Source: Blastococcus sp. TF02A-30
GTDB lineage: Bacteria; Actinomycetota; Actinomycetes; Mycobacteriales; Geodermatophilaceae
Assembly: GCF_003319185.1 (NCBI RefSeq)
Contig: NZ_QOHJ01000003.1
Coordinates: 62,001 to 126,000 of the forward strand
Direction of reading: 5' to 3'
DNA length: 64,000 nt
Made by a program: the position numbers and the translations under genes. The notes under the pieces were generated by a model. It searched no databases, was not told where the DNA came from, and saw only the letters and a program-made list of their open reading frames with translations. Shown here piece by piece: positions 1-64,000 of the stretch (position 1 is the first letter of the stretch; every line of letters starts with the position of its first letter).

Positions 1-1647
1 CCGGTCGACCAGGTGCGGGTAGTGCGCCTCGAACGCCGGGCGCTCCGAGCGGATCCGCGGGATCTCGACGAAGTTGTGCCGCGGCGGCGGCGACGACGTC
101 GCCCACTCCAGCGAGTTGCCGTGGCCCCACGGGTCGTCGCGCAGGGCGAGCTTCCCGTACTTCCACGACCGGACCACGTTGTAGACGAACGGGATCACCG
201 AGGCGCCCAGCACGAAGCTGAAGATCGTCGAGATCATGTTCAGCGTGGTGAAGGTGTCGGTCGGCAGGTAGTCCACGTAGCGGCGCGGCATGCCCTCGTT
301 GCCCAGCCAGTGCTGGATGAGGAAGGTGCCGTGGAAGCCGATGAAGGTCAGCCAGAACTGCAGCTTGCCCAGCCGCTCGTCCATCATCCGGCCGCACATC
401 TTCGGGAACCAGAAGTAGATGCCGGCGTAGGCGGCGAACACGACCGTGCCGAACACGACGTAGTGGAAGTGCGCGACGACGAAGTAGGAGTCGTGCACGT
501 GGAAGTCCAGCGGCGGGCTGGCCAGCAGCACACCGGTCAGACCACCGAGGAGGAAGGTGACCATGAAGCCGATCGAGAACAGCATCGGCGTCTCGAAGGT
601 CATCTGGCCGCGCCACATGGTGCCGATCCAGTTGAAGAACTTCAGACCGGTCGGGACGGCGATCAGGTACGTCAGGAAGGCGAAGAAGGGCAGCAACACC
701 GCGCCGGTGGCGAACATGTGGTGCGCCCAGACGGCCAGCGACAGGAAGCCGATGGCCAGGGTGGCGGCCACCATGCCCTTGTAGCCGAACAGCGGCTTGC
801 GGGCGAAGACCGGGATGATCTCGGTGACGATGCCGAAGAACGGCAGCGCGATGATGTAGACCTCGGGGTGCCCGAAGAACCAGAACAGGTGCTGCCACAG
901 CATCGGCCCGCCGTTCTCCGGCGAGTAGATGAGCGAGCCCAGGTTGCGGTCGGCCATCAGCGCGAACAGCGCGGCGGTCAGGATCGGGAAGGCCAGCAGG
1001 ATCAGGATGCTGGTCACCAGGGTGTTCCAGGTGAAGATCGGCATCCGGAACATGGTCATGCCCGGCGCGCGCAGGCAGACGATCGTGGCGATGAAGTTGA
1101 CGCCACCGAGGATCGTGCCGAGGCCGCTGACCGCCAGGCCGCCGATCCACAGGTTGCCGCCGACGCCCGGCGTGTTCACCACGTTCGACAGCGGCGTGTA
1201 GGCCGTCCAGCCGAAGTCGGGCGCGCCACCCGGGGTGAGCATGCTCGACATCACGATCAGGCTGCCGAAGAGGAACAGCCAGAACGAGAAGGCGTTCAGC
1301 CGCGGGAACGCGACGTCGGGCGCACCGATCTGCAGCGGCATGATCAGGTTCGAGAACGCGAAGAACAGCGGCGTCGCGAACATCAGCAGCATCAGCGTGC
1401 CGTGCATCGTGAACAGCTGGTTGTACTGCTCCGGCGACAGGAACTGCAGCCCCGGACGGGCGAGCTCGCTGCGCATGAGGAGCGCCATCAGACCGCCCAC
1501 CATGAAGAAGGCGAACGAGGTCGTCAGGTACATCAGGCCGATGGTCTTGTGGTCGGTGGTGCGCAGCAGATTGCTCAGCCGCGACCCCTTCTCCACCACG
1601 TGGGCCGGGCTCGGCCGGCTCACGATGGGCGCCGGTGCAATCGTCAC
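1..1647 (-). CDS. ctaD: Cytochrome c oxidase subunit I (3' end beyond window)
   Basis: Catalytic heme-copper subunit of the aa3-type terminal oxidase in the cytoplasmic membrane; it reduces O2 to water with proton pumping. The frame is open for 549 codons and runs off the left edge, so the C-terminus is missing. The start is a GTG ([12 protein letters not shown]). Family landmarks are visible: [11 protein letters not shown] near the N-terminus, the heme/CuB helix with [10 protein letters not shown], the [13 protein letters not shown] histidine cluster, and about a dozen hydrophobic helices. It begins only 10 bases after the stop of the methyltransferase gene upstream and so may be cotranscribed with it. 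Oxidase assembly gene ctaG (4813-5772) and copper genes at the right edge fit this role. Identification is very secure. Confidence 0.97.
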
Positions 1648-1657
1648 GACTGGCAGC

Positions 1658-2569
1658 TTAGACGGGCCCTCCGGCGCCGCCCCTCCGGGACGTGCCGGGC
1701 GCGCCGGGAGCCGCGCGGTAGCGGGCCACATCCACCGCGACCGTGACCGGGACCACGTCCGGGAGGACGGCGATCCGCCCGCGCAGCTCCTCCGCGGTGA
1801 CGTGCCGGGCGTGCGGCCCCATCCCCACGAGCGTGGCCACGGCGGCGTGGTCCAGCCGCAGCTCCTCGCGGTGCACCCCCGAGGCGACCGGCTCCAGGTG
1901 CGGCTCCAGCGAGGCGGCGAGCCGGTCGGCCTTGTCCGGGTCGACCCGCAGCAGGCCGAGCGGCCCGACCAGCTCCGCGAGGTGCTCGGCGGCCGGCGTC
2001 ACCACCACCAGCTCCCCCGCCGGGGCGAGCACGCGGGCGATCTCGGGGCCGTTGCGCGGCGCGAAGACGACGAGCACCCGGTCCACCGCGCCGTCGCGGA
2101 CCGGCAGCCGTGCCCAGGTGTCGGCCACGACCGCCGCCGCGCGCGGGTGCGCCCGCGCCGCCCGCCGCGCGGCGTAGGGCGAGGAGTCCAGCACGACCCC
2201 GGCGGCCCCCGGCAGCCGGTCGAGCACCGCGGCGAGGTGGTGGCCGGTGCCGCCACCCAGGTCCAGGACCGACGTCGGCGCGGCTCCCCCGCCCGCGACG
2301 ACGGCCCCGGCCAGGGCCGCGCTGATCCCGGCGTAGTGACCGGCCGCCAGGAACTCCACCCGGTCGGCCACCATCCCCGCCGAGTCGCCCGACGGTGCCC
2401 GGTGGCCCGGCGGCAGCAGGGTCACGTGCCCCTGCCGGGCACGGTCGAACGAGTGCCCGACCGGGCAGCGCAGGGCGGCCCCGCCGTCGACCGCCGCGAG
2501 GGGTTCGGCGCACACCGGGCACGCCATCAGCGCCACCGCGGCGGGCGGTAGCGGGGGCCGGGCGCTCAC
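1658..2569 (-). CDS. RlmA-like 23S rRNA (guanine-N1) methyltransferase
   Basis: Predicted SAM-dependent methyltransferase acting on 23S rRNA (RlmA/TlrB family, helix 35 guanine). The N-terminus has the family zinc site: CPVC, then [19 protein letters not shown] Rossmann SAM motif follows ([11 protein letters not shown]). The 303-residue length is normal for the family. The chosen GTG start overlaps the stop of the upstream phosphoesterase as GTGA, which suggests coupled translation; an ATG at 2527, directly before the first zinc cysteines, is the alternative. Whether it methylates G745 or G748, or affects macrolide sensitivity, cannot be told from sequence. Its position between a phosphoesterase and ctaD is unexplained. 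Confidence 0.85.
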
Positions 2570-3075
2570 GTGCGCGGCGGGACGGCGTGGAAGGTGACCT
2601 CGCGCAGCTGCCCCGCGTCGGCGACGGCGGTGAGGAAGGTGCCGTGCGGTTGCCTGCGGCGGTCGGTCGGCGAGCCGGGGTTGAGCAGCCGCAAGCCGCC
2701 GTCGGCGGTCGTGTCCCACGGGATGTGGCTGTGCCCGAACACCAGGACGTCGACGTCCGGGAAGCGGGCCGCGCAGCGCGCCTCGCGCCCCTTGGCGTCG
2801 CCGGTCTCGTGCACGACGGCGAACCGGATGCCCTCGATCTCCGCCCGGGCGACCTCCGGCAGCCGTTCGCGCAGCGCGCCGTGGTCGTTGTTCCCGTGCA
2901 CCGCGAGCAGCCGCCGGGAGCGGCGCTCGAACTCGTCGAGGAGGGCGACGTCGACCCAGTCGCCGGCGTGCACGACGACATCGGCTCGTTCGATCAGGTG
3001 CCACAGGGAATGAGGCAGCTCACGGGCCCGCTTGGGGACGTGCGTGTCCGAGGTGAACACCACCGAAACGGGCAC
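2566..3075 (-). CDS. YfcE/MJ0936-type metallophosphoesterase
   Basis: Small cytoplasmic calcineurin-like phosphoesterase that should hydrolyse phosphodiesters with a dinuclear metal centre. Visible metal-ligand motifs in order are SDTHVP (DxH), HAGDWVD (GD), HGNNDH (GNxD/H), VVHETGD and FGHSHIP (GHxH). The length of about 170 residues fits the YfcE/MJ0936 group. I chose GTG at 3075 because family members start a few residues before the DxH motif; a GTG at 3108 adds 11 residues. The gene is first in a leftward set with the RlmA-like gene and ctaD and lies divergent to the DHA2 pump across about 80 bases. The physiological substrate is unknown. Confidence 0.85.
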   Translation of the reverse strand: MPVSVVFTSDTHVPKRARELPHSLWHLIERADVVVHAGDWVDVALLDEFERRSRRLLAVHGNNDHGALRERLPEVARAEIEGIRFAVVHETGDAKGREARCAARFPDVDVLVFGHSHIPWDTTADGGLRLLNPGSPTDRRRQPHGTFLTAVADAGQLREVTFHAVPPRT

Positions 3076-3155
3076 GACGCCATCGTCGCAGGCCGCTACT
3101 TTCTGCACCGGCCGACGACGTCCACACCCCTTCCCCGCAGACCGATGAGGACTCC

Positions 3156-4754
3156 GTGACCGACCCGACCCCGACCTCCGCCGCCCACGGCGCGCCGGCT
3201 CCCGCCGAGGAGCCCTACGAGCGCCGCTGGCTGGCGCTCGGCATCATCGCGATGACCGTCCTGCTGGTGATCCTCGACGCGACGATCGTCAACATCGCGC
3301 TCCCCGCGGTCACCGAGGACCTGGGCATCAGCTCGGCCTCCCAGCAGTGGATCGTCACCGCGTACACCCTGACCTTCGGCGGCTTCCTGCTCCTCGGTGG
3401 CCGCATCGCCGACTTCTGGGGCCGGAAGCGCACCTACCTGGTCGGCGCCGCCGGCTTCGCCGTCGCCTCGGCGCTGGGCGGCCTCGCGCAGAACGAGGCC
3501 ATGCTCTTCGGTGCCCGCGCCCTGCAGGGCGTCTTCGGCGCGCTCCTCGCGCCGGCCTCGCTCGCCCTGCTCACCGTGCTGTTCACCGACCCGAAGGAGC
3601 GGGCCAAGGCCTTCGGCGTCTACGGCGCCATCGCCGGCGGTGGCTCGGCGGTCGGCCTGCTGCTCGGCGGCGTGCTGACCGAGTACGCCGACTGGCGCTG
3701 GTGCTTCTGGGTGAACCTGCCGGTGGCGCTCCTGGCCATCGTGCTGGCCATCCCGTTCGTCCCGGAGAGCAAGGCCCCCGGTGACACGAGGTACGACATC
3801 CCCGGCGCCGTCCTGATCACGCTGGGCCTGGCGTCGATCGTCTACGGCTTCACCCGGGTCGCCGAGGCGTCGCAGACCAACGCCGCCGAGGCCGCAGCGG
3901 CCAACGCGCGCGCCGCGGCGGAGGGCTCCCCCACCCTGATCAGCCCGGACAGCGGCTGGAGCGACGGCCCGGCATGGCTGTTCATCGTCGCCGGGCTGGT
4001 GCTGGTGGCGCTGTTCGTGCTGGTCGAGCTGCGCACCCGCAACCCGCTGCTGCCCATGCGGATCGTCCTCGACCGCAACCGCGGCGGCGCGTACCTGACC
4101 TCCACCCTGGTCGGGGCAGGCCTCATCGGCGCGTTCTTCTTCCTCAGCCTGTACTTCCAGCAGGTGCTGGAGTACGAGCCGGTCGTCGCCGGCCTCGCCT
4201 CCCTGCCGACCACCCTCGGCGTCTTCATCTCCGCGGGCGCCGCCAGCGCCCTCGTCCCGCGCATCGGTCCGAAGCCGCTGATGGTGCTCGGCGGGGTGCT
4301 CGCCGCGGCGGGGCTGTTCACGCTGTCGTTCGTCGGGCTGGACACGGGCTTCTGGCAGGTGCCGTTCCCGGGGCAGCTGCTGCTGGGCCTCGGCCTCGGC
4401 TTCACCTTCGTGCCGCTGTCGAACCTGGCCCTGGTCGGCGCGGGCGTGCACGACGCCGGTGCGGCCAGCGCCATGCTCAACGCCACCCAGCAGGTGGGCG
4501 CCTCCGTCGGGACCGCCGTCCTGGCCTCGCTGTCGGTGGCCGCGATCAGCACCTACACCGCCGACGCGCTGACCTCCGGCGCCGACCCGCAGGACCCGAC
4601 CGTCGGGCTGACGGCGCAGGTGGAGGGCTACACGACCGCCTTCACGTGGGCCTCGGTCCTGCTGGTGGCCGGCGCCCTGGTCTCGGCCTTCCTGATCAAG
4701 GCGACCAAGGAGGACCTGCCCGCCGAGGGCGACGCCGTCGTCCACGTCGGGTAA
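3156..4754 (+). CDS. DHA2-family (14-TM) MFS drug efflux transporter
   Basis: Proton-driven multidrug efflux pump of the EmrB/QacA type in the cytoplasmic membrane. It is 532 residues with about 14 hydrophobic segments. It carries the DHA2 TM1 signature DATIVNIALPAV, MFS motif A in loop 2-3 (GRIADFWGRKR) and a motif-C-like glycine-rich stretch in TM5 (GAIAGGGSAVG). An alanine-rich central loop (around residues 235-260) separates the halves. The GTG start follows GAGGA at good spacing. It is monocistronic and ends at a strong bidirectional hairpin. No dedicated regulator is adjacent, so substrate and induction cannot be inferred. Confidence 0.9.
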   Translation: MTDPTPTSAAHGAPAPAEEPYERRWLALGIIAMTVLLVILDATIVNIALPAVTEDLGISSASQQWIVTAYTLTFGGFLLLGGRIADFWGRKRTYLVGAAGFAVASALGGLAQNEAMLFGARALQGVFGALLAPASLALLTVLFTDPKERAKAFGVYGAIAGGGSAVGLLLGGVLTEYADWRWCFWVNLPVALLAIVLAIPFVPESKAPGDTRYDIPGAVLITLGLASIVYGFTRVAEASQTNAAEAAAANARAAAEGSPTLISPDSGWSDGPAWLFIVAGLVLVALFVLVELRTRNPLLPMRIVLDRNRGGAYLTSTLVGAGLIGAFFFLSLYFQQVLEYEPVVAGLASLPTTLGVFISAGAASALVPRIGPKPLMVLGGVLAAAGLFTLSFVGLDTGFWQVPFPGQLLLGLGLGFTFVPLSNLALVGAGVHDAGAASAMLNATQQVGASVGTAVLASLSVAAISTYTADALTSGADPQDPTVGLTAQVEGYTTAFTWASVLLVAGALVSAFLIKATKEDLPAEGDAVVHVG

Positions 4755-4766
4755 GGGCAGCAGGCT

Positions 4767-4800
4767 CGCGGCCCGCATCCCCTCGGGGGTGCGGGCCGCG
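4767..4800. terminator. Bidirectional terminator hairpin
   Basis: A perfect 11-bp GC stem (CGCGGCCCGCA paired with TGCGGGCCGCG), extended inwards by a C/G-run stem, sits between the convergent DHA2 pump and ctaG genes. No T tract follows, as is common in high-GC actinobacteria. Confidence 0.75.
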
Positions 4801-4812
4801 GTCGTTCCGGCG

Positions 4813-5772
4813 TCAGGCGCCGCGGTCGGCCATCGCCCGGAGCCGGGCGTTGTAGGCGTTCAGCTCGGCGTCGCCGGTGCGGTCGGCCGCCCGGTCCAGC
4901 GCGCGGGCCCGGCGCTCGTCGGACCCGGCCCACGAGACGACGACCACGATGAGGACCAGCACCGTCGGCAGCTCACCGAAGGACCAGGCGATCCCGCCGG
5001 CGACGGTCTGGTCGCCGATCGGGTCGACGCCCCAGCTCTCCGGCGGGTTCGCGAAGGTGTCCACGAGCAGGGTGCTGGCGATCATCACCGCCACGCCGAA
5101 GAAGGCGTGGAACGGCACCGGGATGACCAGCTCGAGGATCCGGGCCAGGTGACCGTGGTTCCGGGGCCAGGGGTCCTGGGCCATGATCGGCCCGAAGAAC
5201 AGCAGCCCGGTGACCACGAAGTGCGCCAGCATGAACTGGTGACCGGCCGGGTTGCCCATCAGCCAGTCGAACAGCGGCGTGAAGTAGATGCCGTAGAGGC
5301 TGGCGATGAACAGCGGCACGGTGAACATCGGTGAGGACACGAACCGGCCGAACCGGCTGTGCAGCGCTCCGAGCAGCAGCGCCCGCGGGGTGCCCGCCGT
5401 CCCCTTGCCCCGGGGCAGGACGCGCAGCGCCAGGGTCACCGGGGCGCCGAGGAGCAGCAGCAGCGGCGTGATCATCGCCAGCACCATGTGCTGGACCATG
5501 TGCAGGCTGAACAGCACCATGCTGTAGCCGTTGAGCCAGGTGCCGGTGACGGCGAAGAGGGACAGCGTGCCGACGATCCAGGACGCCGTCCGCCACCACG
5601 GCCAGGTGACGCCGGTGCGGCGGAGCAGGACGACGGCGACCAGGTAGCCGACCAGACCGACGAGGCTCAGGACGGCGAGCACCGACCAGCCGTCGAGGTG
5701 CGGGAGGAAGACCCGCCCCCACGTGGGCGGCTCGTCGGGCACCCACATGCCCGAGTGGTGACCGTGGTCCAC
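4813..5772 (-). CDS. ctaG: Cytochrome c oxidase assembly protein, CtaG (caa3-type) family
   Basis: Polytopic membrane protein needed for maturation of heme-copper oxidase; the actinobacterial and Bacillus CtaG family is thought to act in copper delivery to subunit I. It has 319 residues and about seven hydrophobic helices. Conserved family features include a His-rich N-terminus (DHGHHSGMW), SLHMVQHMVL in a helix (paired His), and MLAHFVVTGLLFF. The GTG start follows a GGAGG site at suitable spacing. It is transcribed leftward, 75 bases after the cation diffusion facilitator, and converges on the DHA2 pump. ctaD lies 3 kb away and copper genes are at 61.8-64 kb. Confidence 0.9.
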   Translation of the reverse strand: MDHGHHSGMWVPDEPPTWGRVFLPHLDGWSVLAVLSLVGLVGYLVAVVLLRRTGVTWPWWRTASWIVGTLSLFAVTGTWLNGYSMVLFSLHMVQHMVLAMITPLLLLLGAPVTLALRVLPRGKGTAGTPRALLLGALHSRFGRFVSSPMFTVPLFIASLYGIYFTPLFDWLMGNPAGHQFMLAHFVVTGLLFFGPIMAQDPWPRNHGHLARILELVIPVPFHAFFGVAVMIASTLLVDTFANPPESWGVDPIGDQTVAGGIAWSFGELPTVLVLIVVVVSWAGSDERRARALDRAADRTGDAELNAYNARLRAMADRGA

Positions 5773-5847
5773 CGAACGCCTCCGATCCGCGCTGTTCCGT
5801 CGGCGTCCACTGTCCCACCCCCTGGAGGGGTCGGAACGGGGCCTCCG

Positions 5848-6765
5848 TCAGTCGTGGACGGGCGCCTCGTGACCGGCGTGGGCCGGCGCCTCCAGCTGGA
5901 AGGTGCAGTGCTCCATGTCGAAGTGGGCGCCGAGGCACTCGCAGAGCGCGTCCAGGACCCGGCCACCGTGCCCGTCGGCGAGCGCCTCGTCGGTGACGAC
6001 GACGTGGGCGGACAGGACCGGCAACCCCGACGTGATCGTCCACGCGTGCAGGTCGTGGACGCCGAGGACGCCGTCGATGCCGAGGACGTGCTCCCGGACC
6101 TGCCGGAGGTCCACCCCCCGCGGAGCGGCCTCCAGCAGGACGTCGAGCGCCTCGCGCAGCAGGTGCCAGGCGCGCGGCAGCACCAGCACGCCGATGGCGA
6201 GGGAGGCCACGGTGTCCGCCGGCGTCCAGCCCGTGGCGGCGATGACCAGCGCGGCCACGATGACCGCCACCGAGCCGAGCGCGTCCGCGAGCACCTCGAG
6301 GTAGGCGCCGCGCAGGTTGAGCGACTCGCCCTTGCCGCGGTGCAGCACCGCCAGCGAGCCGACGTTCACCACCAGGCCGACGACGGCGACGGCGAGCATC
6401 AGCCCCGACCCGATCTCGGGCGGGTCGCCGATGCGGCGCACCGCCTCGACCAGCACGTAGCCCGCGACGCCGACGAGCAGCAGGCCGTTGGCGACGGCGG
6501 CCAGGATCTCGGCCCGCTGCCAGCCGAAGGTGCGCCGTCCACGGGCCGGCCGCTGGGCCAGGCTCACGGCCGCCAGCGCGAGCGCGATGCCCGCGGCGTC
6601 GGTGGCCATGTGCCCCGCGTCGGCCAGCAGCGCGAGGGAGCCCGAGACCACGGCGCCGATGACCTCGGCGACGAGCACGGCGAGCGTGAGACCGAGGACG
6701 AGCGCCAGCCGTCCCCGGTGGCCGCCGGCCGCGGTGCCCGCGCCGTGCGCGTGGTCGTGCCCCAC
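5848..6765 (-). CDS. Cation diffusion facilitator (CzcD-like Zn/Cd/Co exporter)
   Basis: Proton-coupled divalent-metal exporter of the cytoplasmic membrane, 305 residues with six helices and a C-terminal cytoplasmic metal-binding domain. The N-terminus is His-rich (GHDHAHG). TM2 has ADAGHMATDAAG, the expected HxxxD metal pair. The TM5 counterpart reads EVLADALGS, with Glu where many CzcD proteins have His; I believe this variant is also seen in other actinobacteria. The C-terminal domain keeps His residues (HDLHAWTITSGLP). The GTG start is fixed by GGAGGAG a few bases upstream. Metal preference cannot be assigned. Confidence 0.9.
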   Translation of the reverse strand: MGHDHAHGAGTAAGGHRGRLALVLGLTLAVLVAEVIGAVVSGSLALLADAGHMATDAAGIALALAAVSLAQRPARGRRTFGWQRAEILAAVANGLLLVGVAGYVLVEAVRRIGDPPEIGSGLMLAVAVVGLVVNVGSLAVLHRGKGESLNLRGAYLEVLADALGSVAVIVAALVIAATGWTPADTVASLAIGVLVLPRAWHLLREALDVLLEAAPRGVDLRQVREHVLGIDGVLGVHDLHAWTITSGLPVLSAHVVVTDEALADGHGGRVLDALCECLGAHFDMEHCTFQLEAPAHAGHEAPVHD

Positions 6766-6818
6766 GCCCGCCTCCTCCCGCCGCTCGCGTCGTGCCTGCA
6801 AGTCTGCCGCACGCACGA

Positions 6819-6850
6819 CGCCCCCTACCGGGTTCTCCCGGAAGGGGGCG
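6819..6850 (-). terminator. Terminator hairpin after the M23 peptidase gene
   Basis: A two-tier stem-loop starts about 20 bases past the stop of the upstream M23 gene: CGCCCCC pairs with GGGGGCG, and CCGGG pairs with CCCGG inside it. It separates that gene from the metal exporter downstream. Confidence 0.6.
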
Positions 6851-6871
6851 CGTCGCGTCGGTGGTGCGGCG

Positions 6872-8614
6872 TCAGATCTGGATGCCGCGGTCCCGCAGCC
6901 AGGGCAGCGGGTCGATCTTCTGCCCGTCGATGCCGCCCACGTGCACCTCGAAGTGCAGGTGCGGACCGGTGGACTGACCGCGGTTGCCGAGCAGCGCGAT
7001 CGTGTCGCCGGCGCGGACGACCTGGCCCGCCTGGACGAGGATCTCGTCCATGTGGCCGTAGACGGTGACGTCGCCGTTGTCGTGCTGGATGTAGACGGCG
7101 AGCCCGAAGCCGCTGGCCGGGCCGGCCTCGAGGACCACGCCGTCCATGACGGCGTACTCGGGTGTGTGCATCGGCGCGGCCAGGTCGATGCCGGCGTGCA
7201 GCGTGCCCCAGCGGGCACCGAAGCCGCTGGTGAGCCGGGCGCCGTTCACCGGGAGGACCGCCTTGGGGCGGGCAGCCTCCGCCGCGGCCTCGGCGGCGAG
7301 GCGGTCGGCCTCGGCCTGCGCGTCGGCGGCCGCGGTCTCGGCGGACTCCCGCTCGGTCCGGCTGGCGACGAGCTGCTCCAGGCGCTGGGTGGACTCCTCG
7401 GCGGAGGCCACGGGCGCCGCGGCCTCGAGGCCGAGCTGCTCCGCGACGCTCACCGCGTGGCTGGCGTTGGACGTGCCGGCGCCGGAGGCGGGCTCCGTGG
7501 CCAGGACCGGGCCCAGGCTCACGGCGCTGACGAGCGCGGCGGCGAGGTACAGCGTGGGACGACGCCCGGCCGCGGCCAGCAGGCTCGCGGCCCATCCGCG
7601 ACGGCCCTCGGCGAGCGGGGCGACGAGGTCGGCCGGCTCGGCCTGCAGCGCGGCGACGACGGCCGGCGTCGCGGCGACGACCGGCTCGAACACCGGCAGC
7701 TCCGGGGCGGCGTGGGCGGGTGCAGGCGCCGGCTGGGTGCGCGGGCGGGGCGAGGGACGCCACGCAGGCGTGGCCTCGGTGCCGGCGCTGCGCGCGCGGC
7801 GCTTGGGAGCGGCGTGCTTGGGCCCGGCCTTGACCGGTCGAGCCGCCGTGGCGGGCGCCGCCTTGACCACGACCGGCTCGACCACGACGACCGGCTTCTC
7901 GGCCGCGACCGCCGCGGGCTGCGCCACAGCAGCCGCCTTCGCGGCCGCGGGCTTGGCAGCCGCATCCTTGGCAGCCGCGGGCTTGGCGACCGCAGCCTTG
8001 GCGGCCACCGGCTTCGCGGCGGGCTTCGCGGTCTCGGCGGGCTTGGCAGTCGAAGCCTTCGCGGCAACCGGCTTGGCGGCGGGCTTCGCGGTCGCGGCGG
8101 GCTTGGCAGCCGCGGCCTTCGGGCTCGCGGCGGGCTTGGCAGCCGCAGCCTTCGCGGCCACCGGCTTGGCGGCGAGCTCGGCGGCAGCCGGTCCGGCAGC
8201 GGTGCTCTTGGCGGCGCGGGTCGAGGCGACCTTGGCGGCGGCGGTGCGCGCCGAGGCGGACGCGGCCTTCGCCGTCGCCTGCTTGACGCCGGCCGCCTTC
8301 GCGACGGCCGTCTTCGCCGCCGGGGACGCGGCGGCGGCCTTGGCGCGGGCGGCGATCGACCCCGCGGCTCCGGCGACGGTCTTGGCGGCGGGGCGCTTGG
8401 CACGGGGTGCGGCCGTGCTCGTGGTCGGGGCGGCCTCCGGCTGCTGCGCCTTCCCCTGGCGCTGCGTCGGGACCTTCGAGGCAGGGCTCTCCTGGGTCGT
8501 CCCGGTGGTCCGGCGGCGGGTGGTGCCGCGGGTCGGGGTGGGGGCCGGAGCGGTCGCCTCGGCGGCGACCTCGGGACCCTCGACGAGGAGGCGGTCCTGG
8601 TGGAGCGAACTCAT
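6872..8614 (-). CDS. Membrane-anchored M23 (LytM) peptidase with Ala/Lys/Pro-rich cytoplasmic tail
   Basis: Predicted peptidoglycan endopeptidase. The protein has 580 residues. Residues about 55-310 are low-complexity Ala/Lys/Pro repeats (KPAAAKAA-like units) resembling histone H1 or HupB tails. One hydrophobic segment near residues 354-372 gives a type II topology, a coiled-coil-like Ala/Glu/Arg stretch follows, and the last 130 residues form the M23 domain. Zinc and catalytic residues are intact: HAGIDLAAP (HxxxD), YGHMD and HLHFEVH (HxH). The C-terminus is closely similar to the second M23 gene at 56275-57057. The ATG start (MSSLHQDR) is preceded by a weak AGG; an upstream in-frame extension is less likely. 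A direct-repeat motif lies 68 bases upstream. Confidence 0.9.
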   Translation of the reverse strand: MSSLHQDRLLVEGPEVAAEATAPAPTPTRGTTRRRTTGTTQESPASKVPTQRQGKAQQPEAAPTTSTAAPRAKRPAAKTVAGAAGSIAARAKAAAASPAAKTAVAKAAGVKQATAKAASASARTAAAKVASTRAAKSTAAGPAAAELAAKPVAAKAAAAKPAASPKAAAAKPAATAKPAAKPVAAKASTAKPAETAKPAAKPVAAKAAVAKPAAAKDAAAKPAAAKAAAVAQPAAVAAEKPVVVVEPVVVKAAPATAARPVKAGPKHAAPKRRARSAGTEATPAWRPSPRPRTQPAPAPAHAAPELPVFEPVVAATPAVVAALQAEPADLVAPLAEGRRGWAASLLAAAGRRPTLYLAAALVSAVSLGPVLATEPASGAGTSNASHAVSVAEQLGLEAAAPVASAEESTQRLEQLVASRTERESAETAAADAQAEADRLAAEAAAEAARPKAVLPVNGARLTSGFGARWGTLHAGIDLAAPMHTPEYAVMDGVVLEAGPASGFGLAVYIQHDNGDVTVYGHMDEILVQAGQVVRAGDTIALLGNRGQSTGPHLHFEVHVGGIDGQKIDPLPWLRDRGIQI

Positions 8615-8682
8615 GCACCTGACTTCCGTAGGGGGCGTTGCACGTGCCCCCGGGGAGAGGAGCGGGGCCCATGTAAACACGC

Positions 8683-8699
8683 CGTGATTGATTCGTGAT
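8683..8699 (-). promoter_or_regulatory. Direct-repeat operator, MtrA-like (copy 1)
   Basis: Read on the minus strand this is ATCACGAATCAATCACG, two ATCACG units on an 11-base period, 68 bases before the start of the first M23 gene. A 13/17 match (GTCACGAACCGGTCACG) sits 72 bases before the second M23 gene. MtrA response regulators of actinobacteria bind directly repeated GTCAC-like units and control cell-wall hydrolases, so MtrA is the leading candidate binder. This is inference. Confidence 0.5.
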
Positions 8700-8899
8700 C
8701 TGCACGACGGGGTATTCACCCGCAGGTTTGTGGCGCGGACCACAAGACCTCACGGCTGTCGTTCCGCGCTGCGTACCCGCTGAACTACTCACAGTGAAGG
8801 ACTCGCCGCGACTGGTTGAAAGTCGCGCGATCCAGCTCACGAAGGGGCACTAAGGCCCTTCAGGAGGCCGATCCACGGCCCTATCGAGGGAGATTCCGC

Positions 8900-10081
8900 A
8901 TGCGCGCAGTGACCTGGCACGGCCGAGGCGACGTACGGGTGGACACGGTGCCCGACCCGGTCATCCAGGAGCCCACCGACGTGATCGTCGAGATCACCTC
9001 CAGCGGCATCTGCGGCTCGGACCTGCACCTGATCGAGGTCATGGCGCCGTTCATGTCCGTCGGCGACGTGATGGGGCACGAGCCGATGGGGATCGTGCGC
9101 GAGGTGGGCTCCGACGTCACGGCCGTCAAGGCCGGCGACCGCGTCGTCGTGCCGTTCAACATCTCGTGCAACACCTGCTGGATGTGCTCGCAGGGGCTGA
9201 ACTCCCAGTGCGAGACCACGCAGAACCGCGAGCAGGGCATGGGCGCCTCGCTGTTCGGCTACACGAAGCTCTACGGGCAGGTCCCGGGCGGCCAGGCCGA
9301 GTACCTGCGGGTGCCCTTCGGCAACACGCTGCCGATCAAGGTGCCCGACGCCCCCCTGGACGACCGCTTCGTCTACCTCTCCGACGTGCTGCCCACCGCC
9401 TGGCAGGCGGTCCAGTACGCGGGGATCCCGCAGGGCGGCAGCGTCCTCGTCCTGGGGTTGGGCCCGATCGGTGACATGGCCACGCGCATCGCCAAGCACC
9501 TGGGCGCCGGCCAGGTCATCGCCTCCGACGTGGTGCCGGAGCGGCTGGCCCGTGCCCGCGCCAACGGCATCACGGTCATCGACTCGACCGAGCAGAAGGA
9601 GGTCGTGCAGCGGGTCCGCGACCTGACCGACGGCCGCGGTCCGGACGCCGTCATCGACGCCGTCGGCATGGAGGCGCACGGGTCGCCGGTCGCCTCGGCG
9701 CTGCAGAAGGCGACGGCGGTCGTGCCGGACGCGATCATGGAGAAGGTCATGCAGGTGGCCGGCATCGACCGGCTGGCCGCGCTCAACACCGCGATCGAGG
9801 CGGTGCGCCGGGGCGGCACCATCTCCCTGTCGGGCGTCTACGGCGGGGCCACCGACCCGCTGCCGCTCATGCGGATGTTCGACAAGCAGATCCAGCTGCG
9901 CATGGGCCAGGCCAACGTCTGGCGCTGGGTGCCCGACATCCTGCCGCTGCTGCTCGAGGGCGACCCGCTGGGTGTCGACGACTTCGCCACCCACCGGGTC
10001 CCGCTGGAGCAGGCGCCCGAGGCCTACGCCAACTTCCGCGAGAAGAAGGACGGCGCGGTCAAGGTCCTGCTGCAGCCCTGA
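8900..10081 (+). CDS. Zinc-dependent alcohol dehydrogenase (threonine/formaldehyde-dehydrogenase-like MDR)
   Basis: Medium-chain NAD(P)-dependent dehydrogenase, 393 residues, cytoplasmic. Catalytic zinc ligands appear as GICGSDLH (Cys) and MGHEPMG (His-Glu). The structural-zinc region is atypical: C-x2-C-x7-C is seen in SCNTCWMCSQGLNSQC. The Rossmann glycine motif is GLGPIGDMA. Length and pattern resemble glutathione-independent formaldehyde dehydrogenase-like members. The ATG start follows GAGGGAG. It is monocistronic with its own terminator. The substrate is not assignable from sequence. Confidence 0.88.
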   Translation: MRAVTWHGRGDVRVDTVPDPVIQEPTDVIVEITSSGICGSDLHLIEVMAPFMSVGDVMGHEPMGIVREVGSDVTAVKAGDRVVVPFNISCNTCWMCSQGLNSQCETTQNREQGMGASLFGYTKLYGQVPGGQAEYLRVPFGNTLPIKVPDAPLDDRFVYLSDVLPTAWQAVQYAGIPQGGSVLVLGLGPIGDMATRIAKHLGAGQVIASDVVPERLARARANGITVIDSTEQKEVVQRVRDLTDGRGPDAVIDAVGMEAHGSPVASALQKATAVVPDAIMEKVMQVAGIDRLAALNTAIEAVRRGGTISLSGVYGGATDPLPLMRMFDKQIQLRMGQANVWRWVPDILPLLLEGDPLGVDDFATHRVPLEQAPEAYANFREKKDGAVKVLLQP

Positions 10082-10089
10082 CCGCCGCG

Positions 10090-10121
10090 GGGGCGGGCGC
10101 GCGACCGAGCGCGCCCGCCCC
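10090..10121 (+). terminator. Terminator hairpin of the alcohol dehydrogenase gene
   Basis: A perfect 13-bp GC stem (GGGGCGGGCGCGC paired with GCGCGCCCGCCCC, six-base loop) begins 9 bases after the stop codon. Confidence 0.7.
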
Positions 10122-10260
10122 TGTGAGCAGCCCCACGGCGCTACGGGGCATGATCGACCGCGGTTGCCCGCTGCAACCGTGCAGAAGCACCAGCCCGGCA
10201 CCACCAGGACGACGCAGTCCGCCGGCTCTTCCCTCCGCCCGCGTCCCCTGGAGTTCCCCC

Positions 10261-11469
10261 GTGCCTCGTGGACTGCTCGCCCTGGCCATCGGCGCCTTCG
10301 GCATCGGCACCACCGAGTTCGTCGTCATGGGCATGCTGCCCGAGATCGCCGACGGCCTGGACGTCTCCGTGTCCGCCGTGGGCCTGCTCATCTCCGCCTA
10401 CGCGATCGGCGTGGTGGTGGGGGCACCGACGTTGACCGCCCTCGGCCTCCGGTTCACCCCGCGCCAGACCCTCGTGGCGCTCATGGTCGTGTTCGTCGTC
10501 GGCAACACCCTCGCCGCCCTCGCCCCGACGTACGGCACCCTCGCCGCCGCCCGCGTGCTCACCGCGCTGGCCCACGGCTCGTTCTTCGGCGTCGGCGCCA
10601 TCGCCGCCCGGCGGCTGGTGAAGCCGGCCCGCGCCACCCAGGCGATCTCGCTGATGATCACCGGCCTGACCCTGGCCAACGTCATCGGCGTGCCCGCCGG
10701 GACGTGGGTCGCCCAGCAGACCAGCTGGCGGCTCGTCCTGGGCGCCATCGCGGTCATCGGGCTGGTCACCATCGCCGGTCTGCTCGCCTGGCTGCCGGGG
10801 GGCGACGCCGAGCCCGCGGACCTGCGCACCGAGCTGTCGGCCTTCCGCCGCGGCCAGGTGTGGCTGGTCCTGGGCCTGACCATGATCGGCTTCGCCGCGA
10901 CCTTCGCCGTCTACAGCTACGTCTCCCCGATCCTCACCGACCTGGCCGGCATCTCCGAGCACGGGGTGACCCCCGTGCTCGCGCTCTTCGGGGTGGGGAC
11001 GACGATCGGCACGCTCCTCGGCGGCCGGCTGGGTGACCGCTACGGCTTCGGCTTCGTCGCCGTCGGGATGATCGCCGTCGCCGTCGTCCTGGCGGCCTTC
11101 TCCTTCGTCGCCGAGAACGCGATCGCCGCCGTCGTCCTCCTGGTGCTGTTCGGCATGGTGGGGTTCGCGATGGGCCCGGTCGTGCAGAACGGCGTGATCG
11201 TGGCTGCCCAGGTGCGTGGCGGCGGGAGCCTGGTCTCGGCCGCCAACCAGGGCGCGTTCAACATCGCCAACGCCATCGGGGCGGCGCTGGGTGCGCTGTT
11301 CATCGCCCAGGGCTTCGGCCTCACCGCCCCCATGTGGGTCGGGGCCGTCCTCGCCGTCGTCGGCGCCGTCATCGCGTCGCTCATCGCGCTCGGCCACCGG
11401 CGGCGGGCGGTGCCGGCCACCCCCGTCCAGCGGACCACCGCGGTCCTCGACTCCGCGGCCGCCGCCTGA
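10261..11469 (+). CDS. DHA1-family (12-TM) MFS exporter, AraJ/PbuE type
   Basis: Proton-coupled efflux transporter of 402 residues with about 12 helices. The TM1 sequence GAFGIGTTEFVVMGMLPEIA is the hallmark of the AraJ/YdhP/PbuE group (arabinose, purine nucleoside or drug exporters). Motif-C-like sequence TGLTLANVIGVPAGT is in TM5. The chosen GTG start follows GGAG and gives the short N-terminus normal for this group; longer in-frame extensions upstream are Pro/Arg-rich and look non-coding. It lies between an alcohol dehydrogenase and an aldo/keto reductase on the same strand, with 40 bases to the latter. Confidence 0.88.
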   Translation: MPRGLLALAIGAFGIGTTEFVVMGMLPEIADGLDVSVSAVGLLISAYAIGVVVGAPTLTALGLRFTPRQTLVALMVVFVVGNTLAALAPTYGTLAAARVLTALAHGSFFGVGAIAARRLVKPARATQAISLMITGLTLANVIGVPAGTWVAQQTSWRLVLGAIAVIGLVTIAGLLAWLPGGDAEPADLRTELSAFRRGQVWLVLGLTMIGFAATFAVYSYVSPILTDLAGISEHGVTPVLALFGVGTTIGTLLGGRLGDRYGFGFVAVGMIAVAVVLAAFSFVAENAIAAVVLLVLFGMVGFAMGPVVQNGVIVAAQVRGGGSLVSAANQGAFNIANAIGAALGALFIAQGFGLTAPMWVGAVLAVVGAVIASLIALGHRRRAVPATPVQRTTAVLDSAAAA

Positions 11470-11509
11470 CCGGAGCGCATACCCCGCCGATCACGGGTAG
11501 GGAGGCCGC

Positions 11510-12403
11510 ATGACGATGGGCACCGCGGAGCAGTCAGGCACCTACCGGCTCGGGGACCGGGAGGTGCGCCGCCTCGGCTACGGGGCGATGCAGCTCGCCG
11601 GCCCGCACGTGATGGGCCCGCCGGCCGACCGGGAGGCCGCCGTCGCCGTCCTGCGGCGGGCCGTCGAGCTGGGCGTGGACCACATCGACACCAGCGACTA
11701 CTACGGCCCGCACGTGACCAACGAGATCATCCGCGAGGCGCTGCACCCCTACCCCGAGGACCTGGTCATCGTGACCAAGGTCGGGGCACGGCGGACGCCC
11801 GAGGGCGGGTGGCCGGAGGCGCTGTCGCCCGACGAGCTCCGGTCCGCGGTCGAGGACAACCTGCGCAACCTCGGCGTCGACGCCCTCGACGTCGTCAACC
11901 TGCGCATGCCCGGCTTCGCCGCACCCGAGCAGCGCTCGCTGGCCGAGCCGTTCGAGGCGTTGGCCCAGCTGCAGCAGGAGGGGCTGGTCAAGCACCTCGG
12001 CGTCAGCAACGTGACCCCGCAGATGCTGGCCGAGGCGCAGGCGATCGCGCCGGTGGTGTGCGTGCAGAACCACTACAACCTGGTGCGCCGCGACGACGAC
12101 CCGCTGGTCGACGCACTGGCCCGCGAGGGCATCGCCTACGTGCCCTTCTTCCCGCTGGGCGGCTTCTCCCCGCTGCAGTCGGCGGCGCTGAACACGGTCG
12201 CGCGGCGGCTCGAGACGACGCCGCTGCAGGTCGCGCTGGCCTGGCTGCTGGCCCGCTCGCCCAACATCCTGCTGATCCCCGGCACCTCGTCGGTGGCCCA
12301 CCTGGAGGAGAACCTGCTCGCCGGGGCCCGCGTCCTCGGTCCGCTGGAGCTCGAGGAGCTGGACCGCATCGGCGGCACCGGCGAACCCGACGTCGACCTC
12401 TGA
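11510..12403 (+). CDS. Aldo/keto reductase, YdbC-like subgroup
   Basis: NADPH-dependent carbonyl reductase, 297 residues, TIM barrel. The active-site Asp and Tyr are in HIDTSDYYGP and the Lys is in VIVTKVGAR. At the position of the usual catalytic His the protein reads DVVNLRMPG, with Arg instead; I recall a similar NLR sequence in the YdbC subgroup. The C-terminal NADP-binding segment LLIPGTSSVAHLEENLLA is intact. The start has a GGGAGG site. The gene ends 3 bases from the convergent MFS gene with no room for a terminator. Confidence 0.88.
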   Translation: MTMGTAEQSGTYRLGDREVRRLGYGAMQLAGPHVMGPPADREAAVAVLRRAVELGVDHIDTSDYYGPHVTNEIIREALHPYPEDLVIVTKVGARRTPEGGWPEALSPDELRSAVEDNLRNLGVDALDVVNLRMPGFAAPEQRSLAEPFEALAQLQQEGLVKHLGVSNVTPQMLAEAQAIAPVVCVQNHYNLVRRDDDPLVDALAREGIAYVPFFPLGGFSPLQSAALNTVARRLETTPLQVALAWLLARSPNILLIPGTSSVAHLEENLLAGARVLGPLELEELDRIGGTGEPDVDL

Positions 12404-12406
12404 GCC

Positions 12407-13651
12407 TCAGGGCACCGACCGGATCCGGGCGACCGACACCGCGCCGAGCACCGTGCAGGCGCCCGCGAGGGAGAACAGCACGCCGTAGCCGCCGAGCGAG
12501 GCGATGACGAGCGCGGCCAGCAGCGGGGCCAGCGCCTGCGGCGCGACCGCGGCCACGTTCATCACGCCGAGCTCGGCGGCCGCGGCGTCCGCGTCCGGGA
12601 GCACCTCGGTGACCAGCGCCTGGTCCACCGACGTGTAGGCGCCGTAGCCGGCGCCCAGCAGCACGCCCGCCACCAGCGCGCTCGACCAGCTGGGGACGAC
12701 GACGAGGACGGCGCACGCCAGCGCCTGCAGCCCGGCCGCCGCTGCGACGAACACCCGCCGCCGGCCGGTGCGGTCGGACAGCACTCCCCCGCCCCACGTC
12801 GCCGCGACCGTGGCGGCCAGGTAGACGAGCGTGAGCACCAGCAGCGACGCCTCCGGGTCGGGCCGGCGCAACCCGTCGGTGAGGAAGTAGAGCAGGTACG
12901 TCGTGCCCAGCGCGTTTCCCAGGTTGACCAGCAGCCGGCCGCCGAAGGCCCACGCGTAGTCGGGGTGCGCCCACGGCGCCTGCCAGGTGGCGCGCAGCGC
13001 GCCGGCCAGCGATCCCGGCCGGCCGCCCGGGCCGGGTTCGCCGTCCCGGGCGCGCAGCAGCCACGGGACCGCGGTGACCAGCAGCAGCCCGGCCAGCGCC
13101 GCGTAGGCGAGGCCGGCGCCGGTGCCGACGGCGGTGACCAGCCCCAGGCCCACGACGATGCCGATCGCCTGCGGGCCGTAGATCGCGGCCGACACCGTGC
13201 CGCGCTGGGCGCTGGGCACCTGGTCGGCGATCGTCGCGGTGAGGCCGGCCATCGCCGCGTACATGCCGAGCTGGGCGACCAGCCACGCGCCGCCGACGGC
13301 GACCCAGCTGCCGGCCGCGCCGGTGAGCAGCAGCCCGACCGCGTAGCCGATGACGCCGCCGGCCACCCACACCCGCCGTCGTCCCCACCGGCTGCGGGTG
13401 CGGTCGCACAGCGCGCCGAACACCGGCAGCGCGACCAGCGCGGCCAGGCCGGCGACGCCGTTGACGAGGCCGAAGTCGCGGACCTTGTGCACCGGGTCGA
13501 GGTCCTCCAGCTGCAGCGGGAGGAGCAGCTGGACCGGCGCGAGCTGGGCGGCCCACATCCCCAGCCACACCAGCGCGAACCGCGCCGTCCAGGCCCGGCC
13601 CACCGGTCGCACGGGGGCCGCGGTCCCGTGGAGCGCCGGCTCCGCGCTCAC
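12407..13651 (-). CDS. MFS transporter (SLC45/GPH-like motif)
   Basis: Twelve-helix transporter of 414 residues. The loop 2-3 motif GALCDRTRSRWGRRRVWV resembles that of sugar-cation (GPH) and SLC45-type carriers more than drug pumps. A second motif (GGVLSDRTGRRRVFV) is in the second half. The GTG start overlaps the TetR stop as GTGA, so the two are translationally coupled. It is last in a leftward operon of FAD-linked oxidase, TetR regulator and MFS carrier, and would import or export a compound sensed by the TetR protein. The substrate is unknown. Confidence 0.85.
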   Translation of the reverse strand: MSAEPALHGTAAPVRPVGRAWTARFALVWLGMWAAQLAPVQLLLPLQLEDLDPVHKVRDFGLVNGVAGLAALVALPVFGALCDRTRSRWGRRRVWVAGGVIGYAVGLLLTGAAGSWVAVGGAWLVAQLGMYAAMAGLTATIADQVPSAQRGTVSAAIYGPQAIGIVVGLGLVTAVGTGAGLAYAALAGLLLVTAVPWLLRARDGEPGPGGRPGSLAGALRATWQAPWAHPDYAWAFGGRLLVNLGNALGTTYLLYFLTDGLRRPDPEASLLVLTLVYLAATVAATWGGGVLSDRTGRRRVFVAAAAGLQALACAVLVVVPSWSSALVAGVLLGAGYGAYTSVDQALVTEVLPDADAAAAELGVMNVAAVAPQALAPLLAALVIASLGGYGVLFSLAGACTVLGAVSVARIRSVP

Positions 13652-14250
13652 GCGGTGGGCTCCGCCTGCCCGGCGACGAACAGCTCCACGGCGGCGTCCA
13701 GGACCGCCCGGGTCGCCTCGGTGTCGCGGTCGACCAGCCACGTCGTCGTGGCACCGTCGACCAGCGTGACCAGCAGCCGGGCCAGCTCGGGCACCGGCCG
13801 CACCCAGCGCCGCCCGGTCAGCGCCGCCGCCTGCTCCAGCAGCCCGGCGGCCGCCGCCGTGTAGGCGCGGTACTGCTCCGTGGCCAGGGGTCGCAGGGAC
13901 GGGTTCCGGACGGCGTGCAGCGTCAGCTCGAGCATCAGCTGCTCGTGGCCCGGCTCGCGCTCCAGGTGCTCCAGGTAACCCGCCGCCGCGCGGCGCAGGC
14001 AGCCGGCGAGCCCCTCCTCCGGGCGGAGGTCCGCCGTCGCCGCCAGCACCTCCCGGCCGACCACCCGGTGCACGACCTCCTGCAGGAGTTCGTCCCGGGA
14101 GGAGAAGGCGTAGTGGAAGCTCGCCAGCGACATCCCGGCCTCGGCCACGACGGCCCGGGTCGTGCCGGCCGCCAGCCCGTCGCGCACCATCACCCGCAGC
14201 GCGGCGTCGACGAGGGCCGCGCGGCGTTCCTCCACCGCCATCCGCGCCAC
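13648..14250 (-). CDS. TetR-family transcriptional regulator
   Basis: Repressor-type regulator of 200 residues. The N-terminal HTH covers about residues 10-55: ALVDAALRVMVRDGLAAGTTRAVVAEAG followed by SLASFHYAFSSRDELL. The C-terminal ligand domain is alpha-helical. The GTG start at 14250 follows a GGGAGGGG site that overlaps the end of the upstream oxidase gene; an ATG three codons later is the alternative. Sitting between an oxidase and an MFS gene, it most likely autoregulates this operon. The perfect 33-bp palindrome at 15645-15677 in the divergent promoter is the obvious operator candidate. Confidence 0.9.
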   Translation of the reverse strand: MARMAVEERRAALVDAALRVMVRDGLAAGTTRAVVAEAGMSLASFHYAFSSRDELLQEVVHRVVGREVLAATADLRPEEGLAGCLRRAAAGYLEHLEREPGHEQLMLELTLHAVRNPSLRPLATEQYRAYTAAAAGLLEQAAALTGRRWVRPVPELARLLVTLVDGATTTWLVDRDTEATRAVLDAAVELFVAGQAEPTA

Positions 14251-14251
14251 G

Positions 14252-15583
14252 TCAGCCCCTCCCGCTGCCGACCGGGCCGAGCACCCGGTCGAGGTGGGCG
14301 TTGCTGAGCACGCCGTGCGGGTCGAGCCGGTCGCGCAGCGCCGTGAACTCGTCGAAGCGGGGGTAGCGCTGCCGCAGCGCCGCCGCGTCGAGACCGTGCA
14401 GCTTGCCCCAGTGCGGGCGCCCGCCCATCGCGGTCGCGATCGCCTCGACGGTGGTGAAGTAGTCGCCCGGGTCGCTGCGGGCGGGCACGTGGACGGCGAC
14501 GTAGGCGACGTCGCGCCCGGACGCCGTGGACAGCGGGATGTCGTCGGCCGCCGCGACCCGCACCTCGACGGGGAAGGGGATCCGCCAGCCGGCGGTGTCG
14601 ACGGCGCGGCCGATCTCCCGCAGCAGCTCCGCCCCGGCCGCACGCGGGACGGCGTACTCCATCTCCCGGAACCGGACCCGTCGCCGGCTCACGAAGACGC
14701 GGTGCGATGTGTCGGTCAGCGTCCGCTCCCCCAGCGCGCCGGCGGAGATCCGGGCGAGCCGCGGCACGAGCGCGGGGACCCGCCGGCCGGTCGCCACGAC
14801 CGCGCCGAGGCCGGCGTTGGCCAGCACCTCGTCGTCCCAGAAGGCGCGCCACCTCGGCAGCGGCGACAGCCCGTCGGAGAGGGGGACGCGGGTGTTGCGC
14901 TTCACCAGGCACCGGTCGGTGTGCGGGAACCAGTAGAACTCGACGTGGTCGGTCGAGGTCATGAACGCGTCGAAGTCCTCGAGCAGCGCGGGCAACCGGC
15001 CCGGACCTTCATCGGCCCGCAACGCGAACGCCGGCACCGCCTGCAGCGTCACGGTGCTCAGCACCCCCAGCGCGCCCAGACCGATGCGCGCGGCAGCGAA
15101 GACGGCGGGGTTCTCCTCCGCGGAGCAGCGCAGCACCGAGCCGTCGGCCAGCACCAGCTCCAGGGCGCGCAGCTGGGTGGCCAGCCCGCCGAAGCGCCCA
15201 CCCGTGCCGTGCGTCCCGGTGGAGAGCGCGCCGGAGACGGTCTGCCGGTCGACGTCGCCGAGGTTCGTGAGGGCCCAGCCCCGGGCGGCCAGCTCGGCGT
15301 TGAGCCGGTGCAGCGGCATGCCCGCCTGCACGGTGACCAGCCCGTCCGGGCTGACGTCGACCAATCCGGCGTGCCGGTCCAGCACCAGCTGCACGTCCTC
15401 GGGCCGGCCGATGGCGGTGAAGGAGTGCCCGCTGCCGATGGGCCGCACGCGCACGCCCGCCTCGGCGGACCGGCGGAGCAGCTCGGCGATCTCACCGGTC
15501 CCCGACGGGTGCACGCGGCGGATGCCGTCGGCCCGCTGGTTGCCGGCCCAGTTGCGCCAGCTCTCCGTCGCCCTGCCCGGCAC
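14252..15583 (-). CDS. FAD-linked sugar-lactone oxidase (D-arabinono-1,4-lactone oxidase family)
   Basis: Flavoprotein of 443 residues in the VAO/PCMH superfamily that oxidises aldono-lactones such as gulono- or arabinono-1,4-lactone. The N-terminal FAD domain has RPIGSGHSFT, VTVQAGMPLHRLN and TVSGALSTGTHGTG, the last matching the conserved SGA-x-THG motif. The C-terminal ALO domain ends with PHWGKLH, the family HWxK signature. The GTG start follows GGGGAGG at good spacing. It heads a leftward operon with TetR and MFS genes and is divergent to a PLP-dependent enzyme. This neighbour pair recurs, in my recollection, in other actinobacteria. Confidence 0.87.
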   Translation of the reverse strand: MPGRATESWRNWAGNQRADGIRRVHPSGTGEIAELLRRSAEAGVRVRPIGSGHSFTAIGRPEDVQLVLDRHAGLVDVSPDGLVTVQAGMPLHRLNAELAARGWALTNLGDVDRQTVSGALSTGTHGTGGRFGGLATQLRALELVLADGSVLRCSAEENPAVFAAARIGLGALGVLSTVTLQAVPAFALRADEGPGRLPALLEDFDAFMTSTDHVEFYWFPHTDRCLVKRNTRVPLSDGLSPLPRWRAFWDDEVLANAGLGAVVATGRRVPALVPRLARISAGALGERTLTDTSHRVFVSRRRVRFREMEYAVPRAAGAELLREIGRAVDTAGWRIPFPVEVRVAAADDIPLSTASGRDVAYVAVHVPARSDPGDYFTTVEAIATAMGGRPHWGKLHGLDAAALRQRYPRFDEFTALRDRLDPHGVLSNAHLDRVLGPVGSGRG

Positions 15584-15644
15584 GGCACCTCCCCGTCCAC
15601 CCGCCCGGATCGGCGGCACCGCCGGAGCCTGGCCGCCGGCAGCC

Positions 15645-15677
15645 AGTGGGTCAAGCGTCTGGGACGCTTGACCCACT
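15645..15677. promoter_or_regulatory. 33-bp perfect palindrome, candidate TetR operator
   Basis: Two perfect 15-base arms (AGTGGGTCAAGCGTC and its exact complement) surround a TGG spacer. It lies in the divergent promoter region, 61 bases before the oxidase start and 14 bases before the PLP-enzyme ATG. Position and symmetry suit a repressor site controlling both directions, with the TetR protein of the adjacent operon as likely ligand. A hairpin in the short leader of the rightward gene is the alternative. Confidence 0.6.
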
Positions 15678-15691
15678 CGTGCCGGACCGGG

Positions 15692-16933
15692 ATGCTCCCC
15701 CGCATGCCACCAGCCGCCTCGCCGACGGACGCCGCGGCGACCCGCGCCCGGTTCGACGCCGCGACGGCGCTCCTCGACCCGCCGCTGGGGTTGCTCGACC
15801 TGGCCGCGCTGGACGCCAACGCCGCCGACCTGGTGCGCCGGGCCGCCGGCAAGCCGATCCGCGTCGCCAGCAAGTCCGTGCGCAACCGCGACGTGCTGCG
15901 CCGCGCCCTGGCCCGTCCCGGGTTCGCCGGGGTGCTGGCCTACTCCCTGCCGGAGGCGCTGTGGCTGGCCGGGGGCACGGACCCGGTGAGCGAGGACGTC
16001 GTCGTCGGGTACCCGTCGGCCGATCGCGGGGCGCTGCGCCAGCTCGGCGGCGACGAGGCGCTCGCCGCACGCGTGACCCTGATGGTCGACTCGGTCGACC
16101 ACCTCGACCTGGTCGACAGCGTGCTGCCGCCCGACCGCCGGGCGCCGATCCGCGTCTGCCTGGACGTCGACGCGTCGCTGCGTGCCGCGGGCGGCCGGGT
16201 GCACGTGGGCGTCCGCCGGTCGCCGGTGCACGAGCCGGAGCAGGCCGCCACCCTGGCGCGGGCGGTCGCCGCGCGCCCGGGGTTCGTGCTGGCCGGCGTC
16301 ATGGCCTACGAGGCGCAGATCGCCGGCGTGCAGGACGCACCGGGCGGGCGGCGGCTGCGCGGGCTGGCCGTGCGCGGCATGCAGGCGGTCTCCGCCCGCG
16401 AGCTCGCCGGCCGGCGCGCCGCCGTCGTCGCGGCCGTCACCGCCGTGGCGCCGCTGGAGTTCGTCAACGGCGGGGGCACCGGCAGCCTCGAGCGCACCGC
16501 CGCGGAGGACGCCGTCACCGAGGTCGCCGCCGGGTCCGGCCTCTACGGGCCGGCCCTCTTCGACGGCTACCGGTCCTTCGCCCCCGCGCCCGCGACCTTC
16601 TTCGCCGTCCCGGTCACCCGGCTGCCCGCTCCGGGCGTGGTGACCGTCGCGGGGGGTGGCTGGATCGCCTCCGGTCCCCCCGGCGCGGACCGCCTCCCGC
16701 TGCCCACCTACCCGGCCGGGCTGCGCTGGCTGCCGACGGAGGGCGCCGGCGAGGTGCAGACCCCGCTGCGCGGACCGGGGGCGGCCGGCCTGCGGGTCGG
16801 CGACCGGGTGTGGTTCCGGCACGCGAAGGCCGGCGAGGTGTGCGAGCACGTCGACGCCCTGCACGTGCTGGACGGCGACTCTCTGGCCGGCGCCTTCCCC
16901 ACCTACCGCGGCGAGGGCAAGGCCTTCGGCTGA
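15692..16933 (+). CDS. PLP-dependent amino acid deaminase/aldolase (alanine-racemase fold, DSD1/D-threonine aldolase-like)
   Basis: Fold-type III PLP enzyme of 413 residues. The N-terminal barrel carries the PLP lysine in RVASKSVRN, and EFVNGGGTGS is a phosphate-binding loop. The C-terminal domain has FRHAKAGEVCEHVD, with His and Cys placed like the zinc ligands of D-serine dehydratase and D-threonine aldolase. It therefore probably acts on a D-hydroxyamino acid. ATG at 15692 is chosen; another ATG at 15704 is in frame, and neither has a clear ribosome site, so leaderless translation is possible. The start lies just after the 33-bp palindrome. Confidence 0.82.
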   Translation: MLPRMPPAASPTDAAATRARFDAATALLDPPLGLLDLAALDANAADLVRRAAGKPIRVASKSVRNRDVLRRALARPGFAGVLAYSLPEALWLAGGTDPVSEDVVVGYPSADRGALRQLGGDEALAARVTLMVDSVDHLDLVDSVLPPDRRAPIRVCLDVDASLRAAGGRVHVGVRRSPVHEPEQAATLARAVAARPGFVLAGVMAYEAQIAGVQDAPGGRRLRGLAVRGMQAVSARELAGRRAAVVAAVTAVAPLEFVNGGGTGSLERTAAEDAVTEVAAGSGLYGPALFDGYRSFAPAPATFFAVPVTRLPAPGVVTVAGGGWIASGPPGADRLPLPTYPAGLRWLPTEGAGEVQTPLRGPGAAGLRVGDRVWFRHAKAGEVCEHVDALHVLDGDSLAGAFPTYRGEGKAFG

Positions 16934-17129
16934 GCGAGGTCTTGCCCCCCGTCTCCCGCGATCACGCCGCGGGCCCGGGCCTGCGGAGGTGCGCGGGGCG
17001 GGCGGTGCCCCAGGTAGCGCGTGAGGCGTTCGGTGGCCGGTCCGTGTCCCAGCAGGTCGTGTCATGAGGTGGGCGGCGGTCGGCTGCGCGCTTACGGTCC
17101 CGGTCGCCATCCGAATCGAAGGAGTTCCG

Positions 17130-17954
17130 GTGTCCTACGCCCCGCCGTCCCCGCCGCCCTACTACGCGCCGCCGCCAGGTCCCGTCCGGAAGAACTCCGG
17201 CCTGGCCATCGCGTCCCTGGTCCTGGGCATCGTCGCGCTGCTCCTGAGCTGGGTCCCGATCATCAACAACTTCGCCGCCGTCCTGGCCGTCGTGGGTCTG
17301 GGCCTGGGGATCCCCGCCCTGGTGCGCGCCCGACGTGGGACGCACGCCGGCCACGGGATGTCCATCGCCGGCCTGATCACGTCCGTCGTGGCGCTGGTCG
17401 TCGTCATCGCGACGCAGGCCTTCTACTCCGAGGTCATCGACGAGGTCTCGGAGGAACTGGACCGACAGACGAGCAGCGTGACGCGGGACGCCGGCACCGA
17501 GGCCGGCGACGCTCCGGCGGAGGAGGACAGCGCCGCCGACGTCGTTCCTTGGGGAACCCCGGCCCAGGTGGGCGACTACCAGGTCACGGTCGACTCCGTG
17601 GAGCTGAACGGGAACGCCATCGTCGCCGGTGCCAACCAGTTCAACGAGGCGCCGACCGGTCAGTACGTCATCGCACAGCTGACCGTCACCTACACCGGGA
17701 CCTCTGAAGGCAACCCCGGCTTCGACCTCTCCTCGGTGTTCCACGGCTCGGATTCGCGCCAGTACAGCGACTCGGAGTGTTCCGCCGTCCTGCCGGACGA
17801 CGCCATGGAGGCCCCGACGCTCAACCCCGGCGGCTCCGACACCTTCCAGTTCTGCATGGACGTGGCACCGGCCGCCATCGCGGGTGGCCAGCTGTCCATC
17901 GAGCCCCTCATGAGCTGGGACTCCGACGACCGCGTCTTCTACGCCATCGGCTGA
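17130..17954 (+). CDS. Membrane protein with DUF4190-like helices and DUF4352-like secreted domain
   Basis: Protein of 274 residues and unknown role. A short Pro/Tyr-rich cytoplasmic N-terminus (SYAPPSPPPYYAPPPG) precedes two or three hydrophobic segments (about residues 25-110) of the DUF4190 type. The remainder is an extracellular beta-rich domain resembling DUF4352 immunoprotective-like domains, with two Cys (SECSAV and FQFCMD) that could form a disulfide. GTG follows AAGGAG. It is monocistronic and ends at a very strong hairpin shared with the convergent ABC-F gene. The roughly 195 bases upstream contain only a modest GC-rich hairpin near 16972-16991. Confidence 0.75.
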   Translation: MSYAPPSPPPYYAPPPGPVRKNSGLAIASLVLGIVALLLSWVPIINNFAAVLAVVGLGLGIPALVRARRGTHAGHGMSIAGLITSVVALVVVIATQAFYSEVIDEVSEELDRQTSSVTRDAGTEAGDAPAEEDSAADVVPWGTPAQVGDYQVTVDSVELNGNAIVAGANQFNEAPTGQYVIAQLTVTYTGTSEGNPGFDLSSVFHGSDSRQYSDSECSAVLPDDAMEAPTLNPGGSDTFQFCMDVAPAAIAGGQLSIEPLMSWDSDDRVFYAIG

Positions 17955-17962
17955 CAACCAGT

Positions 17963-18023
17963 TTGATCATCGTCGGATGGCTGCGCCAGCCGGCGTGGCG
18001 GCCAGCCATCCGACGATGATCAA
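17963..18023. terminator. Long perfect inverted repeat, bidirectional terminator
   Basis: A 21-base perfect stem (17963-17983 with 18003-18023, beginning TTGATCATCG) is extended by an inner CGCCA/TGGCG pairing. It lies between convergent genes, so bidirectional termination is the simplest reading. The arms are unusually long and AT-containing for this genome, so a dispersed palindromic repeat is possible. Confidence 0.65.
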
Positions 18024-18053
18024 CGCGAGGAGGCCCGCCGGGGCGGTGGCGCC

Positions 18054-19673
18054 TCAGCGCGCGCGGGCGACCCTCGCCTCGTCGAACACCGGCTCGGCGG
18101 ACTCGTAGACCCGGCCGTCGGCACCGAACACGAGGAAGCGGTCGAAGGAGCGGGCGAACCACCGATCGTGGGTGACCGCCAGGACCGTCCCCTCGAACGC
18201 GGCCAGCGCCTCCTCCAGCGCCTCGGCCGAGAGCACGTCGAGGTTGTCGGTCGGCTCGTCCAGCAGCAGCAGCGTCGCCCCGCCCAGCTCCAGCAGCAGG
18301 ATCTGGAAGCGTGCCTGCTGACCTCCCGACAGCGTGCGGAACGGCTGGTCGGCCTGGTCGGTCAGCCCGTACCGGCGCAGCGCCGCCATCGCCCGCCCGC
18401 GGTCGACGCCGGGACGGCCGGGCTCGCCGTGCCACAGCAGGTCGACCGGCGTCCGCTCCTGCCACTCCGGATGGGCGTGGGTCTGGGCGAAGAAGCCGGG
18501 GACGACGCGGGCACCCAGCCGCCACGACCCGGTGTGCGCGACGTCCCGCCCGGCCAGCAGCCGGAGGAAGTGCGACTTGCCGGCCCCGTTGGCGCCCAGC
18601 ACGCCCACCCGGTCGCCGAACCACAGCTCGGCGTCGAAGGGCTGCATGAGGCCGGTCAGCTCCAGCTGCTCGGCCATCACCGCGCGCACCCCCGTCCGGC
18701 CGCCGCGCAGCCGCATGGCGACCTTCTGCTCCTCGGGCCGGTCGGGTGGCGGGCCGGCCGCCTCGAACTTGGCCAGCCGGGTCTGCATCGCCGAGTACTT
18801 CGAGGCCATCGCCGGCGAGTTCTTCGCCTGCTGCTGCAGGGTGCGCACCAGCTCGACCAGCCGGTCGTGCTCCTCGTCCCAGCGCCGACGCAGCTCGGCC
18901 ATCCGCTCGTGCCGCGAGGAGCGCGCCTCGTGGTAGCTGGCGAACCCGCCGCCGTGCACCCACGCCGTCCCGCCCTCGACGGTGATCACCCGGTCCGCCA
19001 CGCGGGCCAGCAGCTCCCGGTCGTGGCTGATGAACAGCACCGTCTTGCGGGTCTCGAGCAGCCGCTCCTCCAGCCAGCGCTTGCCCGGCACGTCGAGGTA
19101 GTTGTCCGGCTCGTCGAGCAGCAGCACCTGGTCGGGCCCGCGCAGCAGCGCCTCCAGCGCCAGCCGCTTCTGCTCGCCGCCGCTCAGCGTGGACAACGAC
19201 CGGTACTTGCACCGGTCGTAGGGCACGCCGAGCGCCGCGACGGTGACGGTGTCCCAGGTGACCTCGACGTCGTAGCCCCCGGCGTCGCCCCACTGCGCCA
19301 GGGCGTCCGCGTAGGCCATCTGGGCCGGTTCGTCGTCGGTCTCCATGAGGGCCAGCTCGGCCGCCTCGACGGCGTCCCAGGCCGCCCGCACGGCCGGCGG
19401 CGAGAGGTCGACGAGGAGCCGCTGGACGGTCGTGTCGTCCCGGACCGAGCCGATGAACTGCCGCATCACGCCCAGGCCGCCGGTCCGGGCGATCGAGCCG
19501 GCCTCGGGGACCAGGTCACCGGCGATGATCCGCAGCAGCGTCGTCTTGCCCGCGCCGTTCTCGCCCACCAGCGCGGCCCGCGCGCCCTCGCCGACGCGGA
19601 AGTTGACGTCGTCCAGGAGCACCCGCCCGTCGGAGAGGGTGTGCCGTACCGCGCTCACATCGACGTAGCCCAC
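18054..19673 (-). CDS. ABC-F family ATPase (ribosome-associated or resistance type)
   Basis: Soluble twin-ATPase protein of 539 residues without membrane helices. Domain 1 has Walker A GENGAGKTT, signature LSGGEQKR and Walker B LLLDEPDNYLD. The charged linker (about residues 240-330) corresponds to the P-site tRNA interaction motif of ABC-F factors. Domain 2 has GANGAGKSH, LSGGQQAR and LLLDEPTDNLD. ABC-F proteins act on the ribosome in translation quality control or antibiotic protection; which applies here cannot be told. The GTG start follows GGAGG. It converges on the DUF4190 gene across the long hairpin. Confidence 0.92.
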   Translation of the reverse strand: MGYVDVSAVRHTLSDGRVLLDDVNFRVGEGARAALVGENGAGKTTLLRIIAGDLVPEAGSIARTGGLGVMRQFIGSVRDDTTVQRLLVDLSPPAVRAAWDAVEAAELALMETDDEPAQMAYADALAQWGDAGGYDVEVTWDTVTVAALGVPYDRCKYRSLSTLSGGEQKRLALEALLRGPDQVLLLDEPDNYLDVPGKRWLEERLLETRKTVLFISHDRELLARVADRVITVEGGTAWVHGGGFASYHEARSSRHERMAELRRRWDEEHDRLVELVRTLQQQAKNSPAMASKYSAMQTRLAKFEAAGPPPDRPEEQKVAMRLRGGRTGVRAVMAEQLELTGLMQPFDAELWFGDRVGVLGANGAGKSHFLRLLAGRDVAHTGSWRLGARVVPGFFAQTHAHPEWQERTPVDLLWHGEPGRPGVDRGRAMAALRRYGLTDQADQPFRTLSGGQQARFQILLLELGGATLLLLDEPTDNLDVLSAEALEEALAAFEGTVLAVTHDRWFARSFDRFLVFGADGRVYESAEPVFDEARVARAR

Positions 19674-19715
19674 CGGGTCATCCTCCCGGCGGGGGCAACC
19701 GAGATCCCGGGCGGC

Positions 19716-19952
19716 TCAGGCGATGTGCCGCCCCAGACGGACCCGCGCCAGGCGCTCGACCAGCTCCGGCATGGCCCCGACCGGCGATCCCCCCAGATCC
19801 CGCCGGCAGTCCCGGACCACGCGCACGACCAGCTGCGGCCGGATGCGGCCGGCGTACTCACCGCGCAGCCGGTCGACGGCCTGCTCGACGGCCGGGTCGC
19901 CGGGCAGCTCGGACGGCGAGCCGGGGGTGCTGGGTGGGACGGCCAGGGTCAT
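19716..19952 (-). CDS. Small three-helix-bundle protein (DUF3562-like)
   Basis: Conserved-looking actinobacterial small protein, 78 residues, function unknown. After a Pro-rich N-terminus it has three amphipathic helices (DPAVEQAVDRLRGEYAG, PQLVVRVVRDCRRDLGG, ALPELVERLARVRL-like), similar to the DUF3562/three-helix-bundle dimerisation family. The ATG start is well supported by GGAGG at proper spacing. It stands alone between the ABC-F gene and the DUF1801 gene on the same strand. Such proteins are cytoplasmic and may dimerise; no role is proposed. Confidence 0.6.
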   Translation of the reverse strand: MTLAVPPSTPGSPSELPGDPAVEQAVDRLRGEYAGRIRPQLVVRVVRDCRRDLGGSPVGAMPELVERLARVRLGRHIA

Positions 19953-20058
19953 GGACGGTCCTCCGCTGAGGGGAAGCGCCGGGTCGTCTTCCGGCGGTTC
20001 CACCACCGTGCCGGGACGGCGTCCCGGGCACCAGGGACCTAGGTCACGGTGCCGGTGA

Positions 20059-20487
20059 TCAGCCGGCGAAGTACTGGTTGCGCCCGGCGGACGTGCTGGT
20101 GACGGCGTCGCGCAGCAGTCTGCTCAGCTCGCCGGTGTCGACGCGGTCCAGCGAGGTGAAGCGGATGCAGCTCTTCCCGCAGGAGATCTTCCCGAGCCGC
20201 TCCGCGCGGTCCTCGGCCAGGTAGCCCCCGTCCACGACGGCGCACACGTAGAGGGAGAGGTGCCGCTTCTGCGCGGCCAGGGCGATGAGCGGCCAGGTCG
20301 TCGTCTCCTTCGCCGACCGCGGCCGGTAGGGCATCAACCCGTAGCCGAGCATCTCCCCCGCGCCGACGGGCACGAGCTGCCGGTCGATCCCCGGGGCGGC
20401 GTCCCGGACGAGGGCGTCCACCCGGCGCAGCTCGTCCTCGCGCGGGCCCGCGGCGGCGAACCACGCCTCGACGTCCTGGCCGGGCAC
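20059..20487 (-). CDS. DUF1801 (YdhG-like) domain protein
   Basis: Cytoplasmic protein of 142 residues with the DUF1801 fold: VDALVRDAAPGIDRQLVPVGAGEMLGYG at the N-terminal half, then WPLIALAAQKRHLSLYVC and KISCGKSCIRF. The two cysteines in the last motif are often seen in this family. The function of the family is not established; some members sit near metal or iron-sulfur genes. The start is GTG. It lies 11 bases downstream of a tiny membrane-peptide gene on the same strand, with which it may form an operon. Confidence 0.7.
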   Translation of the reverse strand: MPGQDVEAWFAAAGPREDELRRVDALVRDAAPGIDRQLVPVGAGEMLGYGLMPYRPRSAKETTTWPLIALAAQKRHLSLYVCAVVDGGYLAEDRAERLGKISCGKSCIRFTSLDRVDTGELSRLLRDAVTSTSAGRNQYFAG

Positions 20488-20498
20488 GGCGGCGGACC

Positions 20499-20624
20499 TC
20501 AGGCCAGCGCGATGGACAGCACCGTCGCGCCTGCGGCGAGCACCATCGCGAGGACGATGACCGCCGCCACGACGCGCCTGCGCCGCTCGGCGCGCGAACC
20601 CCGGTGTCCCGTCACGGCGCGCAC
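20499..20624 (-). CDS. Tiny single-helix membrane peptide
   Basis: A 41-residue frame with a strongly basic N-terminus (GHRGSRAERRRR) and one hydrophobic helix (VVAAVIVLAMVLAAG) reaching almost to the C-terminus. That arrangement is typical of small actinobacterial membrane proteins and unlikely by chance. GTG starts at 20624 and 20615 are both in frame; GGAG lies about 11 bases before the first. It ends 11 bases before the DUF1801 start. No function is proposed. Confidence 0.45.
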   Translation of the reverse strand: MRAVTGHRGSRAERRRRVVAAVIVLAMVLAAGATVLSIALA

Positions 20625-20702
20625 GCTACCGCCGAACTCCGCCCGGGGCACCGGGTCCGCGTGCCGCTGGATCCTGTCGTACCGGGGTGCGACGGTGTCC
20701 CC

Positions 20703-21764
20703 GTGACGACCGGGCACGAGGTGGGGCAGCTGCGGCTGGTCGCCCAGGGGCTGGCCGGGCCGCGGGCGGCGACGCCGGCGGAGGCCGTGCGCCGCCTGCT
20801 CGCCGCCCAGGGGCAGGACTTCCCCGGGGCAGTCACCTCGGTCGCGCTGCGCGCGGAGCAGCGGCGCCGCGACGCCGTCGTCGCGGCGCTCGACGGCGGG
20901 GAGGTCGTCCGCTCCTGGCCGATGCGCGGCACCCTGCACCTCACCGCCGCCGAGGACCTGCCGTGGATGCTCGACCTGCTGGGGAGCCGCGCGCTGGCCG
21001 GGGCCGCCAAGCGGCGCGAGTACCTGGGCATCACCGACGCCGAGGCCGCCCGTGCGTGCGAGGCGGCCGTGGCGGCGCTCTCCGGCGGGAACCGGCTGTC
21101 CCGCGCCGACCTGCTGTCCGCGATCGAGGCGGCCGGCGTGCCCGTCACCGGGCAGCGCGGCTACCACCTGCTCTGGTTCGCCGCCCAGAGCGGGCACACC
21201 TGCCTCGGGCCCACGGCCGACGGCGACCAGCTGTTCGTGCTGCTCGACGAGTGGGTGCGGGCGCCCCGGCGGCTCGAGGGCGACGAAGCCCTGGGCGAGC
21301 TGGCCCGGCGGTTCTTCACCGGGCACGGCCCCGCGACGGTGCAGGACCTCGCCCGCTGGTCCGGGCTCGGCGTCCGCGAGGCCCGGGTGGGGGTGGCGAT
21401 CGCCCGCCCCGACCTCGAGGCCCTCACCGTCGACGGCACCGAGCACCTCCTCGACCCGGCGACGCCCGAGCGGCTGGCCGCCTGCCGGGCCGAGGCCCGC
21501 GGCACCCACCTGCTGCCGGGCTTCGACGAGTTCGTGCTCGGTTACGGCGACCGCAGCGCCGTCCTCGACCCGGAGTTCGCCGAGCGGATCGTGCCCGGCC
21601 GCAACGGCATGTTCCTGCCCACCGTCGTCGTCGACGGCCGGATCGTGGGGACGTGGCGCCGGCAGGGCAGCGGGCGCAACCGGGTCGCGGTCGGCACGCC
21701 GTTCCGGGAGGAGGACGCCGCCGCGGTGGCCGCGGTCCCCGAGCTCGCCGCCGCCCTCCCCTGA
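20703..21764 (+). CDS. Winged-helix protein of the AlkZ/AlkX DNA-glycosylase-like family (HTH_42)
   Basis: Protein of 353 residues in the tandem winged-helix superfamily that includes Streptomyces AlkZ, which removes interstrand crosslinks and bulky alkyl adducts. The N-terminal LLAAQGQDFPGAV contains the conserved Gln-x-Gln/Asp region that in AlkZ-type enzymes carries catalytic residues. RSWPMRGTLHLTAAEDLPW and LLPGFDEFVLGYGDR are further family signatures. A repair role is plausible; substrate selectivity is unknown. The GTG start is chosen because upstream sequence is not protein-like. It is divergent to the DUF1801 pair and convergent with a Ddn-like gene 15 bases away. Confidence 0.8.
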   Translation: MTTGHEVGQLRLVAQGLAGPRAATPAEAVRRLLAAQGQDFPGAVTSVALRAEQRRRDAVVAALDGGEVVRSWPMRGTLHLTAAEDLPWMLDLLGSRALAGAAKRREYLGITDAEAARACEAAVAALSGGNRLSRADLLSAIEAAGVPVTGQRGYHLLWFAAQSGHTCLGPTADGDQLFVLLDEWVRAPRRLEGDEALGELARRFFTGHGPATVQDLARWSGLGVREARVGVAIARPDLEALTVDGTEHLLDPATPERLAACRAEARGTHLLPGFDEFVLGYGDRSAVLDPEFAERIVPGRNGMFLPTVVVDGRIVGTWRRQGSGRNRVAVGTPFREEDAAAVAAVPELAAALP

Positions 21765-21779
21765 CCGGCCCGCCTGCCG

Positions 21780-22229
21780 TCAGGCGGTGCGCCGCTCCAC
21801 CAGGAAGACCGGGATCTCCCGGTCGGTCTTGGCCTGGTAGTCCGCGTACGACGGGTAGGCGGCGACGGCGCGCTCCCACCACACGCGCTTCTCCTCGCCG
21901 GAGATCTCCCGCGCGACGCCGTCCCACGGCTCGGGGCCGTCCTGCACCGTGACCTGGTCGGGGGCCGCCCGCAGGTTGGCCACCCAGGCCGGGTCGGTCG
22001 GTGCCCCGCCCTGCGAGCCGACCATGGCGTAGACGCCGTCGTGCTCGACCCGCATGAGCGGCTGCTTGCGCACCTTGCCGCTCTTCACCCCGCGGGTGCT
22101 GAAGACGACCACCGGCAGACCGGTGTCGAGCAGCGTGTTCCCCTCACGCCCGCCGGTGCGCTCGTAGAGCTCCACCTGGTCGCGGACCCACTGCTGCGGA
22201 CTCGGTTCGTACTCACCCTCCAACGGCAT
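21780..22229 (-). CDS. Deazaflavin (F420)-dependent nitroreductase, Ddn family
   Basis: Small split-beta-barrel oxidoreductase of 149 residues that uses cofactor F420, related to Mycobacterium Ddn. Characteristic features are GLPVVVFSTRGVKSGKVRKQPLM (F420-binding Lys/Ser region), YAMVGSQGG and PAWVANLRAAP. Members reduce quinones or nitro compounds. It starts 9 bases after the end of the ATP-grasp gene upstream on the same strand, so it probably ends a three-gene operon (lipoprotein, glutathionylspermidine-synthase-like, Ddn). A small hairpin (21770-21787) overlaps its 3' end and may terminate the convergent AlkZ-like gene. Confidence 0.85.
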   Translation of the reverse strand: MPLEGEYEPSPQQWVRDQVELYERTGGREGNTLLDTGLPVVVFSTRGVKSGKVRKQPLMRVEHDGVYAMVGSQGGAPTDPAWVANLRAAPDQVTVQDGPEPWDGVAREISGEEKRVWWERAVAAYPSYADYQAKTDREIPVFLVERRTA

Positions 22230-22238
22230 GGCCCGAAC

Positions 22239-23492
22239 CTAGAACGCGCGCCGCTTCCCGTCCTGCGGAGCCGCGAAGTCGATCGTGTGCGGCACGAAGA
22301 AGCTGAGGTTGTCGGTGATCAGGCCGTCGCTCTCCCGGATGCCCAGCCCGGCCGGCTCACCGTCGACCACCCACGCGCCGAGCACCGGGTGGTGCGGCCC
22401 GTCCACGCCGGCGAAGTCGGGCAGCGGCGCGAACTCCTGGACGACGAACCCCTCGGTGCCGTACCGCCCGGGCAGCTGCGCGACGACGTCGCCGTCCCGG
22501 ACGATCTGCACGTTCGCCCCCTCGCGGCCCCACAGCGGCTTGCGCACGTAGCTGCGCCACGACGACGGCATCTCGTCGGCGAAGTAGGCCGGCAGCAGGT
22601 ACTGGCCGAGCACCGGGTCGGTGCCGAAGAGCTGCCACAGCACCGGCAGCAGCGCCTTGGTGCTCCACAGCATCTTGTAGACCGGCTCGACCCAGGTGGT
22701 GCCGCCCGGGCGGGCGGAGTCGGCGAGCACGGCCGGGCCGAACTCGTCCTCGACCAGCCACTCCCAGGGGTAGAGCTTGAAGACGACGTCGAGGTGGCGG
22801 CCCTGCGGGTCGTAGTACCGGCCGTCGCCGTCGTCGAGCACGATGTCCTCGACCACCAGCTCGATCGCCTCGTACCCGGCCTGGACCACGGTGTCCATGA
22901 GGTAGGCGATCGTCATCCGGTCCTCGCCGGAGGTCTCCTCGCTGGTCCACGCCAGGTGCACCCGGGGCCGCAGGCCGGTGCGCCGCTCCCACCGGGTGAG
23001 GTTGCGCCGCCAGGCGGCGACGAGGGTGTCGTGCAGCGCGTTCCACTGGTCGGCGCCCTGGCCGGTGAACAGGTGCCAGTTCCACTGGGTGACGGCGGAC
23101 TCGACCAGGCCGGTCGGGGTGTCGGCGTTGAACTCCAGCAGCTTCGGCGGTCCCTCGCCGTCGTAGCGCAGGTCGAACCGGCCGTAGATGCTCGGCGGCT
23201 CGGCCTCCCAGGTGCGCCGGATCTGGGGCCGGGCCATCGGCGGGATGCCCATCCGGTCGAACAGGTCGTTGCCGACGACGTGGTCACCGGCGGCCACGCA
23301 CATCTCGAACAGCTGGGCGACGGCGCCCTCGAGCTGCCGGATCTCGGCCATGGAGAAGTCGTAGAACGGGCCCTCGCGCCAGTAGCTGCGCACCTCGCCG
23401 CCGGGCAGCGAGGTCCGGTTGTAGACCAGCCCCTGCGCCTCGACCTCCGCCTCCCAGCCGGGGCGGACCACGCCGCTCTCGACGCGCCTCAT
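22239..23492 (-). CDS. Glutathionylspermidine synthase-like ATP-grasp ligase (YgiC/YjfC family)
   Basis: Cytoplasmic ATP-grasp amide ligase, 417 residues. Family motifs are visible: SIYGRFDLRYDG, LLEFNADTPTGLVESAV and QWNWHLF, then YVRKPLWGREGANVQIV and GFVVQEFAPLPDF of the nucleotide site. Full glutathionylspermidine synthases have an extra amidase domain; this protein, like YgiC and YjfC, lacks it. Actinobacteria usually lack glutathione, so the substrate is probably a different acid or peptide. The start codon ATG overlaps the lipoprotein stop as ATGA, mirroring the ygiB-ygiC arrangement. Confidence 0.85.
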   Translation of the reverse strand: MRRVESGVVRPGWEAEVEAQGLVYNRTSLPGGEVRSYWREGPFYDFSMAEIRQLEGAVAQLFEMCVAAGDHVVGNDLFDRMGIPPMARPQIRRTWEAEPPSIYGRFDLRYDGEGPPKLLEFNADTPTGLVESAVTQWNWHLFTGQGADQWNALHDTLVAAWRRNLTRWERRTGLRPRVHLAWTSEETSGEDRMTIAYLMDTVVQAGYEAIELVVEDIVLDDGDGRYYDPQGRHLDVVFKLYPWEWLVEDEFGPAVLADSARPGGTTWVEPVYKMLWSTKALLPVLWQLFGTDPVLGQYLLPAYFADEMPSSWRSYVRKPLWGREGANVQIVRDGDVVAQLPGRYGTEGFVVQEFAPLPDFAGVDGPHHPVLGAWVVDGEPAGLGIRESDGLITDNLSFFVPHTIDFAAPQDGKRRAF

Positions 23493-23890
23493 CCGCCGGC
23501 GGTGCCGACGCGGTTGCCCACCCCGCTGCCGATCCCGCCGCTCACCCGGGTGCCGCCGGTGACCTTGCCGCTCGCGGGCAGCCCCGCCCGCTGGCGGGCC
23601 GCGGTGTCGGTCGGGTTGATCCGCGTCCCGCCCGACGGCAGCACCGTGCCCACGGGCAGGCCCGGGCGGAAACCGCCGAGGTAGAGGAAGAAGAGCCCGC
23701 CGCCGAGGCCACCGCCCCGGTCGTCGTCGCAGTAGTCGTCGTCGACGATCTCGCCGTTCTCGTCGGTGCAGTAGGCGACCTGCTCCTCGTCGTCCTCGCC
23801 GCCCGCGCCGCAGCCGGCCATGAAGCCGGTGGCCGCGGTCGCGAGCACCGTCGTCGTCAGTGCGGCGCGCACGCGGTTGGAGACCGCCAT
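23489..23890 (-). CDS. Secreted lipoprotein partner of the ATP-grasp ligase (YgiB-like)
   Basis: Lipoprotein of 133 residues: basic N-terminus, hydrophobic helix and a lipobox ending in GFMAGC. The mature part starts with acidic EDDEEQ, then a Cys-containing acidic element (YCTDENGEIVDDDYCDDD) and a long Gly/Thr/Arg-rich tail. A TyrCys-Asp element also occurs in DUF1190/YgiB proteins, which are encoded next to YgiC ligases, so this is probably the actinobacterial equivalent. ATG follows GGAGGAGG. It overlaps the ligase gene as ATGA. A role in envelope modification is possible but unproved. Confidence 0.7.
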   Translation of the reverse strand: MAVSNRVRAALTTTVLATAATGFMAGCGAGGEDDEEQVAYCTDENGEIVDDDYCDDDRGGGLGGGLFFLYLGGFRPGLPVGTVLPSGGTRINPTDTAARQRAGLPASGKVTGGTRVSGGIGSGVGNRVGTAGG

Positions 23891-23992
23891 TCGACCCGTT
23901 CCTCCTCCGTTTCCCCCGACCCTAGGTCCTCGCGCGGCGCGCGGCCCGCCCCGGCCTTCTGCGACGCTGCCCCCGAGCGACGGGAGGAAGCG

Positions 23993-24652
23993 ATGAGCGA
24001 GCCGGATCCGCAGGTCGTCGTCCGCGGCGAGGCACTGGTGGTCGTCGACCCGGAGGTCGCCGACCTGGGCATCACGGTGCGCGCCCGGGCCCGTGACCGG
24101 GAGAGCGCGCTGCAGCGGTGCGCCGCCCGCCAGCAGGAGGTACGAGCCGTGCTCGACGCCACCGCCGACCTCGAGGCGGCCGAGACCGCCGGGGTCGCCG
24201 TGCACCCGGAGGCACCGGACGGCGGCCTGCCGGCCTCGGTCGCGACGGTGCACACGCGGGTGACCGTCGCGCCGGGCGCGGTCGGCGACCTCGTCGTCGC
24301 CCTCGCCCGGCTGGACGACGTGGAGGTGTCCGGACCTGTGTGGCGGCTGCGGCCCGGCAGCCCGGCGGTGGAGCGGGCCCGGCTGGCCGCCGTGGACGAC
24401 GCCGTGCACCGGGCGCGGCAGTACGCCGCCGCCTTCGGCGCGCGGCTGTCCGCGGTGCGCGAGATCCGGGACGTCGGGCTCTCGGACGCCCGGGTCGCGG
24501 GGGCCGTGGCGACGATGGCACGGTTCGAGGTGAGCGAGCTGCGCCTGGACCTCACCCCGGCGCGCCAGGACGTGCACGGTGCCGTCGAGGTCAGGTTCGC
24601 GATGACCGAGCCGGATGCGGCGCTGTGGAACCCGGAGGAACCCCGACCATGA
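23993..24652 (+). CDS. SIMPL domain (DUF541) protein
   Basis: Protein of 219 residues with the SIMPL/DUF541 fold: VVVRGEALVVVDPEVADLGITVRARARD at the start, then a four-stranded repeat, and VREIRDVGLSDAR in the second half. Most DUF541 proteins are periplasmic (BP26, YggE, linked to oxidative stress), but no signal peptide is visible here. A good ribosome site (GGGAGGAAG) precedes the ATG. It is divergent to the lipoprotein gene and overlaps the metallopeptidase gene as ATGA, so it opens a three-gene operon. Confidence 0.8.
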   Translation: MSEPDPQVVVRGEALVVVDPEVADLGITVRARARDRESALQRCAARQQEVRAVLDATADLEAAETAGVAVHPEAPDGGLPASVATVHTRVTVAPGAVGDLVVALARLDDVEVSGPVWRLRPGSPAVERARLAAVDDAVHRARQYAAAFGARLSAVREIRDVGLSDARVAGAVATMARFEVSELRLDLTPARQDVHGAVEVRFAMTEPDAALWNPEEPRP

Positions 24653-25554
24653 GGTACCGCGAGGGCGGCAGCCTGGACACCTCCGCCGTGCGCGACCGGC
24701 GCGGCATGAGCGGCGGCCGCGGTCTGGCCGTCGGCGGCGGCGGGCTGGGGCTGGTCGGCGTGCTGATCGTCGTGGTCCTGCAGCTCGCCGGCGGCGGAGG
24801 CGGCTCGGCCGGGGCCCTCGGCGCGCTGGCCGGCCTCGGCCAGGGCGAGACCGCCGACAACGCCGCTCTCGAGCAGAGCTGCGCCGACTCCGGCGACGCC
24901 AACGACTCGGTCGAGTGCGCCGTCGTCGCCGACATCGAGTCGATCCAGGACTACTGGTCCGGCGTCCTCGGTTCCGGCTACGCCCCCACCGACACGGTGT
25001 TCTTCTCCGGCTCGGTGCAGACCGCCTGCGGCGGGGCGACCAGCGGCTCCGGCCCGTTCTACTGCCCGGCCGACCAGCTGGTCTACATCGACCTGAGCTT
25101 CTTCGACACGCTGCAGGAGCAGTTCGGCGCGCAGGGCGGGCTGTTCGTCAACGCCTACGTGATCGCCCACGAGTACGGCCACCACGTGCAGAACCTGCTC
25201 GGCACGAACCGGCGGGTGGACCCGGGCGAGACCGGCCCGACCAGCGGCACGGTGCGCCTGGAGCTGCAGGCCGACTGCTACGCCGGCGCCTGGGCCAACC
25301 ACGCCGAGACCGTCCCCGACGACTCCGGTGAGCCGCTGATCGCCGACATCACCGACGAGGACATCGCCCGCGCCCTGGACGCCGCCGCCCGCATCGGCGA
25401 CGACTTCATCCAGGAGAACCTGGGCTCGGGCACCGTCGACCAGGACGCGTTCACCCACGGCTCGTCGGAGCAGCGGCAGCGCTGGTTCCGGGCCGGGTAC
25501 GAGGGCGGCGACCCGCGGGGCTGCGACACCTTCGCCACGGACGACCTCGGGTGA
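24649..25554 (+). CDS. Neutral zinc metallopeptidase (YpfJ family), membrane-anchored
   Basis: Predicted zinc protease of 301 residues. The cytoplasmic N-terminus (MRYREGGSLDTSAVRDRRG) is the YpfJ-family signature; a single helix (GLGLVGVLIVVVLQLAG) anchors it. The extracytoplasmic domain contains HEYGHHVQ, matching HExxH, and a downstream ELQADCYAG motif whose Glu is the likely third zinc ligand. Cys residues (SCADS, VECAV, TACGG, FYCPA) suggest disulfides. Its substrate is unknown. ATG overlaps the SIMPL stop as ATGA, and its own stop overlaps the next gene as GTGA. Confidence 0.9.
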   Translation: MRYREGGSLDTSAVRDRRGMSGGRGLAVGGGGLGLVGVLIVVVLQLAGGGGGSAGALGALAGLGQGETADNAALEQSCADSGDANDSVECAVVADIESIQDYWSGVLGSGYAPTDTVFFSGSVQTACGGATSGSGPFYCPADQLVYIDLSFFDTLQEQFGAQGGLFVNAYVIAHEYGHHVQNLLGTNRRVDPGETGPTSGTVRLELQADCYAGAWANHAETVPDDSGEPLIADITDEDIARALDAAARIGDDFIQENLGSGTVDQDAFTHGSSEQRQRWFRAGYEGGDPRGCDTFATDDLG

Positions 25555-26336
25555 CGGGGGCGGAGCACCTGCGCGTGACGCGGGACGGGCACGTCGCCGT
25601 CCTGACCATCGACCGCCCCGAGAAGCGCAACGCCATGACGGTCGGGATGTGGGCCGACCTGCCCGGGGTGCTGGCCGGGCCGGCCGGCGACCCCGAGGTC
25701 CGTGTGCTCGTGGTGACCGGGGCCGGCCCCAGCTTCTGCGCGGGCGCCGACATCTCCGACCTGCTCCGCGGAACCGACCCGGCCGACCCGATGGCCGATG
25801 TCCGCCGGCACAACCTGGCCGCGCAGGCGGCGCTGCGCGACTTCCCGAAGCCGACGCTGGCCATGGTCCGGGGGCACTGCATCGGCGGCGGCGTCGAGCT
25901 GGCCACCTGCTGCGACCTGCGCTTCGCCGACCCCACGAGCGTGTTCGGCGTGACCCCGGCGAGGGTCGGGATCGTCTACACGCCGTCGTCGACCAAGGCC
26001 CTGATCGACCTGATAGGCCCGTCCATGACCAAGTACCTCCTGTTCAGCGGCGAGCTCGTCGACGCCGCCACCGCCCTGCGCACCGGCCTGGTCGACCGGG
26101 TGGTCGGGGCCGACGCCCTCGAAGAGGAGGTGCGGCGGTTCGCCGACGTGCTCGCCTCCCGCTCCGCGCTGACCCAGCGCGCGACGAAGGACGTCGTCGC
26201 CGCGCTCACCGCGGGCTCCGACGGCGAGGCGGCCGTCGCGCCCTGGTACCGGGAGACGATCGCCCGGGGCGAGCTGGCCGAGGGGGTCGCCGCGTTCGCC
26301 GAGCGACGGCCTCCGAGCTTCGGCTGGACCGGCTGA
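25551..26336 (+). CDS. Enoyl-CoA hydratase/isomerase family protein
   Basis: Crotonase-fold enzyme of 261 residues acting on acyl-CoA thioesters. N-terminal VAVLTIDRPEKRNAM is the usual CoA-binding start; SFCAGADISDL and HCIGGGVELATCCDLRF form the oxyanion hole region. In place of the second catalytic Glu the sequence reads VTPARVGIVY, so a hydratase with the standard two glutamates is not certain, and an isomerase or hydrolase is possible. The GTG start overlaps the metallopeptidase stop, which makes it an unexpected third member of that operon. A hairpin follows directly. Confidence 0.88.
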   Translation: MTGAEHLRVTRDGHVAVLTIDRPEKRNAMTVGMWADLPGVLAGPAGDPEVRVLVVTGAGPSFCAGADISDLLRGTDPADPMADVRRHNLAAQAALRDFPKPTLAMVRGHCIGGGVELATCCDLRFADPTSVFGVTPARVGIVYTPSSTKALIDLIGPSMTKYLLFSGELVDAATALRTGLVDRVVGADALEEEVRRFADVLASRSALTQRATKDVVAALTAGSDGEAAVAPWYRETIARGELAEGVAAFAERRPPSFGWTG

Positions 26337-26351
26337 CCAGCGCTTCGCTGG
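26337..26351 (+). terminator. Short terminator hairpin with T-rich tail
   Basis: CCAGCG, a CTT loop and CGCTGG form a 6-bp stem immediately after the enoyl-CoA hydratase stop; about 15 bases on comes GTTTTCGTTT, rare T-richness here. Confidence 0.5.
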
Positions 26352-26372
26352 AGCGGTTACACGATCGTTTTC

Positions 26373-26399
26373 GTTTCGCACAGGGTGCGGGAGGGGTAC
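26373..26399 (+). promoter_or_regulatory. SigF/SigB-type stress promoter
   Basis: GTTT (26373-26376) and GGGTAC (26394-26399) are separated by 17 bases, matching the actinobacterial SigF/SigB consensus GTTT-N14-17-GGGTA(C/T). It faces the three-gene stress operon starting at 26605, leaving a leader of about 200 bases. The leader (26400-26604) holds no gene I can support. Confidence 0.6.
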
Positions 26400-26604
26400 C
26401 AGCTCCCTGCGGCGCTCCCACCGGAGGCGGGGACCGGCGCGGCTCTCCGCCGTGCCCCGACCCGCCTCTCCGCCCACCCGCCACGCATGGATGCGACGGG
26501 TGGTCACGCTCGTCCCACCGGCGCCCGGCGCGGAGGGGCAGGTGTGGCCGGACGGCCCGGGGGTAGCGCCATCCCCGACCACGAAAGCCTGCCGAGGAGG
26601 ACCG

Positions 26605-27399
26605 ATGACTCACTCCATCGACGCCCCGCTCCCGCCCCCCACCACCACGACGACGTCCGGTAGCACGGGCACGGGCGAGAGCTCGTCGACCACCGCCCAG
26701 ACCGCTCAGACGGCCAAGGACGAGGCCCGCAACGTCGGGCAGACCGCCGTCCAGGCCGGCAGCCAGGTGGCCTCCACCGCTGCCGACCAGGCCAAGGAGG
26801 TGGCGCACGAGACCCAGCGCCAGGCCCAGGACCTGCTGCGCCAGGGCCAGTCGCAGCTCAAGGAGCAGACCGTCGCCCAGCAGCAGAAGGCCGCCCAGGG
26901 GCTCTCGTCCCTGGCCGGTGAGCTGCGCAGCCTGGCCGACGGCACCAGCCAGGGTGCGCCCGGGCCGGCCCGCGACCTGCTCCAGCAGGCCTCCGGCCTG
27001 ATCGACGGCTTCGCCGACAAGCTGCAGAACCGCGAGCCGGCGCAGCTGCTCGACGAGGTCCGGGCCTACGCCCGCCGCCGTCCCGGCATGTTCCTGCTCG
27101 GTGCCGCCGCAGCGGGGATCGTCGCCGGCCGGCTCACCAGCGGGGTGCGTGCCGCGCACAGCGACTCCTCCACCGGCACGTCGACGAACAACTACGTCGA
27201 CCCGGCGCCGACCTACCGCGACACCACCACGACGACGGGCACGACGTACACGGGCACCAGCGCCTCGTACTCGAGCGCCGGCTCCGCCCCGCTGCCGCCG
27301 CCCCCGTACGGCACGGTGCCGCCGGAGGGCAGCATGGTGCCGCCGGCCGCCCCGGCCGGCTGGGACGACCCGGCCCGCCGTCCCGGTGGGGTGGGCTGA
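26605..27399 (+). CDS. Hypothetical stress-operon membrane protein, Gln/Ala-rich
   Basis: Protein of 264 residues. A Thr/Ser-rich N-terminus is followed by a long Ala/Gln amphipathic region (about residues 30-130) resembling LEA or apolipoprotein-like repeats (QTAVQAGSQVASTAADQAKE). One hydrophobic segment (GMFLLGAAAAGIVAGRL) follows YARRRP. The tail is Thr/Tyr/Pro-rich and disordered. Such proteins recur in actinobacteria upstream of holin-like and DUF3618 genes. ATG follows GAGGAGG. The SigF/SigB-type promoter upstream suggests induction by envelope or desiccation stress. Biochemical role unknown. Confidence 0.75.
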   Translation: MTHSIDAPLPPPTTTTTSGSTGTGESSSTTAQTAQTAKDEARNVGQTAVQAGSQVASTAADQAKEVAHETQRQAQDLLRQGQSQLKEQTVAQQQKAAQGLSSLAGELRSLADGTSQGAPGPARDLLQQASGLIDGFADKLQNREPAQLLDEVRAYARRRPGMFLLGAAAAGIVAGRLTSGVRAAHSDSSTGTSTNNYVDPAPTYRDTTTTTGTTYTGTSASYSSAGSAPLPPPPYGTVPPEGSMVPPAAPAGWDDPARRPGGVG

Positions 27400-27402
27400 C
27401 CG

Positions 27403-27939
27403 ATGAGCTCCCCCTACTCCGGGGCCACCCCCTCGGGGGGCCAGCAGGGCTACGCCCCGCCGATGGTGGAACCGGCCACCCAGAACTACGCGGCCGACTA
27501 CTCGACCGGCCAGGCGCACAGCGGGAACCTCGGCACGCCGACCACGGATGAAGGTCGCCCGGACGTCGAGGGCACCTCGGTCGGCGCGCTGATCGGTGAG
27601 GTGACCAAGGACCTCTCCACGCTGATGCGCCAGGAGCTGGAGCTGGCCAAGGTCGAGATGAAGGCCGAGGCCAAGAAGGCCGGGCAGGGCGCCGGGATGT
27701 TCGGCGCCGCCGGGTTCGCCGGCTACATGGTGCTGATGTTCCTGTCCATCGCGCTCTGGTGGGCGCTGTCGCACCCGCTGGGCCACAGCTGGTCCGCGCT
27801 CGTGGTGGCGATCCTCTGGGGCGTCATCGGAGCCGTGGCCTTCGTGCTGGGCAGGAAGAAGTTCCAGCAGGTGAACCCGAAGCCCGAGCGCACCGTCGAC
27901 ACCCTCTCGCAGGTGCCCGGCGCGCTGAAGCCCAACTGA
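27403..27939 (+). CDS. Phage-holin-superfamily-like membrane protein (Phage_holin_3_6)
   Basis: Protein of 178 residues. After a disordered Gly/Pro/Gln N-terminus comes TSVGALIGEVTKDLSTLMRQELELAKVEMKAEAKK, the amphipathic signature of this family, then two helices (AGYMVLMFLSIALWWAL and ALVVAILWGVIGAVAFVLG). Despite the family name it is a chromosomal housekeeping or stress protein; no lysis genes are near. It starts 3 bases after the previous gene and precedes DUF3618 by 29 bases, the usual actinobacterial order. Confidence 0.85.
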   Translation: MSSPYSGATPSGGQQGYAPPMVEPATQNYAADYSTGQAHSGNLGTPTTDEGRPDVEGTSVGALIGEVTKDLSTLMRQELELAKVEMKAEAKKAGQGAGMFGAAGFAGYMVLMFLSIALWWALSHPLGHSWSALVVAILWGVIGAVAFVLGRKKFQQVNPKPERTVDTLSQVPGALKPN

Positions 27940-27968
27940 CCTCGCCGACCCGAGCTCAAGGAGCAGAC

Positions 27969-28637
27969 ATGACCAGCAGTGACCCGGACGTCATCCGGCG
28001 CCAGATCGAGGACACCCGTCGCGAGCTCAGCTACGACGTCGACGCCCTCAACGAGAAGGTCAACCCCACGCGCGTCATGGACCGGCGGGTGACCGCCGTC
28101 AAGGGGCGCGTGTCCGGACTCAAGGACAAGGTGATGGGAACCGCTCAGGACACCACGCAGTCCGCGCACGGCATGGCGTCGAACGCCGCCGGCTCCGTCC
28201 AGGACGCGGCCGGGAGCGCCGTGGGCAGCGTGCAGAACGCCGCCTCCAGCGCCGCCGGCGCCGTGCAGCAGGCCCCGGACATGGCGATCCGCCAGACCCA
28301 GGGCAACCCGCTGGCCGCCGGCCTCATCGCCTTCGGTGTCGGCTGGCTGGTGTCGAGCCTGCTGCCGGCCACCCAGAAGGAGCAGCAGCTGGCCTCGCAG
28401 GCCGAGTCCGCCGTGCGCGAGCACAAGGACACCCTCATGGCCCCGGCCAAGGAGGCCGCCCAGGAGATCGGCGAGCAGCTGAAGCCGGCTGCCCAGGAGG
28501 CCGTCGAGTCGGTGAAGGCGACCGCCCAGGACGCCGCCACCACGGTCAAGGGCGAGGGCCAGTCCGCCGCCCAGGACGTGCAGGGTCAGGCCCAGCAGTC
28601 CAAGGACACGGTCCAGAGCCAGGCCACCAGCTCCTGA
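27969..28637 (+). CDS. DUF3618 family protein
   Basis: Protein of 222 residues. The N-terminal DPDVIRRQIEDTRRELSYDVDALNEKVNP is the diagnostic DUF3618 motif. Ala/Gln-rich amphipathic repeats flank one hydrophobic segment (GNPLAAGLIAFGVGWLVSSLLP); the C-terminal part looks LEA-like (AAQEIGEQLKPAAQEAVESV). It is probably an inner-membrane protein with cytoplasmic or surface-associated amphipathic arms that protects the envelope under stress; this is inferred from composition only. ATG follows AAGGAG. It is last in the stress operon, before a strong terminator. Confidence 0.85.
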   Translation: MTSSDPDVIRRQIEDTRRELSYDVDALNEKVNPTRVMDRRVTAVKGRVSGLKDKVMGTAQDTTQSAHGMASNAAGSVQDAAGSAVGSVQNAASSAAGAVQQAPDMAIRQTQGNPLAAGLIAFGVGWLVSSLLPATQKEQQLASQAESAVREHKDTLMAPAKEAAQEIGEQLKPAAQEAVESVKATAQDAATTVKGEGQSAAQDVQGQAQQSKDTVQSQATSS

Positions 28638-28672
28638 CCTGCCCGCGGGTCGCCCGACCCGCACCGCATCGC

Positions 28673-28706
28673 CTGCGCCCCGCCGGGATCCCCCGGCGGG
28701 GCGCAG
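28673..28706 (+). terminator. Strong terminator of the stress operon
   Basis: CTGCGCCCCGCCGGG pairs almost perfectly with CCCCGGCGGGGCGCAG. A smaller hairpin (GCGGGTCG/CGACCCGC) lies just before it. Confidence 0.75.
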
Positions 28707-28719
28707 TGCTGCCCGGGGT

Positions 28720-28735
28720 TCACCCGCAGGGGTGA
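28720..28735. promoter_or_regulatory. TCACC-N6-GGTGA dyad upstream of response-regulator operon
   Basis: The 16-base dyad TCACCCGCAGGGGTGA lies 100 bases before the receiver gene at 28836. The same half-sites and spacing recur at 34414-34429 between two other response-regulator genes, suggesting a shared transcription factor. Confidence 0.4.
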
Positions 28736-28835
28736 GACCGCCCGCGGGGAACCTGCAGGGCCCGCTCGGGACCGCCGTTGTCGCAGGTGACGACGACGGC
28801 CCCGAGCACGGGGCCCTGACCGACAGGAGCGCCCC

Positions 28836-29270
28836 GTGGACGAGGCCCGGCACACCCTCGTCCCGGCACCCCGCCGTCCGGCCGACCCCGCCCCCGTGCG
28901 GGTGCTCGTGGCCGACGACGAGGACGACATCCGCTCCCTCGTGTGCGTCGCCGTGGCGAAGTCCGGCGGCGTGGTCGTCGACTCGGTCGCCGACGGCACC
29001 GCCGCGCTGACCGCCGCGCGCGCGGGCTCCCCCGACGTCGTCGTGCTCGACGTGTCCATGCCCGGCGCCACCGGGCTGGAGGTCTGCGCGGCCCTGCGCG
29101 CCGAACCGTCCACCGCCGGCATCCGGGTGCTGCTGCTCTCGGCGGGTGCCTCCCTCGACGACGTCGCCGTCGGCCTCGCCGCCGGCGCCGACGCCTACCT
29201 GGCCAAGCCGTTCGCCGTCTCCGGGCTGGTGCACCAGCTGCGGACCCTGACCGAGCGGCAGCCGGCATGA
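28836..29270 (+). CDS. Single-domain response regulator (receiver only)
   Basis: CheY-like receiver of 144 residues with no output domain. All key residues are present: acidic pocket in VADDEDDIR, phospho-acceptor Asp in VVVLDVSMPG, Ser in VLLLSAG and Lys in YLAKPF. It probably shuttles phosphate or signals by protein contact. GTG follows CAGGAG. It overlaps the histidine kinase gene as ATGA, so the two form a coupled pair. The target is unknown; the nearby degenerate receiver-Hpt protein (32884-33558) cannot be a phosphate partner. Confidence 0.9.
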   Translation: MDEARHTLVPAPRRPADPAPVRVLVADDEDDIRSLVCVAVAKSGGVVVDSVADGTAALTAARAGSPDVVVLDVSMPGATGLEVCAALRAEPSTAGIRVLLLSAGASLDDVAVGLAAGADAYLAKPFAVSGLVHQLRTLTERQPA

Positions 29271-31003
29271 CCACCGCCGTCCTCGACCGCGGCACCGCCC
29301 GCCCGCGGCTCCAGGCCGGGCTGACCGAGGCCTGGCGCTCCGCCGTCCTCGGCCCGCTGCCGTGCTCCGTCATGTTCGGCACCGCCGCGCTCCTGATGGC
29401 GACGGGCACCCTGCCGGTCACCGACGTCGAGCTCGTCCTGGCCGGCCTGGCCACCGCCCTGGCAGCGATCACCACGGCGTGGCTGTCGCCGTCCGCCGGG
29501 CACGTGCGCGCCGTCGCCGTCCCGCTGGCGAACCTGGGGGCCGTGGGGCTGGTCTACGCCGGCACCGACTCGCCCGCGGCGCTGTTCCTGCTCGTGAGCC
29601 CCCTCTACGGGCTGGTCAGCCACCCGCGCCGGGCCGGCGTCGCCACGGCGGTGCTCGGCACGCTCACCGTCCTGCTCGTGCCCGAGCTGCTGGGTGCCGG
29701 CAGCTCGTCCTGGGCGACCGAACCGGCGTCGCTGGTCCTCGGCCCGCTGGTCGTGGGCCTCGGCGGTGCCGCGGTGCACGAGAGCGGGCGCCGGCTCACC
29801 GCCCAGGCGGCCGCCATCCAGCGGCTGCAGGACGAGCAGGCCGCCCTGCTCGAGCAGGTGCAGAGCCGGGCCGACGAGCTCGACCAGGCGTCGCGCATCC
29901 TCGCCGCCCGCGCCCAGACCATGACCAGCGTCATCGACGCGGTCACGGAGCAGTCGATCATCGGCACCGACCCCGACGGCACGATCCGCGTCTGGAACCC
30001 GGGCGCCGAGAAGCTCCTCGGCCTGCTCCGCGCCGACGTGGTGCGGCAGCGCTCGATCGTGGAGTTCCACCTCCCCGAGGAGCTGGAGGAGGTCGCGGCC
30101 GCGCACGGGGCCGCCGTCGGCCTGGACGCGCTGGTGCACGCGGCCCAGGAGCACGGCAGCGACGTGCGCGACTGGACCTACGTCGGGGCCGACGGACGCA
30201 CCCGCACGGTGTCGGTCGCGGTCACCCCGCGCACCGACGACCGCGGCGTGCACGCCGGCTGGAACTTCGTGGGCACCGACATGACCGAGGTGCGCGCCAC
30301 CGAGCGGATGAAGGACCAGTTCGTCAGCCTGATCAGCCACGAGCTGCGCACCCCGCTCACCTCGATCCTCGGCTACCTCGAGCTGGTGCTCGACGACGAG
30401 GACCGCACGCTGACCGACGAGCAGCGCCAGTACCTGTCCACCGTGGAGCGCAACGCCGACCGGCTGCTGCGCCTGGTGGGCGACCTGCTCTTCACCGCCC
30501 GCGTGGAGGCCGGCCAGTTCACCCTGCAGCCCGAGGACGTCGACCTGGTCGGCATCGTCCGGGCCGCCGAGGAGACCGCCCGCGTGGCGGCGGCGACGGC
30601 CGGGGTCGAGCTGGTCGTGGAGGTACCCGACGACGCCGTCGTGGTCTCCGGGGACGCTGTGCGGCTGGGGCAGGCGTGCGACAACCTCGTCTCCAACGCC
30701 GTCAAGTTCACGCCGGCCGGTGGCCGCGTGACCCTCACCGTCGAGGCCGACCGGCAGGACGGGCGGCCCGTCGCCCGGATGTCGGTGCGCGACACCGGCA
30801 TCGGCATCCCGAACGACGAGCAGGGCAAGCTGTTCACCCGGTTCTTCCGCGCCTCGACCGCCACCCGCAACGCCGTCCCCGGCGTGGGTCTGGGGTTGAC
30901 GATCACCAAGGCGATCACCACCGCGCACGGCGGCTCGCTGGACCTCGCCAGCGTCGAAGGCGAGGGCACGACGTTCACGCTCACCCTCCCCCGCGAGGCC
31001 TAG
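29267..31003 (+). CDS. Membrane sensor histidine kinase with PAS domain
   Basis: Sensor kinase of 578 residues. Residues about 30-190 form several helices with very short loops, so sensing is probably within the membrane. A coiled coil (about 195-225) leads to a PAS domain (about 230-345, IIGTDPDGTIRVWNPGAEKL). The H-box FVSLISHELRTPLTS has the phospho-His at residue 358. N-box DNLVSNAVKFTPAGG, D-box VRDTGIGIP and G2 box GVGLGLTITKAI are intact. It overlaps the receiver gene. Stimulus unknown; location before the TasA-like operon suggests matrix control. Confidence 0.93.
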   Translation: MTTAVLDRGTARPRLQAGLTEAWRSAVLGPLPCSVMFGTAALLMATGTLPVTDVELVLAGLATALAAITTAWLSPSAGHVRAVAVPLANLGAVGLVYAGTDSPAALFLLVSPLYGLVSHPRRAGVATAVLGTLTVLLVPELLGAGSSSWATEPASLVLGPLVVGLGGAAVHESGRRLTAQAAAIQRLQDEQAALLEQVQSRADELDQASRILAARAQTMTSVIDAVTEQSIIGTDPDGTIRVWNPGAEKLLGLLRADVVRQRSIVEFHLPEELEEVAAAHGAAVGLDALVHAAQEHGSDVRDWTYVGADGRTRTVSVAVTPRTDDRGVHAGWNFVGTDMTEVRATERMKDQFVSLISHELRTPLTSILGYLELVLDDEDRTLTDEQRQYLSTVERNADRLLRLVGDLLFTARVEAGQFTLQPEDVDLVGIVRAAEETARVAAATAGVELVVEVPDDAVVVSGDAVRLGQACDNLVSNAVKFTPAGGRVTLTVEADRQDGRPVARMSVRDTGIGIPNDEQGKLFTRFFRASTATRNAVPGVGLGLTITKAITTAHGGSLDLASVEGEGTTFTLTLPREA

Positions 31004-31040
31004 CAGCCGCAGGGACGCCCTCAGCGCACCCAGCGGTCGG

Positions 31041-31090
31041 CCCCGCCGCAGGGGCCCACCACGAGGAACGAGTGGTGGGGGGCGGCGGGG
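31041..31090 (+). terminator. Terminator hairpin after the histidine kinase
   Basis: CCCCGCCGC pairs with GCGGCGGGG, with an inner CCACCAC/GTGGTGG-type stem, followed by TCCTTTCGTTCTT, a relatively T-rich tail. Confidence 0.7.
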
Positions 31091-31101
31091 TCCTTTCGTT
31101 C

Positions 31102-31123
31102 TTGCGGATTCCTTGCGGTTTCC
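31102..31123 (+). promoter_or_regulatory. Tandem 11-bp direct repeat upstream of the TasA-like gene
   Basis: TTGCGGATTCC is followed directly by TTGCGGTTTCC (10 of 11 identical). One-turn tandem repeats are typical of OmpR-family regulator sites. An OmpR-type regulator is encoded at 33655-34365. Position about 85 bases before the start codon fits an activator site. Confidence 0.45.
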
Positions 31124-31154
31124 GCGCGGGTGCCCTGCGGAAGCCCCTCCAGAG

Positions 31155-31201
31155 TTCTCCCTGTCACCGGAAACGGACCGGTGGCACGGACACAGGGAGA
31201 A
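31155..31201 (+). promoter_or_regulatory. Leader hairpin that buries the Shine-Dalgarno of the TasA-like gene
   Basis: TTCTCCCTGT (31155-31164) is the exact complement of ACAGGGAGAA (31192-31201), which contains the AGGGAG ribosome site 6 bases before ATG 31208. An inner CACCGG/CCGGTG stem stabilises the loop. In RNA this would block initiation until opened, a plausible translational switch. Confidence 0.6.
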
Positions 31202-31207
31202 CCAGTC

Positions 31208-31822
31208 ATGAGCGCCAAGGTCACCAGCTCCACCGCCCGCAAGGTCGTCGGCTCGCTCGGCGTGATCGGCGCCGCTGCCGCGGTCGCCGGCATGGGCACC
31301 TTCGGTTCCTTCACCGACAGCAGCACCCCGGTCAACACCACGATCCAGGCCGGCACGCTCAACATCGACGTCACCGCAGCGCGCTACGCCTTCCCGGTCA
31401 CCACCTCGAACTTCGTCCCGGGCGACACGATGACCCGCGCGATCAACCTTAAGAACAGCGGCGACGCGTTCGGTTCGATCAGCTTCTCCTCGGCCGCCAC
31501 GGTCGGCAGCGTCCTGACCGACGGCACGGCCAACGGCCTGCAGCTGTCCGTCAAGTCCTGCTCGGTCCCGTGGACCCAGGGCGGCACCGCCGCGGCGCCG
31601 ACCTACTCCTGCGCCGGCGTCGTCGCCGACGTCGTCCCGGCCGGCCCGGTCGTGCGCACCAACGTGCCGCTGACCAACCCCAAGTCGCTGGCCAGCAACG
31701 GCACCGACTACCTCACGGTCTCGATCTCGCTGCCCCTGGCCGCAGACAACAAGTTCCAGGGTCAGTCCGCGTCCCTGAGCCTCGCCTTCACCGGCACCCA
31801 GGCCACCGGCACCAACCGCTGA
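31208..31822 (+). CDS. TasA/camelysin-like secreted matrix protein (SipW-type signal peptide)
   Basis: Secreted protein of 204 residues. The N-terminus (RKVVGSLGVIGAAAAVAGMG, then TFGSFTDSSTPVNTTIQAG) matches the SipW-dependent signal pattern, in which a hydrophobic core is followed by a FxD/TD element and N-x-x-x-x-AGTL. The mature domain is Ser/Thr-rich and beta-structured, like TasA and CalY fibre proteins. It is cleaved presumably by the signal peptidase encoded 28 bases downstream. Such proteins build biofilm fibres in Bacillus; a similar role here is inference. Translation may be controlled by the leader hairpin. Confidence 0.8.
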   Translation: MSAKVTSSTARKVVGSLGVIGAAAAVAGMGTFGSFTDSSTPVNTTIQAGTLNIDVTAARYAFPVTTSNFVPGDTMTRAINLKNSGDAFGSISFSSAATVGSVLTDGTANGLQLSVKSCSVPWTQGGTAAAPTYSCAGVVADVVPAGPVVRTNVPLTNPKSLASNGTDYLTVSISLPLAADNKFQGQSASLSLAFTGTQATGTNR

Positions 31823-31850
31823 CCCGGCTGACACCACCGGAGATCACGCC

Positions 31851-32477
31851 ATGACCGCCATCCTCCCCGTCCGTCGCCCGGGGGCAGCCAGCGCGCTGCC
31901 CCCGGCCGGGGACGAGCGCACCGCGCCGGCCCAGCGGGTCGCCACGGCCCGTCGCATCGGGAGCCTGCTCGCCCCGTGGCTCGTCCGCGGGATCGTGGGC
32001 CTGGCCGTCCTGGTGTTCGCTCTCCTCGCCGTGGGCCCGCACGTCCTCGGCTACCGCACGATGACCATGCTCACCGGCAGCATGTCGCCGGAGATCGACC
32101 CGGGTGACGTCACCATCGCCACCCCCATCGCCATCGACGAGGTCACCGAGGGCATGGTGATCACCTACCACCAGCCGATCGGCGACCGCAGCCTCGTCAC
32201 CCACCGCGTCGTCTCGGTCGAGCACGGCTCCGACGGCACCGTCAGCGTGCAGACCAAGGGCGACGCCAACGAGGCGGTCGACCCCTGGACCGCGACGCTG
32301 GAGGGCGACACCGCCTACCAGGTGCGCGCCGTCGTCCCCGAGCTGGGCCACCTCGTGCAGGCCCTGCGCACCCCCGTTCTCACCCAGGTGCTCGTGTACG
32401 GCGCCCCGGCCCTGCTGGCCGGCTGGCTGCTGCTGACCATCTGGCGCCCCGCTCGTGACCAGGAGGACCAGGCATGA
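31851..32477 (+). CDS. SipW/ER-type signal peptidase I
   Basis: Membrane serine protease of 208 residues that should cleave the signal peptides of the flanking secreted proteins. The nucleophile is in LTGSMSPEIDPGDV. The general base is His (SLVTHRVVSV) rather than the Lys of ordinary bacterial signal peptidases, which places it in the SipW/archaeal-ER branch. Helices are near residues 45-68 and 180-200. The gene lies between the TasA-like gene and a second secreted protein, which it overlaps as ATGA. This neighbourhood strongly supports the dedicated-peptidase role. Confidence 0.9.
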   Translation: MTAILPVRRPGAASALPPAGDERTAPAQRVATARRIGSLLAPWLVRGIVGLAVLVFALLAVGPHVLGYRTMTMLTGSMSPEIDPGDVTIATPIAIDEVTEGMVITYHQPIGDRSLVTHRVVSVEHGSDGTVSVQTKGDANEAVDPWTATLEGDTAYQVRAVVPELGHLVQALRTPVLTQVLVYGAPALLAGWLLLTIWRPARDQEDQA

Positions 32478-32890
32478 CCGCGCTCCGCCGCACCGCCGTC
32501 CTGATCGGCCTGATCGCCGCCGTGCTCGTCGGCACGAGCATCCCGGCCTCGGCCACCTTCACCGCCAGCGAGGCCGTGGCCACCTCGGTCACCACCGCCA
32601 CGGTGACCGCGCCGACGAACGTCGTCCTCGACGTCCGGTGCGACAGCTGGAACCTGTACGCCACGATCCGCTGGACGGGCAGCAACGCCCCCAAGGTCAG
32701 CGGCTACCGGATCGCCGCCACGGTCCCCGGGATGCCGACCATGGAGTTCACCGCCGCTGCGGGCGCCAGCCGCTACGACCACAGCATGGGCCGCGCCTGG
32801 GCCGCCTACCCGATCTCCGTGACGGTCACGACGCTGACCGCCTACGGCTGGACCAAGACCTCCGCGGTCGTGACGGGCACGTCGTGCTGA
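32474..32890 (+). CDS. Second SipW-associated secreted protein, FN3-like
   Basis: Secreted protein of 138 residues. A basic N-terminus and hydrophobic core end at PASATFTASEAV, resembling the SipW cleavage region. The rest has the strand pattern of a fibronectin type III-like domain (WNLYATIRWTG, KVSGYRIAATV, ISVTVTTLTAYGW) and two Cys residues (VRCDSW and the C-terminal TSC) that could pair. Likely a minor matrix or anchoring component for the TasA-like fibre. It overlaps the signal peptidase gene and, by 7 bases, the degenerate receiver-Hpt gene. Confidence 0.7.
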   Translation: MTALRRTAVLIGLIAAVLVGTSIPASATFTASEAVATSVTTATVTAPTNVVLDVRCDSWNLYATIRWTGSNAPKVSGYRIAATVPGMPTMEFTAAAGASRYDHSMGRAWAAYPISVTVTTLTAYGWTKTSAVVTGTSC

Positions 32891-33558
32891 CCGCCCTCGT
32901 CGTGGACGCCGACGCTCTCGCCCGTCGCCGCACCGCCGGCCTGCTCCGCCTCGGCGGGTGGCACGTCCGGGAGGCCGCCGGCACCCGCACCGCGCTGGAC
33001 GAGTCCGCCGCCCTGGAGCTCGACCTCGTCGTCACCGCGGTCGTGCTGGGCGACGAGGACGGCCTCGCGCTCCTGCGCCGCCTCCGCGCCGCCGGCTCCC
33101 GCGCCCGGTTCCTCGCGGTGGCCGACGAGCCCACCGACGCCGTCCGGGCCGCGGCGGCCGCCGCCGGCGCGATGGCCGTGCTGGCCACGCCGGTGCGGGC
33201 CGATGTCCTCCTCGACTTCCTGCGCAGCCGGACCACGGGGCCGGCTGCGCAGGGCACGACCACCGCGATCTCCGAGTTCGACGACCTGCACGACGTCGAC
33301 CTCGACGCCGAGCTCTGGGACCGGCTCCAGGAGATGTACGTGCACGCCCTGCCCGACCGCCTCTCCGCGATCGAGACGCACACCCGCACCGGCGACAGCA
33401 CCGCGGTCGCCTCGGCCGCCTACACGCTGGCCGGCACGAGCGGTCAGCTGGGCCATCCCGAGGTCGCCTCCGTGTGCCAGGCCATCGCGGCCGACGCGCG
33501 GCGCGGCGTCCTCGCCCATTCCCGGGTCGTGCAGCTGCACGCCCTGGCCGGCGTCTGA
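32884..33558 (+). CDS. Degenerate receiver-Hpt protein (both phospho-acceptors lost)
   Basis: Protein of 224 residues. Residues 1-115 have a receiver fold, but the phospho-acceptor position is Ala52 (VVTAVVLGDEDG), the Thr/Ser position is Ala80 and the Lys position is Thr102 (LATPV). Residues about 135-224 have the Hpt helical bundle, where the usual AHxLKGxSxxxG reads AAYTLAGTSGQLG, giving Tyr180 for His and Ala183 for Lys. Phosphotransfer is therefore not expected in either domain; a protein-binding or allosteric role is more likely. GTG at 32884 overlaps the previous stop by 7 bases. A strong hairpin terminates the operon. Confidence 0.75.
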   Translation: MLTALVVDADALARRRTAGLLRLGGWHVREAAGTRTALDESAALELDLVVTAVVLGDEDGLALLRRLRAAGSRARFLAVADEPTDAVRAAAAAAGAMAVLATPVRADVLLDFLRSRTTGPAAQGTTTAISEFDDLHDVDLDAELWDRLQEMYVHALPDRLSAIETHTRTGDSTAVASAAYTLAGTSGQLGHPEVASVCQAIAADARRGVLAHSRVVQLHALAGV

Positions 33559-33592
33559 ACCCTGACCCCGTTCCGACCGCCCGCACCCAACA

Positions 33593-33630
33593 CGAAGGCC
33601 CGCAGACGATCCGTCGTCTGCGGGCCTTCG
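33593..33630. terminator. Bidirectional terminator
   Basis: A 17-base perfect stem (CGAAGGCCCGCAGACGA and its complement) with a 4-base loop separates the convergent pseudo-receiver and OmpR-type genes. Confidence 0.8.
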
Positions 33631-33654
33631 CGGTCCCCGTCCAAGGGGGGTCTG

Positions 33655-34365
33655 TCAGGCCGCCACCAGGCGGTATCCGACACCGCGCACGGTGCGGATC
33701 TCCGGCGTCTGGAGGCCGGCGGCCACGAGCTTGCGGCGCAGGTTGGACATGTGCGCCTCGACGAGGCGGAGGTTGCCCTCCCAGTCGGTGTCCCAGACCT
33801 CGCGCAGCAGGGTCTCCCGCTGCAGCACGCGGCCGGGTCGCGCGGCCAGCGCCGCGAGCAGGTCGAACTCGGTGCGGGTGAGGTCGACGACGGCGCCGTC
33901 GACGCGCACCTCGCGGGTCTCCTCGTCCACCTCGAGCTCGGCGAGCCGGCGCACCCGCTCGTCCGCGGCGGCCGCCTCCGGGGCGGCGGCCGGCGCGGTG
34001 CGCGGGAAGCGCAGCATCGCCTGCACCCGGGCGACGAGCTCACGGGGTGAGAACGGCTTGGCCATGTACCCGTCGGCGCCGACGGCGAGGCCGATCAGCA
34101 GGTCGACCTCCTCCGCGCGCGCGGTGAGCATGAGGACGTAGGCCGGCGTCTCGGCACGGATCTGCCGGCACAGCTCGGTCCCGTCGGTGTCGGGCAGGCC
34201 GAGGTCGAGGACGATGAGGTCCGGCGGGTCCCGGCGGACCTCCGCCATGCACTCGGCTCCCGAGGCCACGGCCCGGACGTCCATCCCGGCCCGTCCCAGC
34301 ACCGTGCTGACGAGCTCGCGGATCTCGTCGGTGTCCTCGACGACGAGCACGGACGATGCGGCCAC
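33655..34365 (-). CDS. OmpR/PhoB-family response regulator
   Basis: DNA-binding response regulator of 236 residues. The receiver is intact: VVEDTDEIRE, phospho-acceptor in LIVLDLGLPDTDG, Thr in VLMLTAR, Lys in YMAKPFSP. An Ala/Pro linker joins it to a winged helix (about residues 140-236) with LTRTEFDLLAALAARPGRVLQRETLL and recognition helix VEAHMSNLRRKL, ending RTVRGVGYRL. The GTG start follows GAGGAGGAGAGG. No kinase gene is adjacent, so it is an orphan, possibly served by the kinase at 29267. Tandem repeats before the TasA-like gene are a candidate target. Confidence 0.93.
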   Translation of the reverse strand: MAASSVLVVEDTDEIRELVSTVLGRAGMDVRAVASGAECMAEVRRDPPDLIVLDLGLPDTDGTELCRQIRAETPAYVLMLTARAEEVDLLIGLAVGADGYMAKPFSPRELVARVQAMLRFPRTAPAAAPEAAAADERVRRLAELEVDEETREVRVDGAVVDLTRTEFDLLAALAARPGRVLQRETLLREVWDTDWEGNLRLVEAHMSNLRRKLVAAGLQTPEIRTVRGVGYRLVAA

Positions 34366-34413
34366 GACCTCTCCTCCTCGCTGCGGTCCACGGGCGGAGG
34401 CAGGGAGCCTCCG

Positions 34414-34498
34414 TCACCTGACCGGGTGATCGGTGCACCGGGGCGGCAGCTTGAGCCGAGCCGCCGCGCCGGCGGCCGGTCTCCCCCGGAGGGGTGAG
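34414..34498. promoter_or_regulatory. Divergent regulatory region with repeated dyads
   Basis: TCACCTGACCGGGTGA (34414-34429) has the same half-sites and spacing as 28720-28735. CCCCCGGAGGGGTGAG (34483-34498) matches 14 of 16 bases of the sequence at 28721-28736. Both lie between the OmpR-type regulator and the receiver-PIG-L operon. An outer GAGCCGAG/CTCGGCTC inverted repeat also spans this region. Confidence 0.4.
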
Positions 34499-34613
34499 GT
34501 GGCGGCGTCTCGGCTCAGCAGCTCGTGCCGGACGGCCGTTCCTGCCGCCAGGGCACGACCGTGTCCTCGTCCCGCCTGCCCGCGGGACGACGCCGCGCGA
34601 GGGGAGCCCGACC

Positions 34614-35687
34614 GTGGACGGAACCGTCCGCGTCCTGGTCGTCGACGACGACCCGGACATCGCCCAGTACGTGCGCACAGTCCTGCACAAGGCGGGGGCG
34701 CAGGCGATCGCCTGCTTCGACCCGCTGGAGGCCCTGGCCCTGGCCGCCCGCGAGCAGTTCGACGCCGCCGTGACCGACATCGAGATGCCCGGCATGAACG
34801 GGCTGGAGTTCCTCGGCCGGCTGCGCGAGCTGCAGCCCGGGCTGCCGGTCGTCGTCATGACCGCGCACGCCTCGGTCGACTACGCGGTGGAGGCGCTCCG
34901 CCGCGAGGCCGACGACTTCATGGTCAAGCCGGTGCGCCGCGACGACGTCGTCGCCACCATGACGAAGGCGGTGGAGACCGGCCGTGCCCGCCGCGCCGCC
35001 GCGCGCACGCAGACCGTGCTGGCCATCGGCGCCCACCCCGACGACGTGGAGCTCGGCATCGGCGGCACGCTGGCCGCGCACCGCTCCGCCGGGGACCAGG
35101 TCGTGATCCTCACCCTGTCGCGGGGCGCCCGCGGAGGCGAGGCCGGGGACCGGCAGGAGGAGTCGCTGGCCGCCGCCGAGCTGATCGGCGCCCGCCTCTT
35201 CCTCGAGGACCTCGAGGACACGCGCATCAGCGAGGCCGACCCGACGGTGTCCATCATCGAGCGGGTCGTCACCCAGGTGCAGCCCACGATCGTCTACACG
35301 CACTCGAAGAACGACCGGCACCAGGACCACCGCGCGGTGCACCAGGCCGCCCTGGTCGCCACCCGCAACGTGCCCACCGTCGCCTGCTTCCAGAGCCCGT
35401 CGGCGACCGTCGACTACCGGCCGACCCGGTTCGTGACCATCGATGGCTTCACCGACACCAAGCTCGCGCTGCTGGCCGCCTTCGGCTCGCAGGCCGGTAT
35501 CCGCACGTACATGCAGGACGACTTCGTCCTGTCCACCGCCCGCTACTGGTCCCGCTACGGCGGCGGCACCTACTGCGAGCCGCTGGAGGTGATCCGCGAG
35601 GCGAGCGCCGTCGTGGGCGCCACCGGCGGCTCGGGCCTGACCACCTCCACCCCCACCACGACCCTCCAGGAGCGCTCCGGTGTCTGA
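34614..35687 (+). CDS. Receiver domain fused to PIG-L (LmbE) N-acetyl-sugar deacetylase
   Basis: Fusion of 357 residues. Residues 1-125 form an intact receiver: VVDDDPDIAQY, Asp55 in VTDIEMPGMNG, Thr in VVMTAHA, Lys105 in FMVKP. From residue about 134 a PIG-L deacetylase follows, with the zinc motif AHPDDVELGIGG (His141, Asp144) and the later HQDH. PIG-L enzymes deacetylate N-acetylglucosaminyl groups (as in mycothiol and GPI synthesis). Phosphorylation may thus directly control catalysis. GTG follows GAGGGGAG. Its end overlaps the ATP-grasp gene by 8 bases; it opens a five-gene operon divergent to an OmpR-type regulator. Confidence 0.88.
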   Translation: MDGTVRVLVVDDDPDIAQYVRTVLHKAGAQAIACFDPLEALALAAREQFDAAVTDIEMPGMNGLEFLGRLRELQPGLPVVVMTAHASVDYAVEALRREADDFMVKPVRRDDVVATMTKAVETGRARRAAARTQTVLAIGAHPDDVELGIGGTLAAHRSAGDQVVILTLSRGARGGEAGDRQEESLAAAELIGARLFLEDLEDTRISEADPTVSIIERVVTQVQPTIVYTHSKNDRHQDHRAVHQAALVATRNVPTVACFQSPSATVDYRPTRFVTIDGFTDTKLALLAAFGSQAGIRTYMQDDFVLSTARYWSRYGGGTYCEPLEVIREASAVVGATGGSGLTTSTPTTTLQERSGV

Positions 35688-36654
35688 CTCCTCCCCCACC
35701 CGTGTGCTGGTGACCGGGGCCGGTGGGCCCGCGGGCATCGCCGTCCTGCGGTCGCTGGCCCGCCGGCACGACGTCGTGCTGCTGGCCGCCGACATGGACC
35801 GCTACGCCAGCGGCCTCTACCTGGTCGACGAGGGCGCCCGCTTCCTCGTGGAGCCCGGGCTGTCCGAGACGTTCGTCGACTCGCTGGTCGAGCTGTGCGA
35901 GCGCGAGCGGGTCGACGTCCTGTTCTCCACCGTCGACGTCGAGCTGCCGCGCATCGCCGCCGAGCGCAAGCGGCTGGACGAGGTTGGCACCGCGCTGGCC
36001 GCCCCGAGCCTGGAGACCCTCGAGGTCTGCCTGGACAAGTACGCGCTCGCCCAGCGCTGCGACGGGGTGCTGCCCACGCCGCGCACCGAGCTGCTCGGCG
36101 CGAGCGACCCGGACTCCTGGGACTACCCGGTCATCGTCAAGCCGCGCCGCGGCGCCGGCTCGCGCGGTGTGCACCTGGTCGCCGACGCCGACGCGCTGCG
36201 CGCCCTCGGCGAGGACGAGGACACGCTGGTGCAGGCCAACCTGCCCGGCGACGAGTACTCGGTCGACACCCTCGCCGACGCCGACGGCCACGTCGTCGCC
36301 GCCGTGCCGCGCTCGCGGCTGCGGGTCGACTCGGGCGTCTCGGTCGCCGGCGCCACCGTCGCCGACGAGGAGCTGGAGGCGACCGCGCGCAAGGTCGCCG
36401 AGGCGATCGGCCTGGTGGGCGTGGCCAACGTGCAGCTGCGCCGCGACGCCGAGGGCCGCGCCGCGCTGCTCGAGGTCAACCCCCGCTTCCCGGGTGCGAT
36501 GCCGCTGACCGTGGCCGCCGGCGTGGACATGCCCTCGCTGGCCCTGGACCTGGCGCTGGGCCGCGAGCTGCCCGACCGGGTGCCGTTCCGCGAGCTGGCC
36601 GTCGTCCGCTTCCTGGAGGACGTCTTCCTGGCGCCGTCGGAGGTGCTGGCGTGA
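35680..36654 (+). CDS. ATP-grasp ligase (carbamoyl-phosphate-synthase-like/PylC-like)
   Basis: Predicted ATP-dependent carboxylate-amine (or thiol) ligase of 324 residues. The N-terminal preATP-grasp domain starts TRVLVTGAGGPAGIAVLRSL. The ATP-binding elements are YPVIVKPRRGAGSRGVHLV and ALLEVNPRFPGAMPL (metal-binding Glu/Asn). Such enzymes join an acid to an amine; following a PIG-L deacetylase that would expose an amino group, it is the natural next step, but the substrate is unknown. GTG overlaps the preceding stop, and its own stop overlaps the PHP gene as GTGA. Confidence 0.88.
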   Translation: MSDSSPTRVLVTGAGGPAGIAVLRSLARRHDVVLLAADMDRYASGLYLVDEGARFLVEPGLSETFVDSLVELCERERVDVLFSTVDVELPRIAAERKRLDEVGTALAAPSLETLEVCLDKYALAQRCDGVLPTPRTELLGASDPDSWDYPVIVKPRRGAGSRGVHLVADADALRALGEDEDTLVQANLPGDEYSVDTLADADGHVVAAVPRSRLRVDSGVSVAGATVADEELEATARKVAEAIGLVGVANVQLRRDAEGRAALLEVNPRFPGAMPLTVAAGVDMPSLALDLALGRELPDRVPFRELAVVRFLEDVFLAPSEVLA

Positions 36655-37385
36655 TCGTCGACCTGGTCGACACCGACCACCACGTGCACTCCACGTGGTC
36701 CGACGACGCGGTGAGCACGCCGGCGGAGAACCTCGCCGCCGCGCAGCGGGCCGGGCTGGCCAGCATCCGGATGGTCGACCACGTGCGCGTGGGGACGACG
36801 TACGTGCCCGAGTTCCTCGCCGAGGTCGCCGCGCTGCCCCGCGTCGACGGGCTCGAGGTGCTGACCGGTGTGGAGGCCAAGATCCTCGACGCCTCCGGCC
36901 GCCTCGACGTCCCCGCCGACCTGGTCGTCGGTCCCGGCGGGGTGGACCGGGTGCTCATCGCCGACCACCAGTTCCCCGGGCCGGACGGCTCGTGGAGCCC
37001 GCGGCGCACCCTCGAGGAGCTGGCCGCCGGGCTGTCCGCGCAGGACGCGATGTCCATGCTCGTGCAGGCCACCTGCTCCGCCATGGAGCGGGCCGGCCGC
37101 GGGCAGCTCGCGCACCTGTTCTCGCTGCTGCCCAAGATCGGGCTGCACGAGAGCGAGCTGCTCGACGAGCACCTGACCGCGATCGCCGACACGGCCGTGC
37201 GCACGGGCACGACGGTCGAGGTCAACGAGAAGTGGCGCTGCCCCGGTCCGCGGGCCGTGCTCGCGCTCGCCGCCGCCGGCGTCGATCTGGTGGGTTCCAC
37301 CGACAGCCACGAGGCGTCGACGGTGGGCTCGTACTCCTGGGTGGCCGAGGCAGCCTCGGCCCGACGACTGGTGGGTGCCCGATGA
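36651..37385 (+). CDS. PHP-domain metal-dependent hydrolase
   Basis: Hydrolase of 244 residues with the PHP fold, usually a phosphoesterase such as histidinol phosphatase. Metal ligands visible are DTDHHVHSTWSDD (HxH), MVDHVR, GVEAKILD, IADHQFPGP and the terminal STDSHEAS (DxH). It is probably a phosphatase for an intermediate of this pathway. The GTG start overlaps the ATP-grasp stop, and the end overlaps the glycosyltransferase ATG, so expression is tightly coupled. Substrate cannot be deduced. Confidence 0.87.
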   Translation: MIVDLVDTDHHVHSTWSDDAVSTPAENLAAAQRAGLASIRMVDHVRVGTTYVPEFLAEVAALPRVDGLEVLTGVEAKILDASGRLDVPADLVVGPGGVDRVLIADHQFPGPDGSWSPRRTLEELAAGLSAQDAMSMLVQATCSAMERAGRGQLAHLFSLLPKIGLHESELLDEHLTAIADTAVRTGTTVEVNEKWRCPGPRAVLALAAAGVDLVGSTDSHEASTVGSYSWVAEAASARRLVGAR

Positions 37386-38866
37386 ACGACGTCCTGGCCG
37401 CGAGCCCCGACATCGCCGAGATCGGCCGCGGGGTGCTCGTCGGCGTCCTGCTGCTGTTCGTGGCGTTCGGCGCGATCCCGGTGATCGCCGGGCTCGCGCA
37501 GTTCCTGGTGATCCCGGTGCACGCCGTGCGCAACCACTACCGCGAGACCGGGCCCTACCTGCCCAACGTCGCGGTGCTCGTCCCGGCGTGGAACGAGGCG
37601 GCCGTGCTGCCCGCGTCGGTCGAGCGGCTCATGGGGCTGGACTACCCGCCGGACCGGCTGCGGGTCTACGTCGTGGACGACGCCAGCACCGACGACACCC
37701 CCGCCGTCATGGCCGGGCTGGCCGAGCGCTTCCCCGGCCGGGTCGTGCACCTGCGCCGCGAGAAGGGCGGCGAGGGCAAGGCGCACACGCTCAACCACGG
37801 GCTGCGCGAGGTCCTCGCCGACGACTGGATGGAGGCGCTGCTGATCATGGACGCCGACGTCATCTACGCGCCGGAGTCGCTGCGCAAGATGACCCGGCAC
37901 CTGGCCGACCCGACCGTCGGCGCGGTGACGGCCTACATCCGCGAGGGCAGCCGGAACCCCGAGGGCCTCACCCGGTTCATCGGCTTCGACTACCTGGCCG
38001 CGCAGGCCGCCTCCCGCCGCGCCCAGAACGTGGCCGGCGCGATGGCGTGCCTGGCCGGCGGGGCGCAGCTGCACACGCGGGAGAACCTGCTGGCCATCGG
38101 CGGGCAGATCGACACGTCCTCGCTGGCCGAGGACACGGTGACCACCTTCCGCACCCAGCTCGCCGGGCACCGGGTCGTCTTCGAGCCGCACGCCCGCGTG
38201 CTGGCCGAGGAGCCCGCCGGCATCGACGCGCTGTGGAAGCAGCGGCTGCGGTGGGCGCGCGGCAACGTGCAGATCACCTCGATGTACCGCCACCTGTTCT
38301 TCCGGAAGTCGGTGCACCCGGGTCTGGGCGGCTTCTTCTTCGGGATGTTCTGGTTCGCGATCCTGCTGCTGCCGCTGGCGATGCTCATGGTGTCCGTCGG
38401 GCTCATCGGGCTGCACCTGCTGGACAGCGAGCTGGCCTCCGACGTGTTCGGAGCGGCGGCGTTCGTGCCGGTGGCCACCTTCGTCTTCATGGTCACGCTG
38501 ACCCTGTCGATGGACCCTGCGGTCGGCCGGACCGTCTGGCGCGAGGCGCTGCTGTTCCCGGGGCTGATCTCGTTCCTGGTGCTGCTGGGTGCCACGTTCC
38601 CGATGCTGGTGCCGTTCGACGGCGCGGCGAACACCGGCTGGACGCTGTTCGTCTACAGCTGGCTGGTGCTGTGCATCCCGATGGCCTTCGCGGTGCGCAA
38701 GCTGGAGACGACCCGCTGGGGACGCCGGCTCGCTCCGATCGGCCTCTACCTGGTCGGCTTCGGGCCGATGATGTGCGCGATCACCGTGGACGCCTACCTC
38801 AAGGAGTACCGCGGGGCCGCGATGACCTGGGACAAGACCGAGAAGACCGGACGGGTGATGGCATGA
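37382..38866 (+). CDS. Processive GT2 glycosyltransferase (cellulose/hyaluronan-synthase-like)
   Basis: Membrane glycosyltransferase of 494 residues. A leading helix (about residues 18-45) precedes a cytoplasmic GT-A domain with AVLVPAWNEAAVLP, VVDDASTDDTP, LIMDADVIY (DxD), LAEDT (base) and QRLRWARGN, the QxxRW of processive synthases. Four to six C-terminal helices would form a translocation channel. No PilZ domain is seen. The polymer could be a beta-linked, possibly partly deacetylated, polysaccharide. ATG overlaps the PHP stop as ATGA, and the end overlaps the small membrane protein gene. Confidence 0.92.
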   Translation: MNDVLAASPDIAEIGRGVLVGVLLLFVAFGAIPVIAGLAQFLVIPVHAVRNHYRETGPYLPNVAVLVPAWNEAAVLPASVERLMGLDYPPDRLRVYVVDDASTDDTPAVMAGLAERFPGRVVHLRREKGGEGKAHTLNHGLREVLADDWMEALLIMDADVIYAPESLRKMTRHLADPTVGAVTAYIREGSRNPEGLTRFIGFDYLAAQAASRRAQNVAGAMACLAGGAQLHTRENLLAIGGQIDTSSLAEDTVTTFRTQLAGHRVVFEPHARVLAEEPAGIDALWKQRLRWARGNVQITSMYRHLFFRKSVHPGLGGFFFGMFWFAILLLPLAMLMVSVGLIGLHLLDSELASDVFGAAAFVPVATFVFMVTLTLSMDPAVGRTVWREALLFPGLISFLVLLGATFPMLVPFDGAANTGWTLFVYSWLVLCIPMAFAVRKLETTRWGRRLAPIGLYLVGFGPMMCAITVDAYLKEYRGAAMTWDKTEKTGRVMA

Positions 38867-39093
38867 GCACCGACCTGACGGCCACGAGGCCGTACCGCAT
38901 CTCCGCCCCGGTGGTCCTCACCGAGGCCGAGCTCGCCGCCCGCGGTGGGGTGCTGCCCGTGTGGGCCGACCCGGTGGCGCTGGCCGACGAGACCGAGGCC
39001 GACCGGCTGCGGGAACGCCGGCTCTACGTCGGGCTCGCCGTCGCGATCGCCGTCGTCGTCGCGCTGTGGACGGTGCGGTCCTTCCTGGGCTGA
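38863..39093 (+). CDS. Small membrane protein of the glycosyltransferase operon
   Basis: Protein of 76 residues: a cytoplasmic N-terminal arm (about residues 1-48, ALADETEADRLRERRL) and one C-terminal helix (YVGLAVAIAVVVALWTVRSFLG). ATGA overlap with the glycosyltransferase gene makes it a coupled last member of the operon. Small single-helix partners are known for some synthases (for example PgaD-like proteins); an accessory role to the GT2 enzyme is inferred from position only. No recognised family. Confidence 0.7.
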   Translation: MSTDLTATRPYRISAPVVLTEAELAARGGVLPVWADPVALADETEADRLRERRLYVGLAVAIAVVVALWTVRSFLG

Positions 39094-39106
39094 CCCGTCC
39101 CGCACC

Positions 39107-39143
39107 AGGGCCGGTCGCTCCCTCCCCGGGGGCGGCCGGCCCT
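39107..39143. terminator. Bidirectional terminator
   Basis: A 16-bp stem with two G-T wobbles (AGGGCCGGTCGCTCCC with GGGGGCGGCCGGCCCT) lies between the convergent glycosyltransferase operon and methyltransferase gene. Confidence 0.7.
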
Positions 39144-39145
39144 CG

Positions 39146-39655
39146 TCATGCCCGGCGCAGCTCGACGGCGACCGACTCGTAGGGGGACGTCGGCGCGCGC
39201 AGGACCGTCATCACGGCCAGCCCGCGCTCGGCGGCGAGCCGGCCGATCGCGGCCGGGACCCGGTCGAGGGCGTCCGGCGTCATGAGCGAGAAGGCGACGA
39301 CGACCCGGCCGTGCGGGGCGAGCACCCGGTCGACGACGTCCCACTCGGGTGCCGGCGGGCTCCAGAAGGCCCGGACGTCGAAGGACACGACGGCGTCGAA
39401 GGGGGCCGCGCCCAGGTCCGCCGCGGTCAGGGACGCCGTCACCAGGCGGACCCGTCCCGCGGCCATGGCCTGCGCGTTCCGCCGCCCGGCCGCGGCCGTC
39501 ATGGTCGCGGACCGGTCGACGCCGACCACGTCAGCGCCGGCCCCGACGAGCAGCGAGACCAGCACGCCGTGGCCGCACCCGACCTCCAGCACGCGCTCGC
39601 CCGCGCCGGCCGCGACGATGCCGGACGCCCAGGTGAGCCGCTCCGATGCGCGCAC
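39146..39655 (-). CDS. Class I SAM-dependent methyltransferase
   Basis: Small methyltransferase of 169 residues. SAM-binding motif I is VLEVGCGHGVLVSLLV, the acidic end of strand 2 is VVGVDRSATM, and motif IV region reads PFDAVVSFDVRAFW. The substrate is unknown; short stand-alone enzymes of this sort modify small molecules. The GTG start gives a normal N-terminus. It begins about 115 bases downstream of the HNH gene on the same strand and converges on the glycosyltransferase operon, to which it need not be related. Confidence 0.85.
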   Translation of the reverse strand: MRASERLTWASGIVAAGAGERVLEVGCGHGVLVSLLVGAGADVVGVDRSATMTAAAGRRNAQAMAAGRVRLVTASLTAADLGAAPFDAVVSFDVRAFWSPPAPEWDVVDRVLAPHGRVVVAFSLMTPDALDRVPAAIGRLAAERGLAVMTVLRAPTSPYESVAVELRRA

Positions 39656-39769
39656 CGGCAGAACCTAACCCCGGACGGAGGAAGGCAGCCCGGCTCGCCG
39701 ACGGCACCGCTCGCTGCTCCCACGCACCGCCGGGCACGCAGCTACGCGGCGCCGCCACCGCTGACGCGG

Positions 39770-41314
39770 TCAGAACGGCGGTGGATCGTCGTCCGGTCCG
39801 GTGGGTGGTGGTTCGGGTGGCGGCGACGTCTCGGGCGGGGGTGGGCGCAGGCCGGGTGGCCGCGTGGTGCGCGTGATCCCGGACGGGGTGGTGACGTGCA
39901 GCGTGCCGTCGGGCTCCATCAGGAAGCGCCAGCCCGGTGCGAAGGTCTTGAGCCGGTGGTGGGAGCGGCACAGGCAGCACAGGTTGGTGCAGGTCGTCTC
40001 GCCGCCCTCGGCGTGCGCGACCACGTGGTCCAGGTCCGTCCAGCCAACCCGCTGGGCGCAGTTCGGCATCCGGCAGGCCCGGTCGCGGGTGCGCACGAAC
40101 CGCTCCTGCCGGCCGGCCGGCGCATACGCCTCGGTGGCCGGTGGGGCGCCGAGCACCGGGCACCCGCACTCACCCGCGGCCCGCCCCGAATCCGTGGCCG
40201 CACCGGTGTCCTCGGCCGGCTGGGTTCGGCTGGGCGTGGGGTGCCGGGGGCAGCCGGTCGTGGCGATGCGGAGGAGTTCGGCGACGGTGGTGGTGGCCAG
40301 CAGCCTGCCGTCGGCGTCGGTGAGCGCGAACGTCAGCCCACCGGCCGGGGGCTCGGCCAGGCCGAGGGCGCCGATCCGGGCCAGCAGTTCGCGGACGTGC
40401 CCGGCGGTGATCACCACCCCGGCCACGCAACCGGCCTCGGTGGTTCTGCCGTCCAGGGAGTCCAGGGTGGCGGTGATGGTCAGGTGCGCGGTGACCGGCG
40501 GCTGCTCGGCCCCGCCGGGGCGGCGCAGCAGCAGCGAGAACAGCTCGGTGCGCAGCTGGGCGATCGGCCGGTCGTCCCCGTCGGCCTTGGCCATCCGGGC
40601 CAGGGCGTCGATCACCGCCCAGGCCTCGGCGGCCTCGTCGGCGGGCAGGTCCGCGCCCAGGGTGGCCATCCCGTCGGCGCCGGGCTGCAGGAACACGTCG
40701 GCGGTCTTGCGCGCCCGCTTGCGCCGCTCCTCAGCGGCCGTGGCGTCGAGGGTGAGCAGCAGCTCCAGCGCCCGCGCCCGAAGGCGGGCCACCGACAGGT
40801 CCACCGCCTCGGGCAGGAGCCGCGCCTCCACCGCCCCCGCCAGCTCCGGGCTGGTGGCCCCCAGCACCTCGGCGAGCACGCCGGCGCGGGCCACGTCCAG
40901 GTCCCCGCAGGCCAGGGCGGCGAAGGAGGCCGGCAGCTTGTCCCGCCACACCCGCGCGCGCGAGAACAGGTGGTCAGCCGTTCCGCGGCCGCGGTTGAGC
41001 ACCAGCGCCAGCTCCCCGGCGAAGAACTCGCTCACCCCGGCGGCGTCCGAGCGGGAGCCCCAGCTCGTCGAACGGGCGCCGGGTGTGCCCGGTGCCGGAT
41101 CGTGCTCGTCGGGCGTCAGCTCGGCCATCCGCAGCACCAGATCGGCCTCGTAGGCGGCGTCCATCCCCTTGCGCTGCTGCAGCCGCACCAGCTCCGCGGC
41201 CGCCTGCTCCTTCGACAGCAGCTCCACCGGCGGCACCGCCGGGGCCACCGGCCGGTCCAGCGACCAGTCGATCAGCACACCCTCCACCGTGGAGGAGCCG
41301 GAGATCCGAGGCAC
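39770..41314 (-). CDS. DUF222/13E12-repeat family HNH endonuclease
   Basis: Protein of 514 residues. The N-terminal two thirds form the helical DUF222 domain (SFAALACGDLDVARAGVLAEVL, RARALELLLTLDA). The C-terminal HNH nuclease has CRMPNCAQRVGWTDLDHVVAHAEGG, then TNLCCLCRSHHRLKT, with zinc cysteines and the catalytic His. The tail is Pro-rich. These 13E12-repeat proteins are multicopy in actinobacteria and often associated with mobile introns or recombination, but no element boundary is seen here. The start is GTG. The gene is flanked by unrelated genes. Confidence 0.9.
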   Translation of the reverse strand: MPRISGSSTVEGVLIDWSLDRPVAPAVPPVELLSKEQAAAELVRLQQRKGMDAAYEADLVLRMAELTPDEHDPAPGTPGARSTSWGSRSDAAGVSEFFAGELALVLNRGRGTADHLFSRARVWRDKLPASFAALACGDLDVARAGVLAEVLGATSPELAGAVEARLLPEAVDLSVARLRARALELLLTLDATAAEERRKRARKTADVFLQPGADGMATLGADLPADEAAEAWAVIDALARMAKADGDDRPIAQLRTELFSLLLRRPGGAEQPPVTAHLTITATLDSLDGRTTEAGCVAGVVITAGHVRELLARIGALGLAEPPAGGLTFALTDADGRLLATTTVAELLRIATTGCPRHPTPSRTQPAEDTGAATDSGRAAGECGCPVLGAPPATEAYAPAGRQERFVRTRDRACRMPNCAQRVGWTDLDHVVAHAEGGETTCTNLCCLCRSHHRLKTFAPGWRFLMEPDGTLHVTTPSGITRTTRPPGLRPPPPETSPPPEPPPTGPDDDPPPF

Positions 41315-41412
41315 ACCACCACGCTAGGCACGGGGTACGACAGTTTCCGCTGGTCGAGCCCTCGATCCGACGTCCCGACGCACAACCGCCGTGGCCGGCG
41401 AGGCCCCGGAGA

Positions 41413-42195
41413 TCAGTTCAGCCGGCGGGTCGTCGCCGGCAGCTCGCCTCCGGCCACCAGCGCGGCCGCCGCGTCCTGCAGCGCGGTGAGCGCGACCCGC
41501 TGGGTGTTCGGGCCGGCGGACACCCGGGCGACGCCGAGCTCCTCCAGTTCGCGCACCGACGGCGACCGCCCCGGGACGGCGATCACGCTGAGCCGGCCGG
41601 GGCCGAAGGCCTCCGCGAGCACCGCGATCTCCTCGCGGTCGACCGCACCCGGCACGAACACCACCGGCGCCCCCGCCCCGAGGTAGGCGCGGCCCCGGCG
41701 CACGGCCTCGGTGAGCAGCCCGGTGCGGTCGGCCCCCGGCTCGGCGCGCAGCAGCGCGTCGGTGCGGGCGTTGAGCACGAACTCCACGCCTTCCGCGCTG
41801 CCGGCGGCGAGGACCGCCTCGACCGCGGCGACGGCGTCGTCGAGCGGGCGCATCGCGTCCTCGAGGTTGCCGCCCACGGCACCGGCGGCGATCGCCCGGC
41901 GGGTGGTCTCCCCCGGATCGCCGTAGCCCGCCTCCATGTCCATCGACACCGGCAGGTCCACGGCGGCGGCGATGCGGGCCACCATGTCCAGGTGCAGGTC
42001 CAGCGAGATCCGCTCGCCGTCCTCGTAGCCGAACGTCGCGGCGATCGAGTGGCTGGCGGTGGCCAGCGCGCGGACACCCTCGACCGCGGCGACCACCCGC
42101 GCGGAGACGACGTCCCACACGTTGGGCAGCACGAGCACGCGCGGGTCGGTGTGCAGGCTCAGCAGGGTGCGGGCGCGGTCGGCGAGGTCGGGCAC
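41413..42195 (-). CDS. Isocitrate lyase/PEP mutase superfamily protein
   Basis: TIM-barrel carbon-carbon or carbon-phosphorus lyase-fold protein, 260 residues. Family elements are LVLPNVWDVVSARVV, ATASHSIAATFGYEDGE, SMDMEAGYGD (metal-binding Asp/Glu) and GGNLEDAM. It lacks the KKCGH motif of true isocitrate lyase, so it is probably a PEP-mutase-like lyase such as an oxaloacetate or methylisocitrate-type lyase; the reaction is unassigned. GTG start. It stands divergent to the Bfd/bacterioferritin operon; the iron box at 42245-42263 lies between them. Confidence 0.87.
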   Translation of the reverse strand: MPDLADRARTLLSLHTDPRVLVLPNVWDVVSARVVAAVEGVRALATASHSIAATFGYEDGERISLDLHLDMVARIAAAVDLPVSMDMEAGYGDPGETTRRAIAAGAVGGNLEDAMRPLDDAVAAVEAVLAAGSAEGVEFVLNARTDALLRAEPGADRTGLLTEAVRRGRAYLGAGAPVVFVPGAVDREEIAVLAEAFGPGRLSVIAVPGRSPSVRELEELGVARVSAGPNTQRVALTALQDAAAALVAGGELPATTRRLN

Positions 42196-42244
42196 CGGCC
42201 GAACCTAGCGCGTTCCGCTGACCAGGGAACCTGGCGCGGGAGAC

Positions 42245-42263
42245 TCAGGTAAGGCTAACCTCC
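42245..42263 (+). promoter_or_regulatory. DtxR/IdeR iron box before bfd-bfr
   Basis: TCAGGTAAGGCTAACCTCC matches 15 of 19 positions of the DtxR/IdeR consensus TTAGGTTAGGCTAACCTAA. It is 44 bases before the Bfd ATG. IdeR can activate ferritin genes and repress uptake genes when iron is plentiful. Confidence 0.8.
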
Positions 42264-42307
42264 GTCGAACGCTCCCCCGCCGTCTCCCGGTTAGGCGAAC
42301 CCCGCGC

Positions 42308-42514
42308 ATGTACGTGTGCCACTGCAACGTGGTGACCGACCAGGACATCATCGAGTCGATCGCCAACGGCGCCCGCTGCATCGCCGACGTCGCCCGCGAG
42401 ACCGGTGCCGGCCGCACCTGCGGGGGCTGCGTCGAGACCATGCGTGAGCTCGTGTGCCAGCATTGCCCGGTCATGGCCGAGCGACAGCTGGGAGTTGCAG
42501 GTGCAGCCCGTTAG
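42308..42514 (+). CDS. bfd: Bacterioferritin-associated ferredoxin (Bfd-like [2Fe-2S])
   Basis: Small cytoplasmic ferredoxin of 68 residues that donates electrons to bacterioferritin for iron release. The four cluster cysteines are in VCHCN (CxC) and RTCGGCVE (CxxC), spaced as in Bfd; two further Cys are near the end (LVCQHCP). ATG start 44 bases after an iron box. Its last 14 bases overlap the bacterioferritin gene, a tight bfd-bfr operon consistent with function. Confidence 0.9.
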   Translation: MYVCHCNVVTDQDIIESIANGARCIADVARETGAGRTCGGCVETMRELVCQHCPVMAERQLGVAGAAR

Positions 42515-42986
42515 TCCCCGAGTGGTCGAACTGCTCAACGATGCGTTGACCTTCGAGCTCACCGTCACCAACACGTACTTCCTCAACGCCCGCATGCTCG
42601 ACGCCTGGGGCCTGCCCAAGCTCGGCAAGGTCTTCTACGACCTCTCCATCGACGAGATGCGCGACGCCGACGCCCTGATCCAGCGCGTCCTGCTCTTCGA
42701 CGGCCACCCGAACCTGCAGCGCCTGGGCGCCATCCGGGTCGGCGAGACCGCCGAGGAGATGCTCGTCCTCGCCCTCGACAGCGAGAAGCGCGCCGTCGCC
42801 CAGTTCAACGCCTCCGCCCAGGAGTGCCACGACCTCGGTGACCACGGCACCGCGGCCGTCTTCGAGGAGATGGTCCGCGACGAGGAGAAGCACGCCGACT
42901 GGTTCGAGGCGCAGCTGGCCGCCATCGAGCGGGTCGGTGCGCAGCAGTACCTCGCCGCGCAGATCGCCACCGAGACGCCCGAGTAG
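42501..42986 (+). CDS. bfr: Bacterioferritin-like iron-storage protein with altered ferroxidase site
   Basis: Four-helix ferritin-like protein of 161 residues that should assemble into an iron-storing shell. Bfr landmarks: TFELTVTNTYFLNARM (Glu19, Tyr26), SIDEMRDAD (Glu52, heme-ligand Met53) and RDEEKHADW (Glu128, His131). Compared with E. coli Bfr, the His54 ligand is Asp55 and the Glu94 position looks like Asp93, so the diiron site differs. The ATP-like synteny with Bfd and the iron box support an iron role. GTG follows GGGAG inside the end of bfd. It ends at a very strong hairpin. Confidence 0.87.
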   Translation: MQPVSPRVVELLNDALTFELTVTNTYFLNARMLDAWGLPKLGKVFYDLSIDEMRDADALIQRVLLFDGHPNLQRLGAIRVGETAEEMLVLALDSEKRAVAQFNASAQECHDLGDHGTAAVFEEMVRDEEKHADWFEAQLAAIERVGAQQYLAAQIATETPE

Positions 42987-42990
42987 CACC

Positions 42991-43047
42991 GGCACCACGA
43001 CGAAGGGCCCTCCCCCGGTTCCCCGGGAGAGGGCCCTTCGTCGTGCC
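42991..43047. terminator. Very strong bidirectional terminator
   Basis: ACGACGAAGGGCCCTC pairs with GAGGGCCCTTCGTCGT, extended by GGCAC/GTGCC, between the convergent bacterioferritin and substrate-binding protein genes. Confidence 0.85.
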
Positions 43048-43051
43048 CGGG

Positions 43052-44002
43052 TCAGCCCAGCAGCTCGCGCAGGGCGTCCAGCTGCAGCGTCGCGGCGCGC
43101 AGCCCGATGCCGGTGTAGAAGACGTCGTCCTCCACGGCGTGCGCGTTGCCCTCGGCGACGGCGGTGAGCCGCGGCCACAGCGGCCCGGCGACGACGGTGG
43201 CCGCGCCGGACTCGTCCTCCGGCCCGTACGACGAGTACAGCAGGACGTCGGCGTCGGCCTGGGTCAGCTCCTCCGCGGACAGCTCGGCGAAGGTCGGGCT
43301 CTTGTCGGTGGGCAGCTGCAGCTGCCCCAGGCCGATGTCGGCCAGCACGGTGCCGATGAAGGACTCGGCCGTGTAGACGCGGATGGCGCCCTGCACGAAG
43401 CGCATGGCGCTGACCGTCGTCCCGGCGGGGTCGCCGATCTCCTCGCCCAGCGCGGCGGCGTCGGCCTCGTACTCGTCGAGCGCGGCCCGCGCCTCGTCCT
43501 CCAGACCCAGCGCCTCGGCGTCGAGCAGGAAGTTCTCCTTCCAGACGACGCCCACGCGGTCGGCGAAGACCGTGGGCGCGATCTGGGCGAGCTGGGCGTA
43601 GATGTCCTCGTGCCGCATCTTGCTGGAGAGGATGAGGTCGGGCTCGAGCGCCGCGATGGCCTCCAGGTCCGGCTCCGCGATCGTGCCGACCACCTCGACC
43701 CCCTCGGCGTCCTCGGCCAGGTAGCTGAGGAACTCCTCGGACACCGCGGTGGTGACCGCGCCGACGGGGGTGACCCCCAGCGACAGCACCGTGTCGAGCT
43801 CGCCGGTGTCCAGCACGACGACCCGCTCGGGGCGTTCCGGGATCTCGGTGCTGCCCATCGCGTGCTCGACGGTGCGCGGGAAGGCGGCATCGGACGACGA
43901 CGGCGCCGCCTCGCCCGCGGTGTCGTCGTCGGACCCACCGCACGCGGTGAGGGACAGGGCGGCAGCCAGGGCGAGCGCGGTCGCGCGGGCGGTGCGGGTC
44001 AT
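43052..44002 (-). CDS. Ferric-siderophore ABC transporter substrate-binding lipoprotein (FepB/FecB-like)
   Basis: Extracytoplasmic binding protein of 316 residues that captures iron-siderophore complexes. Signal peptide with lipobox LSLTAC, followed by an acidic Ser-rich linker. The periplasmic-binding fold shows ERPERVVVLDTGELDTVLSLGVTPVG and LEAIAALEPDLILSS, typical of the FecB/BtuF group. ATG follows GAGGAG; longer starts precede the iron box and are unlikely. No permease or ATPase gene is adjacent, so the transporter membrane parts must be elsewhere. The divergent iron box at 44086-44104 indicates iron-repressed expression. Confidence 0.92.
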   Translation of the reverse strand: MTRTARATALALAAALSLTACGGSDDDTAGEAAPSSSDAAFPRTVEHAMGSTEIPERPERVVVLDTGELDTVLSLGVTPVGAVTTAVSEEFLSYLAEDAEGVEVVGTIAEPDLEAIAALEPDLILSSKMRHEDIYAQLAQIAPTVFADRVGVVWKENFLLDAEALGLEDEARAALDEYEADAAALGEEIGDPAGTTVSAMRFVQGAIRVYTAESFIGTVLADIGLGQLQLPTDKSPTFAELSAEELTQADADVLLYSSYGPEDESGAATVVAGPLWPRLTAVAEGNAHAVEDDVFYTGIGLRAATLQLDALRELLG

Positions 44003-44085
44003 GGATCTCCTCGGAGCAGGTGCGCGTGCCGATGGCGACACGCTCTGGATCAGCCCCGGGTCGGTGTGCAACACTGCGACCAGGG

Positions 44086-44104
44086 ACAGGTGAGGCTAAC
44101 CTAA
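44086..44104. promoter_or_regulatory. DtxR/IdeR iron box in the siderophore divergent promoter
   Basis: ACAGGTGAGGCTAACCTAA matches 16 of 19 positions of the DtxR/IdeR consensus. It lies between the divergent siderophore-binding protein and siderophore-interacting protein genes and can control both. Confidence 0.85.
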
Positions 44105-44147
44105 GGCCGTTCGCCGATCCCGCCACCACCGAGCGGAGAGGCGAACC

Positions 44148-45071
44148 ATGACCGTCGAGGCCGTCCAGGTCCCCGTCTACCGCCCCTTCCCGGTCCAGGT
44201 GGCCCGGCTGCAGCGGCTGAGCCCGAGCTTCCTGCGGGTGACCTTCACCGGCGTCGACCTCGACGACTTCGCCACCAACGGCTACGACCAGCGGATCAAG
44301 GTCATGCTGCCGCTGCCCGGCCGCGACATCTCCGACTGCCCGGCCGACCCCGACTGGTACGGCGCCTGGCGCGCCCTCCCCGAGGACCGGCGGATGCCGA
44401 TCCGGACCTACACGATCCGCGCGGTGCGCCCGGAGCTGCGCGAGGTCGACGTCGACTTCGTCCTGCACGGCGCCACCGGCCCCGCCTCGGCCTGGGCCGA
44501 GACCGCGGCGGTCGGCGACGAGGTCGTGCTCATCGGCCCCAACGCCCGCTTCCCGGGTGCGACGGGCGGCTTCGAGTGGCACCCGCCGGCCGACGCCTCC
44601 TGCCTGCTCATCGCCGGTGACGAGACCGCCGTCCCGGCCATCTGCGCCATCGTCGAGACGCTGCCCGCCGGCCGGCGCGCGCACGTGCTGCTCGAGGTCC
44701 CGGTGGCCGGCGACGCCCTCAACATCGCCGCGCCCGACGGCGTCGAGGTGACCTGGCTGCCCCGCTGGACCGAGGGCAGCACCCCCGCGCCGCGCGGCGC
44801 GCTCCTCACCGCCGCCGTCGTCGAGGCGGTGCGGGAGCTCGCCGACGTCCTCGCCCCCACCCCGGTGGAGCTCGACGACGTCGACGTCGACACCGGCATC
44901 CTCTGGGAGGTCCCGGTCGAGCAGACCCGCTCCTCCGGCGTCTACGCCTGGCTCGCCGGCGAGGCGGGCGTGGTCAAGGGGCTGCGCCGGCACCTCGTGC
45001 AGGAGGTGGGCGTCGACCGCCGCTCGGTGGCCTTCATGGGCTACTGGCGCGAGGGACGCGAGAGCGACTGA
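44148..45071 (+). CDS. Siderophore-interacting protein (FAD-dependent ferric-siderophore reductase, ViuB-like)
   Basis: Cytoplasmic flavin reductase of 307 residues that releases iron from imported siderophores. FAD-binding RTYTIRAVRPE is in the N-terminal barrel, DFVLHGATGPASAWAE follows, and the NAD(P)H domain begins LLIAGDETAVPAI. The C-terminal signature is AFMGYWREGR. Length and order match the SIP family. ATG follows GGAGAGG. It is divergent to the siderophore-binding lipoprotein gene and under the shared iron box. Confidence 0.93.
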   Translation: MTVEAVQVPVYRPFPVQVARLQRLSPSFLRVTFTGVDLDDFATNGYDQRIKVMLPLPGRDISDCPADPDWYGAWRALPEDRRMPIRTYTIRAVRPELREVDVDFVLHGATGPASAWAETAAVGDEVVLIGPNARFPGATGGFEWHPPADASCLLIAGDETAVPAICAIVETLPAGRRAHVLLEVPVAGDALNIAAPDGVEVTWLPRWTEGSTPAPRGALLTAAVVEAVRELADVLAPTPVELDDVDVDTGILWEVPVEQTRSSGVYAWLAGEAGVVKGLRRHLVQEVGVDRRSVAFMGYWREGRESD

Positions 45072-45077
45072 CTCCGT

Positions 45078-45106
45078 TTGACGTGTGACATCGAGCGGTG
45101 TCACAT
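45078..45106 (+). promoter_or_regulatory. Promoter with embedded dyad for the small membrane-protein gene
   Basis: TTGACG (45078-45083) and TCACAT (45101-45106) are 17 bases apart, which would start transcription near the GTG at 45113 (leaderless). An inverted repeat TGTGACA-N8-TGTCACA (45084-45105) fills the spacer and overlaps the -10, a position typical for a regulator that touches the polymerase. The MerR protein encoded next door is the candidate. Confidence 0.45.
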
Positions 45107-45112
45107 GGAGGG

Positions 45113-45355
45113 GTGAACGGCGCCCACGACCTCCTGGCCATGGACGGGCTGAAGGTGATCGGCACCATCGGCTTCTTCGTCCCGGCCGCCATCCTCGTGA
45201 CCTTCGTCGTGGTCGCGATCATCCGCGACCGCCGGCTGGTCGCCCGGGAGGAGGCCGAGGAGGCGGCGGAGGCCGCCCGGCAGCGCGAGGCGCTGGGCGG
45301 GTACCAGGACGTGCGGGGCGAGCGCTCCGGCCCTACTCCCCCACCAGCCGGCTGA
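45113..45355 (+). CDS. Small single-pass membrane protein
   Basis: Protein of 80 residues: short N-terminus, one helix (VIGTIGFFVPAAILVTFVVVAII) and a charged cytoplasmic tail (RDRRLVAREEAEEAAEAARQ). No family recognised. GTG at 45113 is chosen because the promoter elements predict a transcript starting about there; GTG at 45098 adds five residues but lies within the -10 dyad. Its last 23 bases overlap the 3' end of the convergent MerR gene. Confidence 0.6.
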   Translation: MNGAHDLLAMDGLKVIGTIGFFVPAAILVTFVVVAIIRDRRLVAREEAEEAAEAARQREALGGYQDVRGERSGPTPPPAG

Positions 45356-46100
45356 GCTCCGCCTCCACCGCGGCGGTCACCGCCGCGGCCATCTCGGTGC
45401 GGAAGGCTGCGAGCACCGCCTGCGCCGCGGCCGGCTGCAAGCGGGCCACGGTCGTGCGGATCTCCTCGAGCTGCGCCGGCGGCGCCCCGGCCTCGACGAA
45501 GGCCTGCCACCCGGTCTCCACGAACATCTGCACGTAGATCCGGGCGATCTCCCGCACCCGGGCGTTGACCTCGCCCTGCGCGGCGATGAGCCGATCGGCG
45601 GGGACGCCGAGGCCGAGCACCTGCAGGCCGGCGGTGAGCAGTGCGGGGTCGAGCACCCGCAGCGTCCCGTCGTCGAGCCGTTCCACCAGGCCGAGCCGCA
45701 CCAGGCTGTCGACGATCGCCGGGTCCTCCTGGATGCCGGCGCGGGCGGCCAGCTCCACACCGGTGGTGGTCTCCGGCTCCGGCGGCAGCCACGGCGCGAG
45801 CAGCGCGCGGTGCAGCGCGAGGGTGGCCGAGCTGGCGCCGGCCGGCGCGCTGGCCAGCGTGCGCTCGATCATCGCCAGCGAGTAGCCCTCGGCGAGCATC
45901 TCCCGCACCAGCAGGAGCCGCGCGACGTGCTCGCGGCCGTAGTAGCCGGTGCGCCCCACCATGCGCGGGGGTGGGAGCAGCCCGCGGGCGGAGTAGGCGC
46001 GGAGGTTGCGCACGGTGACTCCCACGCGGGCGGCGAGCTCGTCGACCGTCAGCTCGCGGTCGCCGTCCTCGTCCCCCGCTGCGGTCGCACCGTGCGTGAC
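45333..46100 (-). CDS. MerR-family transcriptional regulator
   Basis: Regulator of about 255 residues. The N-terminal HTH reads LTVDELAARVGVTVRNLRAYSARGLLPPPRMVGRTGYYG, the MerR signature, followed by the wing and RLLLVREMLAEGYSLAMIERTLAS. The C-terminal half is a long helical domain without cysteines, so it is not a metal-thiolate sensor of the CueR type. GTG at 46100 with GAGGGG is chosen; an ATG at 46151 is possible, but a TGATAC element directly in front of it argues against. Likely targets are itself and the flanking genes. Confidence 0.87.
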   Translation of the reverse strand, partial: VTHGATAAGDEDGDRELTVDELAARVGVTVRNLRAYSARGLLPPPRMVGRTGYYGREHVARLLLVREMLAEGYSLAMIERTLASAPAGASSATLALHRALLAPWLPPEPETTTGVELAARAGIQEDPAIVDSLVRLGLVERLDDGTLRVLDPALLTAGLQVLGLGVPADRLIAAQGEVNARVREIARIYVQMFVETGWQAFVEAGAPPAQLEEIRTTVARLQPAAAQAVLAAFRTEMAAAVTAAVEAELSRLVGE

Positions 46101-46159
46101 CACCGACACCCCCTCGACCTCGTCACCTCCACGGTAACCGCCTCGTCCCATGTATCAGT

Positions 46160-46190
46160 TGTCGATGTCACCGTGATGGGTGTTGCATAG
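46160..46190 (+). promoter_or_regulatory. Divergent MerR/membrane-operon promoter with long spacer
   Basis: TTGTCG (46160-46165) and GCATAG (46186-46191 region) are about 20 bases apart, the elongated spacing typical of MerR-activated promoters. A TCAC-C-GTGA dyad lies in the spacer. The minus strand reads GTGACATCGA here, a 10-mer that also occurs at 45085-45094. Confidence 0.35.
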
Positions 46191-46214
46191 CCCTCATGGA
46201 CCGAAGGGGTTGCC

Positions 46215-48056
46215 GTGCTGCTCAGCGCTGAGACACGTCCGGCCGGAGGGGCCGCGCTCGGCGAGGTCGCCCTCGCCACGGGGATCGGGGCGGGGCTCAC
46301 CGTCCTGCTGCTCGGGTTGGTGTGGCTGCACCGCACCCGGCGGTCGACGATCCTGACCCGCGTCGGGACCCGGCTGGGCAAGGCCACCGGCGTCCCCGAC
46401 TGGGTGGCGCTGCCGACGATCCTCACCACCGTCTCGCTGCTCGTGGCGCTGCTCGGCATGCTCTGGGACATCGCGCTGCACATCGGTGTGGGCCGCGACG
46501 AGGGCCCGCTGGCCAACCCGGCGCACTACCTGATCCTCTTCGGCCTGTTCGGCGTCTTCGCCGGCGGCGTCTTCGCCTGCGCCATGCCGCTGGACGTCAA
46601 GCCCGGACCGGCCGCCGTCCGCTTCGTCCGCGGCTGGGACGTGCCGGTCGGCGGCATCCTGCTCACCGTCGCCGGCTTCTACGCCCTGCTCGGCTTCCCG
46701 CTCGACGACGTCTGGCACCGCCTGTTCGGCCAGGACGTGACGCTCTGGGGCCCGACCCACCTCATGCTCATCGGCGGCGCCGGCCTGTCCATCGTCGGCC
46801 TGCTCGTGCTCGAGCAGGAGGGCCACGGCACGCTGTCGACCGACGACGGCGACGTCAAGGCCGGCCGGGTCGCCCGGTTCGTGCGCCAGGCCGCGGCCAC
46901 GGGCGGCCTGCTCCTCGGCATGTCGGTGTTCCAGGGCGAGTACGACTTCGACGTCCCCCAGTTCCGGCTGGTGCTCGAGCCGTTCATGATCGCCGGGGCG
47001 GCCGGGATCGCGCTGGTCGCCGCACGGCTGTTCATGGGGAGGGGCGGCGCGCTGGCCGCCACGGCCTTCTTCCTCGTCATCCGCAGCGGGATCGCGCTGG
47101 TCGTCGGCCCCGGGTTCGACGAGATCGTGCCGATGTTCCCGCTCTACCTGGGCTCGGCGATCGTGGTGGAGCTGCTGGCGCTCGCGATGGACCCGGCCCG
47201 CCGGCCGCTGGTCTTCGGCGCCGTCGCCGGTCTGGGCATCGGCACCGTCGGGCACGCCACCGAGGCGGGCTGGACGCACCTCACCCAGGATCTGTCGTGG
47301 GGCAGCGACATCCTCGTCGAGGGGACGCTGATGGCGATCGCCGGCGGCGTGGCCGGATCGCTGCTCGGCACCCTGCTGGCGCTCGGGCTGCGCCGCCGGC
47401 TGCCACGGCCGAAGGTCGCCCGTTCGGTGCTGCTGGCCAGCCTGGCCGTGCTGGCGGTCTGCGTGACCAACGGGCTGATCGCCACGGTGCCGGACGACAC
47501 GACGGCGACCTTCGCCATCGACGACGTCGAGACCGACCCGCGGACCGCCGACATCACCGTCCAGCTCGACCCGGCCGACTTCCCCGACGACCCCGCGTGG
47601 GTGCAGATCACCGCGTGGCAGGGGCAGGGCCTCGTCGTCGAGCCGCTGGAGCGGATCGGCGAGGGCGAGTACCGGACCACCGAGCCGGTGCCGCTGCACG
47701 GGGACTGGAAGACGCTGCTGCGCGTCCACGACGGGCGGGTGCTCACCGCGTTCCCCATCTACCTGCCCGAGGACGCGGCGATCCCCGCCGACGAAATCGT
47801 GGCCGAGGACGGGATGACCCGCGAGGCGATCCCCGAGATCGACATCCTGCAGCGGGAGCTCAAGGACTCCGGTGGCGGCCTGTGGGCGCTGGCCAACCTG
47901 GTGGTGCTGTTCTGCACGCTGGCGCTGATCGCCGCGATGTCGTGGGGCGTCGGGCGGTACTCCCGCCGGGCGTCGGCCGCCGAGCCCTACCCGGACACCC
48001 CCGCCGACGCGCCCGACGGCGCCCCCGCGCCCACCGGGTCCGGCTCGTCGCGCTGA
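46215..48056 (+). CDS. Polytopic membrane protein with C-terminal YtkA/CopC-like domain, function unknown
   Basis: Protein of 613 residues, not confidently assigned. About 11-12 helices (residues 10-425) contain conserved-looking intramembrane His and Asp (LLGMLWDIALHIGVG, WGPTHLMLIGG, VPMFPLYLGSAIVVE). Residues about 430-560 are a soluble beta domain (GEGEYRTTEPVPLHGDWKTLL) resembling the copper-related YtkA/CopC-type domains, followed by a last helix and disordered tail. GTG follows AAGGGG. It heads a three-gene operon with a cupredoxin-like lipoprotein and another membrane protein, divergent to a MerR gene. A copper or respiratory role is inference. Confidence 0.65.
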   Translation: MLLSAETRPAGGAALGEVALATGIGAGLTVLLLGLVWLHRTRRSTILTRVGTRLGKATGVPDWVALPTILTTVSLLVALLGMLWDIALHIGVGRDEGPLANPAHYLILFGLFGVFAGGVFACAMPLDVKPGPAAVRFVRGWDVPVGGILLTVAGFYALLGFPLDDVWHRLFGQDVTLWGPTHLMLIGGAGLSIVGLLVLEQEGHGTLSTDDGDVKAGRVARFVRQAAATGGLLLGMSVFQGEYDFDVPQFRLVLEPFMIAGAAGIALVAARLFMGRGGALAATAFFLVIRSGIALVVGPGFDEIVPMFPLYLGSAIVVELLALAMDPARRPLVFGAVAGLGIGTVGHATEAGWTHLTQDLSWGSDILVEGTLMAIAGGVAGSLLGTLLALGLRRRLPRPKVARSVLLASLAVLAVCVTNGLIATVPDDTTATFAIDDVETDPRTADITVQLDPADFPDDPAWVQITAWQGQGLVVEPLERIGEGEYRTTEPVPLHGDWKTLLRVHDGRVLTAFPIYLPEDAAIPADEIVAEDGMTREAIPEIDILQRELKDSGGGLWALANLVVLFCTLALIAAMSWGVGRYSRRASAAEPYPDTPADAPDGAPAPTGSGSSR

Positions 48057-48086
48057 CCCGCCCCACCCGAACCGGAGAACCCTGCC

Positions 48087-48530
48087 GTGACCGCTCGTCC
48101 TGCCCGGCTGCCCCGCGCCCTCGGGGCGCTCACCCTGGCGCTGGCCCTCCCCCTCGCCGCGTGCGCGGGGACCGACGCCGACGCCGGCTCCGCTGCTCCC
48201 CCGTCGCCGTCCAGCTCCGCTCCCGCGGAGGACTCCTCGGCGGCCGCGCCGTCGTCGCAGGCTCCGGCGGGGCAGCTTCTCGAGGTGCAGGTCGCCGGGG
48301 GCCAGGTCACCGGCGACACCGGCCGGGTGCCGGTGGCCGCCGGCGAGCACGTGGTCCTCACGGTGACCAGCGACGTCCCCGACGAGCTGCACCTGCACGG
48401 CTACGACCTGACCGCCGACCTGCAGCCGGGGACGCCCGCCACCGTCGAGTTCGACGCCACCATCCCCGGCGTCTTCGAGGTGGAGCTGCACGAGGCCGGG
48501 ACGGTGCTGCTCTCGCTGCAGGTCGGGTGA
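48087..48530 (+). CDS. Cupredoxin-like lipoprotein
   Basis: Exported protein of 147 residues. Signal peptide ends in lipobox LPLAAC, then an Ala/Ser/Pro linker. The domain (about residues 60-147) has HVVLTVTSDVPDELHLHGYDL and FEVELHEAG, the strand pattern and His positions of EfeO/CtaC-type cupredoxin_1 domains. Copper or iron binding through these histidines is plausible; a Cys ligand of classic blue copper proteins is absent. It starts 30 bases after the large membrane protein and overlaps the next gene as GTGA, so all three are co-expressed. Confidence 0.75.
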   Translation: MTARPARLPRALGALTLALALPLAACAGTDADAGSAAPPSPSSSAPAEDSSAAAPSSQAPAGQLLEVQVAGGQVTGDTGRVPVAAGEHVVLTVTSDVPDELHLHGYDLTADLQPGTPATVEFDATIPGVFEVELHEAGTVLLSLQVG

Positions 48531-49831
48531 GCCTCCTCGCGCACGGGGTCGGCTCGCGCACGGACCTGCCGATCCCGATCGGGTTCGCGCTCTACGGCGC
48601 CGGCGCCGCGATCCTGATCAGCTTCGCCGTCCTGCTGCTGTTCTGGCGCACCCCGCGGCTGGGCGGCTCCGGCTCGGGCCGCCCGCTGCCGGAGGGGCTG
48701 CAGCGGGTGCTCGACGGCGCCCCGCTGCGCCGCGGGCTGCAGGCGCTGGCGCTGCTGGTGACGGTGTTCGTCGTGGTCGCGGCGCTGGCCGGACCGGACG
48801 AGACCGCGCGCAACCTCGCCCCGTGGGTGCTCTACGTGACCTTCTGGGTGGGGCTGGTCCCGGCCAGCCTGCTGCTCGGTCCGGTCTGGCGGGTGGCGAA
48901 CCCGCTGCGGCTGCTGCACCGGGTGCTGCGGCCGCTCGTGCCCCGCGCTCCCGGCGCGCACCTGCTCCCCGCGCTGGGGCTGTGGCCCGCCGCCGCGTCG
49001 CTGCTGGTCTTCGTCTGGCTCGAGCTGGTCTACCCCGGCCGCGCCGAGCCGGTGACGGTCGCGGTCTTCCTCGTCGGCCACGCGGTCGTGCACGTGGGCC
49101 TGTCGCTGTGGTTCGGCGAGCGCTGGTTCGCCTCCGGCGAGGCCTTCGAGGCCTACTCCACGCTGATCGCCCGGCTCTCGCCGTGGGCACGGCGGGACGA
49201 CGGCCGGCTCGTGCTGCGCAGCCCGCTGGCCAACGCCATGGCCACACCGGCGCAGCCCGGGCTGACCGCCCTGGTGGTGGTGCTGCTCGGGTCGACGGCG
49301 TTCGACGGGCTGTCGCGGACGGCGTGGTGGCAGACCGGGCCCGGCTCGGCGAACGACTCGCTGTCGGGCACGCTCGGCCTGCTCGCCTGCATCGCGCTGG
49401 TGGCCGGCCTGTACGTGCTGGGCACCCGGCTCTCCGGCCGGCTGGCCGGGCAGGACCCGGCGGTGCAGCCGGGGCGGTACGCGGCCACGGTCATCCCCAT
49501 CGCGCTGGGCTACACCGTCGCGCACTACTTCAGCCTGCTGGTGCTGGACGGGCAGAACACCTGGATCCTGATCAGCAACCCGTTCGGCGCGGCCGGCGTG
49601 GACCTGTTCGGCACCTACGGCAACCGGGTCGACCTCACCGCGGTCAGCTCCGACGTGATCGCGCTGGTGCAGGTCGGGGCGATCATCCTCGGGCACGTGG
49701 TCGGCGTGACGCTGGCGCACGAGCGGGCGCTGCTCTCCGCCCGGCGGGCACGGGCCTCCGACCAGCTGCCGCTGGTGCTCACCATGGTGGTGTTCACCCT
49801 CGGCGGGCTCGGCCTCCTCTTCGGGTTCTGA
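48527..49831 (+). CDS. Polytopic membrane protein, resembles proteins annotated as fenitrothion hydrolase
   Basis: Protein of 434 residues with about ten helices. The start, LAHGVGSRTDLPIPIGFALYG, and GPVWRVANPLRLLHRVL resemble, from memory, actinobacterial membrane proteins labelled fenitrothion hydrolase after the Burkholderia FedAB complex; that label is probably not informative. Buried His/Asp/Asn residues occur (VGHAVVHVGL, YTVAHYFSLLVLDGQNTW). GTG overlaps the cupredoxin stop. Role unknown; co-occurrence with a cupredoxin and YtkA-like domain suggests metal or electron transfer. Confidence 0.6.
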   Translation: MSLLAHGVGSRTDLPIPIGFALYGAGAAILISFAVLLLFWRTPRLGGSGSGRPLPEGLQRVLDGAPLRRGLQALALLVTVFVVVAALAGPDETARNLAPWVLYVTFWVGLVPASLLLGPVWRVANPLRLLHRVLRPLVPRAPGAHLLPALGLWPAAASLLVFVWLELVYPGRAEPVTVAVFLVGHAVVHVGLSLWFGERWFASGEAFEAYSTLIARLSPWARRDDGRLVLRSPLANAMATPAQPGLTALVVVLLGSTAFDGLSRTAWWQTGPGSANDSLSGTLGLLACIALVAGLYVLGTRLSGRLAGQDPAVQPGRYAATVIPIALGYTVAHYFSLLVLDGQNTWILISNPFGAAGVDLFGTYGNRVDLTAVSSDVIALVQVGAIILGHVVGVTLAHERALLSARRARASDQLPLVLTMVVFTLGGLGLLFGF

Positions 49832-49964
49832 GCCCCCCACCTGCGCGGATCCGCCCCCCGACGGGTGATCCGGCTCCAGTTCCGGCCGCCTCCTGCCGAT
49901 GGAGTCAGTGCCCGCACCGGCGCAACCGGGGACCGCTTCCCCGACGAGCGGAAGGACCGCTCCC

Positions 49965-50246
49965 GTGATCGCAGTGACCTGCCGCAATGGCGAGCACTTC
50001 AAGGTCGACCCCGCGACGATCGAGCGCATCGACCAGGACCCGGACACGATCCTGCACCTGGTCGACGGCCGGCACTTCGTGGTCGACGTCGGGTTCGACG
50101 AGTTCCTGCGGCTGATCCGCGACCACCGCGCCGCGTTCGTGATGTCCTCCAGGCAGCTGACCCGGACGGCGCCGCGGGTCTCGCCGGCGCACCCGTCGCT
50201 GTTCGGCCGCGACCTCGTGCCGGTGCCGCGGCCGGTCACGGACTGA
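49965..50246 (+). CDS. FlbD-like domain protein (orphan)
   Basis: Protein of 93 residues. Residues 1-60 (VIAVTCRNGEHFKVDPATIE, PDTILHLVDGRHFVVD, FLRLIRDHR) match the small flagellar-operon FlbD domain, whose usual start is Met-Ile followed by this pattern; therefore GTG at 49965 is preferred over ATG 49899. The rest is a disordered Arg/Pro tail. No flagellar genes are near, so a role in motility cannot be assumed. It converges on the gluconokinase gene, 18 bases away. Confidence 0.65.
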   Translation: MIAVTCRNGEHFKVDPATIERIDQDPDTILHLVDGRHFVVDVGFDEFLRLIRDHRAAFVMSSRQLTRTAPRVSPAHPSLFGRDLVPVPRPVTD

Positions 50247-50264
50247 CCTCGGCGGCCGTCCGGG

Positions 50265-50810
50265 TCACCGCTCCGGCTGCAGCTCCCCGCGTTCGGCCTC
50301 GAGCACGGCGAGCAGTTCGTCCAGCACCTGGTCGGGTGCACCGGCCCCGGAGACGGCCGCCCCGGGCTCGTCCGGCTGCAGGGGTTCCAGCGTCGCCAGC
50401 TGGCTGTCCAGCAGCGACGCCGGCATGTAGTGCCCGGCGCGGCGCCGGAGACGCTCGCGCAGGAGATCGGGGTCCACGGTCACGTGCGCGAACCAGACCG
50501 ACGGGTTCCCCTCCCGCAGCAGGTCGCGGTAGGAGCGCTTGAGCGCCGAGCAGGTGACGACGACGGAGCGCCCGGCCTGCTCGTGCTCCCCGATCCAGCC
50601 GGCGAGCTTCCGCAGCCACGGCCAGCGGTCCTCGTCGTCGAGCGGGTGACCGGCGGCCATCTTCTCGACGTTCGCCTTCGGGTGGAACTCGTCGCCCTCG
50701 GCGAACTCCCAGCCCAGCCGCTCGACGAGCCCGGACGCGACGGTGGACTTCCCGGATCCCGAGACGCCCATGACGACGATGGTGGTGGTCGGTGGCGCTG
50801 CTGCCTCCAT
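50265..50810 (-). CDS. gntK: Gluconokinase
   Basis: Cytoplasmic kinase of 181 residues converting D-gluconate and ATP to 6-phosphogluconate. P-loop VMGVSGSGKSTVASGL is near the N-terminus; EFAEGDEFHPKANVEKMAAGHPLDDEDRWPWL is the family's diagnostic substrate-binding stretch; VVTCSALKRSYRDLLR and RAGHYMPASLLDSQLATLEP follow. ATG at 50810 gives the usual N-terminus. No gluconate permease or GntR regulator lies next to it. Identification is secure. Confidence 0.95.
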   Translation of the reverse strand: MEAAAPPTTTIVVMGVSGSGKSTVASGLVERLGWEFAEGDEFHPKANVEKMAAGHPLDDEDRWPWLRKLAGWIGEHEQAGRSVVVTCSALKRSYRDLLREGNPSVWFAHVTVDPDLLRERLRRRAGHYMPASLLDSQLATLEPLQPDEPGAAVSGAGAPDQVLDELLAVLEAERGELQPER

Positions 50811-50859
50811 GGGCCGACCGTAGGGCCGTCCGGGCCGGCCCACACCCCGAGCGCCCTGG

Positions 50860-51603
50860 TCAGCGGGCGTCGAGCGCCTCCAGCAGGGTCGGCCAGGCGG
50901 AGCTGCGCGGGTCGATCACGGCGAAGTGGCCGCCGTCGACCGGCCGCACCCGCACCTGCGGGTGGCGCCGCGCGTAGGACTCGGCGAGGGCGAGCGGCAC
51001 GATCTCGTCCGCCGTGCCGTGCACCACGGTCACCGGTACCCGGGGCTCGGGCAGCCGCACGGGGTCGAGGTCGGGCCGGCCGGCGGCCGGCCCCCCGAGG
51101 AACGCCCGGACGGCGCCGTCGCCCAGCCCCAGCTCCTCCCCCAGCGCCAGGTCCACGACCGGGGCGAGCGGGACGACGCCGACGACCTGCGGCAGCGGGT
51201 CGACGGCGGCGTGCGCGACGAGGTGCCCGCCGGCGGAGTGCCCGACCAGGACCAGCCGGCCGTTCGACCGGCCGGCCAGCTCCTCGGCCACCGAGACGGT
51301 GCGGATCGCCGAGGCGACGTCGTCCACCGTGGCGTCCGGGTCGCCGGGCACGCGGCGGTACTCGATCGCGGCGCTCGACCAGCCTTGCCGCGCCAGGGCG
51401 TCGGCCAGCGGGCGCAGGTGCAGCCGGTCGTACTCCGGTCGCCAGAAGCCGCCGTGCACGAGGACGACGAGCGGCCGGTCGGCCGAACCGAAGCGGACGT
51501 CGACGACGTGCTCGGGCAGGTCCCCGTAGCTCAGGACCAGGTCGGGCCCGGGTGCGGGCAGGTCGAGCACGGAACGGTCCTCGGCGTGGGGCGCTGCTGG
51601 CAC
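50860..51603 (-). CDS. Alpha/beta-hydrolase (esterase/kynurenine-formamidase-like)
   Basis: Serine hydrolase of about 247 residues. Oxyanion-hole motif VLVHGGFWRPEYD, nucleophile elbow LVGHSAGGHLVAH, acid in VVHGTADEIVP and catalytic His in VDGGHFAVIDP are all present. The HGGFW variant resembles esterases and arylformamidases. GTG at 51603 is chosen since the upstream cyclase gene ends at 51608; an in-frame GTG at 51621 is possible. Substrate unknown. Same strand as the cyclase, so probably cotranscribed with it. Confidence 0.85.
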   Translation of the reverse strand: MPAAPHAEDRSVLDLPAPGPDLVLSYGDLPEHVVDVRFGSADRPLVVLVHGGFWRPEYDRLHLRPLADALARQGWSSAAIEYRRVPGDPDATVDDVASAIRTVSVAEELAGRSNGRLVLVGHSAGGHLVAHAAVDPLPQVVGVVPLAPVVDLALGEELGLGDGAVRAFLGGPAAGRPDLDPVRLPEPRVPVTVVHGTADEIVPLALAESYARRHPQVRVRPVDGGHFAVIDPRSSAWPTLLEALDAR

Positions 51604-51607
51604 CGCG

Positions 51608-54600
51608 TCACCCCACCACACCGCGGGCGATCGCAGCGAGCCGGCGGTTCACCGGCGTGCTCCGGAAGCAGGTGCGGAGGGCGTCGTCCCGGACCCGCCC
51701 GGCCGCGGCCGCCAGGTGTCGGGCGGCCTGCTCGGCGACGTCGTCGGCGCGGGGATCCTGGAGGGCGCGGAGGACGCGGTGCGCGTCCACGAGGACGCGG
51801 CCGGGTTCCACGACGCCGGGCGCGACACCGTCCGCCAGCCCGAGCAGCACCTCCTCGACCGCTGACCGCGCGGCGGCGTCGTCCCCGGCGTCCAGGTGGG
51901 CGCACGCCGCCGCGGCCAGCGCCTCCAGCCGCTCGACCTGCACTCCCAGCCCGGCGTACCGGTCCGCGGCCGCCTGCAGGACGCCGGCCGCGGCCGGGTC
52001 GCCGGCCACGTGCAGCGCGAGACCGGCGACCAGGTCCGCCCGAGCGGCGGCGTGCGGCACGTCGACGCCCGCCGCGGCCGCCTGCGCCTCGGCCGCGCGG
52101 TCCCGGGCGCGCTGGACCCGCCCCTCGGCCAGGTCGGTGACCGCCAGCGACGCGAGCAGGTGGGCGGTCAGGTAGGGCAGCTCGTGCTCCCCGCTCACCC
52201 GGAGCCCGCGCTCCAGGTGCTCGCGCGCGGCGGGCAGGTCCCCCGCGAGCCGCAGCGCCTCGCCGGTGCTCTGCAACGCGGCGACCACGCCCTCGGCGTC
52301 GTCGATCTCCTCGGTCAGCGCCAGCGCCCGCCGGGCACCGTCGAGGGCGTCGTCGAGCCGGCCCTGCTCCTGGGCGATCCGCGCGAGGTTGGTCAGCATG
52401 ATCCCCTCGCGGTAGCGGTGCCCGGTGGCCACGAACACCGCGAGCGCCTCCTCCGAGGGGCGGCGCGCCTCCTCCAGCCGGCCGAGCTCGAGCAGCAGCG
52501 CACCCACCTGCCCGCTGACCATCGCCTCGCCCTCGCGGTCGTCGACGAGCCGGTGCTCGGCCCGCGCCTCCTCGAGCCGCGCCAGCGCCTCCTCGCTGGC
52601 GCCCCGGTTGGTGGCCACGACGCCGAGCAGGCGCAGCGTCTCCCCGGCCCTGCGGTGGTCCTCGACCCGCCGGGCCGCAGCCAGGGCCCGCTCGAGCAGG
52701 TCCGCGGCACCGGCGTGCTCATTGAGGAAGGCCAGGCCGCGTCCGCCCTGCATGAGCGCCTCGGCCTCCAGGTCGGTCCGGCCGGCCAGCCGGGCGAGCT
52801 CCGCGGCCTCGCGCGCGACCGGCGCGACCTCCGCGTAGTCCCCCCGGTAGAAGTGCCAGCGCCCCTCGGCGAGCAGGACGAGGGCGCGGTGCGCCGCGTC
52901 GAGGTCGTCCGCCGCCAGCAGCTCGTCGAGCCGCGCGCGCTGCTCCTCGCGCCGTCCCAGCCGGTCGAGCACCGACTCCTCGGCCAGCAGCACCTCGCAC
53001 CACAGCGACCGGTCGGCGGCGGGGACCAGCGAGCGCGCCCGGCCGAGCAGGGCCAGGGCGTCGTCGCTGGCGAAGGTGCCGGCCGCGTGCCGGCCGGCGC
53101 GTAGGTACCAGCGCGCCGCCGCGGCCGCCTGCCCCGCCCGCTCGTGGTGCCGGGCGACCACGGCCGCGTGCTCGTCGGGCCGCCCGGTCCGCTCGACGAC
53201 GTCCTCCAGCCACGCCGCGGCCAGGGCGTGCAGGGTGCGCCGGGTCGACCGGAGGACGTTCTCGTAGGCGACGTCGCGCAGCAGCGCGTGCCGGAAGGAG
53301 AACTCCCGGCTCTCGGCGAACGCCGACCGCGGCCGCTCCACCACCACGTCGCGCGCCGCCAGGCCGCCCAGGGCCGCCGCCCGCGCCGGCGGCGCCACCG
53401 AGGCGGCCAGCCGGTCGACGGCCTGGTCCCAGAACACCCGGCCGACGACGGCGCCGCAGCCGAGGACGGTGCGCTCGGCGGGGGCCAGCGCGTCCAGCCG
53501 CGCCTGGAGGAGCCCGCGCAGGGTCGTCGGGACGCGCACCCGGTCGACCGCGTCCCCGGCCACGGTCCACCGCTCCCCGGCGGTGTCGACCACGCCCTCC
53601 TCGAGCAGCCAGCCGACCAGCTCCTCGACGTAGAAGGGGTTGCCCTCCGCCGTCTCGACGACCAGGTCCACCAGCACCGCCGGGAGGGCGTCCACCCGCT
53701 GGAGCAGCTCGTGCACGAGCAGGCCCACCGCCGCGTCGGGCAGGGGCGCCAGCGGCAGCCGGGAGTGCCCCGGCTCCTGACCCCAGGTCGGCCGCTGCTC
53801 CAGCAGGCGAGGCCGGGTGGTCGCGACCACGAGCAGCGGCCCGAGGTCCGGGACCCGCGCCAGGCCGGCGACGGCGTCCAGGCTCGCGGCGTCGGCCCAG
53901 TGCAGGTCCTCCAGCAGGACGACGACCGGCGCCCGGCGGCCCATGTCGCGCAGCAGCTCCTGCACCAGCGCCGTCCCGCGGCGGCTCAACGCCTCGGGCT
54001 CGGTCGGCGGGCCGGTGCCGCCCAGCGCGAACCCCAGCCAGGTCGCGACCGTGCCGGGCTCGTCGGCGTCCCCCCGCTCCGCCCGGAGCCGCTGCCAGCC
54101 CTCCTCCCAGCGGGCCCGCACCCGCTCCGGTGGATCGGTGGCGCGGATGCCGAACCGCTCGGCGAACGCCGTGCGCACCAGCCCGTAGGGGACGTCGCGG
54201 GTGGCAGGTGAGGCGCGGCCGCGCAGGACCCACACCTCGGTGGGCAGCCGGGCCAGCCAGTCCTCGACGTCGTGCACCAGCCGCGTCTTGCCCACGCCGG
54301 CGTCCCCGACGACCGTGACGACGTGCGGCGCGCCCCCGGCGACGACGCGGTCGAACGTCTCCTGCACCTGGCGCAGCTCGGCCTCCCGGCCGACGGTGCG
54401 GGTGACCACGCCGGCCACCCCGCGCGTCTCGGGCCAGAAGTCCTGGTCCGCGCCCTCCACGACGTAGCCGTCGACCGTGCCCTCGATGCCCTTCAGGCGC
54501 AGGCCGGTCAGCTTCCGCAGCCCGTAGCGGCCCCGGACCTGCCGGCCGGTCTCCGCCGAGAGGAGCACGGACCCGGGGGCGGCCGCGGCCTGCAGCCGGG

Positions 54601-55150
54601 CGGCGCGGCCGGCGGTGTCGCCCACAACGAGGAACTGGCCGTCGTCTCGCTCCGCCCGGCCGGTCACCACCACCTCGCCGGTGTCGACACCCACCCGCAG
54701 GGCCAGGCCCGCGGCAGCCGGAACCTCCGCGCACACGCTGCCGAGGGCCGCCTGCATCGCCAGGGCGGCGCGCACCGCGCGGACCGGGTCGTCCTCCTGC
54801 GCGCGGTAGAGACCGAACACCGCCACGACGGCGTCGCCGATGAACTTCTCCACCACCCCGCCCTCGGCCTCGACGGCGGTGCGCAGGGCGGCGAAGTAGC
54901 GGCTCATGACCTGCTGCAGGTCCTCGGGGTCCAGCCGCGCGGCCAGCCCGGTCGAGTCGACGAGGTCGGCGAAGACCACGGTGACGAGCTTGCGCTGGTC
55001 GCCCACCGAGGCGGCCAGGAGCCGGTCGCGCTTCTCGACCAGCGGCAGCAGCGCGGTGTCGACGACGGCGTCCCCGAGCAGCGCGCGCTGGCCCTCCAGC
55101 GCGGCGATCGCCTGCTCGAGGCGGTCGAGCTCGTCGGGGTCGGGTGGCAC
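51608..55150 (-). CDS. Class III nucleotidyl cyclase fused to AAA/STAND ATPase and TPR repeats
   Basis: Large signalling protein of 1180 residues. A short helical N-terminus (1-50) leads to a class III cyclase domain (about 54-230) with metal aspartates in VVFADLVDSTG (Asp62) and EKFIGDAVVAVFG (Asp106). The ATPase part has Walker A VVGDAGVGKTRLV (about residue 285) and VVLLEDLHWADA (Walker B-like). Residues about 700-1150 form TPR-like helical repeats. Many actinobacterial relatives begin with a zinc ribbon; none is seen here. No LuxR HTH is present at the end. GTG follows GAGG. It probably makes cAMP in response to a protein or ligand signal. Confidence 0.92.
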   Translation of the reverse strand: MPPDPDELDRLEQAIAALEGQRALLGDAVVDTALLPLVEKRDRLLAASVGDQRKLVTVVFADLVDSTGLAARLDPEDLQQVMSRYFAALRTAVEAEGGVVEKFIGDAVVAVFGLYRAQEDDPVRAVRAALAMQAALGSVCAEVPAAAGLALRVGVDTGEVVVTGRAERDDGQFLVVGDTAGRAARLQAAAAPGSVLLSAETGRQVRGRYGLRKLTGLRLKGIEGTVDGYVVEGADQDFWPETRGVAGVVTRTVGREAELRQVQETFDRVVAGGAPHVVTVVGDAGVGKTRLVHDVEDWLARLPTEVWVLRGRASPATRDVPYGLVRTAFAERFGIRATDPPERVRARWEEGWQRLRAERGDADEPGTVATWLGFALGGTGPPTEPEALSRRGTALVQELLRDMGRRAPVVVLLEDLHWADAASLDAVAGLARVPDLGPLLVVATTRPRLLEQRPTWGQEPGHSRLPLAPLPDAAVGLLVHELLQRVDALPAVLVDLVVETAEGNPFYVEELVGWLLEEGVVDTAGERWTVAGDAVDRVRVPTTLRGLLQARLDALAPAERTVLGCGAVVGRVFWDQAVDRLAASVAPPARAAALGGLAARDVVVERPRSAFAESREFSFRHALLRDVAYENVLRSTRRTLHALAAAWLEDVVERTGRPDEHAAVVARHHERAGQAAAAARWYLRAGRHAAGTFASDDALALLGRARSLVPAADRSLWCEVLLAEESVLDRLGRREEQRARLDELLAADDLDAAHRALVLLAEGRWHFYRGDYAEVAPVAREAAELARLAGRTDLEAEALMQGGRGLAFLNEHAGAADLLERALAAARRVEDHRRAGETLRLLGVVATNRGASEEALARLEEARAEHRLVDDREGEAMVSGQVGALLLELGRLEEARRPSEEALAVFVATGHRYREGIMLTNLARIAQEQGRLDDALDGARRALALTEEIDDAEGVVAALQSTGEALRLAGDLPAAREHLERGLRVSGEHELPYLTAHLLASLAVTDLAEGRVQRARDRAAEAQAAAAGVDVPHAAARADLVAGLALHVAGDPAAAGVLQAAADRYAGLGVQVERLEALAAAACAHLDAGDDAAARSAVEEVLLGLADGVAPGVVEPGRVLVDAHRVLRALQDPRADDVAEQAARHLAAAAGRVRDDALRTCFRSTPVNRRLAAIARGVVG

Positions 55151-55219
55151 GTCCTCACCCCCGGGGTGCGGCGTCCGGCGGGCGAACCGTACCGCCGGGC
55201 CGGCCCCGGGAACGAGAAA

Positions 55220-55245
55220 GGACGCCCCTCCGCTGGAGGGACGCC
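55220..55245 (-). terminator. Terminator of tRNA-Ala
   Basis: An 11-bp stem (with two wobbles) with an AGC loop lies 14 bases past the tRNA 3' end on the minus strand and is followed by TTTCTCGTT, one of the few intrinsic terminators here with a T tract. Confidence 0.75.
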
Positions 55246-55259
55246 CTGTCTCGTACGGG

Positions 55260-55332
55260 TGGAGCTGAGGGGACTCGAACCCCTGACCCCCACACTGCCA
55301 GTGTGGTGCGCTACCAGCTGCGCCACAGCCCC
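55260..55332 (-). tRNA. tRNA-Ala (anticodon GGC)
   Basis: A 73-base cloverleaf on the minus strand. Acceptor GGGGCTG pairs with CAGCTCC (one G-U), discriminator A. The D arm begins GCGCAGCTGG. The anticodon stem is CCACA/TGTGG with loop CTGGCAG, giving anticodon GGC for GCC/GCU alanine codons. The T arm has GGTTCGAGTCC. CCA is not encoded. No other tRNA is adjacent. Confidence 0.95.
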
Positions 55333-55416
55333 GTACCGACCCGGTCTGGTGCGTCCGAGCCGGGAGCAACTGTACAGGGCCGCGCACAGCACCCGGTGCA
55401 GGGGGTCGGCGTCGCG

Positions 55417-55827
55417 TCAGCCCTCCCTCAGCTGGGCGATGCGGACGTTGTTGCCGAAGGGGTCCCGCAGGCCGAAGTCGATGCCGTAACCGCGGTCCTC
55501 GGGCTCCTCGGTGAGCTCGACACCCTTGGCCTTGAGCTCGGCGTGGGTCTTGTAGGCGTCGTCGCAGGCGAAGAACAGGGTCCCGCCGGCGGCGCCCTTG
55601 GTCAGCATGGCGCGGACCTCGGCGGCGGTCTCCTCGCTCATGGCCGGCTGGCCGGGGCGCTCCAGCAGGACCTTCTGGTCGGTGCCGGGCACGCGGACGG
55701 TCAGCCACCGCATGAAGCCGAGGTCGGCGTCGGTGTCGACCTCCAGCCCCAGCTTGCCGACGTAGAAGTCGAGGGCCTGGTCCTGGTCGAGGACGTAGAT
55801 ACCGGAGATGTTCAGTCGGGTGATCAT
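55417..55827 (-). CDS. VOC-family (glyoxalase/bleomycin-resistance-like) protein
   Basis: Protein of 136 residues with the paired beta-alpha-beta-beta-beta fold: ITRLNISGIYVLDQDQALDFYVGKLGLEVDTD in the first half and GGTLFFACDDAYKTHAELKAKGVELTEEPEDRGYG, DPFGNNVRIAQL in the second. It lacks an obvious His first metal ligand, so enzymatic activity is uncertain. ATG at 55827 gives the standard N-terminus. It lies 20 bases downstream of an AraC-type gene on the same strand, a frequent regulator-VOC pair. Confidence 0.87.
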   Translation of the reverse strand: MITRLNISGIYVLDQDQALDFYVGKLGLEVDTDADLGFMRWLTVRVPGTDQKVLLERPGQPAMSEETAAEVRAMLTKGAAGGTLFFACDDAYKTHAELKAKGVELTEEPEDRGYGIDFGLRDPFGNNVRIAQLREG

Positions 55828-55847
55828 GGGCAGAACCGTAGGAGCGC

Positions 55848-56261
55848 TCAACCCCGGCGTGCTTCTCCGAAACTGCTCGGTCGCAGCCACGCCATCGCGA
55901 AGCAGGTGGGCACCGGCGGCAGCGGCCCGCGCCGCCGGTACACCGACGGTGGCTCCCCGACGATGTCGCGGAACACCCGGCTGAACGTGCCGAGCGACGA
56001 GAACCCGACGTCCATGCAGATGTCGGTGACGCTGCGATCCGTCGTCCGCAGCAGGAACATCGCGCGCTCCACCCGGCGGCGCTGCAGGTAGCGGTTGGGC
56101 GTCTCGCCGAACGCGGCACGGAAGGTCCGGATGAAGTGGGCCTCGGACACGTGCGCTATCCGCGCCAGCGTGGGGACGTCGAGCGGCTCGGCGTAGTCGC
56201 GGTCCATCGCGTCGCGGGCGCGCAGCAGCCGCCGGTTGCTCTCCTCGACCGCGCGGCTCAC
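55848..56261 (-). CDS. AraC-family regulator (short, DNA-binding domain only)
   Basis: Regulator of 137 residues. Two HTH motifs are seen: LDVPTLARIAHVSEAHFIRTFRAAFGETPNRYLQRRRVERAM and SVTDICMDVGFSSLGTFSRVFRDIVGEPPSVYRRR. There is no separate ligand domain, so it resembles SoxS/MarA-sized activators. GTG start. It precedes the VOC gene by 20 bases and probably controls it. It begins only 13 bases after the stop of the second M23 peptidase gene, so readthrough from that gene is possible. Confidence 0.9.
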   Translation of the reverse strand: MSRAVEESNRRLLRARDAMDRDYAEPLDVPTLARIAHVSEAHFIRTFRAAFGETPNRYLQRRRVERAMFLLRTTDRSVTDICMDVGFSSLGTFSRVFRDIVGEPPSVYRRRGPLPPVPTCFAMAWLRPSSFGEARRG

Positions 56262-56274
56262 GGTCGGGATCGAA

Positions 56275-57057
56275 TCAGATCGAGACGCCGCGCTCCCGCA
56301 GCCAGGGCAGCGGGTCGACCCGCTTGCCGTCGATGCCGCCCTTGTGCACCTCGAAGTGCAGGTGCGGGCCGGTGGACTGGCCGCGGTTGCCGAGCAGCGC
56401 GATGGTCTCGCCGGCCTCCACGTACTGCCCCGGCTCCACCAGGATCTTGTCCATGTGGCCGTAGACGGTGACGTCGCCGTTGTCGTGGAGGACGTAGACG
56501 GCGAGGCCGAAGCCGGATGCCGCGCCCGCGCGCAGCACGACGCCGTCCATCGCCGCGTACTCGGGCGTGCGCATCGGCGCGGCCAGGTCGATGCCGTAGT
56601 GGAAGGTGCCCCAGCGGGCGGCGAAGGTGCTGGTCAGCCGGGCCCCGTCGACCGGGAGCACCGCCTTGGGACGGGCGGCCTCGATGGCGGCGGCCTCGGC
56701 CGCGGCGCGCTCGGCACGGGAGGCGGCCACCTCCTGCAGCCGCGCCTGCGCCTCGGCCACGCTGATCGAGGCCTGCGGGAGCATCTCCACGTTCTCCTCG
56801 GCGGCCAGCATCTGCTGCTGCGCCGAGAGCACCGGGGTGGCTCCGGTGGCACCGGCCGTGCCGGTGAAGCCGAGCCCGGCGGCGGCGATGCCGCCGGTGA
56901 GCAGCGCGGCGAGCAGGACGCCCGGACGACGGGTGGCGTGCGGCCGCGGCGCCCGCCGGGCCCGGCGGGACGGGCGGACGGCGGCGTGCCGACCGGTGCT
57001 GGGCCCCGTCGCGACCAGGAGGTCGGTGGGGGTGTCGGCGCCCGTCCGTGCGTCCAT
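56275..57057 (-). CDS. Secreted M23 (LytM) peptidoglycan peptidase
   Basis: Endopeptidase of 260 residues. A short Arg-rich N-terminus and one hydrophobic segment (GVLLAALLTGGIAAAGLGF, about residues 47-65) export or anchor it. A coiled-coil-like stretch (MLAAEENVEMLPQASISVAE) leads to the M23 domain, with HYGIDLAAP, YGHMD and HLHFEVH zinc/catalytic residues intact. The domain closely matches the C-terminus of the first M23 gene (6872-8614), but without the Ala/Lys/Pro tail. ATG at 57057 (MDARTGADTP). The direct-repeat motif lies 72 bases upstream, as in the paralogue. Confidence 0.9.
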   Translation of the reverse strand: MDARTGADTPTDLLVATGPSTGRHAAVRPSRRARRAPRPHATRRPGVLLAALLTGGIAAAGLGFTGTAGATGATPVLSAQQQMLAAEENVEMLPQASISVAEAQARLQEVAASRAERAAAEAAAIEAARPKAVLPVDGARLTSTFAARWGTFHYGIDLAAPMRTPEYAAMDGVVLRAGAASGFGLAVYVLHDNGDVTVYGHMDKILVEPGQYVEAGETIALLGNRGQSTGPHLHFEVHKGGIDGKRVDPLPWLRERGVSI

Positions 57058-57129
57058 GCAGCTGTGCCCGTCCCGCGATGCGTGAAGGAATGGTCCGGCC
57101 GGATTCGGCTCCCGCCCATCGAAACATCG

Positions 57130-57146
57130 CGTGACCGGTTCGTGAC
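57130..57146 (-). promoter_or_regulatory. Direct-repeat operator, MtrA-like (copy 2)
   Basis: On the minus strand this is GTCACGAACCGGTCACG, two GTCACG units on an 11-base period, 72 bases before the second M23 start. It matches copy 1 (8683-8699) at 13 of 17 positions and at nearly the same distance from the gene. GTCAC direct repeats fit known MtrA sites. Confidence 0.55.
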
Positions 57147-57496
57147 CCGACGCCCGGCGCGTCATCCACGACACGCCGCGTGAGGCGTCTCACCCGCCCC
57201 ACCAGTCACAGCCGGAACTGACATCGGTGTGATTCGCCGGTGCGGGACACGTGCCGACCGTCACGCCCGACCGGGTGAACCGGACCGGTTTGGAACCCCG
57301 GGTTGCGGGCATCTCACTTCCTCCGGCGTGCAACAGCCCGCGCCGACCGATTGCCCGTCTCCGGTTGCATCCCGGACACATCGGCGCCGGAACCATTGCG
57401 CGGCCGTGGGCCGCACCCGTGTACTGCTGTTCGGAACCGGTCCGGAACTCTCCCGGCCTCTGGGCGGTGGTGCACGAGCGACGAAGGAGGGATGCG
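57147..57496. other. Divergent intergenic region, no gene seen
   Basis: About 350 bases between the MtrA-like box and the mannitol-dehydrogenase start. It should hold the rightward promoter and a long leader. Composition is less GC-rich than the coding flanks. I see no tRNA, no convincing riboswitch and no convincing protein-coding frame. Confidence 0.5.
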
Positions 57497-59035
57497 TTGA
57501 CCCAGGCCGAGATCCTCCCGCTCCCCGCGGCTCCGTTCCCCGCTGCCGCTCTCCCGGAGATCCGGCCCCTCACGCAGGCGACGCTCCGCTCCCACGGCGA
57601 GCAGCTCACCGTGCCCACGTACGACCGCGACGCCCTCATCCCGGCGGTCGTGCACTTCAGCGTCGGCGGCTTCCACCGCGCGCACCAGCTCCTCTACTTC
57701 GACGAGGTCGCCGAGCGGCGCATCAGCGCCGGCTGGGGCGTCGTCGGCGTCGGCCTGCACAGCCGCACCATGAAGGACGCACTGGCCCCGCAGGACCACC
57801 TCTACACCGTGGTCGAGCGCAGCCCCGACGGCGAGCGCGCCCGCGTCGTCGGCGTGATGGTCGACTACCACTTCGCGCCCGACGCCCCGGGCCGCGTCCT
57901 CGACCTGCTGACCCACCCCGACACCCGCATGGTCTCGCTGACCATCACCGGCAGCGGCTACCGGATCGCCCCGGCCACCGGCACCTTCGACGGCGACGAC
58001 GAGGACATCGCCTGGGACCTCGCGCACCCCGACCGGCCGCGCACCGTCTTCGGGTTCATCGTGGAGGCGCTCGACCGGCGCCGTCGCGCCGGGCTGCCGC
58101 CGTTCACCGTCGTGTCCTGCGACAACATGCACCGCAACGGCGACGCCGCCCGCACCGCCGTGGTCGGCTTCGCCCGCCTCCGCAACGAGGTGCTGGCTCG
58201 CTGGATCACCGACCGGGTGAGCTTCCCCAGCAGCATGGTCGACCGGATCACGCCGCACACCACGCCGGGCGAGCGCGAGGCCGTCGCCCGGCGCTACGGC
58301 GTCGACGACCGCTGGCCGGTCATCACCGAGCCGTTCTCCCAGTGGGTCATCGAGGACGACTTCTGCAACGGCCGGCCGCCGCTGGACCAGGTCGGCGTCC
58401 GCTTCGTCGCCGACGTCGGCCGCTACGAGCTGATGAAGACCCGGCTGCTCAACGCCAGCCACTGCGCCCTGGGCTACCTCGGCTCGCTGGCCGGGCTGCC
58501 CAGCCTCGACCTGGTCATGGCCGACCCCGTCTTCGCCGGCTACGCCACCCGGCTCATGGACGCCGAGGTGACCCCGCTGCTCCCGCCGCCGCCCGGCATC
58601 GACCTCGGCGACTACAAGCGGACCCTGCTGCGGCGCTTCGCCAACCCGGCGATCGCCGACGGGCTGCCGCGGCTGTGCCGGCGCGGATCGACGAAGATCC
58701 CGCACCACCTGCTGCCCTCGCTGCGCGAGGCGCTCGACCAGGACCGCCCGCACCGGCTGCTCACCCTGGCCGTGGCCGGCTGGCTCCGCTACCTGCGCGG
58801 CACCGACGAGGCCGGCCGGCCCGTGCCGGTCGACGACCCGCACGCCGAGCTGCTGCAGGGGCTGGCTCGCCAGGGCGGCACCGACCCGCGGCCGGTGCTC
58901 GGCGTCGGCTCGATCTTCGGCGACCTCGGCGAGCGGCCGGGCTTCGTCGCCGGGCTCCGCGACGCGCTCGAGCGGCTCGACCGCGATGGCGTCCGCGCCA
59001 CCGTCACCGCGGCGACCGGGGCCTCGCTCCGGTGA
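57497..59035 (+). CDS. Mannitol dehydrogenase-family polyol oxidoreductase
   Basis: Polyol-specific long-chain dehydrogenase of 512 residues, interconverting mannitol or a related polyol with the ketose using NAD(P). N-terminal VVHFSVGGFHRAHQLLYFDEV is the Rossmann glycine motif region. The catalytic signature is ELMKTRLLNASHCALGYLG (Lys-x-x-x-x-Asn-x-x-His). SCDNMHRNGDAAR also is typical. The start is TTG (TTG ACC CAG), chosen because AAGGAGGG lies at ideal spacing and no ATG or GTG in frame has one. It leads a four-gene run with HAD, CDP-glycerol-type transferase and nucleotidyltransferase genes. Confidence 0.9.
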   Translation: MTQAEILPLPAAPFPAAALPEIRPLTQATLRSHGEQLTVPTYDRDALIPAVVHFSVGGFHRAHQLLYFDEVAERRISAGWGVVGVGLHSRTMKDALAPQDHLYTVVERSPDGERARVVGVMVDYHFAPDAPGRVLDLLTHPDTRMVSLTITGSGYRIAPATGTFDGDDEDIAWDLAHPDRPRTVFGFIVEALDRRRRAGLPPFTVVSCDNMHRNGDAARTAVVGFARLRNEVLARWITDRVSFPSSMVDRITPHTTPGEREAVARRYGVDDRWPVITEPFSQWVIEDDFCNGRPPLDQVGVRFVADVGRYELMKTRLLNASHCALGYLGSLAGLPSLDLVMADPVFAGYATRLMDAEVTPLLPPPPGIDLGDYKRTLLRRFANPAIADGLPRLCRRGSTKIPHHLLPSLREALDQDRPHRLLTLAVAGWLRYLRGTDEAGRPVPVDDPHAELLQGLARQGGTDPRPVLGVGSIFGDLGERPGFVAGLRDALERLDRDGVRATVTAATGASLR

Positions 59036-59073
59036 CCGCCGTCCCCACCCCCCGACCGAAGGGAGCACCCCTG

Positions 59074-59841
59074 GTGCCGACCGTTCCGCCGACGCTCGTG
59101 GCGCAGGTGCAGCACCTGCTCTGCGACGCCGACGGCAACCTCTTCCCCTCCGAGGAGCCGGCGTTCGACGCCTCCGCGGAGGTCACGAACGCCTTCCTGG
59201 CATCGCTCGGCATCGACCGCCGGTACACGGCCTCCGAGCTGCGGCTGGCCGCCACCGGCATGAACTTCCGCTCGACCGCGCGGGCGCTGGCGGCCCAGGA
59301 GGGCGTCACCGACGTCGACCTCGAGCCCTGGGTGGCCGAGGAGCGCCGGGCGGTGACCGAGCACCTCGGGCGCACGCTCCAGCCGCACGAGCCGACGCTG
59401 GCCGCGCTGCGCCGGTTCGCCGCCGTGCTGCCGCTGTCCGCCGTGAGCTCGAGCGCGCTGGCCCGGCTGGCCGCCTGCTTCACCGCCACCGGCCTGGACG
59501 AGCTGATCCCCCCGGCGCGCCGGTTCAGCGCCGAGGACTCGCTGCCGGTGCCCACGAGCAAGCCGGACCCGGCGGTCTACGCGCACGCCTGCGCGGCGCT
59601 GGGCATCGCCCCCGAGCAGGGCCTGGCCGTGGAGGACGCCGTCGCCGGCGTGCAGTCCGCCGTCGCCGCCGGGTGCCCCGTCGTCGGCAACCTGCTGTTC
59701 GTCCTCCCCGAGGAGCGCGAGGCCCGGGCGGCCGCGCTGCTCGACGCGGGCGCGGTCACCGTCGTCGGCTCCTGGGGCGAGCTGGCCGACCTCGTCCTCC
59801 CGGCGCTCGGCGAGCTGCAGCCGGCGGGCGGTGCGCGGTGA
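59074..59841 (+). CDS. HAD-superfamily phosphatase
   Basis: Haloacid-dehalogenase-like hydrolase of about 255 residues, subclass IA. Motif I is LLCDADGNLFPSEE (nucleophile Asp, DxDG), motif II SAVSSSALAR, motif III SKPDPAVYAHA, motif IV LAVEDAVAGVQSA. It probably dephosphorylates a sugar or polyol phosphate. GTG at 59074 has a GGGAG site; GTG at 59032 overlaps the previous stop as GTGA and would add 14 residues. The end overlaps the CDP-glycerol-type gene as GTGA, so it belongs to that operon. Confidence 0.85.
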   Translation: MPTVPPTLVAQVQHLLCDADGNLFPSEEPAFDASAEVTNAFLASLGIDRRYTASELRLAATGMNFRSTARALAAQEGVTDVDLEPWVAEERRAVTEHLGRTLQPHEPTLAALRRFAAVLPLSAVSSSALARLAACFTATGLDELIPPARRFSAEDSLPVPTSKPDPAVYAHACAALGIAPEQGLAVEDAVAGVQSAVAAGCPVVGNLLFVLPEEREARAAALLDAGAVTVVGSWGELADLVLPALGELQPAGGAR

Positions 59842-60971
59842 ACATCGTCTACTCGGCCTTCCGGGGCCACTTCTCCGACAGCCCCCGGGCCATCTACGAG
59901 GCGCTGCTCGAGCGCGGCACCGACGCCACGCACACCTGGGTGGCTGCGCCGCACCTGCGGAGCACCTTCCCCGCCGACGTCACCACCGTGGAGTTCGGCG
60001 CGCCGGAGTGCATCGCCGCGCTGGAGGGCGCCGACCTCGTCGTCTCCAACGACCACATCCCGCTGGACTGGGAGAAGCGGCCGGGGACGACGTACCTGCA
60101 GACCTGGCACGGCACGATGCTCAAGCGCATCCACAACGACGTGCTGTGGGCGCCCGAGGGCCGGCTGGCCTACCTCGAGCACGACATCGCCCGCTGGGAC
60201 CTGCTGCTCTCCCCCAACTCGGTCACCACCGAGCGGCTGCGCAAGGCCTTCGGCTACGGCGGCCCGATCCACGAGACCGGCCTGCCGCGCAACGACCTGC
60301 TCAGCAGCCCGCGCCGCGAGGAGATCCGGGCGCAGGTGCGGGCGGACCTCGGCATCGAGCCCGGCCAGACGGCGGTGCTCTACACCCCGACGTGGCGCGA
60401 CGACCTGGTCTTCAACAAGACCGGCCCGCAGGACTTCGAGTTCGCCATCGACCTCGAGGAGTTCGCGGCCCGGCTCGGCGGGGACCACGTGCTGCTGCTC
60501 CGGTTGCACAACATGGTCATGGACCGGCTGGAGGTCGTCGACGGCTCGCCGGTGCGCGACGTCTGCGGCTACCCCGACATCCGCGACCTGTACCTGGCGG
60601 CCGACCTCATGGTCACCGACTACTCGTCGACGATGTTCGACTTCGCCATCACCGGCAAGCCGATGATCTTCTACACGTACGACCTGGAGTACTTCCAGAA
60701 CGAGCTGCGCGGCTTCTACTTCGACCTGGCCGAGGTCGCCCCGGGCCCGCTGGTGCGCACCAGCGAGGAGCTCATCCGGGCGATCGCCGACGTCGACGCC
60801 GGGGCCGCCGAGCACGCCGAGCGCTACGCCCGGTTCCGGGAGACGTTCACCCACCTCGAGGACGGCGCTGCGACCCAGCGCGTCCTCGACCTGATCCTGC
60901 CGGCCGCGACCGCGGCCGGTCAGCCCACCAGCACGACCCCCGAGGGAGATGATGACCGTGCGGAGCGGTGA
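59838..60971 (+). CDS. CDP-glycerol/ribitol glycerophosphotransferase-family polymerase
   Basis: Teichoic-acid-type polymerase of 377 residues that transfers polyol phosphates from CDP-polyol to a growing chain at the membrane. Family motifs: YLQTWHGTMLKRIHND (GT-B acceptor region with His), LLLSPNSVTTERLRKAFGY, VLYTPTWRDD, and VTDYSSTMFDFAITGKPMIFYTYD, the latter diagnostic of TagF/TarL proteins. There is no signal peptide; association with the membrane is peripheral. The GTG start overlaps the HAD stop; its end overlaps the nucleotidyltransferase gene by 23 bases. Confidence 0.9.
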   Translation: MNIVYSAFRGHFSDSPRAIYEALLERGTDATHTWVAAPHLRSTFPADVTTVEFGAPECIAALEGADLVVSNDHIPLDWEKRPGTTYLQTWHGTMLKRIHNDVLWAPEGRLAYLEHDIARWDLLLSPNSVTTERLRKAFGYGGPIHETGLPRNDLLSSPRREEIRAQVRADLGIEPGQTAVLYTPTWRDDLVFNKTGPQDFEFAIDLEEFAARLGGDHVLLLRLHNMVMDRLEVVDGSPVRDVCGYPDIRDLYLAADLMVTDYSSTMFDFAITGKPMIFYTYDLEYFQNELRGFYFDLAEVAPGPLVRTSEELIRAIADVDAGAAEHAERYARFRETFTHLEDGAATQRVLDLILPAATAAGQPTSTTPEGDDDRAER

Positions 60972-61782
60972 CCGACTGATCAACCCCGTCCGGCGAGGAA
61001 CCACCTCCCTGTCCTCCCGCGCCGCGGCCCTGCGCTCGGCGCAACCGCAGGTGCAGGTCGTCATCCTGGCCGCCGGCATGGGCACGCGGCTGGGCCGGCG
61101 CGACCCCAAGTGCCTCACCCCGCTGCGCGACGGGCGGACCATCCTGCAGCGGCAGGTGGACAACCTGCGGCTGGTGCTCGGCGAGGACGTCAGCATCACC
61201 GCGGTCGTCGGCTACCGCAGCAAGCGGATCATGAAGGCCGCCTCGGACCTGCTGTTCGCCTACAACCCGGACTTCGCCGAGACCAACACCTCGAAGAGCC
61301 TGCTGCGCGGCCTGCGCTCCACCCGCGAGGGCGGGGTGCTCTGGCTCAACGGCGACGTCGTCTTCGACCCGGCCGTCATCGAGCTGGCGCTGCCCTCGCT
61401 CGCGGCCGACGAGAGCTTCGTCTGCGTGGACACGAGCACCGTGGCCGACGAGGAGGTCAAGTACACCCTCGACGGCGACGGCTACGTGCGGGAGCTGTCC
61501 AAGACCGTCGTCGGCGGGCTCGGGGAGGCCGTGGGCATCAACTACGTCTCCGCCGACGACAAGGCCACGCTCATCGAGCACCTGGCCGGCTGCGACGCCC
61601 AGGACTACTTCGAGCGCGGCATCGAGACCGCGATCGAGACCGAGGGGCTGCGGGTCCGCCCGCTCGACATCTCGGAGTTCAACGCGGTCGAGGTCGACTT
61701 CGAGACCGACCTGGCCCGGGCGAACTCGCTGTTCCCGGCGCCGCTGAACACCGTCGCGGACCTGACCGCCGAGGTCGGCTGA
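60949..61782 (+). CDS. Sugar/polyol-phosphate nucleotidyltransferase
   Basis: NTP-transferase of about 275 residues, making a nucleotide-activated sugar or polyol. Signature VVILAAGMGTRLGRRDPKCLTPL has the Gly-rich NTP loop and Lys; LWLNGDVVFDP contains the metal Asp; AVEVDFETDLARAN ends with the second metal Asp. This layout resembles LicC/phosphocholine- or CDP-type transferases. ATG at 60949, ATG 60952 and GTG 60958 are all in frame after GAGGGAG; spacing favours the last. It probably supplies the activated donor for the polymerase it overlaps. Confidence 0.88.
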   Translation: MMTVRSGDRLINPVRRGTTSLSSRAAALRSAQPQVQVVILAAGMGTRLGRRDPKCLTPLRDGRTILQRQVDNLRLVLGEDVSITAVVGYRSKRIMKAASDLLFAYNPDFAETNTSKSLLRGLRSTREGGVLWLNGDVVFDPAVIELALPSLAADESFVCVDTSTVADEEVKYTLDGDGYVRELSKTVVGGLGEAVGINYVSADDKATLIEHLAGCDAQDYFERGIETAIETEGLRVRPLDISEFNAVEVDFETDLARANSLFPAPLNTVADLTAEVG

Positions 61783-61788
61783 CCCCCG

Positions 61789-61823
61789 CCGCGGCCGGCC
61801 GGGGAGCTCCCGGCCGGCCGCGG
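61789..61823. terminator. Bidirectional terminator
   Basis: A perfect 15-bp stem (CCGCGGCCGGCCGGG with CCCGGCCGGCCGCGG) lies between the convergent nucleotidyltransferase and SCO1 genes. Confidence 0.8.
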
Positions 61824-61824
61824 A

Positions 61825-62493
61825 TCAGGCCCCGGCGACCTTGCGCAGGTCGCTGGCGATGTCGCTCGCGGTGTTGCCCGTGTCGAAGGCGACGTCGGCC
61901 TCGTCGTCCGCTCCGTACAGCAGCAGCAACGTCGAGTGCAGCCGCCCGTCGTCCTCCGCCTGCGGGACCCCGGCCGCCAGCTGCGCCTGCACGACCTCGT
62001 CCTCGGTCCCGGTGAGCCCGACGAACCCGACCGGCAGGTCGGCGTCGAACCGGCCCAGGTACTCCCCCAGCACCTCCGGGGTGTCGGTGCCCGGATCGGT
62101 CGTCACGAAGACGAGCTGCACCTGCTCGGCGATCGCCGGGTCGACGGTGCGCAGCGCGACGGCGACGTCGGCCATCGTCGTCGGGCAGACGTCGGGGCAC
62201 TCGGTGTAGCCGAAGAACAGCAGCGTCGGCCGCCCGGCGGTGGCCGCCCGGAAGTCGTACGGCGCGCCCGTGGTGTCGGTGAGGGTGAACGACGGCCGCC
62301 GGTAGGGCTCGGCGAGGTCGAGGCCGGCGTAGTCGTCCTGCGGCCCCTCCACGTCGGCGACGCCGCCGGAGTGGTCGTGCCCCCCGTCGGCGTCGGCGCC
62401 GGAGGAGCCGCCGCAGCCGGAGAGCACCAGCCCCGCCGCGAGGGCGAGTGCGGGCAGGGCCGGGCGCAGGCGGGTGCGGTGGACTCGGCTCAC
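61825..62493 (-). CDS. SCO1/SenC-family copper chaperone lipoprotein
   Basis: Extracytoplasmic lipoprotein of 222 residues that delivers copper to the CuA centre of cytochrome oxidase. Lipobox VLSGC, then an acidic His-containing linker (GGHDHSGG). The thioredoxin-like domain has the copper CxxxC motif YTECPDVCPTTM and the third ligand His in GRLHSTLLLLYG. GTG overlaps the stop of the YcnI-like gene as GTGA. It is last in a leftward copper operon; ctaD and ctaG in this window are its logical partners. Confidence 0.93.
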   Translation of the reverse strand: MSRVHRTRLRPALPALALAAGLVLSGCGGSSGADADGGHDHSGGVADVEGPQDDYAGLDLAEPYRRPSFTLTDTTGAPYDFRAATAGRPTLLFFGYTECPDVCPTTMADVAVALRTVDPAIAEQVQLVFVTTDPGTDTPEVLGEYLGRFDADLPVGFVGLTGTEDEVVQAQLAAGVPQAEDDGRLHSTLLLLYGADDEADVAFDTGNTASDIASDLRKVAGA

Positions 62494-63215
62494 GGAGCCA
62501 CGGTACGACGGCGCGCGCTCCAGCCCAGGCCGAGACCGGCCAGGCCGGCGACCAGGCCGGCGATCGCCACGACCAGCGCCGCGGTGGCGGTGCGCGACCC
62601 GCCGTCGTCCTCGGCGGCGGCCGGCTCGGCCTGCGCCGCTGGCGCGTCGGCCGCGGGCGCGTCGGCTGCGGCCGCGGTCAGCGACAGCACCGGCGCCGGG
62701 CGCTCTGGCTCGGCCTGCCCGTCGACGGTCGGCTCGATCCAGGCCGACTCGCTACCGTCGCTGTAGGTCTGGACGGCGGGGAAGGTCAGCTGCTCGACGT
62801 CCTCCGGGAAGGCGCCCCCGGACAGCGCGAACTCCTGGAACTCCCCCGGCGCGATGCCACCGCCCTCGTCGGCCCGGAACTCGACGACCGACACGTACTC
62901 GGTGATCTCGCTGCCGTGCGCCTCCAGCGGCTCGTCCAGCTGCGCGGTGGTGAGGGTGACCGTCCACCCCGGCACCGGCTGCGCCCGCAGCGACGCCAGC
63001 GCCGACTCCTCGGGCACCTGGATCCGCAGCGCGACCGTGCTGGCCGTGTCGCTCTCGTTGGGCACCCGGAACGTCAGCTTCCCGTAGCCGCCGGGCGCCG
63101 CGTCGGTGCTCGACACGGTGACGTGCGCCGAGGCGATCGCCGGGGTGGCGACGACCGCCAGCACGGCCGAGGTCAGGACGACGGCGACCCGGGAGCGGGC
63201 GCGGGACGGGGACAT
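62490..63215 (-). CDS. YcnI-like copper-binding membrane protein (DUF1775)
   Basis: Exported protein of 241 residues. The signal peptide ends ATPAIASA, leaving His as residue 1 of the mature protein (HVTVSS), the copper-binding N-terminus of YcnI domains. The DUF1775 domain covers GGYGKLTFRVPNESDTASTV and VPGWTVTLTTAQL. A disordered Ala/Pro linker and one C-terminal helix (about residues 205-230) anchor it. ATG follows GAGGAG. It lies between CopC/CopD-like and SCO1 genes in a copper operon. Confidence 0.92.
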   Translation of the reverse strand: MSPSRARSRVAVVLTSAVLAVVATPAIASAHVTVSSTDAAPGGYGKLTFRVPNESDTASTVALRIQVPEESALASLRAQPVPGWTVTLTTAQLDEPLEAHGSEITEYVSVVEFRADEGGGIAPGEFQEFALSGGAFPEDVEQLTFPAVQTYSDGSESAWIEPTVDGQAEPERPAPVLSLTAAAADAPAADAPAAQAEPAAAEDDGGSRTATAALVVAIAGLVAGLAGLGLGWSARRRTVAP

Positions 63216-63246
63216 GGATCTCCTCTTCGGGGGTGGACGCGCGCGG

Positions 63247-64000
63247 TCAGCGCACGGGGAACGTGGTGGACGCCGTGGTGGCGGTGAAGTCGTCGAGCCG
63301 GACGGTGACGGTGAGGGTCCAGGTGCCGGCACCGGGCACGGTCATCGGCTCGGCCGTGTAGTGGCCCGGGCCGGCGGGCGCGAGCCGCACGTCGAGCGGG
63401 CCGATCTCCTGCTGCTCCTCCGTGAGCGCGACGCGGATCTGCTCGGGCTGGGTGGCCCGCCCGTCCTCGTCGAACAGGTAGACGTGCAGCGTGTTGTCGC
63501 CGGCCCGGGCGGGGTCGACCGAGATCTGCACGGTCCCCGCCTCCCCGCCGCTGCCCTGCAGCGCGAGGACGGCGTCGACCGGCTCCGCCTGGGTGGCGCG
63601 CGCCGGTGGGGTACCGACCAGGACGGCGGAGACGACGACGATCGCCGCGCCGAGCACCGCCTCGACGACGACGGAGCGGCGCAGCGACGGCAGGTGCTCC
63701 GCGGCGTTCTCCGCCTGCACCCGGTCGCGGGTGGCCACCGGCTCCTCCACCCGCTCCTCCACCGGCCCGCCGCCGCCGGCCGCGGCGAAGGCGTGCGCGG
63801 TCACCCGACTGCGGTTGCCCGCGCGCGGCCGGCGCACGCCGAGCCGCTGCTGCACCCACACCCGCGAGATCCCGGCGGCGCCCAGCACCACGAGGAAGAA
63901 GGTCAGCTTGGCCATGAGCAGCCGGCCGTAGACGGTGTCCACCAGCCCGGTCGGCGAGCCGACCTCGCGCACCGACTGGACGATCCCGCTCACCACCAGC
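63247..64000 (-). CDS. CopD/CopC-like copper resistance protein (5' end beyond window)
   Basis: C-terminal 250 residues of a longer membrane protein; the frame stays open to the right edge. The first part ends a CopD-like helix set (YGRLLMAKLTFFLVVLGAAG, then RRSVVVEAVLGAAIVVVSAVLVG), with a disordered cytoplasmic loop between. The last 110 residues form a YtkA/CopC-like beta domain (HVYLFDEDGRA, APAGPGHYTAEPMTVPGAGTW). CopC-CopD fusions import copper across the membrane. It precedes the YcnI-like gene by 31 bases, so it belongs to the same operon. Confidence 0.88.
   Translation of the reverse strand, partial: LVVSGIVQSVREVGSPTGLVDTVYGRLLMAKLTFFLVVLGAAGISRVWVQQRLGVRRPRAGNRSRVTAHAFAAAGGGGPVEERVEEPVATRDRVQAENAAEHLPSLRRSVVVEAVLGAAIVVVSAVLVGTPPARATQAEPVDAVLALQGSGGEAGTVQISVDPARAGDNTLHVYLFDEDGRATQPEQIRVALTEEQQEIGPLDVRLAPAGPGHYTAEPMTVPGAGTWTLTVTVRLDDFTATTASTTFPVR

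Follow-up and report, generated by a model that had tools for sequence, protein, structure and literature searches.

A conserved actinobacterial operon with a receiver-PIG-L fusion and a synthase-like GT2: a candidate two-component-gated pathway for a modified surface polymer

Described systems and the Blastococcus locus

In mycothiol and bacillithiol synthesis, a PIG-L deacetylase is followed by an amide-forming step, while the deacetylase of PNAG systems is a secreted enzyme of the NodB type. For the capsule of Campylobacter, attachment of a phosphorylated amine by an ATP-grasp amidoligase is reported to be followed by its dephosphorylation by a phosphatase and then by extension by a GT2; in C. 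jejuni HS:2 (Cj1438, Cj1435), the ATP-grasp enzyme is described as TupA-like and as amidating glucuronic acid, and the phosphatase as belonging to the HAD class (PMC11800379).

Here, we analyzed a stretch of 64,000 nucleotides of Blastococcus sp. TF02A-30 (the window), which carries at 34614-39093 five same-strand genes, g1 to g5, that overlap at all four junctions (Table 1). Like the HS:2 system, the operon combines an ATP-grasp protein, a candidate phosphatase and a GT2, but the ATP-grasp protein is PRK12767-like, the candidate phosphatase is a PHP and not a HAD enzyme, and a PIG-L domain and a receiver are added. The PNAG, cellulose and hyaluronan synthase systems share with the operon the acidic and QxxRW motifs of the GT2 and a matching fold, membrane part included. 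However, g4 reached only 122.6 bits with the PNAG synthase model PgaC/IcaA (TIGR03937, cut-off 422.3) and 71.4 with the cellulose synthase model CelA (TIGR03030, cut-off 699.1), the cut-offs of NodC, MftF and HpnI were not reached either, and the operon adds ATP-grasp and PHP genes to what the PNAG and cellulose systems contain. The small membrane partner g5 recalls PgaD/IcaD, and the deacetylase is of the PIG-L type and bears a receiver. These scores agree with a sequence-only reading of the window, which had found no fit to the cellulose, PNAG or mycothiol operons.

Mycothiol and bacillithiol synthesis employ glycosyltransferase and ligase classes that differ from those of the operon. The best PIG-L equivalog of g1 is the bacillithiol enzyme BshB1, but its cut-off was missed (TIGR04001, 85.9 against 182.5 bits), and MshB of mycothiol synthesis is a separate gene elsewhere in the genome (G000:C23:236794-237657; 420.1 bits, cut-off 224.35), where g1 (G000:C23:96614-97687) is absent from the four matches to the MshB model. 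A soluble thiol- or antibiotic-like metabolite, made much as mycothiol and bacillithiol are by glycosyl transfer, dephosphorylation, deacetylation and amide ligation, would call for the same kinds of reaction and would suit the BshB1 hit; nevertheless, the missed cut-off, the separate MshB and a g4 model of the membrane synthase type make such a product very improbable. A search of open-licence papers found no description of the operon and no known cluster for an exopolysaccharide or antibiotic that matches its gene set. A defense system was also considered and rejected, as PADLOC returned only two weak matches, both within the receiver region of g1.

Operon layout and distribution

Table 1. 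Features of the operon and of its upstream neighborhood (window coordinates).
Feature	Position	Strand	Properties
Lone receiver protein	28836..29270	+	144 aa; PF00072; cluster c5
Histidine kinase, PAS-HisKA-HATPase	29267..31003	+	578 aa; Pfam; cluster c3; upstream of operon
TasA/camelysin-like protein, SipW-type signal peptidase, third small protein (possible signal sequence)	31208..32890	+	between kinase and operon
g1, receiver domain-PIG-L de-N-acetylase fusion	34614..35687	+	357 aa; Pfam Response_reg 7-115, PIG-L 136-249
g2, ATP-grasp ligase	35680..36654	+	324 aa; PF15632 109 bits, PF02655, PylC-like N-terminal domain
g3, PHP metallohydrolase	36651..37385	+	244 aa; PF02811
g4, membrane GT2, synthase-like	37382..38866	+	494 aa; QxxRW 287-291; conserved C-terminal WxKTxKxG tail 483-490
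g5, small protein, single hydrophobic segment at the C-terminus	38863..39093	+	76 aa; preceded by charged E-x(4,5)-R-x(1,2)-E stem

The junctions are exactly those described previously, with an 8-base overlap between g1 and g2 (GTGTCTGA), GTGA between g2 and g3, and ATGA at both g3/g4 and g4/g5. To assess conservation, 80 loci from public genomes were drawn by their PHP gene, being the best 80 of 229 relatives by PHP similarity, and all locus rates are therefore conditional on the PHP gene. In the 81 sequences formed by the window and these best 80 of 229 loci, an overlapping start codon was available in 68 of 75 adjacent g1/g2 pairs, 72 of 78 g2/g3 pairs and 66 of 69 g3/g4 pairs; these counts are upper bounds, since the script chose the start closest to the overlap. 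The overlaps are therefore not peculiar to a single genome. They may reflect selection for stoichiometric expression. Residue counts and junctions were taken only from rows clustered by the gene caller (76, 79, 80 and 70 of 81 for g1 to g4), and the divergent or broken copies L030, L031, L133-L135 and G091 consequently lie outside them.

The order g1-g2-g3 was kept in 78 of the best 80 of 229 loci (in the remaining two, which lie at a contig end, g2 is the first gene), and a GT2 was the next gene after g3 in 69 of the 80 (including L108, which was counted as GT2-positive though tblastn places its GT2 in two frames). As these best 80 of 229 loci span eight families of actinobacteria, the gene order is conserved beyond close relatives, and a genus-private operon can be dismissed because the operon recurs in other families. 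In an operon tree of 78 rows, genera grouped well (14 changes against a minimum of 13). For 10 of the 11 loci with no adjacent GT2, these ten being from Leifsonia and Cellulomonas genomes, a full-length orthologue was present elsewhere in the genome, and the idea that the GT2 is dispensable in Leifsonia was rejected on this ground. Six of these ten regions were examined and none contained a g1-g3 match, while a small TM gene lay behind the relocated GT2 in one of three regions inspected in full (one Cellulomonas); the idea that the relocated GT2 has conserved neighbors of its own was accordingly discarded.

Overall prevalence is low and patchy. Within its own family, the PHP gene was found in 16 of 19 genomes of the same genus and in 0 of 77 others, thus in one genus only, and a close GT2 was absent from all three Blastococcus genomes lacking the PHP gene. 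Counts were 12 of 79 genomes of one genus, at least 8 of 394 genomes of the class (own genome included) and at least 4 of 396 genomes of the phylum (own genome and G479 included), where at most 6-7 candidates per genome were scored in the class and phylum scans and some copies may have been missed. The PHP match of G479 was dropped as an operon, lying on a 5.6 kb contig with no other operon gene.

Active sites and the synthase-like GT2

The domains assigned previously to g1-g4 all exceeded their Pfam cut-offs (Response_reg and PIG-L, ATP-grasp families, PHP, GT2), and the enzyme assignments were borne out by conserved active-site residues. In g1, D55, T83, K105, H141, D143, D144, H236, D238 and H239 were invariant in 76 of 76 rows, with the acid-pocket residues D12 and D13 present in 75 and 74 of them, so that the receiver has the acid pocket, phospho-Asp, Thr and Lys of a response regulator. 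K120, K154, E265, N267 and R269 of g2 (numbered from the GTG at 35680) were found in 79 of 79 rows, 2pn1 being the closest solved sequence. The PHP match of g3 scored 29.0 bits (cut-off 26.4). Its structure model (pLDDT 93.2) had YcdX and histidinol phosphatases as best PDB folds, and parts of its profile could be aligned with YcdX (1m65). The HxH...H...E...H...H...DxH pattern of PHP metal ligands is present, and H11, H13, D18, H44, E75, H106, H155, D218 and H220 were conserved wherever the residue was present (80 rows).

Adjacent homologues of g3 and g2 also occur on Sinorhizobium megaplasmids, with identities of 27% and 31% (L122) and 28% and 28% (L123), beside sulfate-activation and glycosyltransferase-like genes, in surroundings that look like a polysaccharide region. 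Unlike the operon, the 12 kb stretches around this pair contained no g1 or g4 match.

The residues D157, D159, E250, D251, Q287, R290 and W291 of g4 were present in 70 of 70 rows, which conserves DxD, ED and QxxRW alike. The predicted g4 model aligned with hyaluronan synthase and BcsA from about residue 11-22 to 494, including the membrane part, and its conserved WxKTxKxG tail resembles the gating loop of processive synthases. The polymer-type GT2 proposed from the QxxRW motif is supported by a predicted polymer-synthase fold over nearly the whole protein. Alternatively, a non-processive GT2 might place one or a few HexNAc residues on a lipid or other carrier, with PIG-L, ATP-grasp and PHP enzymes trimming and acylating the small glycoconjugate in the cytoplasm as in the GlcNAc-PI or hopanoid-glucosamine pathways. 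The nearly full-length alignment, the gating-loop-like tail and the missed HpnI and MftF cut-offs speak against this glycolipid, which we consider unlikely.

No Pfam or NCBIfam model matched g5. Among the best 80 of 229 loci, a hydrophobic-tailed ORF at a four-base overlap followed 72 of 80 target genes but only 1 of 1175 other genes at the same loci, and when the charged stem was included the numbers were 72 of 80 against 0 of 1175.

The linked kinase and a proposed pathway

The five-gene unit exists as proposed by the sequence-only reading, but that reading was incomplete, since the lone receiver and the histidine kinase (28836-31003) also belong to the conserved unit. The PAS histidine kinase, whose N-terminal part appears from its sequence to be membrane-spanning, was present in 75 of 81 operon loci (the window and the best 80 of 229), and lone-receiver cluster c5 occurred in 61 of 93 clustered sequences. 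Kinase distances correlated with those of g1-g4 (r 0.87-0.92), which partly reflects shared ancestry. The adjacency persists in divergent copies: in L134 a kinase adjoins a PIG-L gene with two receivers, and in L031 a kinase and a receiver adjoin the receiver-PIG-L gene. Together with the outgroup operon L133, which has the same five genes but a PIG-L without receiver, the linked kinase strengthens the earlier suggestion of signal control.

The link could also be mere neighborhood, with the g1 receiver served by another kinase or acting as a docking domain, a reading that concerns the control step alone and fits either product. Two loci (L077, L114) had no kinase within the flank examined, and Blastococcus genomes without the operon still keep a kinase homologue, which weakens the kinase as an exclusive operon partner. 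Given the 75 of 81 loci (again the window and the best 80 of 229), the correlated distances, the adjacency in divergent copies and the conserved phospho-site residues, we nonetheless judge simple neighborhood to be rather unlikely.

We propose, with about even confidence, a two-component-gated, single-synthase pathway for an N-deacetylated, probably amide-decorated surface polymer, in which we infer every reaction, the reaction order, the phosphotransfer and the surface-polymer product. In favor of it count the conserved gene order, the intact active sites, the GT2 kept outside the locus where it does not follow g3 and missing along with the PHP gene in Blastococcus, the regular occurrence of g5, the predicted synthase fold, the linked kinase, the receiver-free outgroup, the Sinorhizobium pair and the TasA/SipW-like module of Blastococcus; the Campylobacter capsule pathway provides a precedent. 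The GT2, with the one-TM protein g5 as partner, would polymerize an amino-sugar unit and move the chain across the membrane. At the cytoplasmic face, the PIG-L domain would remove N-acetyl groups, with either the sugar nucleotide or the end of the growing chain as its substrate. The amine exposed in this way would next be acylated with a carboxylic acid by the ATP-grasp enzyme, and the PHP enzyme would take off a phosphate carried by the new substituent or by the donor of that substituent. The membrane histidine kinase may phosphorylate the g1 receiver, directly or via the lone receivers, and in this proposal the signal would therefore act on the editing enzyme and not on transcription.

More tentatively, the chemistry of the polymer might be switched post-translationally, the receiver on the deacetylase deciding deacetylation and amide decoration, in a new class of synthase-dependent glycopolymer. 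The g1 protein would then be the first response regulator described whose output is a sugar de-N-acetylase, as no other was found in open-licence papers. If correct, the pathway would represent a glycopolymer system that spans at least eight actinobacterial families, with no description found in those papers, and whose sensor kinase edits surface-polymer chemistry directly at the enzyme. It would also assign functions to the receiver-PIG-L architecture, to a conserved small membrane protein family lacking a model, and to the recurrent ATP-grasp/PHP pair that is seen in rhizobial megaplasmid regions as well.

Between kinase and operon, the window encodes a TasA/SipW-like module that is associated with the operon in Blastococcus only. 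Its scores were below the TasA and SipW equivalog cut-offs (30.4 against 450 and 65.9 against 190, respectively), while PF12389 (46.2 bits, cut-off 22.5), TIGR02228 (61.8, cut-off 51.85) and TIGR04088 (19.1, cut-off 19) were matched.

Extent and spread of the operon

Re-examination of the window sequence yielded five genes whose coordinates and four overlaps agree exactly with those described in the sequence-only reading. Pfam searches assigned a receiver and a PIG-L domain to the first gene product (g1), ATP-grasp to g2, PHP to g3 and GT2 to g4, and returned no family match for the small one-TM protein g5.

Features of the operon and its upstream region in the window
Feature	Position	Strand
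Lone receiver of two-component pair	28836-29270	
Histidine kinase of two-component pair	29267-31003	
TasA/camelysin-like protein, SipW-type signal peptidase, small protein with possible signal sequence	31208-32890	
Receiver and Hpt protein	32884-33558	
g1, receiver-PIG-L	34614-35687	+
g2, ATP-grasp	35680-36654	+
g3, PHP	36651-37385	+
g4, membrane GT2	37382-38866	+
g5, small one-TM protein	38863-39093	+

Within the family, the PHP gene was found in 16 of the 19 genomes of the same genus, counting one (G091) in which it is fragmented; none of the 77 genomes from other genera has it. For a wider sample, public genomes were scanned with a PHP protein alignment, the best 80 of 229 relatives were taken as loci, and these were searched with all five window proteins. 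Among these best 80 of 229, g2 was found in all 80 loci and g1 in 78, the exceptions (L071 and L105) beginning at g2 at a contig end, while g4 lies immediately 3' of g3 in 69, including L108, where it is split between two frames. The g3 relatives in this set with 80-86% identity occur in Blastococcus genomes, and the operon tree places the window within the Blastococcus clade. The tree labels comprise eight families (Geodermatophilaceae, Cellulomonadaceae, Microbacteriaceae, Sanguibacteraceae, Intrasporangiaceae, Nakamurellaceae, Pseudonocardiaceae, and Nocardioidaceae), so that the conservation of gene order outside close relatives, on which the earlier proposal turned, is borne out.

The g1-g4 proteins share a mean pairwise identity of 61-67% (60 loci). 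Key positions of the receiver, PIG-L, ATP-grasp, PHP, and GT2 domains, established as catalytic in these families, are kept in essentially all rows, a row being a gene copy clustered by the gene caller (76, 79, 80, and 70 rows for g1-g4, respectively). The system is rare on a larger scale: with at most six to seven candidates scored per genome, PHP was detected in at least 4 of 396 genomes phylum-wide and at least 8 of 394 class-wide, the own genome included in both. One of the phylum-wide hits (G479) is a lone PHP gene without the others.

Relocated GT2 genes and the small membrane protein

The GT2 belongs to the system. Eleven of the 80 loci lack g4 beside g3. For ten of them, from eight Leifsonia and two Cellulomonas genomes, a full-length GT2 orthologue (E = 1e-242 or better) lies outside the locus; no g1-g3 match was found around the six of these ten sites that were examined. 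In C. fimi HM71, a gene for a 61-residue small TM protein lies immediately 3' of the relocated GT2. At the eleventh locus, from B. atacamensis, a stretch matching g4 residues 9-52 remains in place, and the genome has only a remote GT2 (E = 1e-37). Likewise, the three genomes of the same genus without g3 have no close GT2 (best E values 6e-37, 7e-40, and none). In the divergent genome G784, PHP and ATP-grasp genes were found at 775-2624 of locus L135 and the GT2 orthologue on a different contig; g1 was not found within the 14 kb examined.

A short ORF whose C-terminal end is hydrophobic follows g4 (or g3) in 77 of the 81 sequences, i.e., the window and the 80 loci. In a controlled count, such an ORF was observed for 76 of 80 testable targets compared with 34 of 1175 other genes at the same loci, and at the exact four-base overlap for 72 targets compared with a single control. 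When the criteria also required a charged E-x(4,5)-R-x(1,2)-E stem N-terminal to the hydrophobic segment, a pattern picked post hoc from examples already inspected, the counts were 72 of 80 and 0 of 1175. This comparison with control genes strengthens the place of the small protein in the system. The ORF is missing from four of the 80 loci (L049, L069, L070, and L075); in the L070 genome, the gene was relocated together with the GT2. Eight Leifsonia loci retained it 3' of PHP even though their GT2 is no longer there.

Linked kinase, receivers and a likely fibre module

The five-gene set of the sequence-only reading is not only borne out but enlarged by a histidine kinase, which is present in 75 of the 81 sequences; the system is a conserved, usually kinase-linked set of six to eight genes. 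Outside Blastococcus, clustering of neighbour genes put a kinase cluster (c3) and a cluster of lone receivers (c5) shortly 3' of the operon. In 62 sequences the kinase is two to five genes 3' of g3, and in 12, all Blastococcus, it is eight genes 5' of it; that of L072 was left unplaced because its g3 was not called. Among the six sequences counted as kinase-less, L043 and L048 are Blastococcus loci truncated upstream by a contig end, the L071 contig measures 3.8 kb, and L108 has a visible kinase fragment; L077 and L114 showed no kinase in the flank examined.

Kinase distances correlate with those of g1-g4 (0.87-0.92), partly because of shared ancestry. The L134 kinase gene is followed by one (11013-12476) whose product joins a PIG-L domain to two receivers, and in L031 the receiver-PIG-L gene is preceded by a kinase and a receiver. 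A kinase homologue was retained in all five genomes of the same genus in which the operon is lost or broken (the G028 copy being partial, with a stop), which counts against the kinase as an exclusive operon partner.

Many Blastococcus loci have the receiver-Hpt protein (c24, or c60 in the same place), which could represent a phosphorelay step. The TasA/camelysin-like and SipW-type genes between kinase and operon were found, within the loci compared, only in Blastococcus. The proteins did not reach the TasA and SipW equivalog cut-offs; together with the small protein that has a possible signal sequence, they likely form a protein-fibre module, which fits a role in the extracellular matrix.

Core genes, putative function and partial copies

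Locus L133 has, in the same order, genes for a 212-aa PIG-L protein that lacks a receiver, then ATP-grasp, PHP, GT2 and, last, a protein of 44 residues; no kinase match was found within its 19 kb. Since L133 keeps the five-gene order without the receiver, the five genes constitute the core, and the receiver was either added later or lost in L133.

The gene set fits a polymer synthase with cytoplasmic editing enzymes. Surface glycan synthesis is a fair inference, and any more specific function is a weaker one; a glycolipid or a small glycoconjugate is a less probable alternative product. Published work offers points of comparison. In the Campylobacter capsule pathway, an ATP-grasp enzyme ligates a phosphorylated group, followed by dephosphorylation and GT2 extension, a biochemical precedent for this sequence of steps (PMC11800379). 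An ATP-grasp ligase among the genes of a modified-carbohydrate neighbourhood is a parallel of a general kind (PMC4000134), and the C. difficile pig-L deletion reported to reduce biofilm concerns a different system (PMC12613277). Searches of open-licence papers, judged by title and abstract, listed nothing recognisable on the five-gene combination or on a receiver-PIG-L protein.

In the one-contig genome G091 (locus L035), the operon is decaying: tblastn showed g2-g4 spread across several frames, with stops in the GT2 and no PIG-L domain among the pieces. In L033, a lone, well-conserved PHP gene (10727-11452, 82% identical) is still at the locus and the other four genes are gone, which looks as if PHP has a separate use. 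An Arthrobacter plasmid (L124, 5983-8620) carries consecutive PIG-L, ATP-grasp, and GT2 relatives, then a gene of unknown kind, with no PHP match. Sinorhizobium megaplasmids carry a g3-g2 homologue pair; in the two regions examined (L122, pair at 5920-7658; L123, pair at 5929-7658), the neighbours, judged by reading their sequences, are sulfate-activation-like, RTX-like, and glycosyltransferase-like genes, with additional asparagine-synthase-like and epimerase-like genes in L122.
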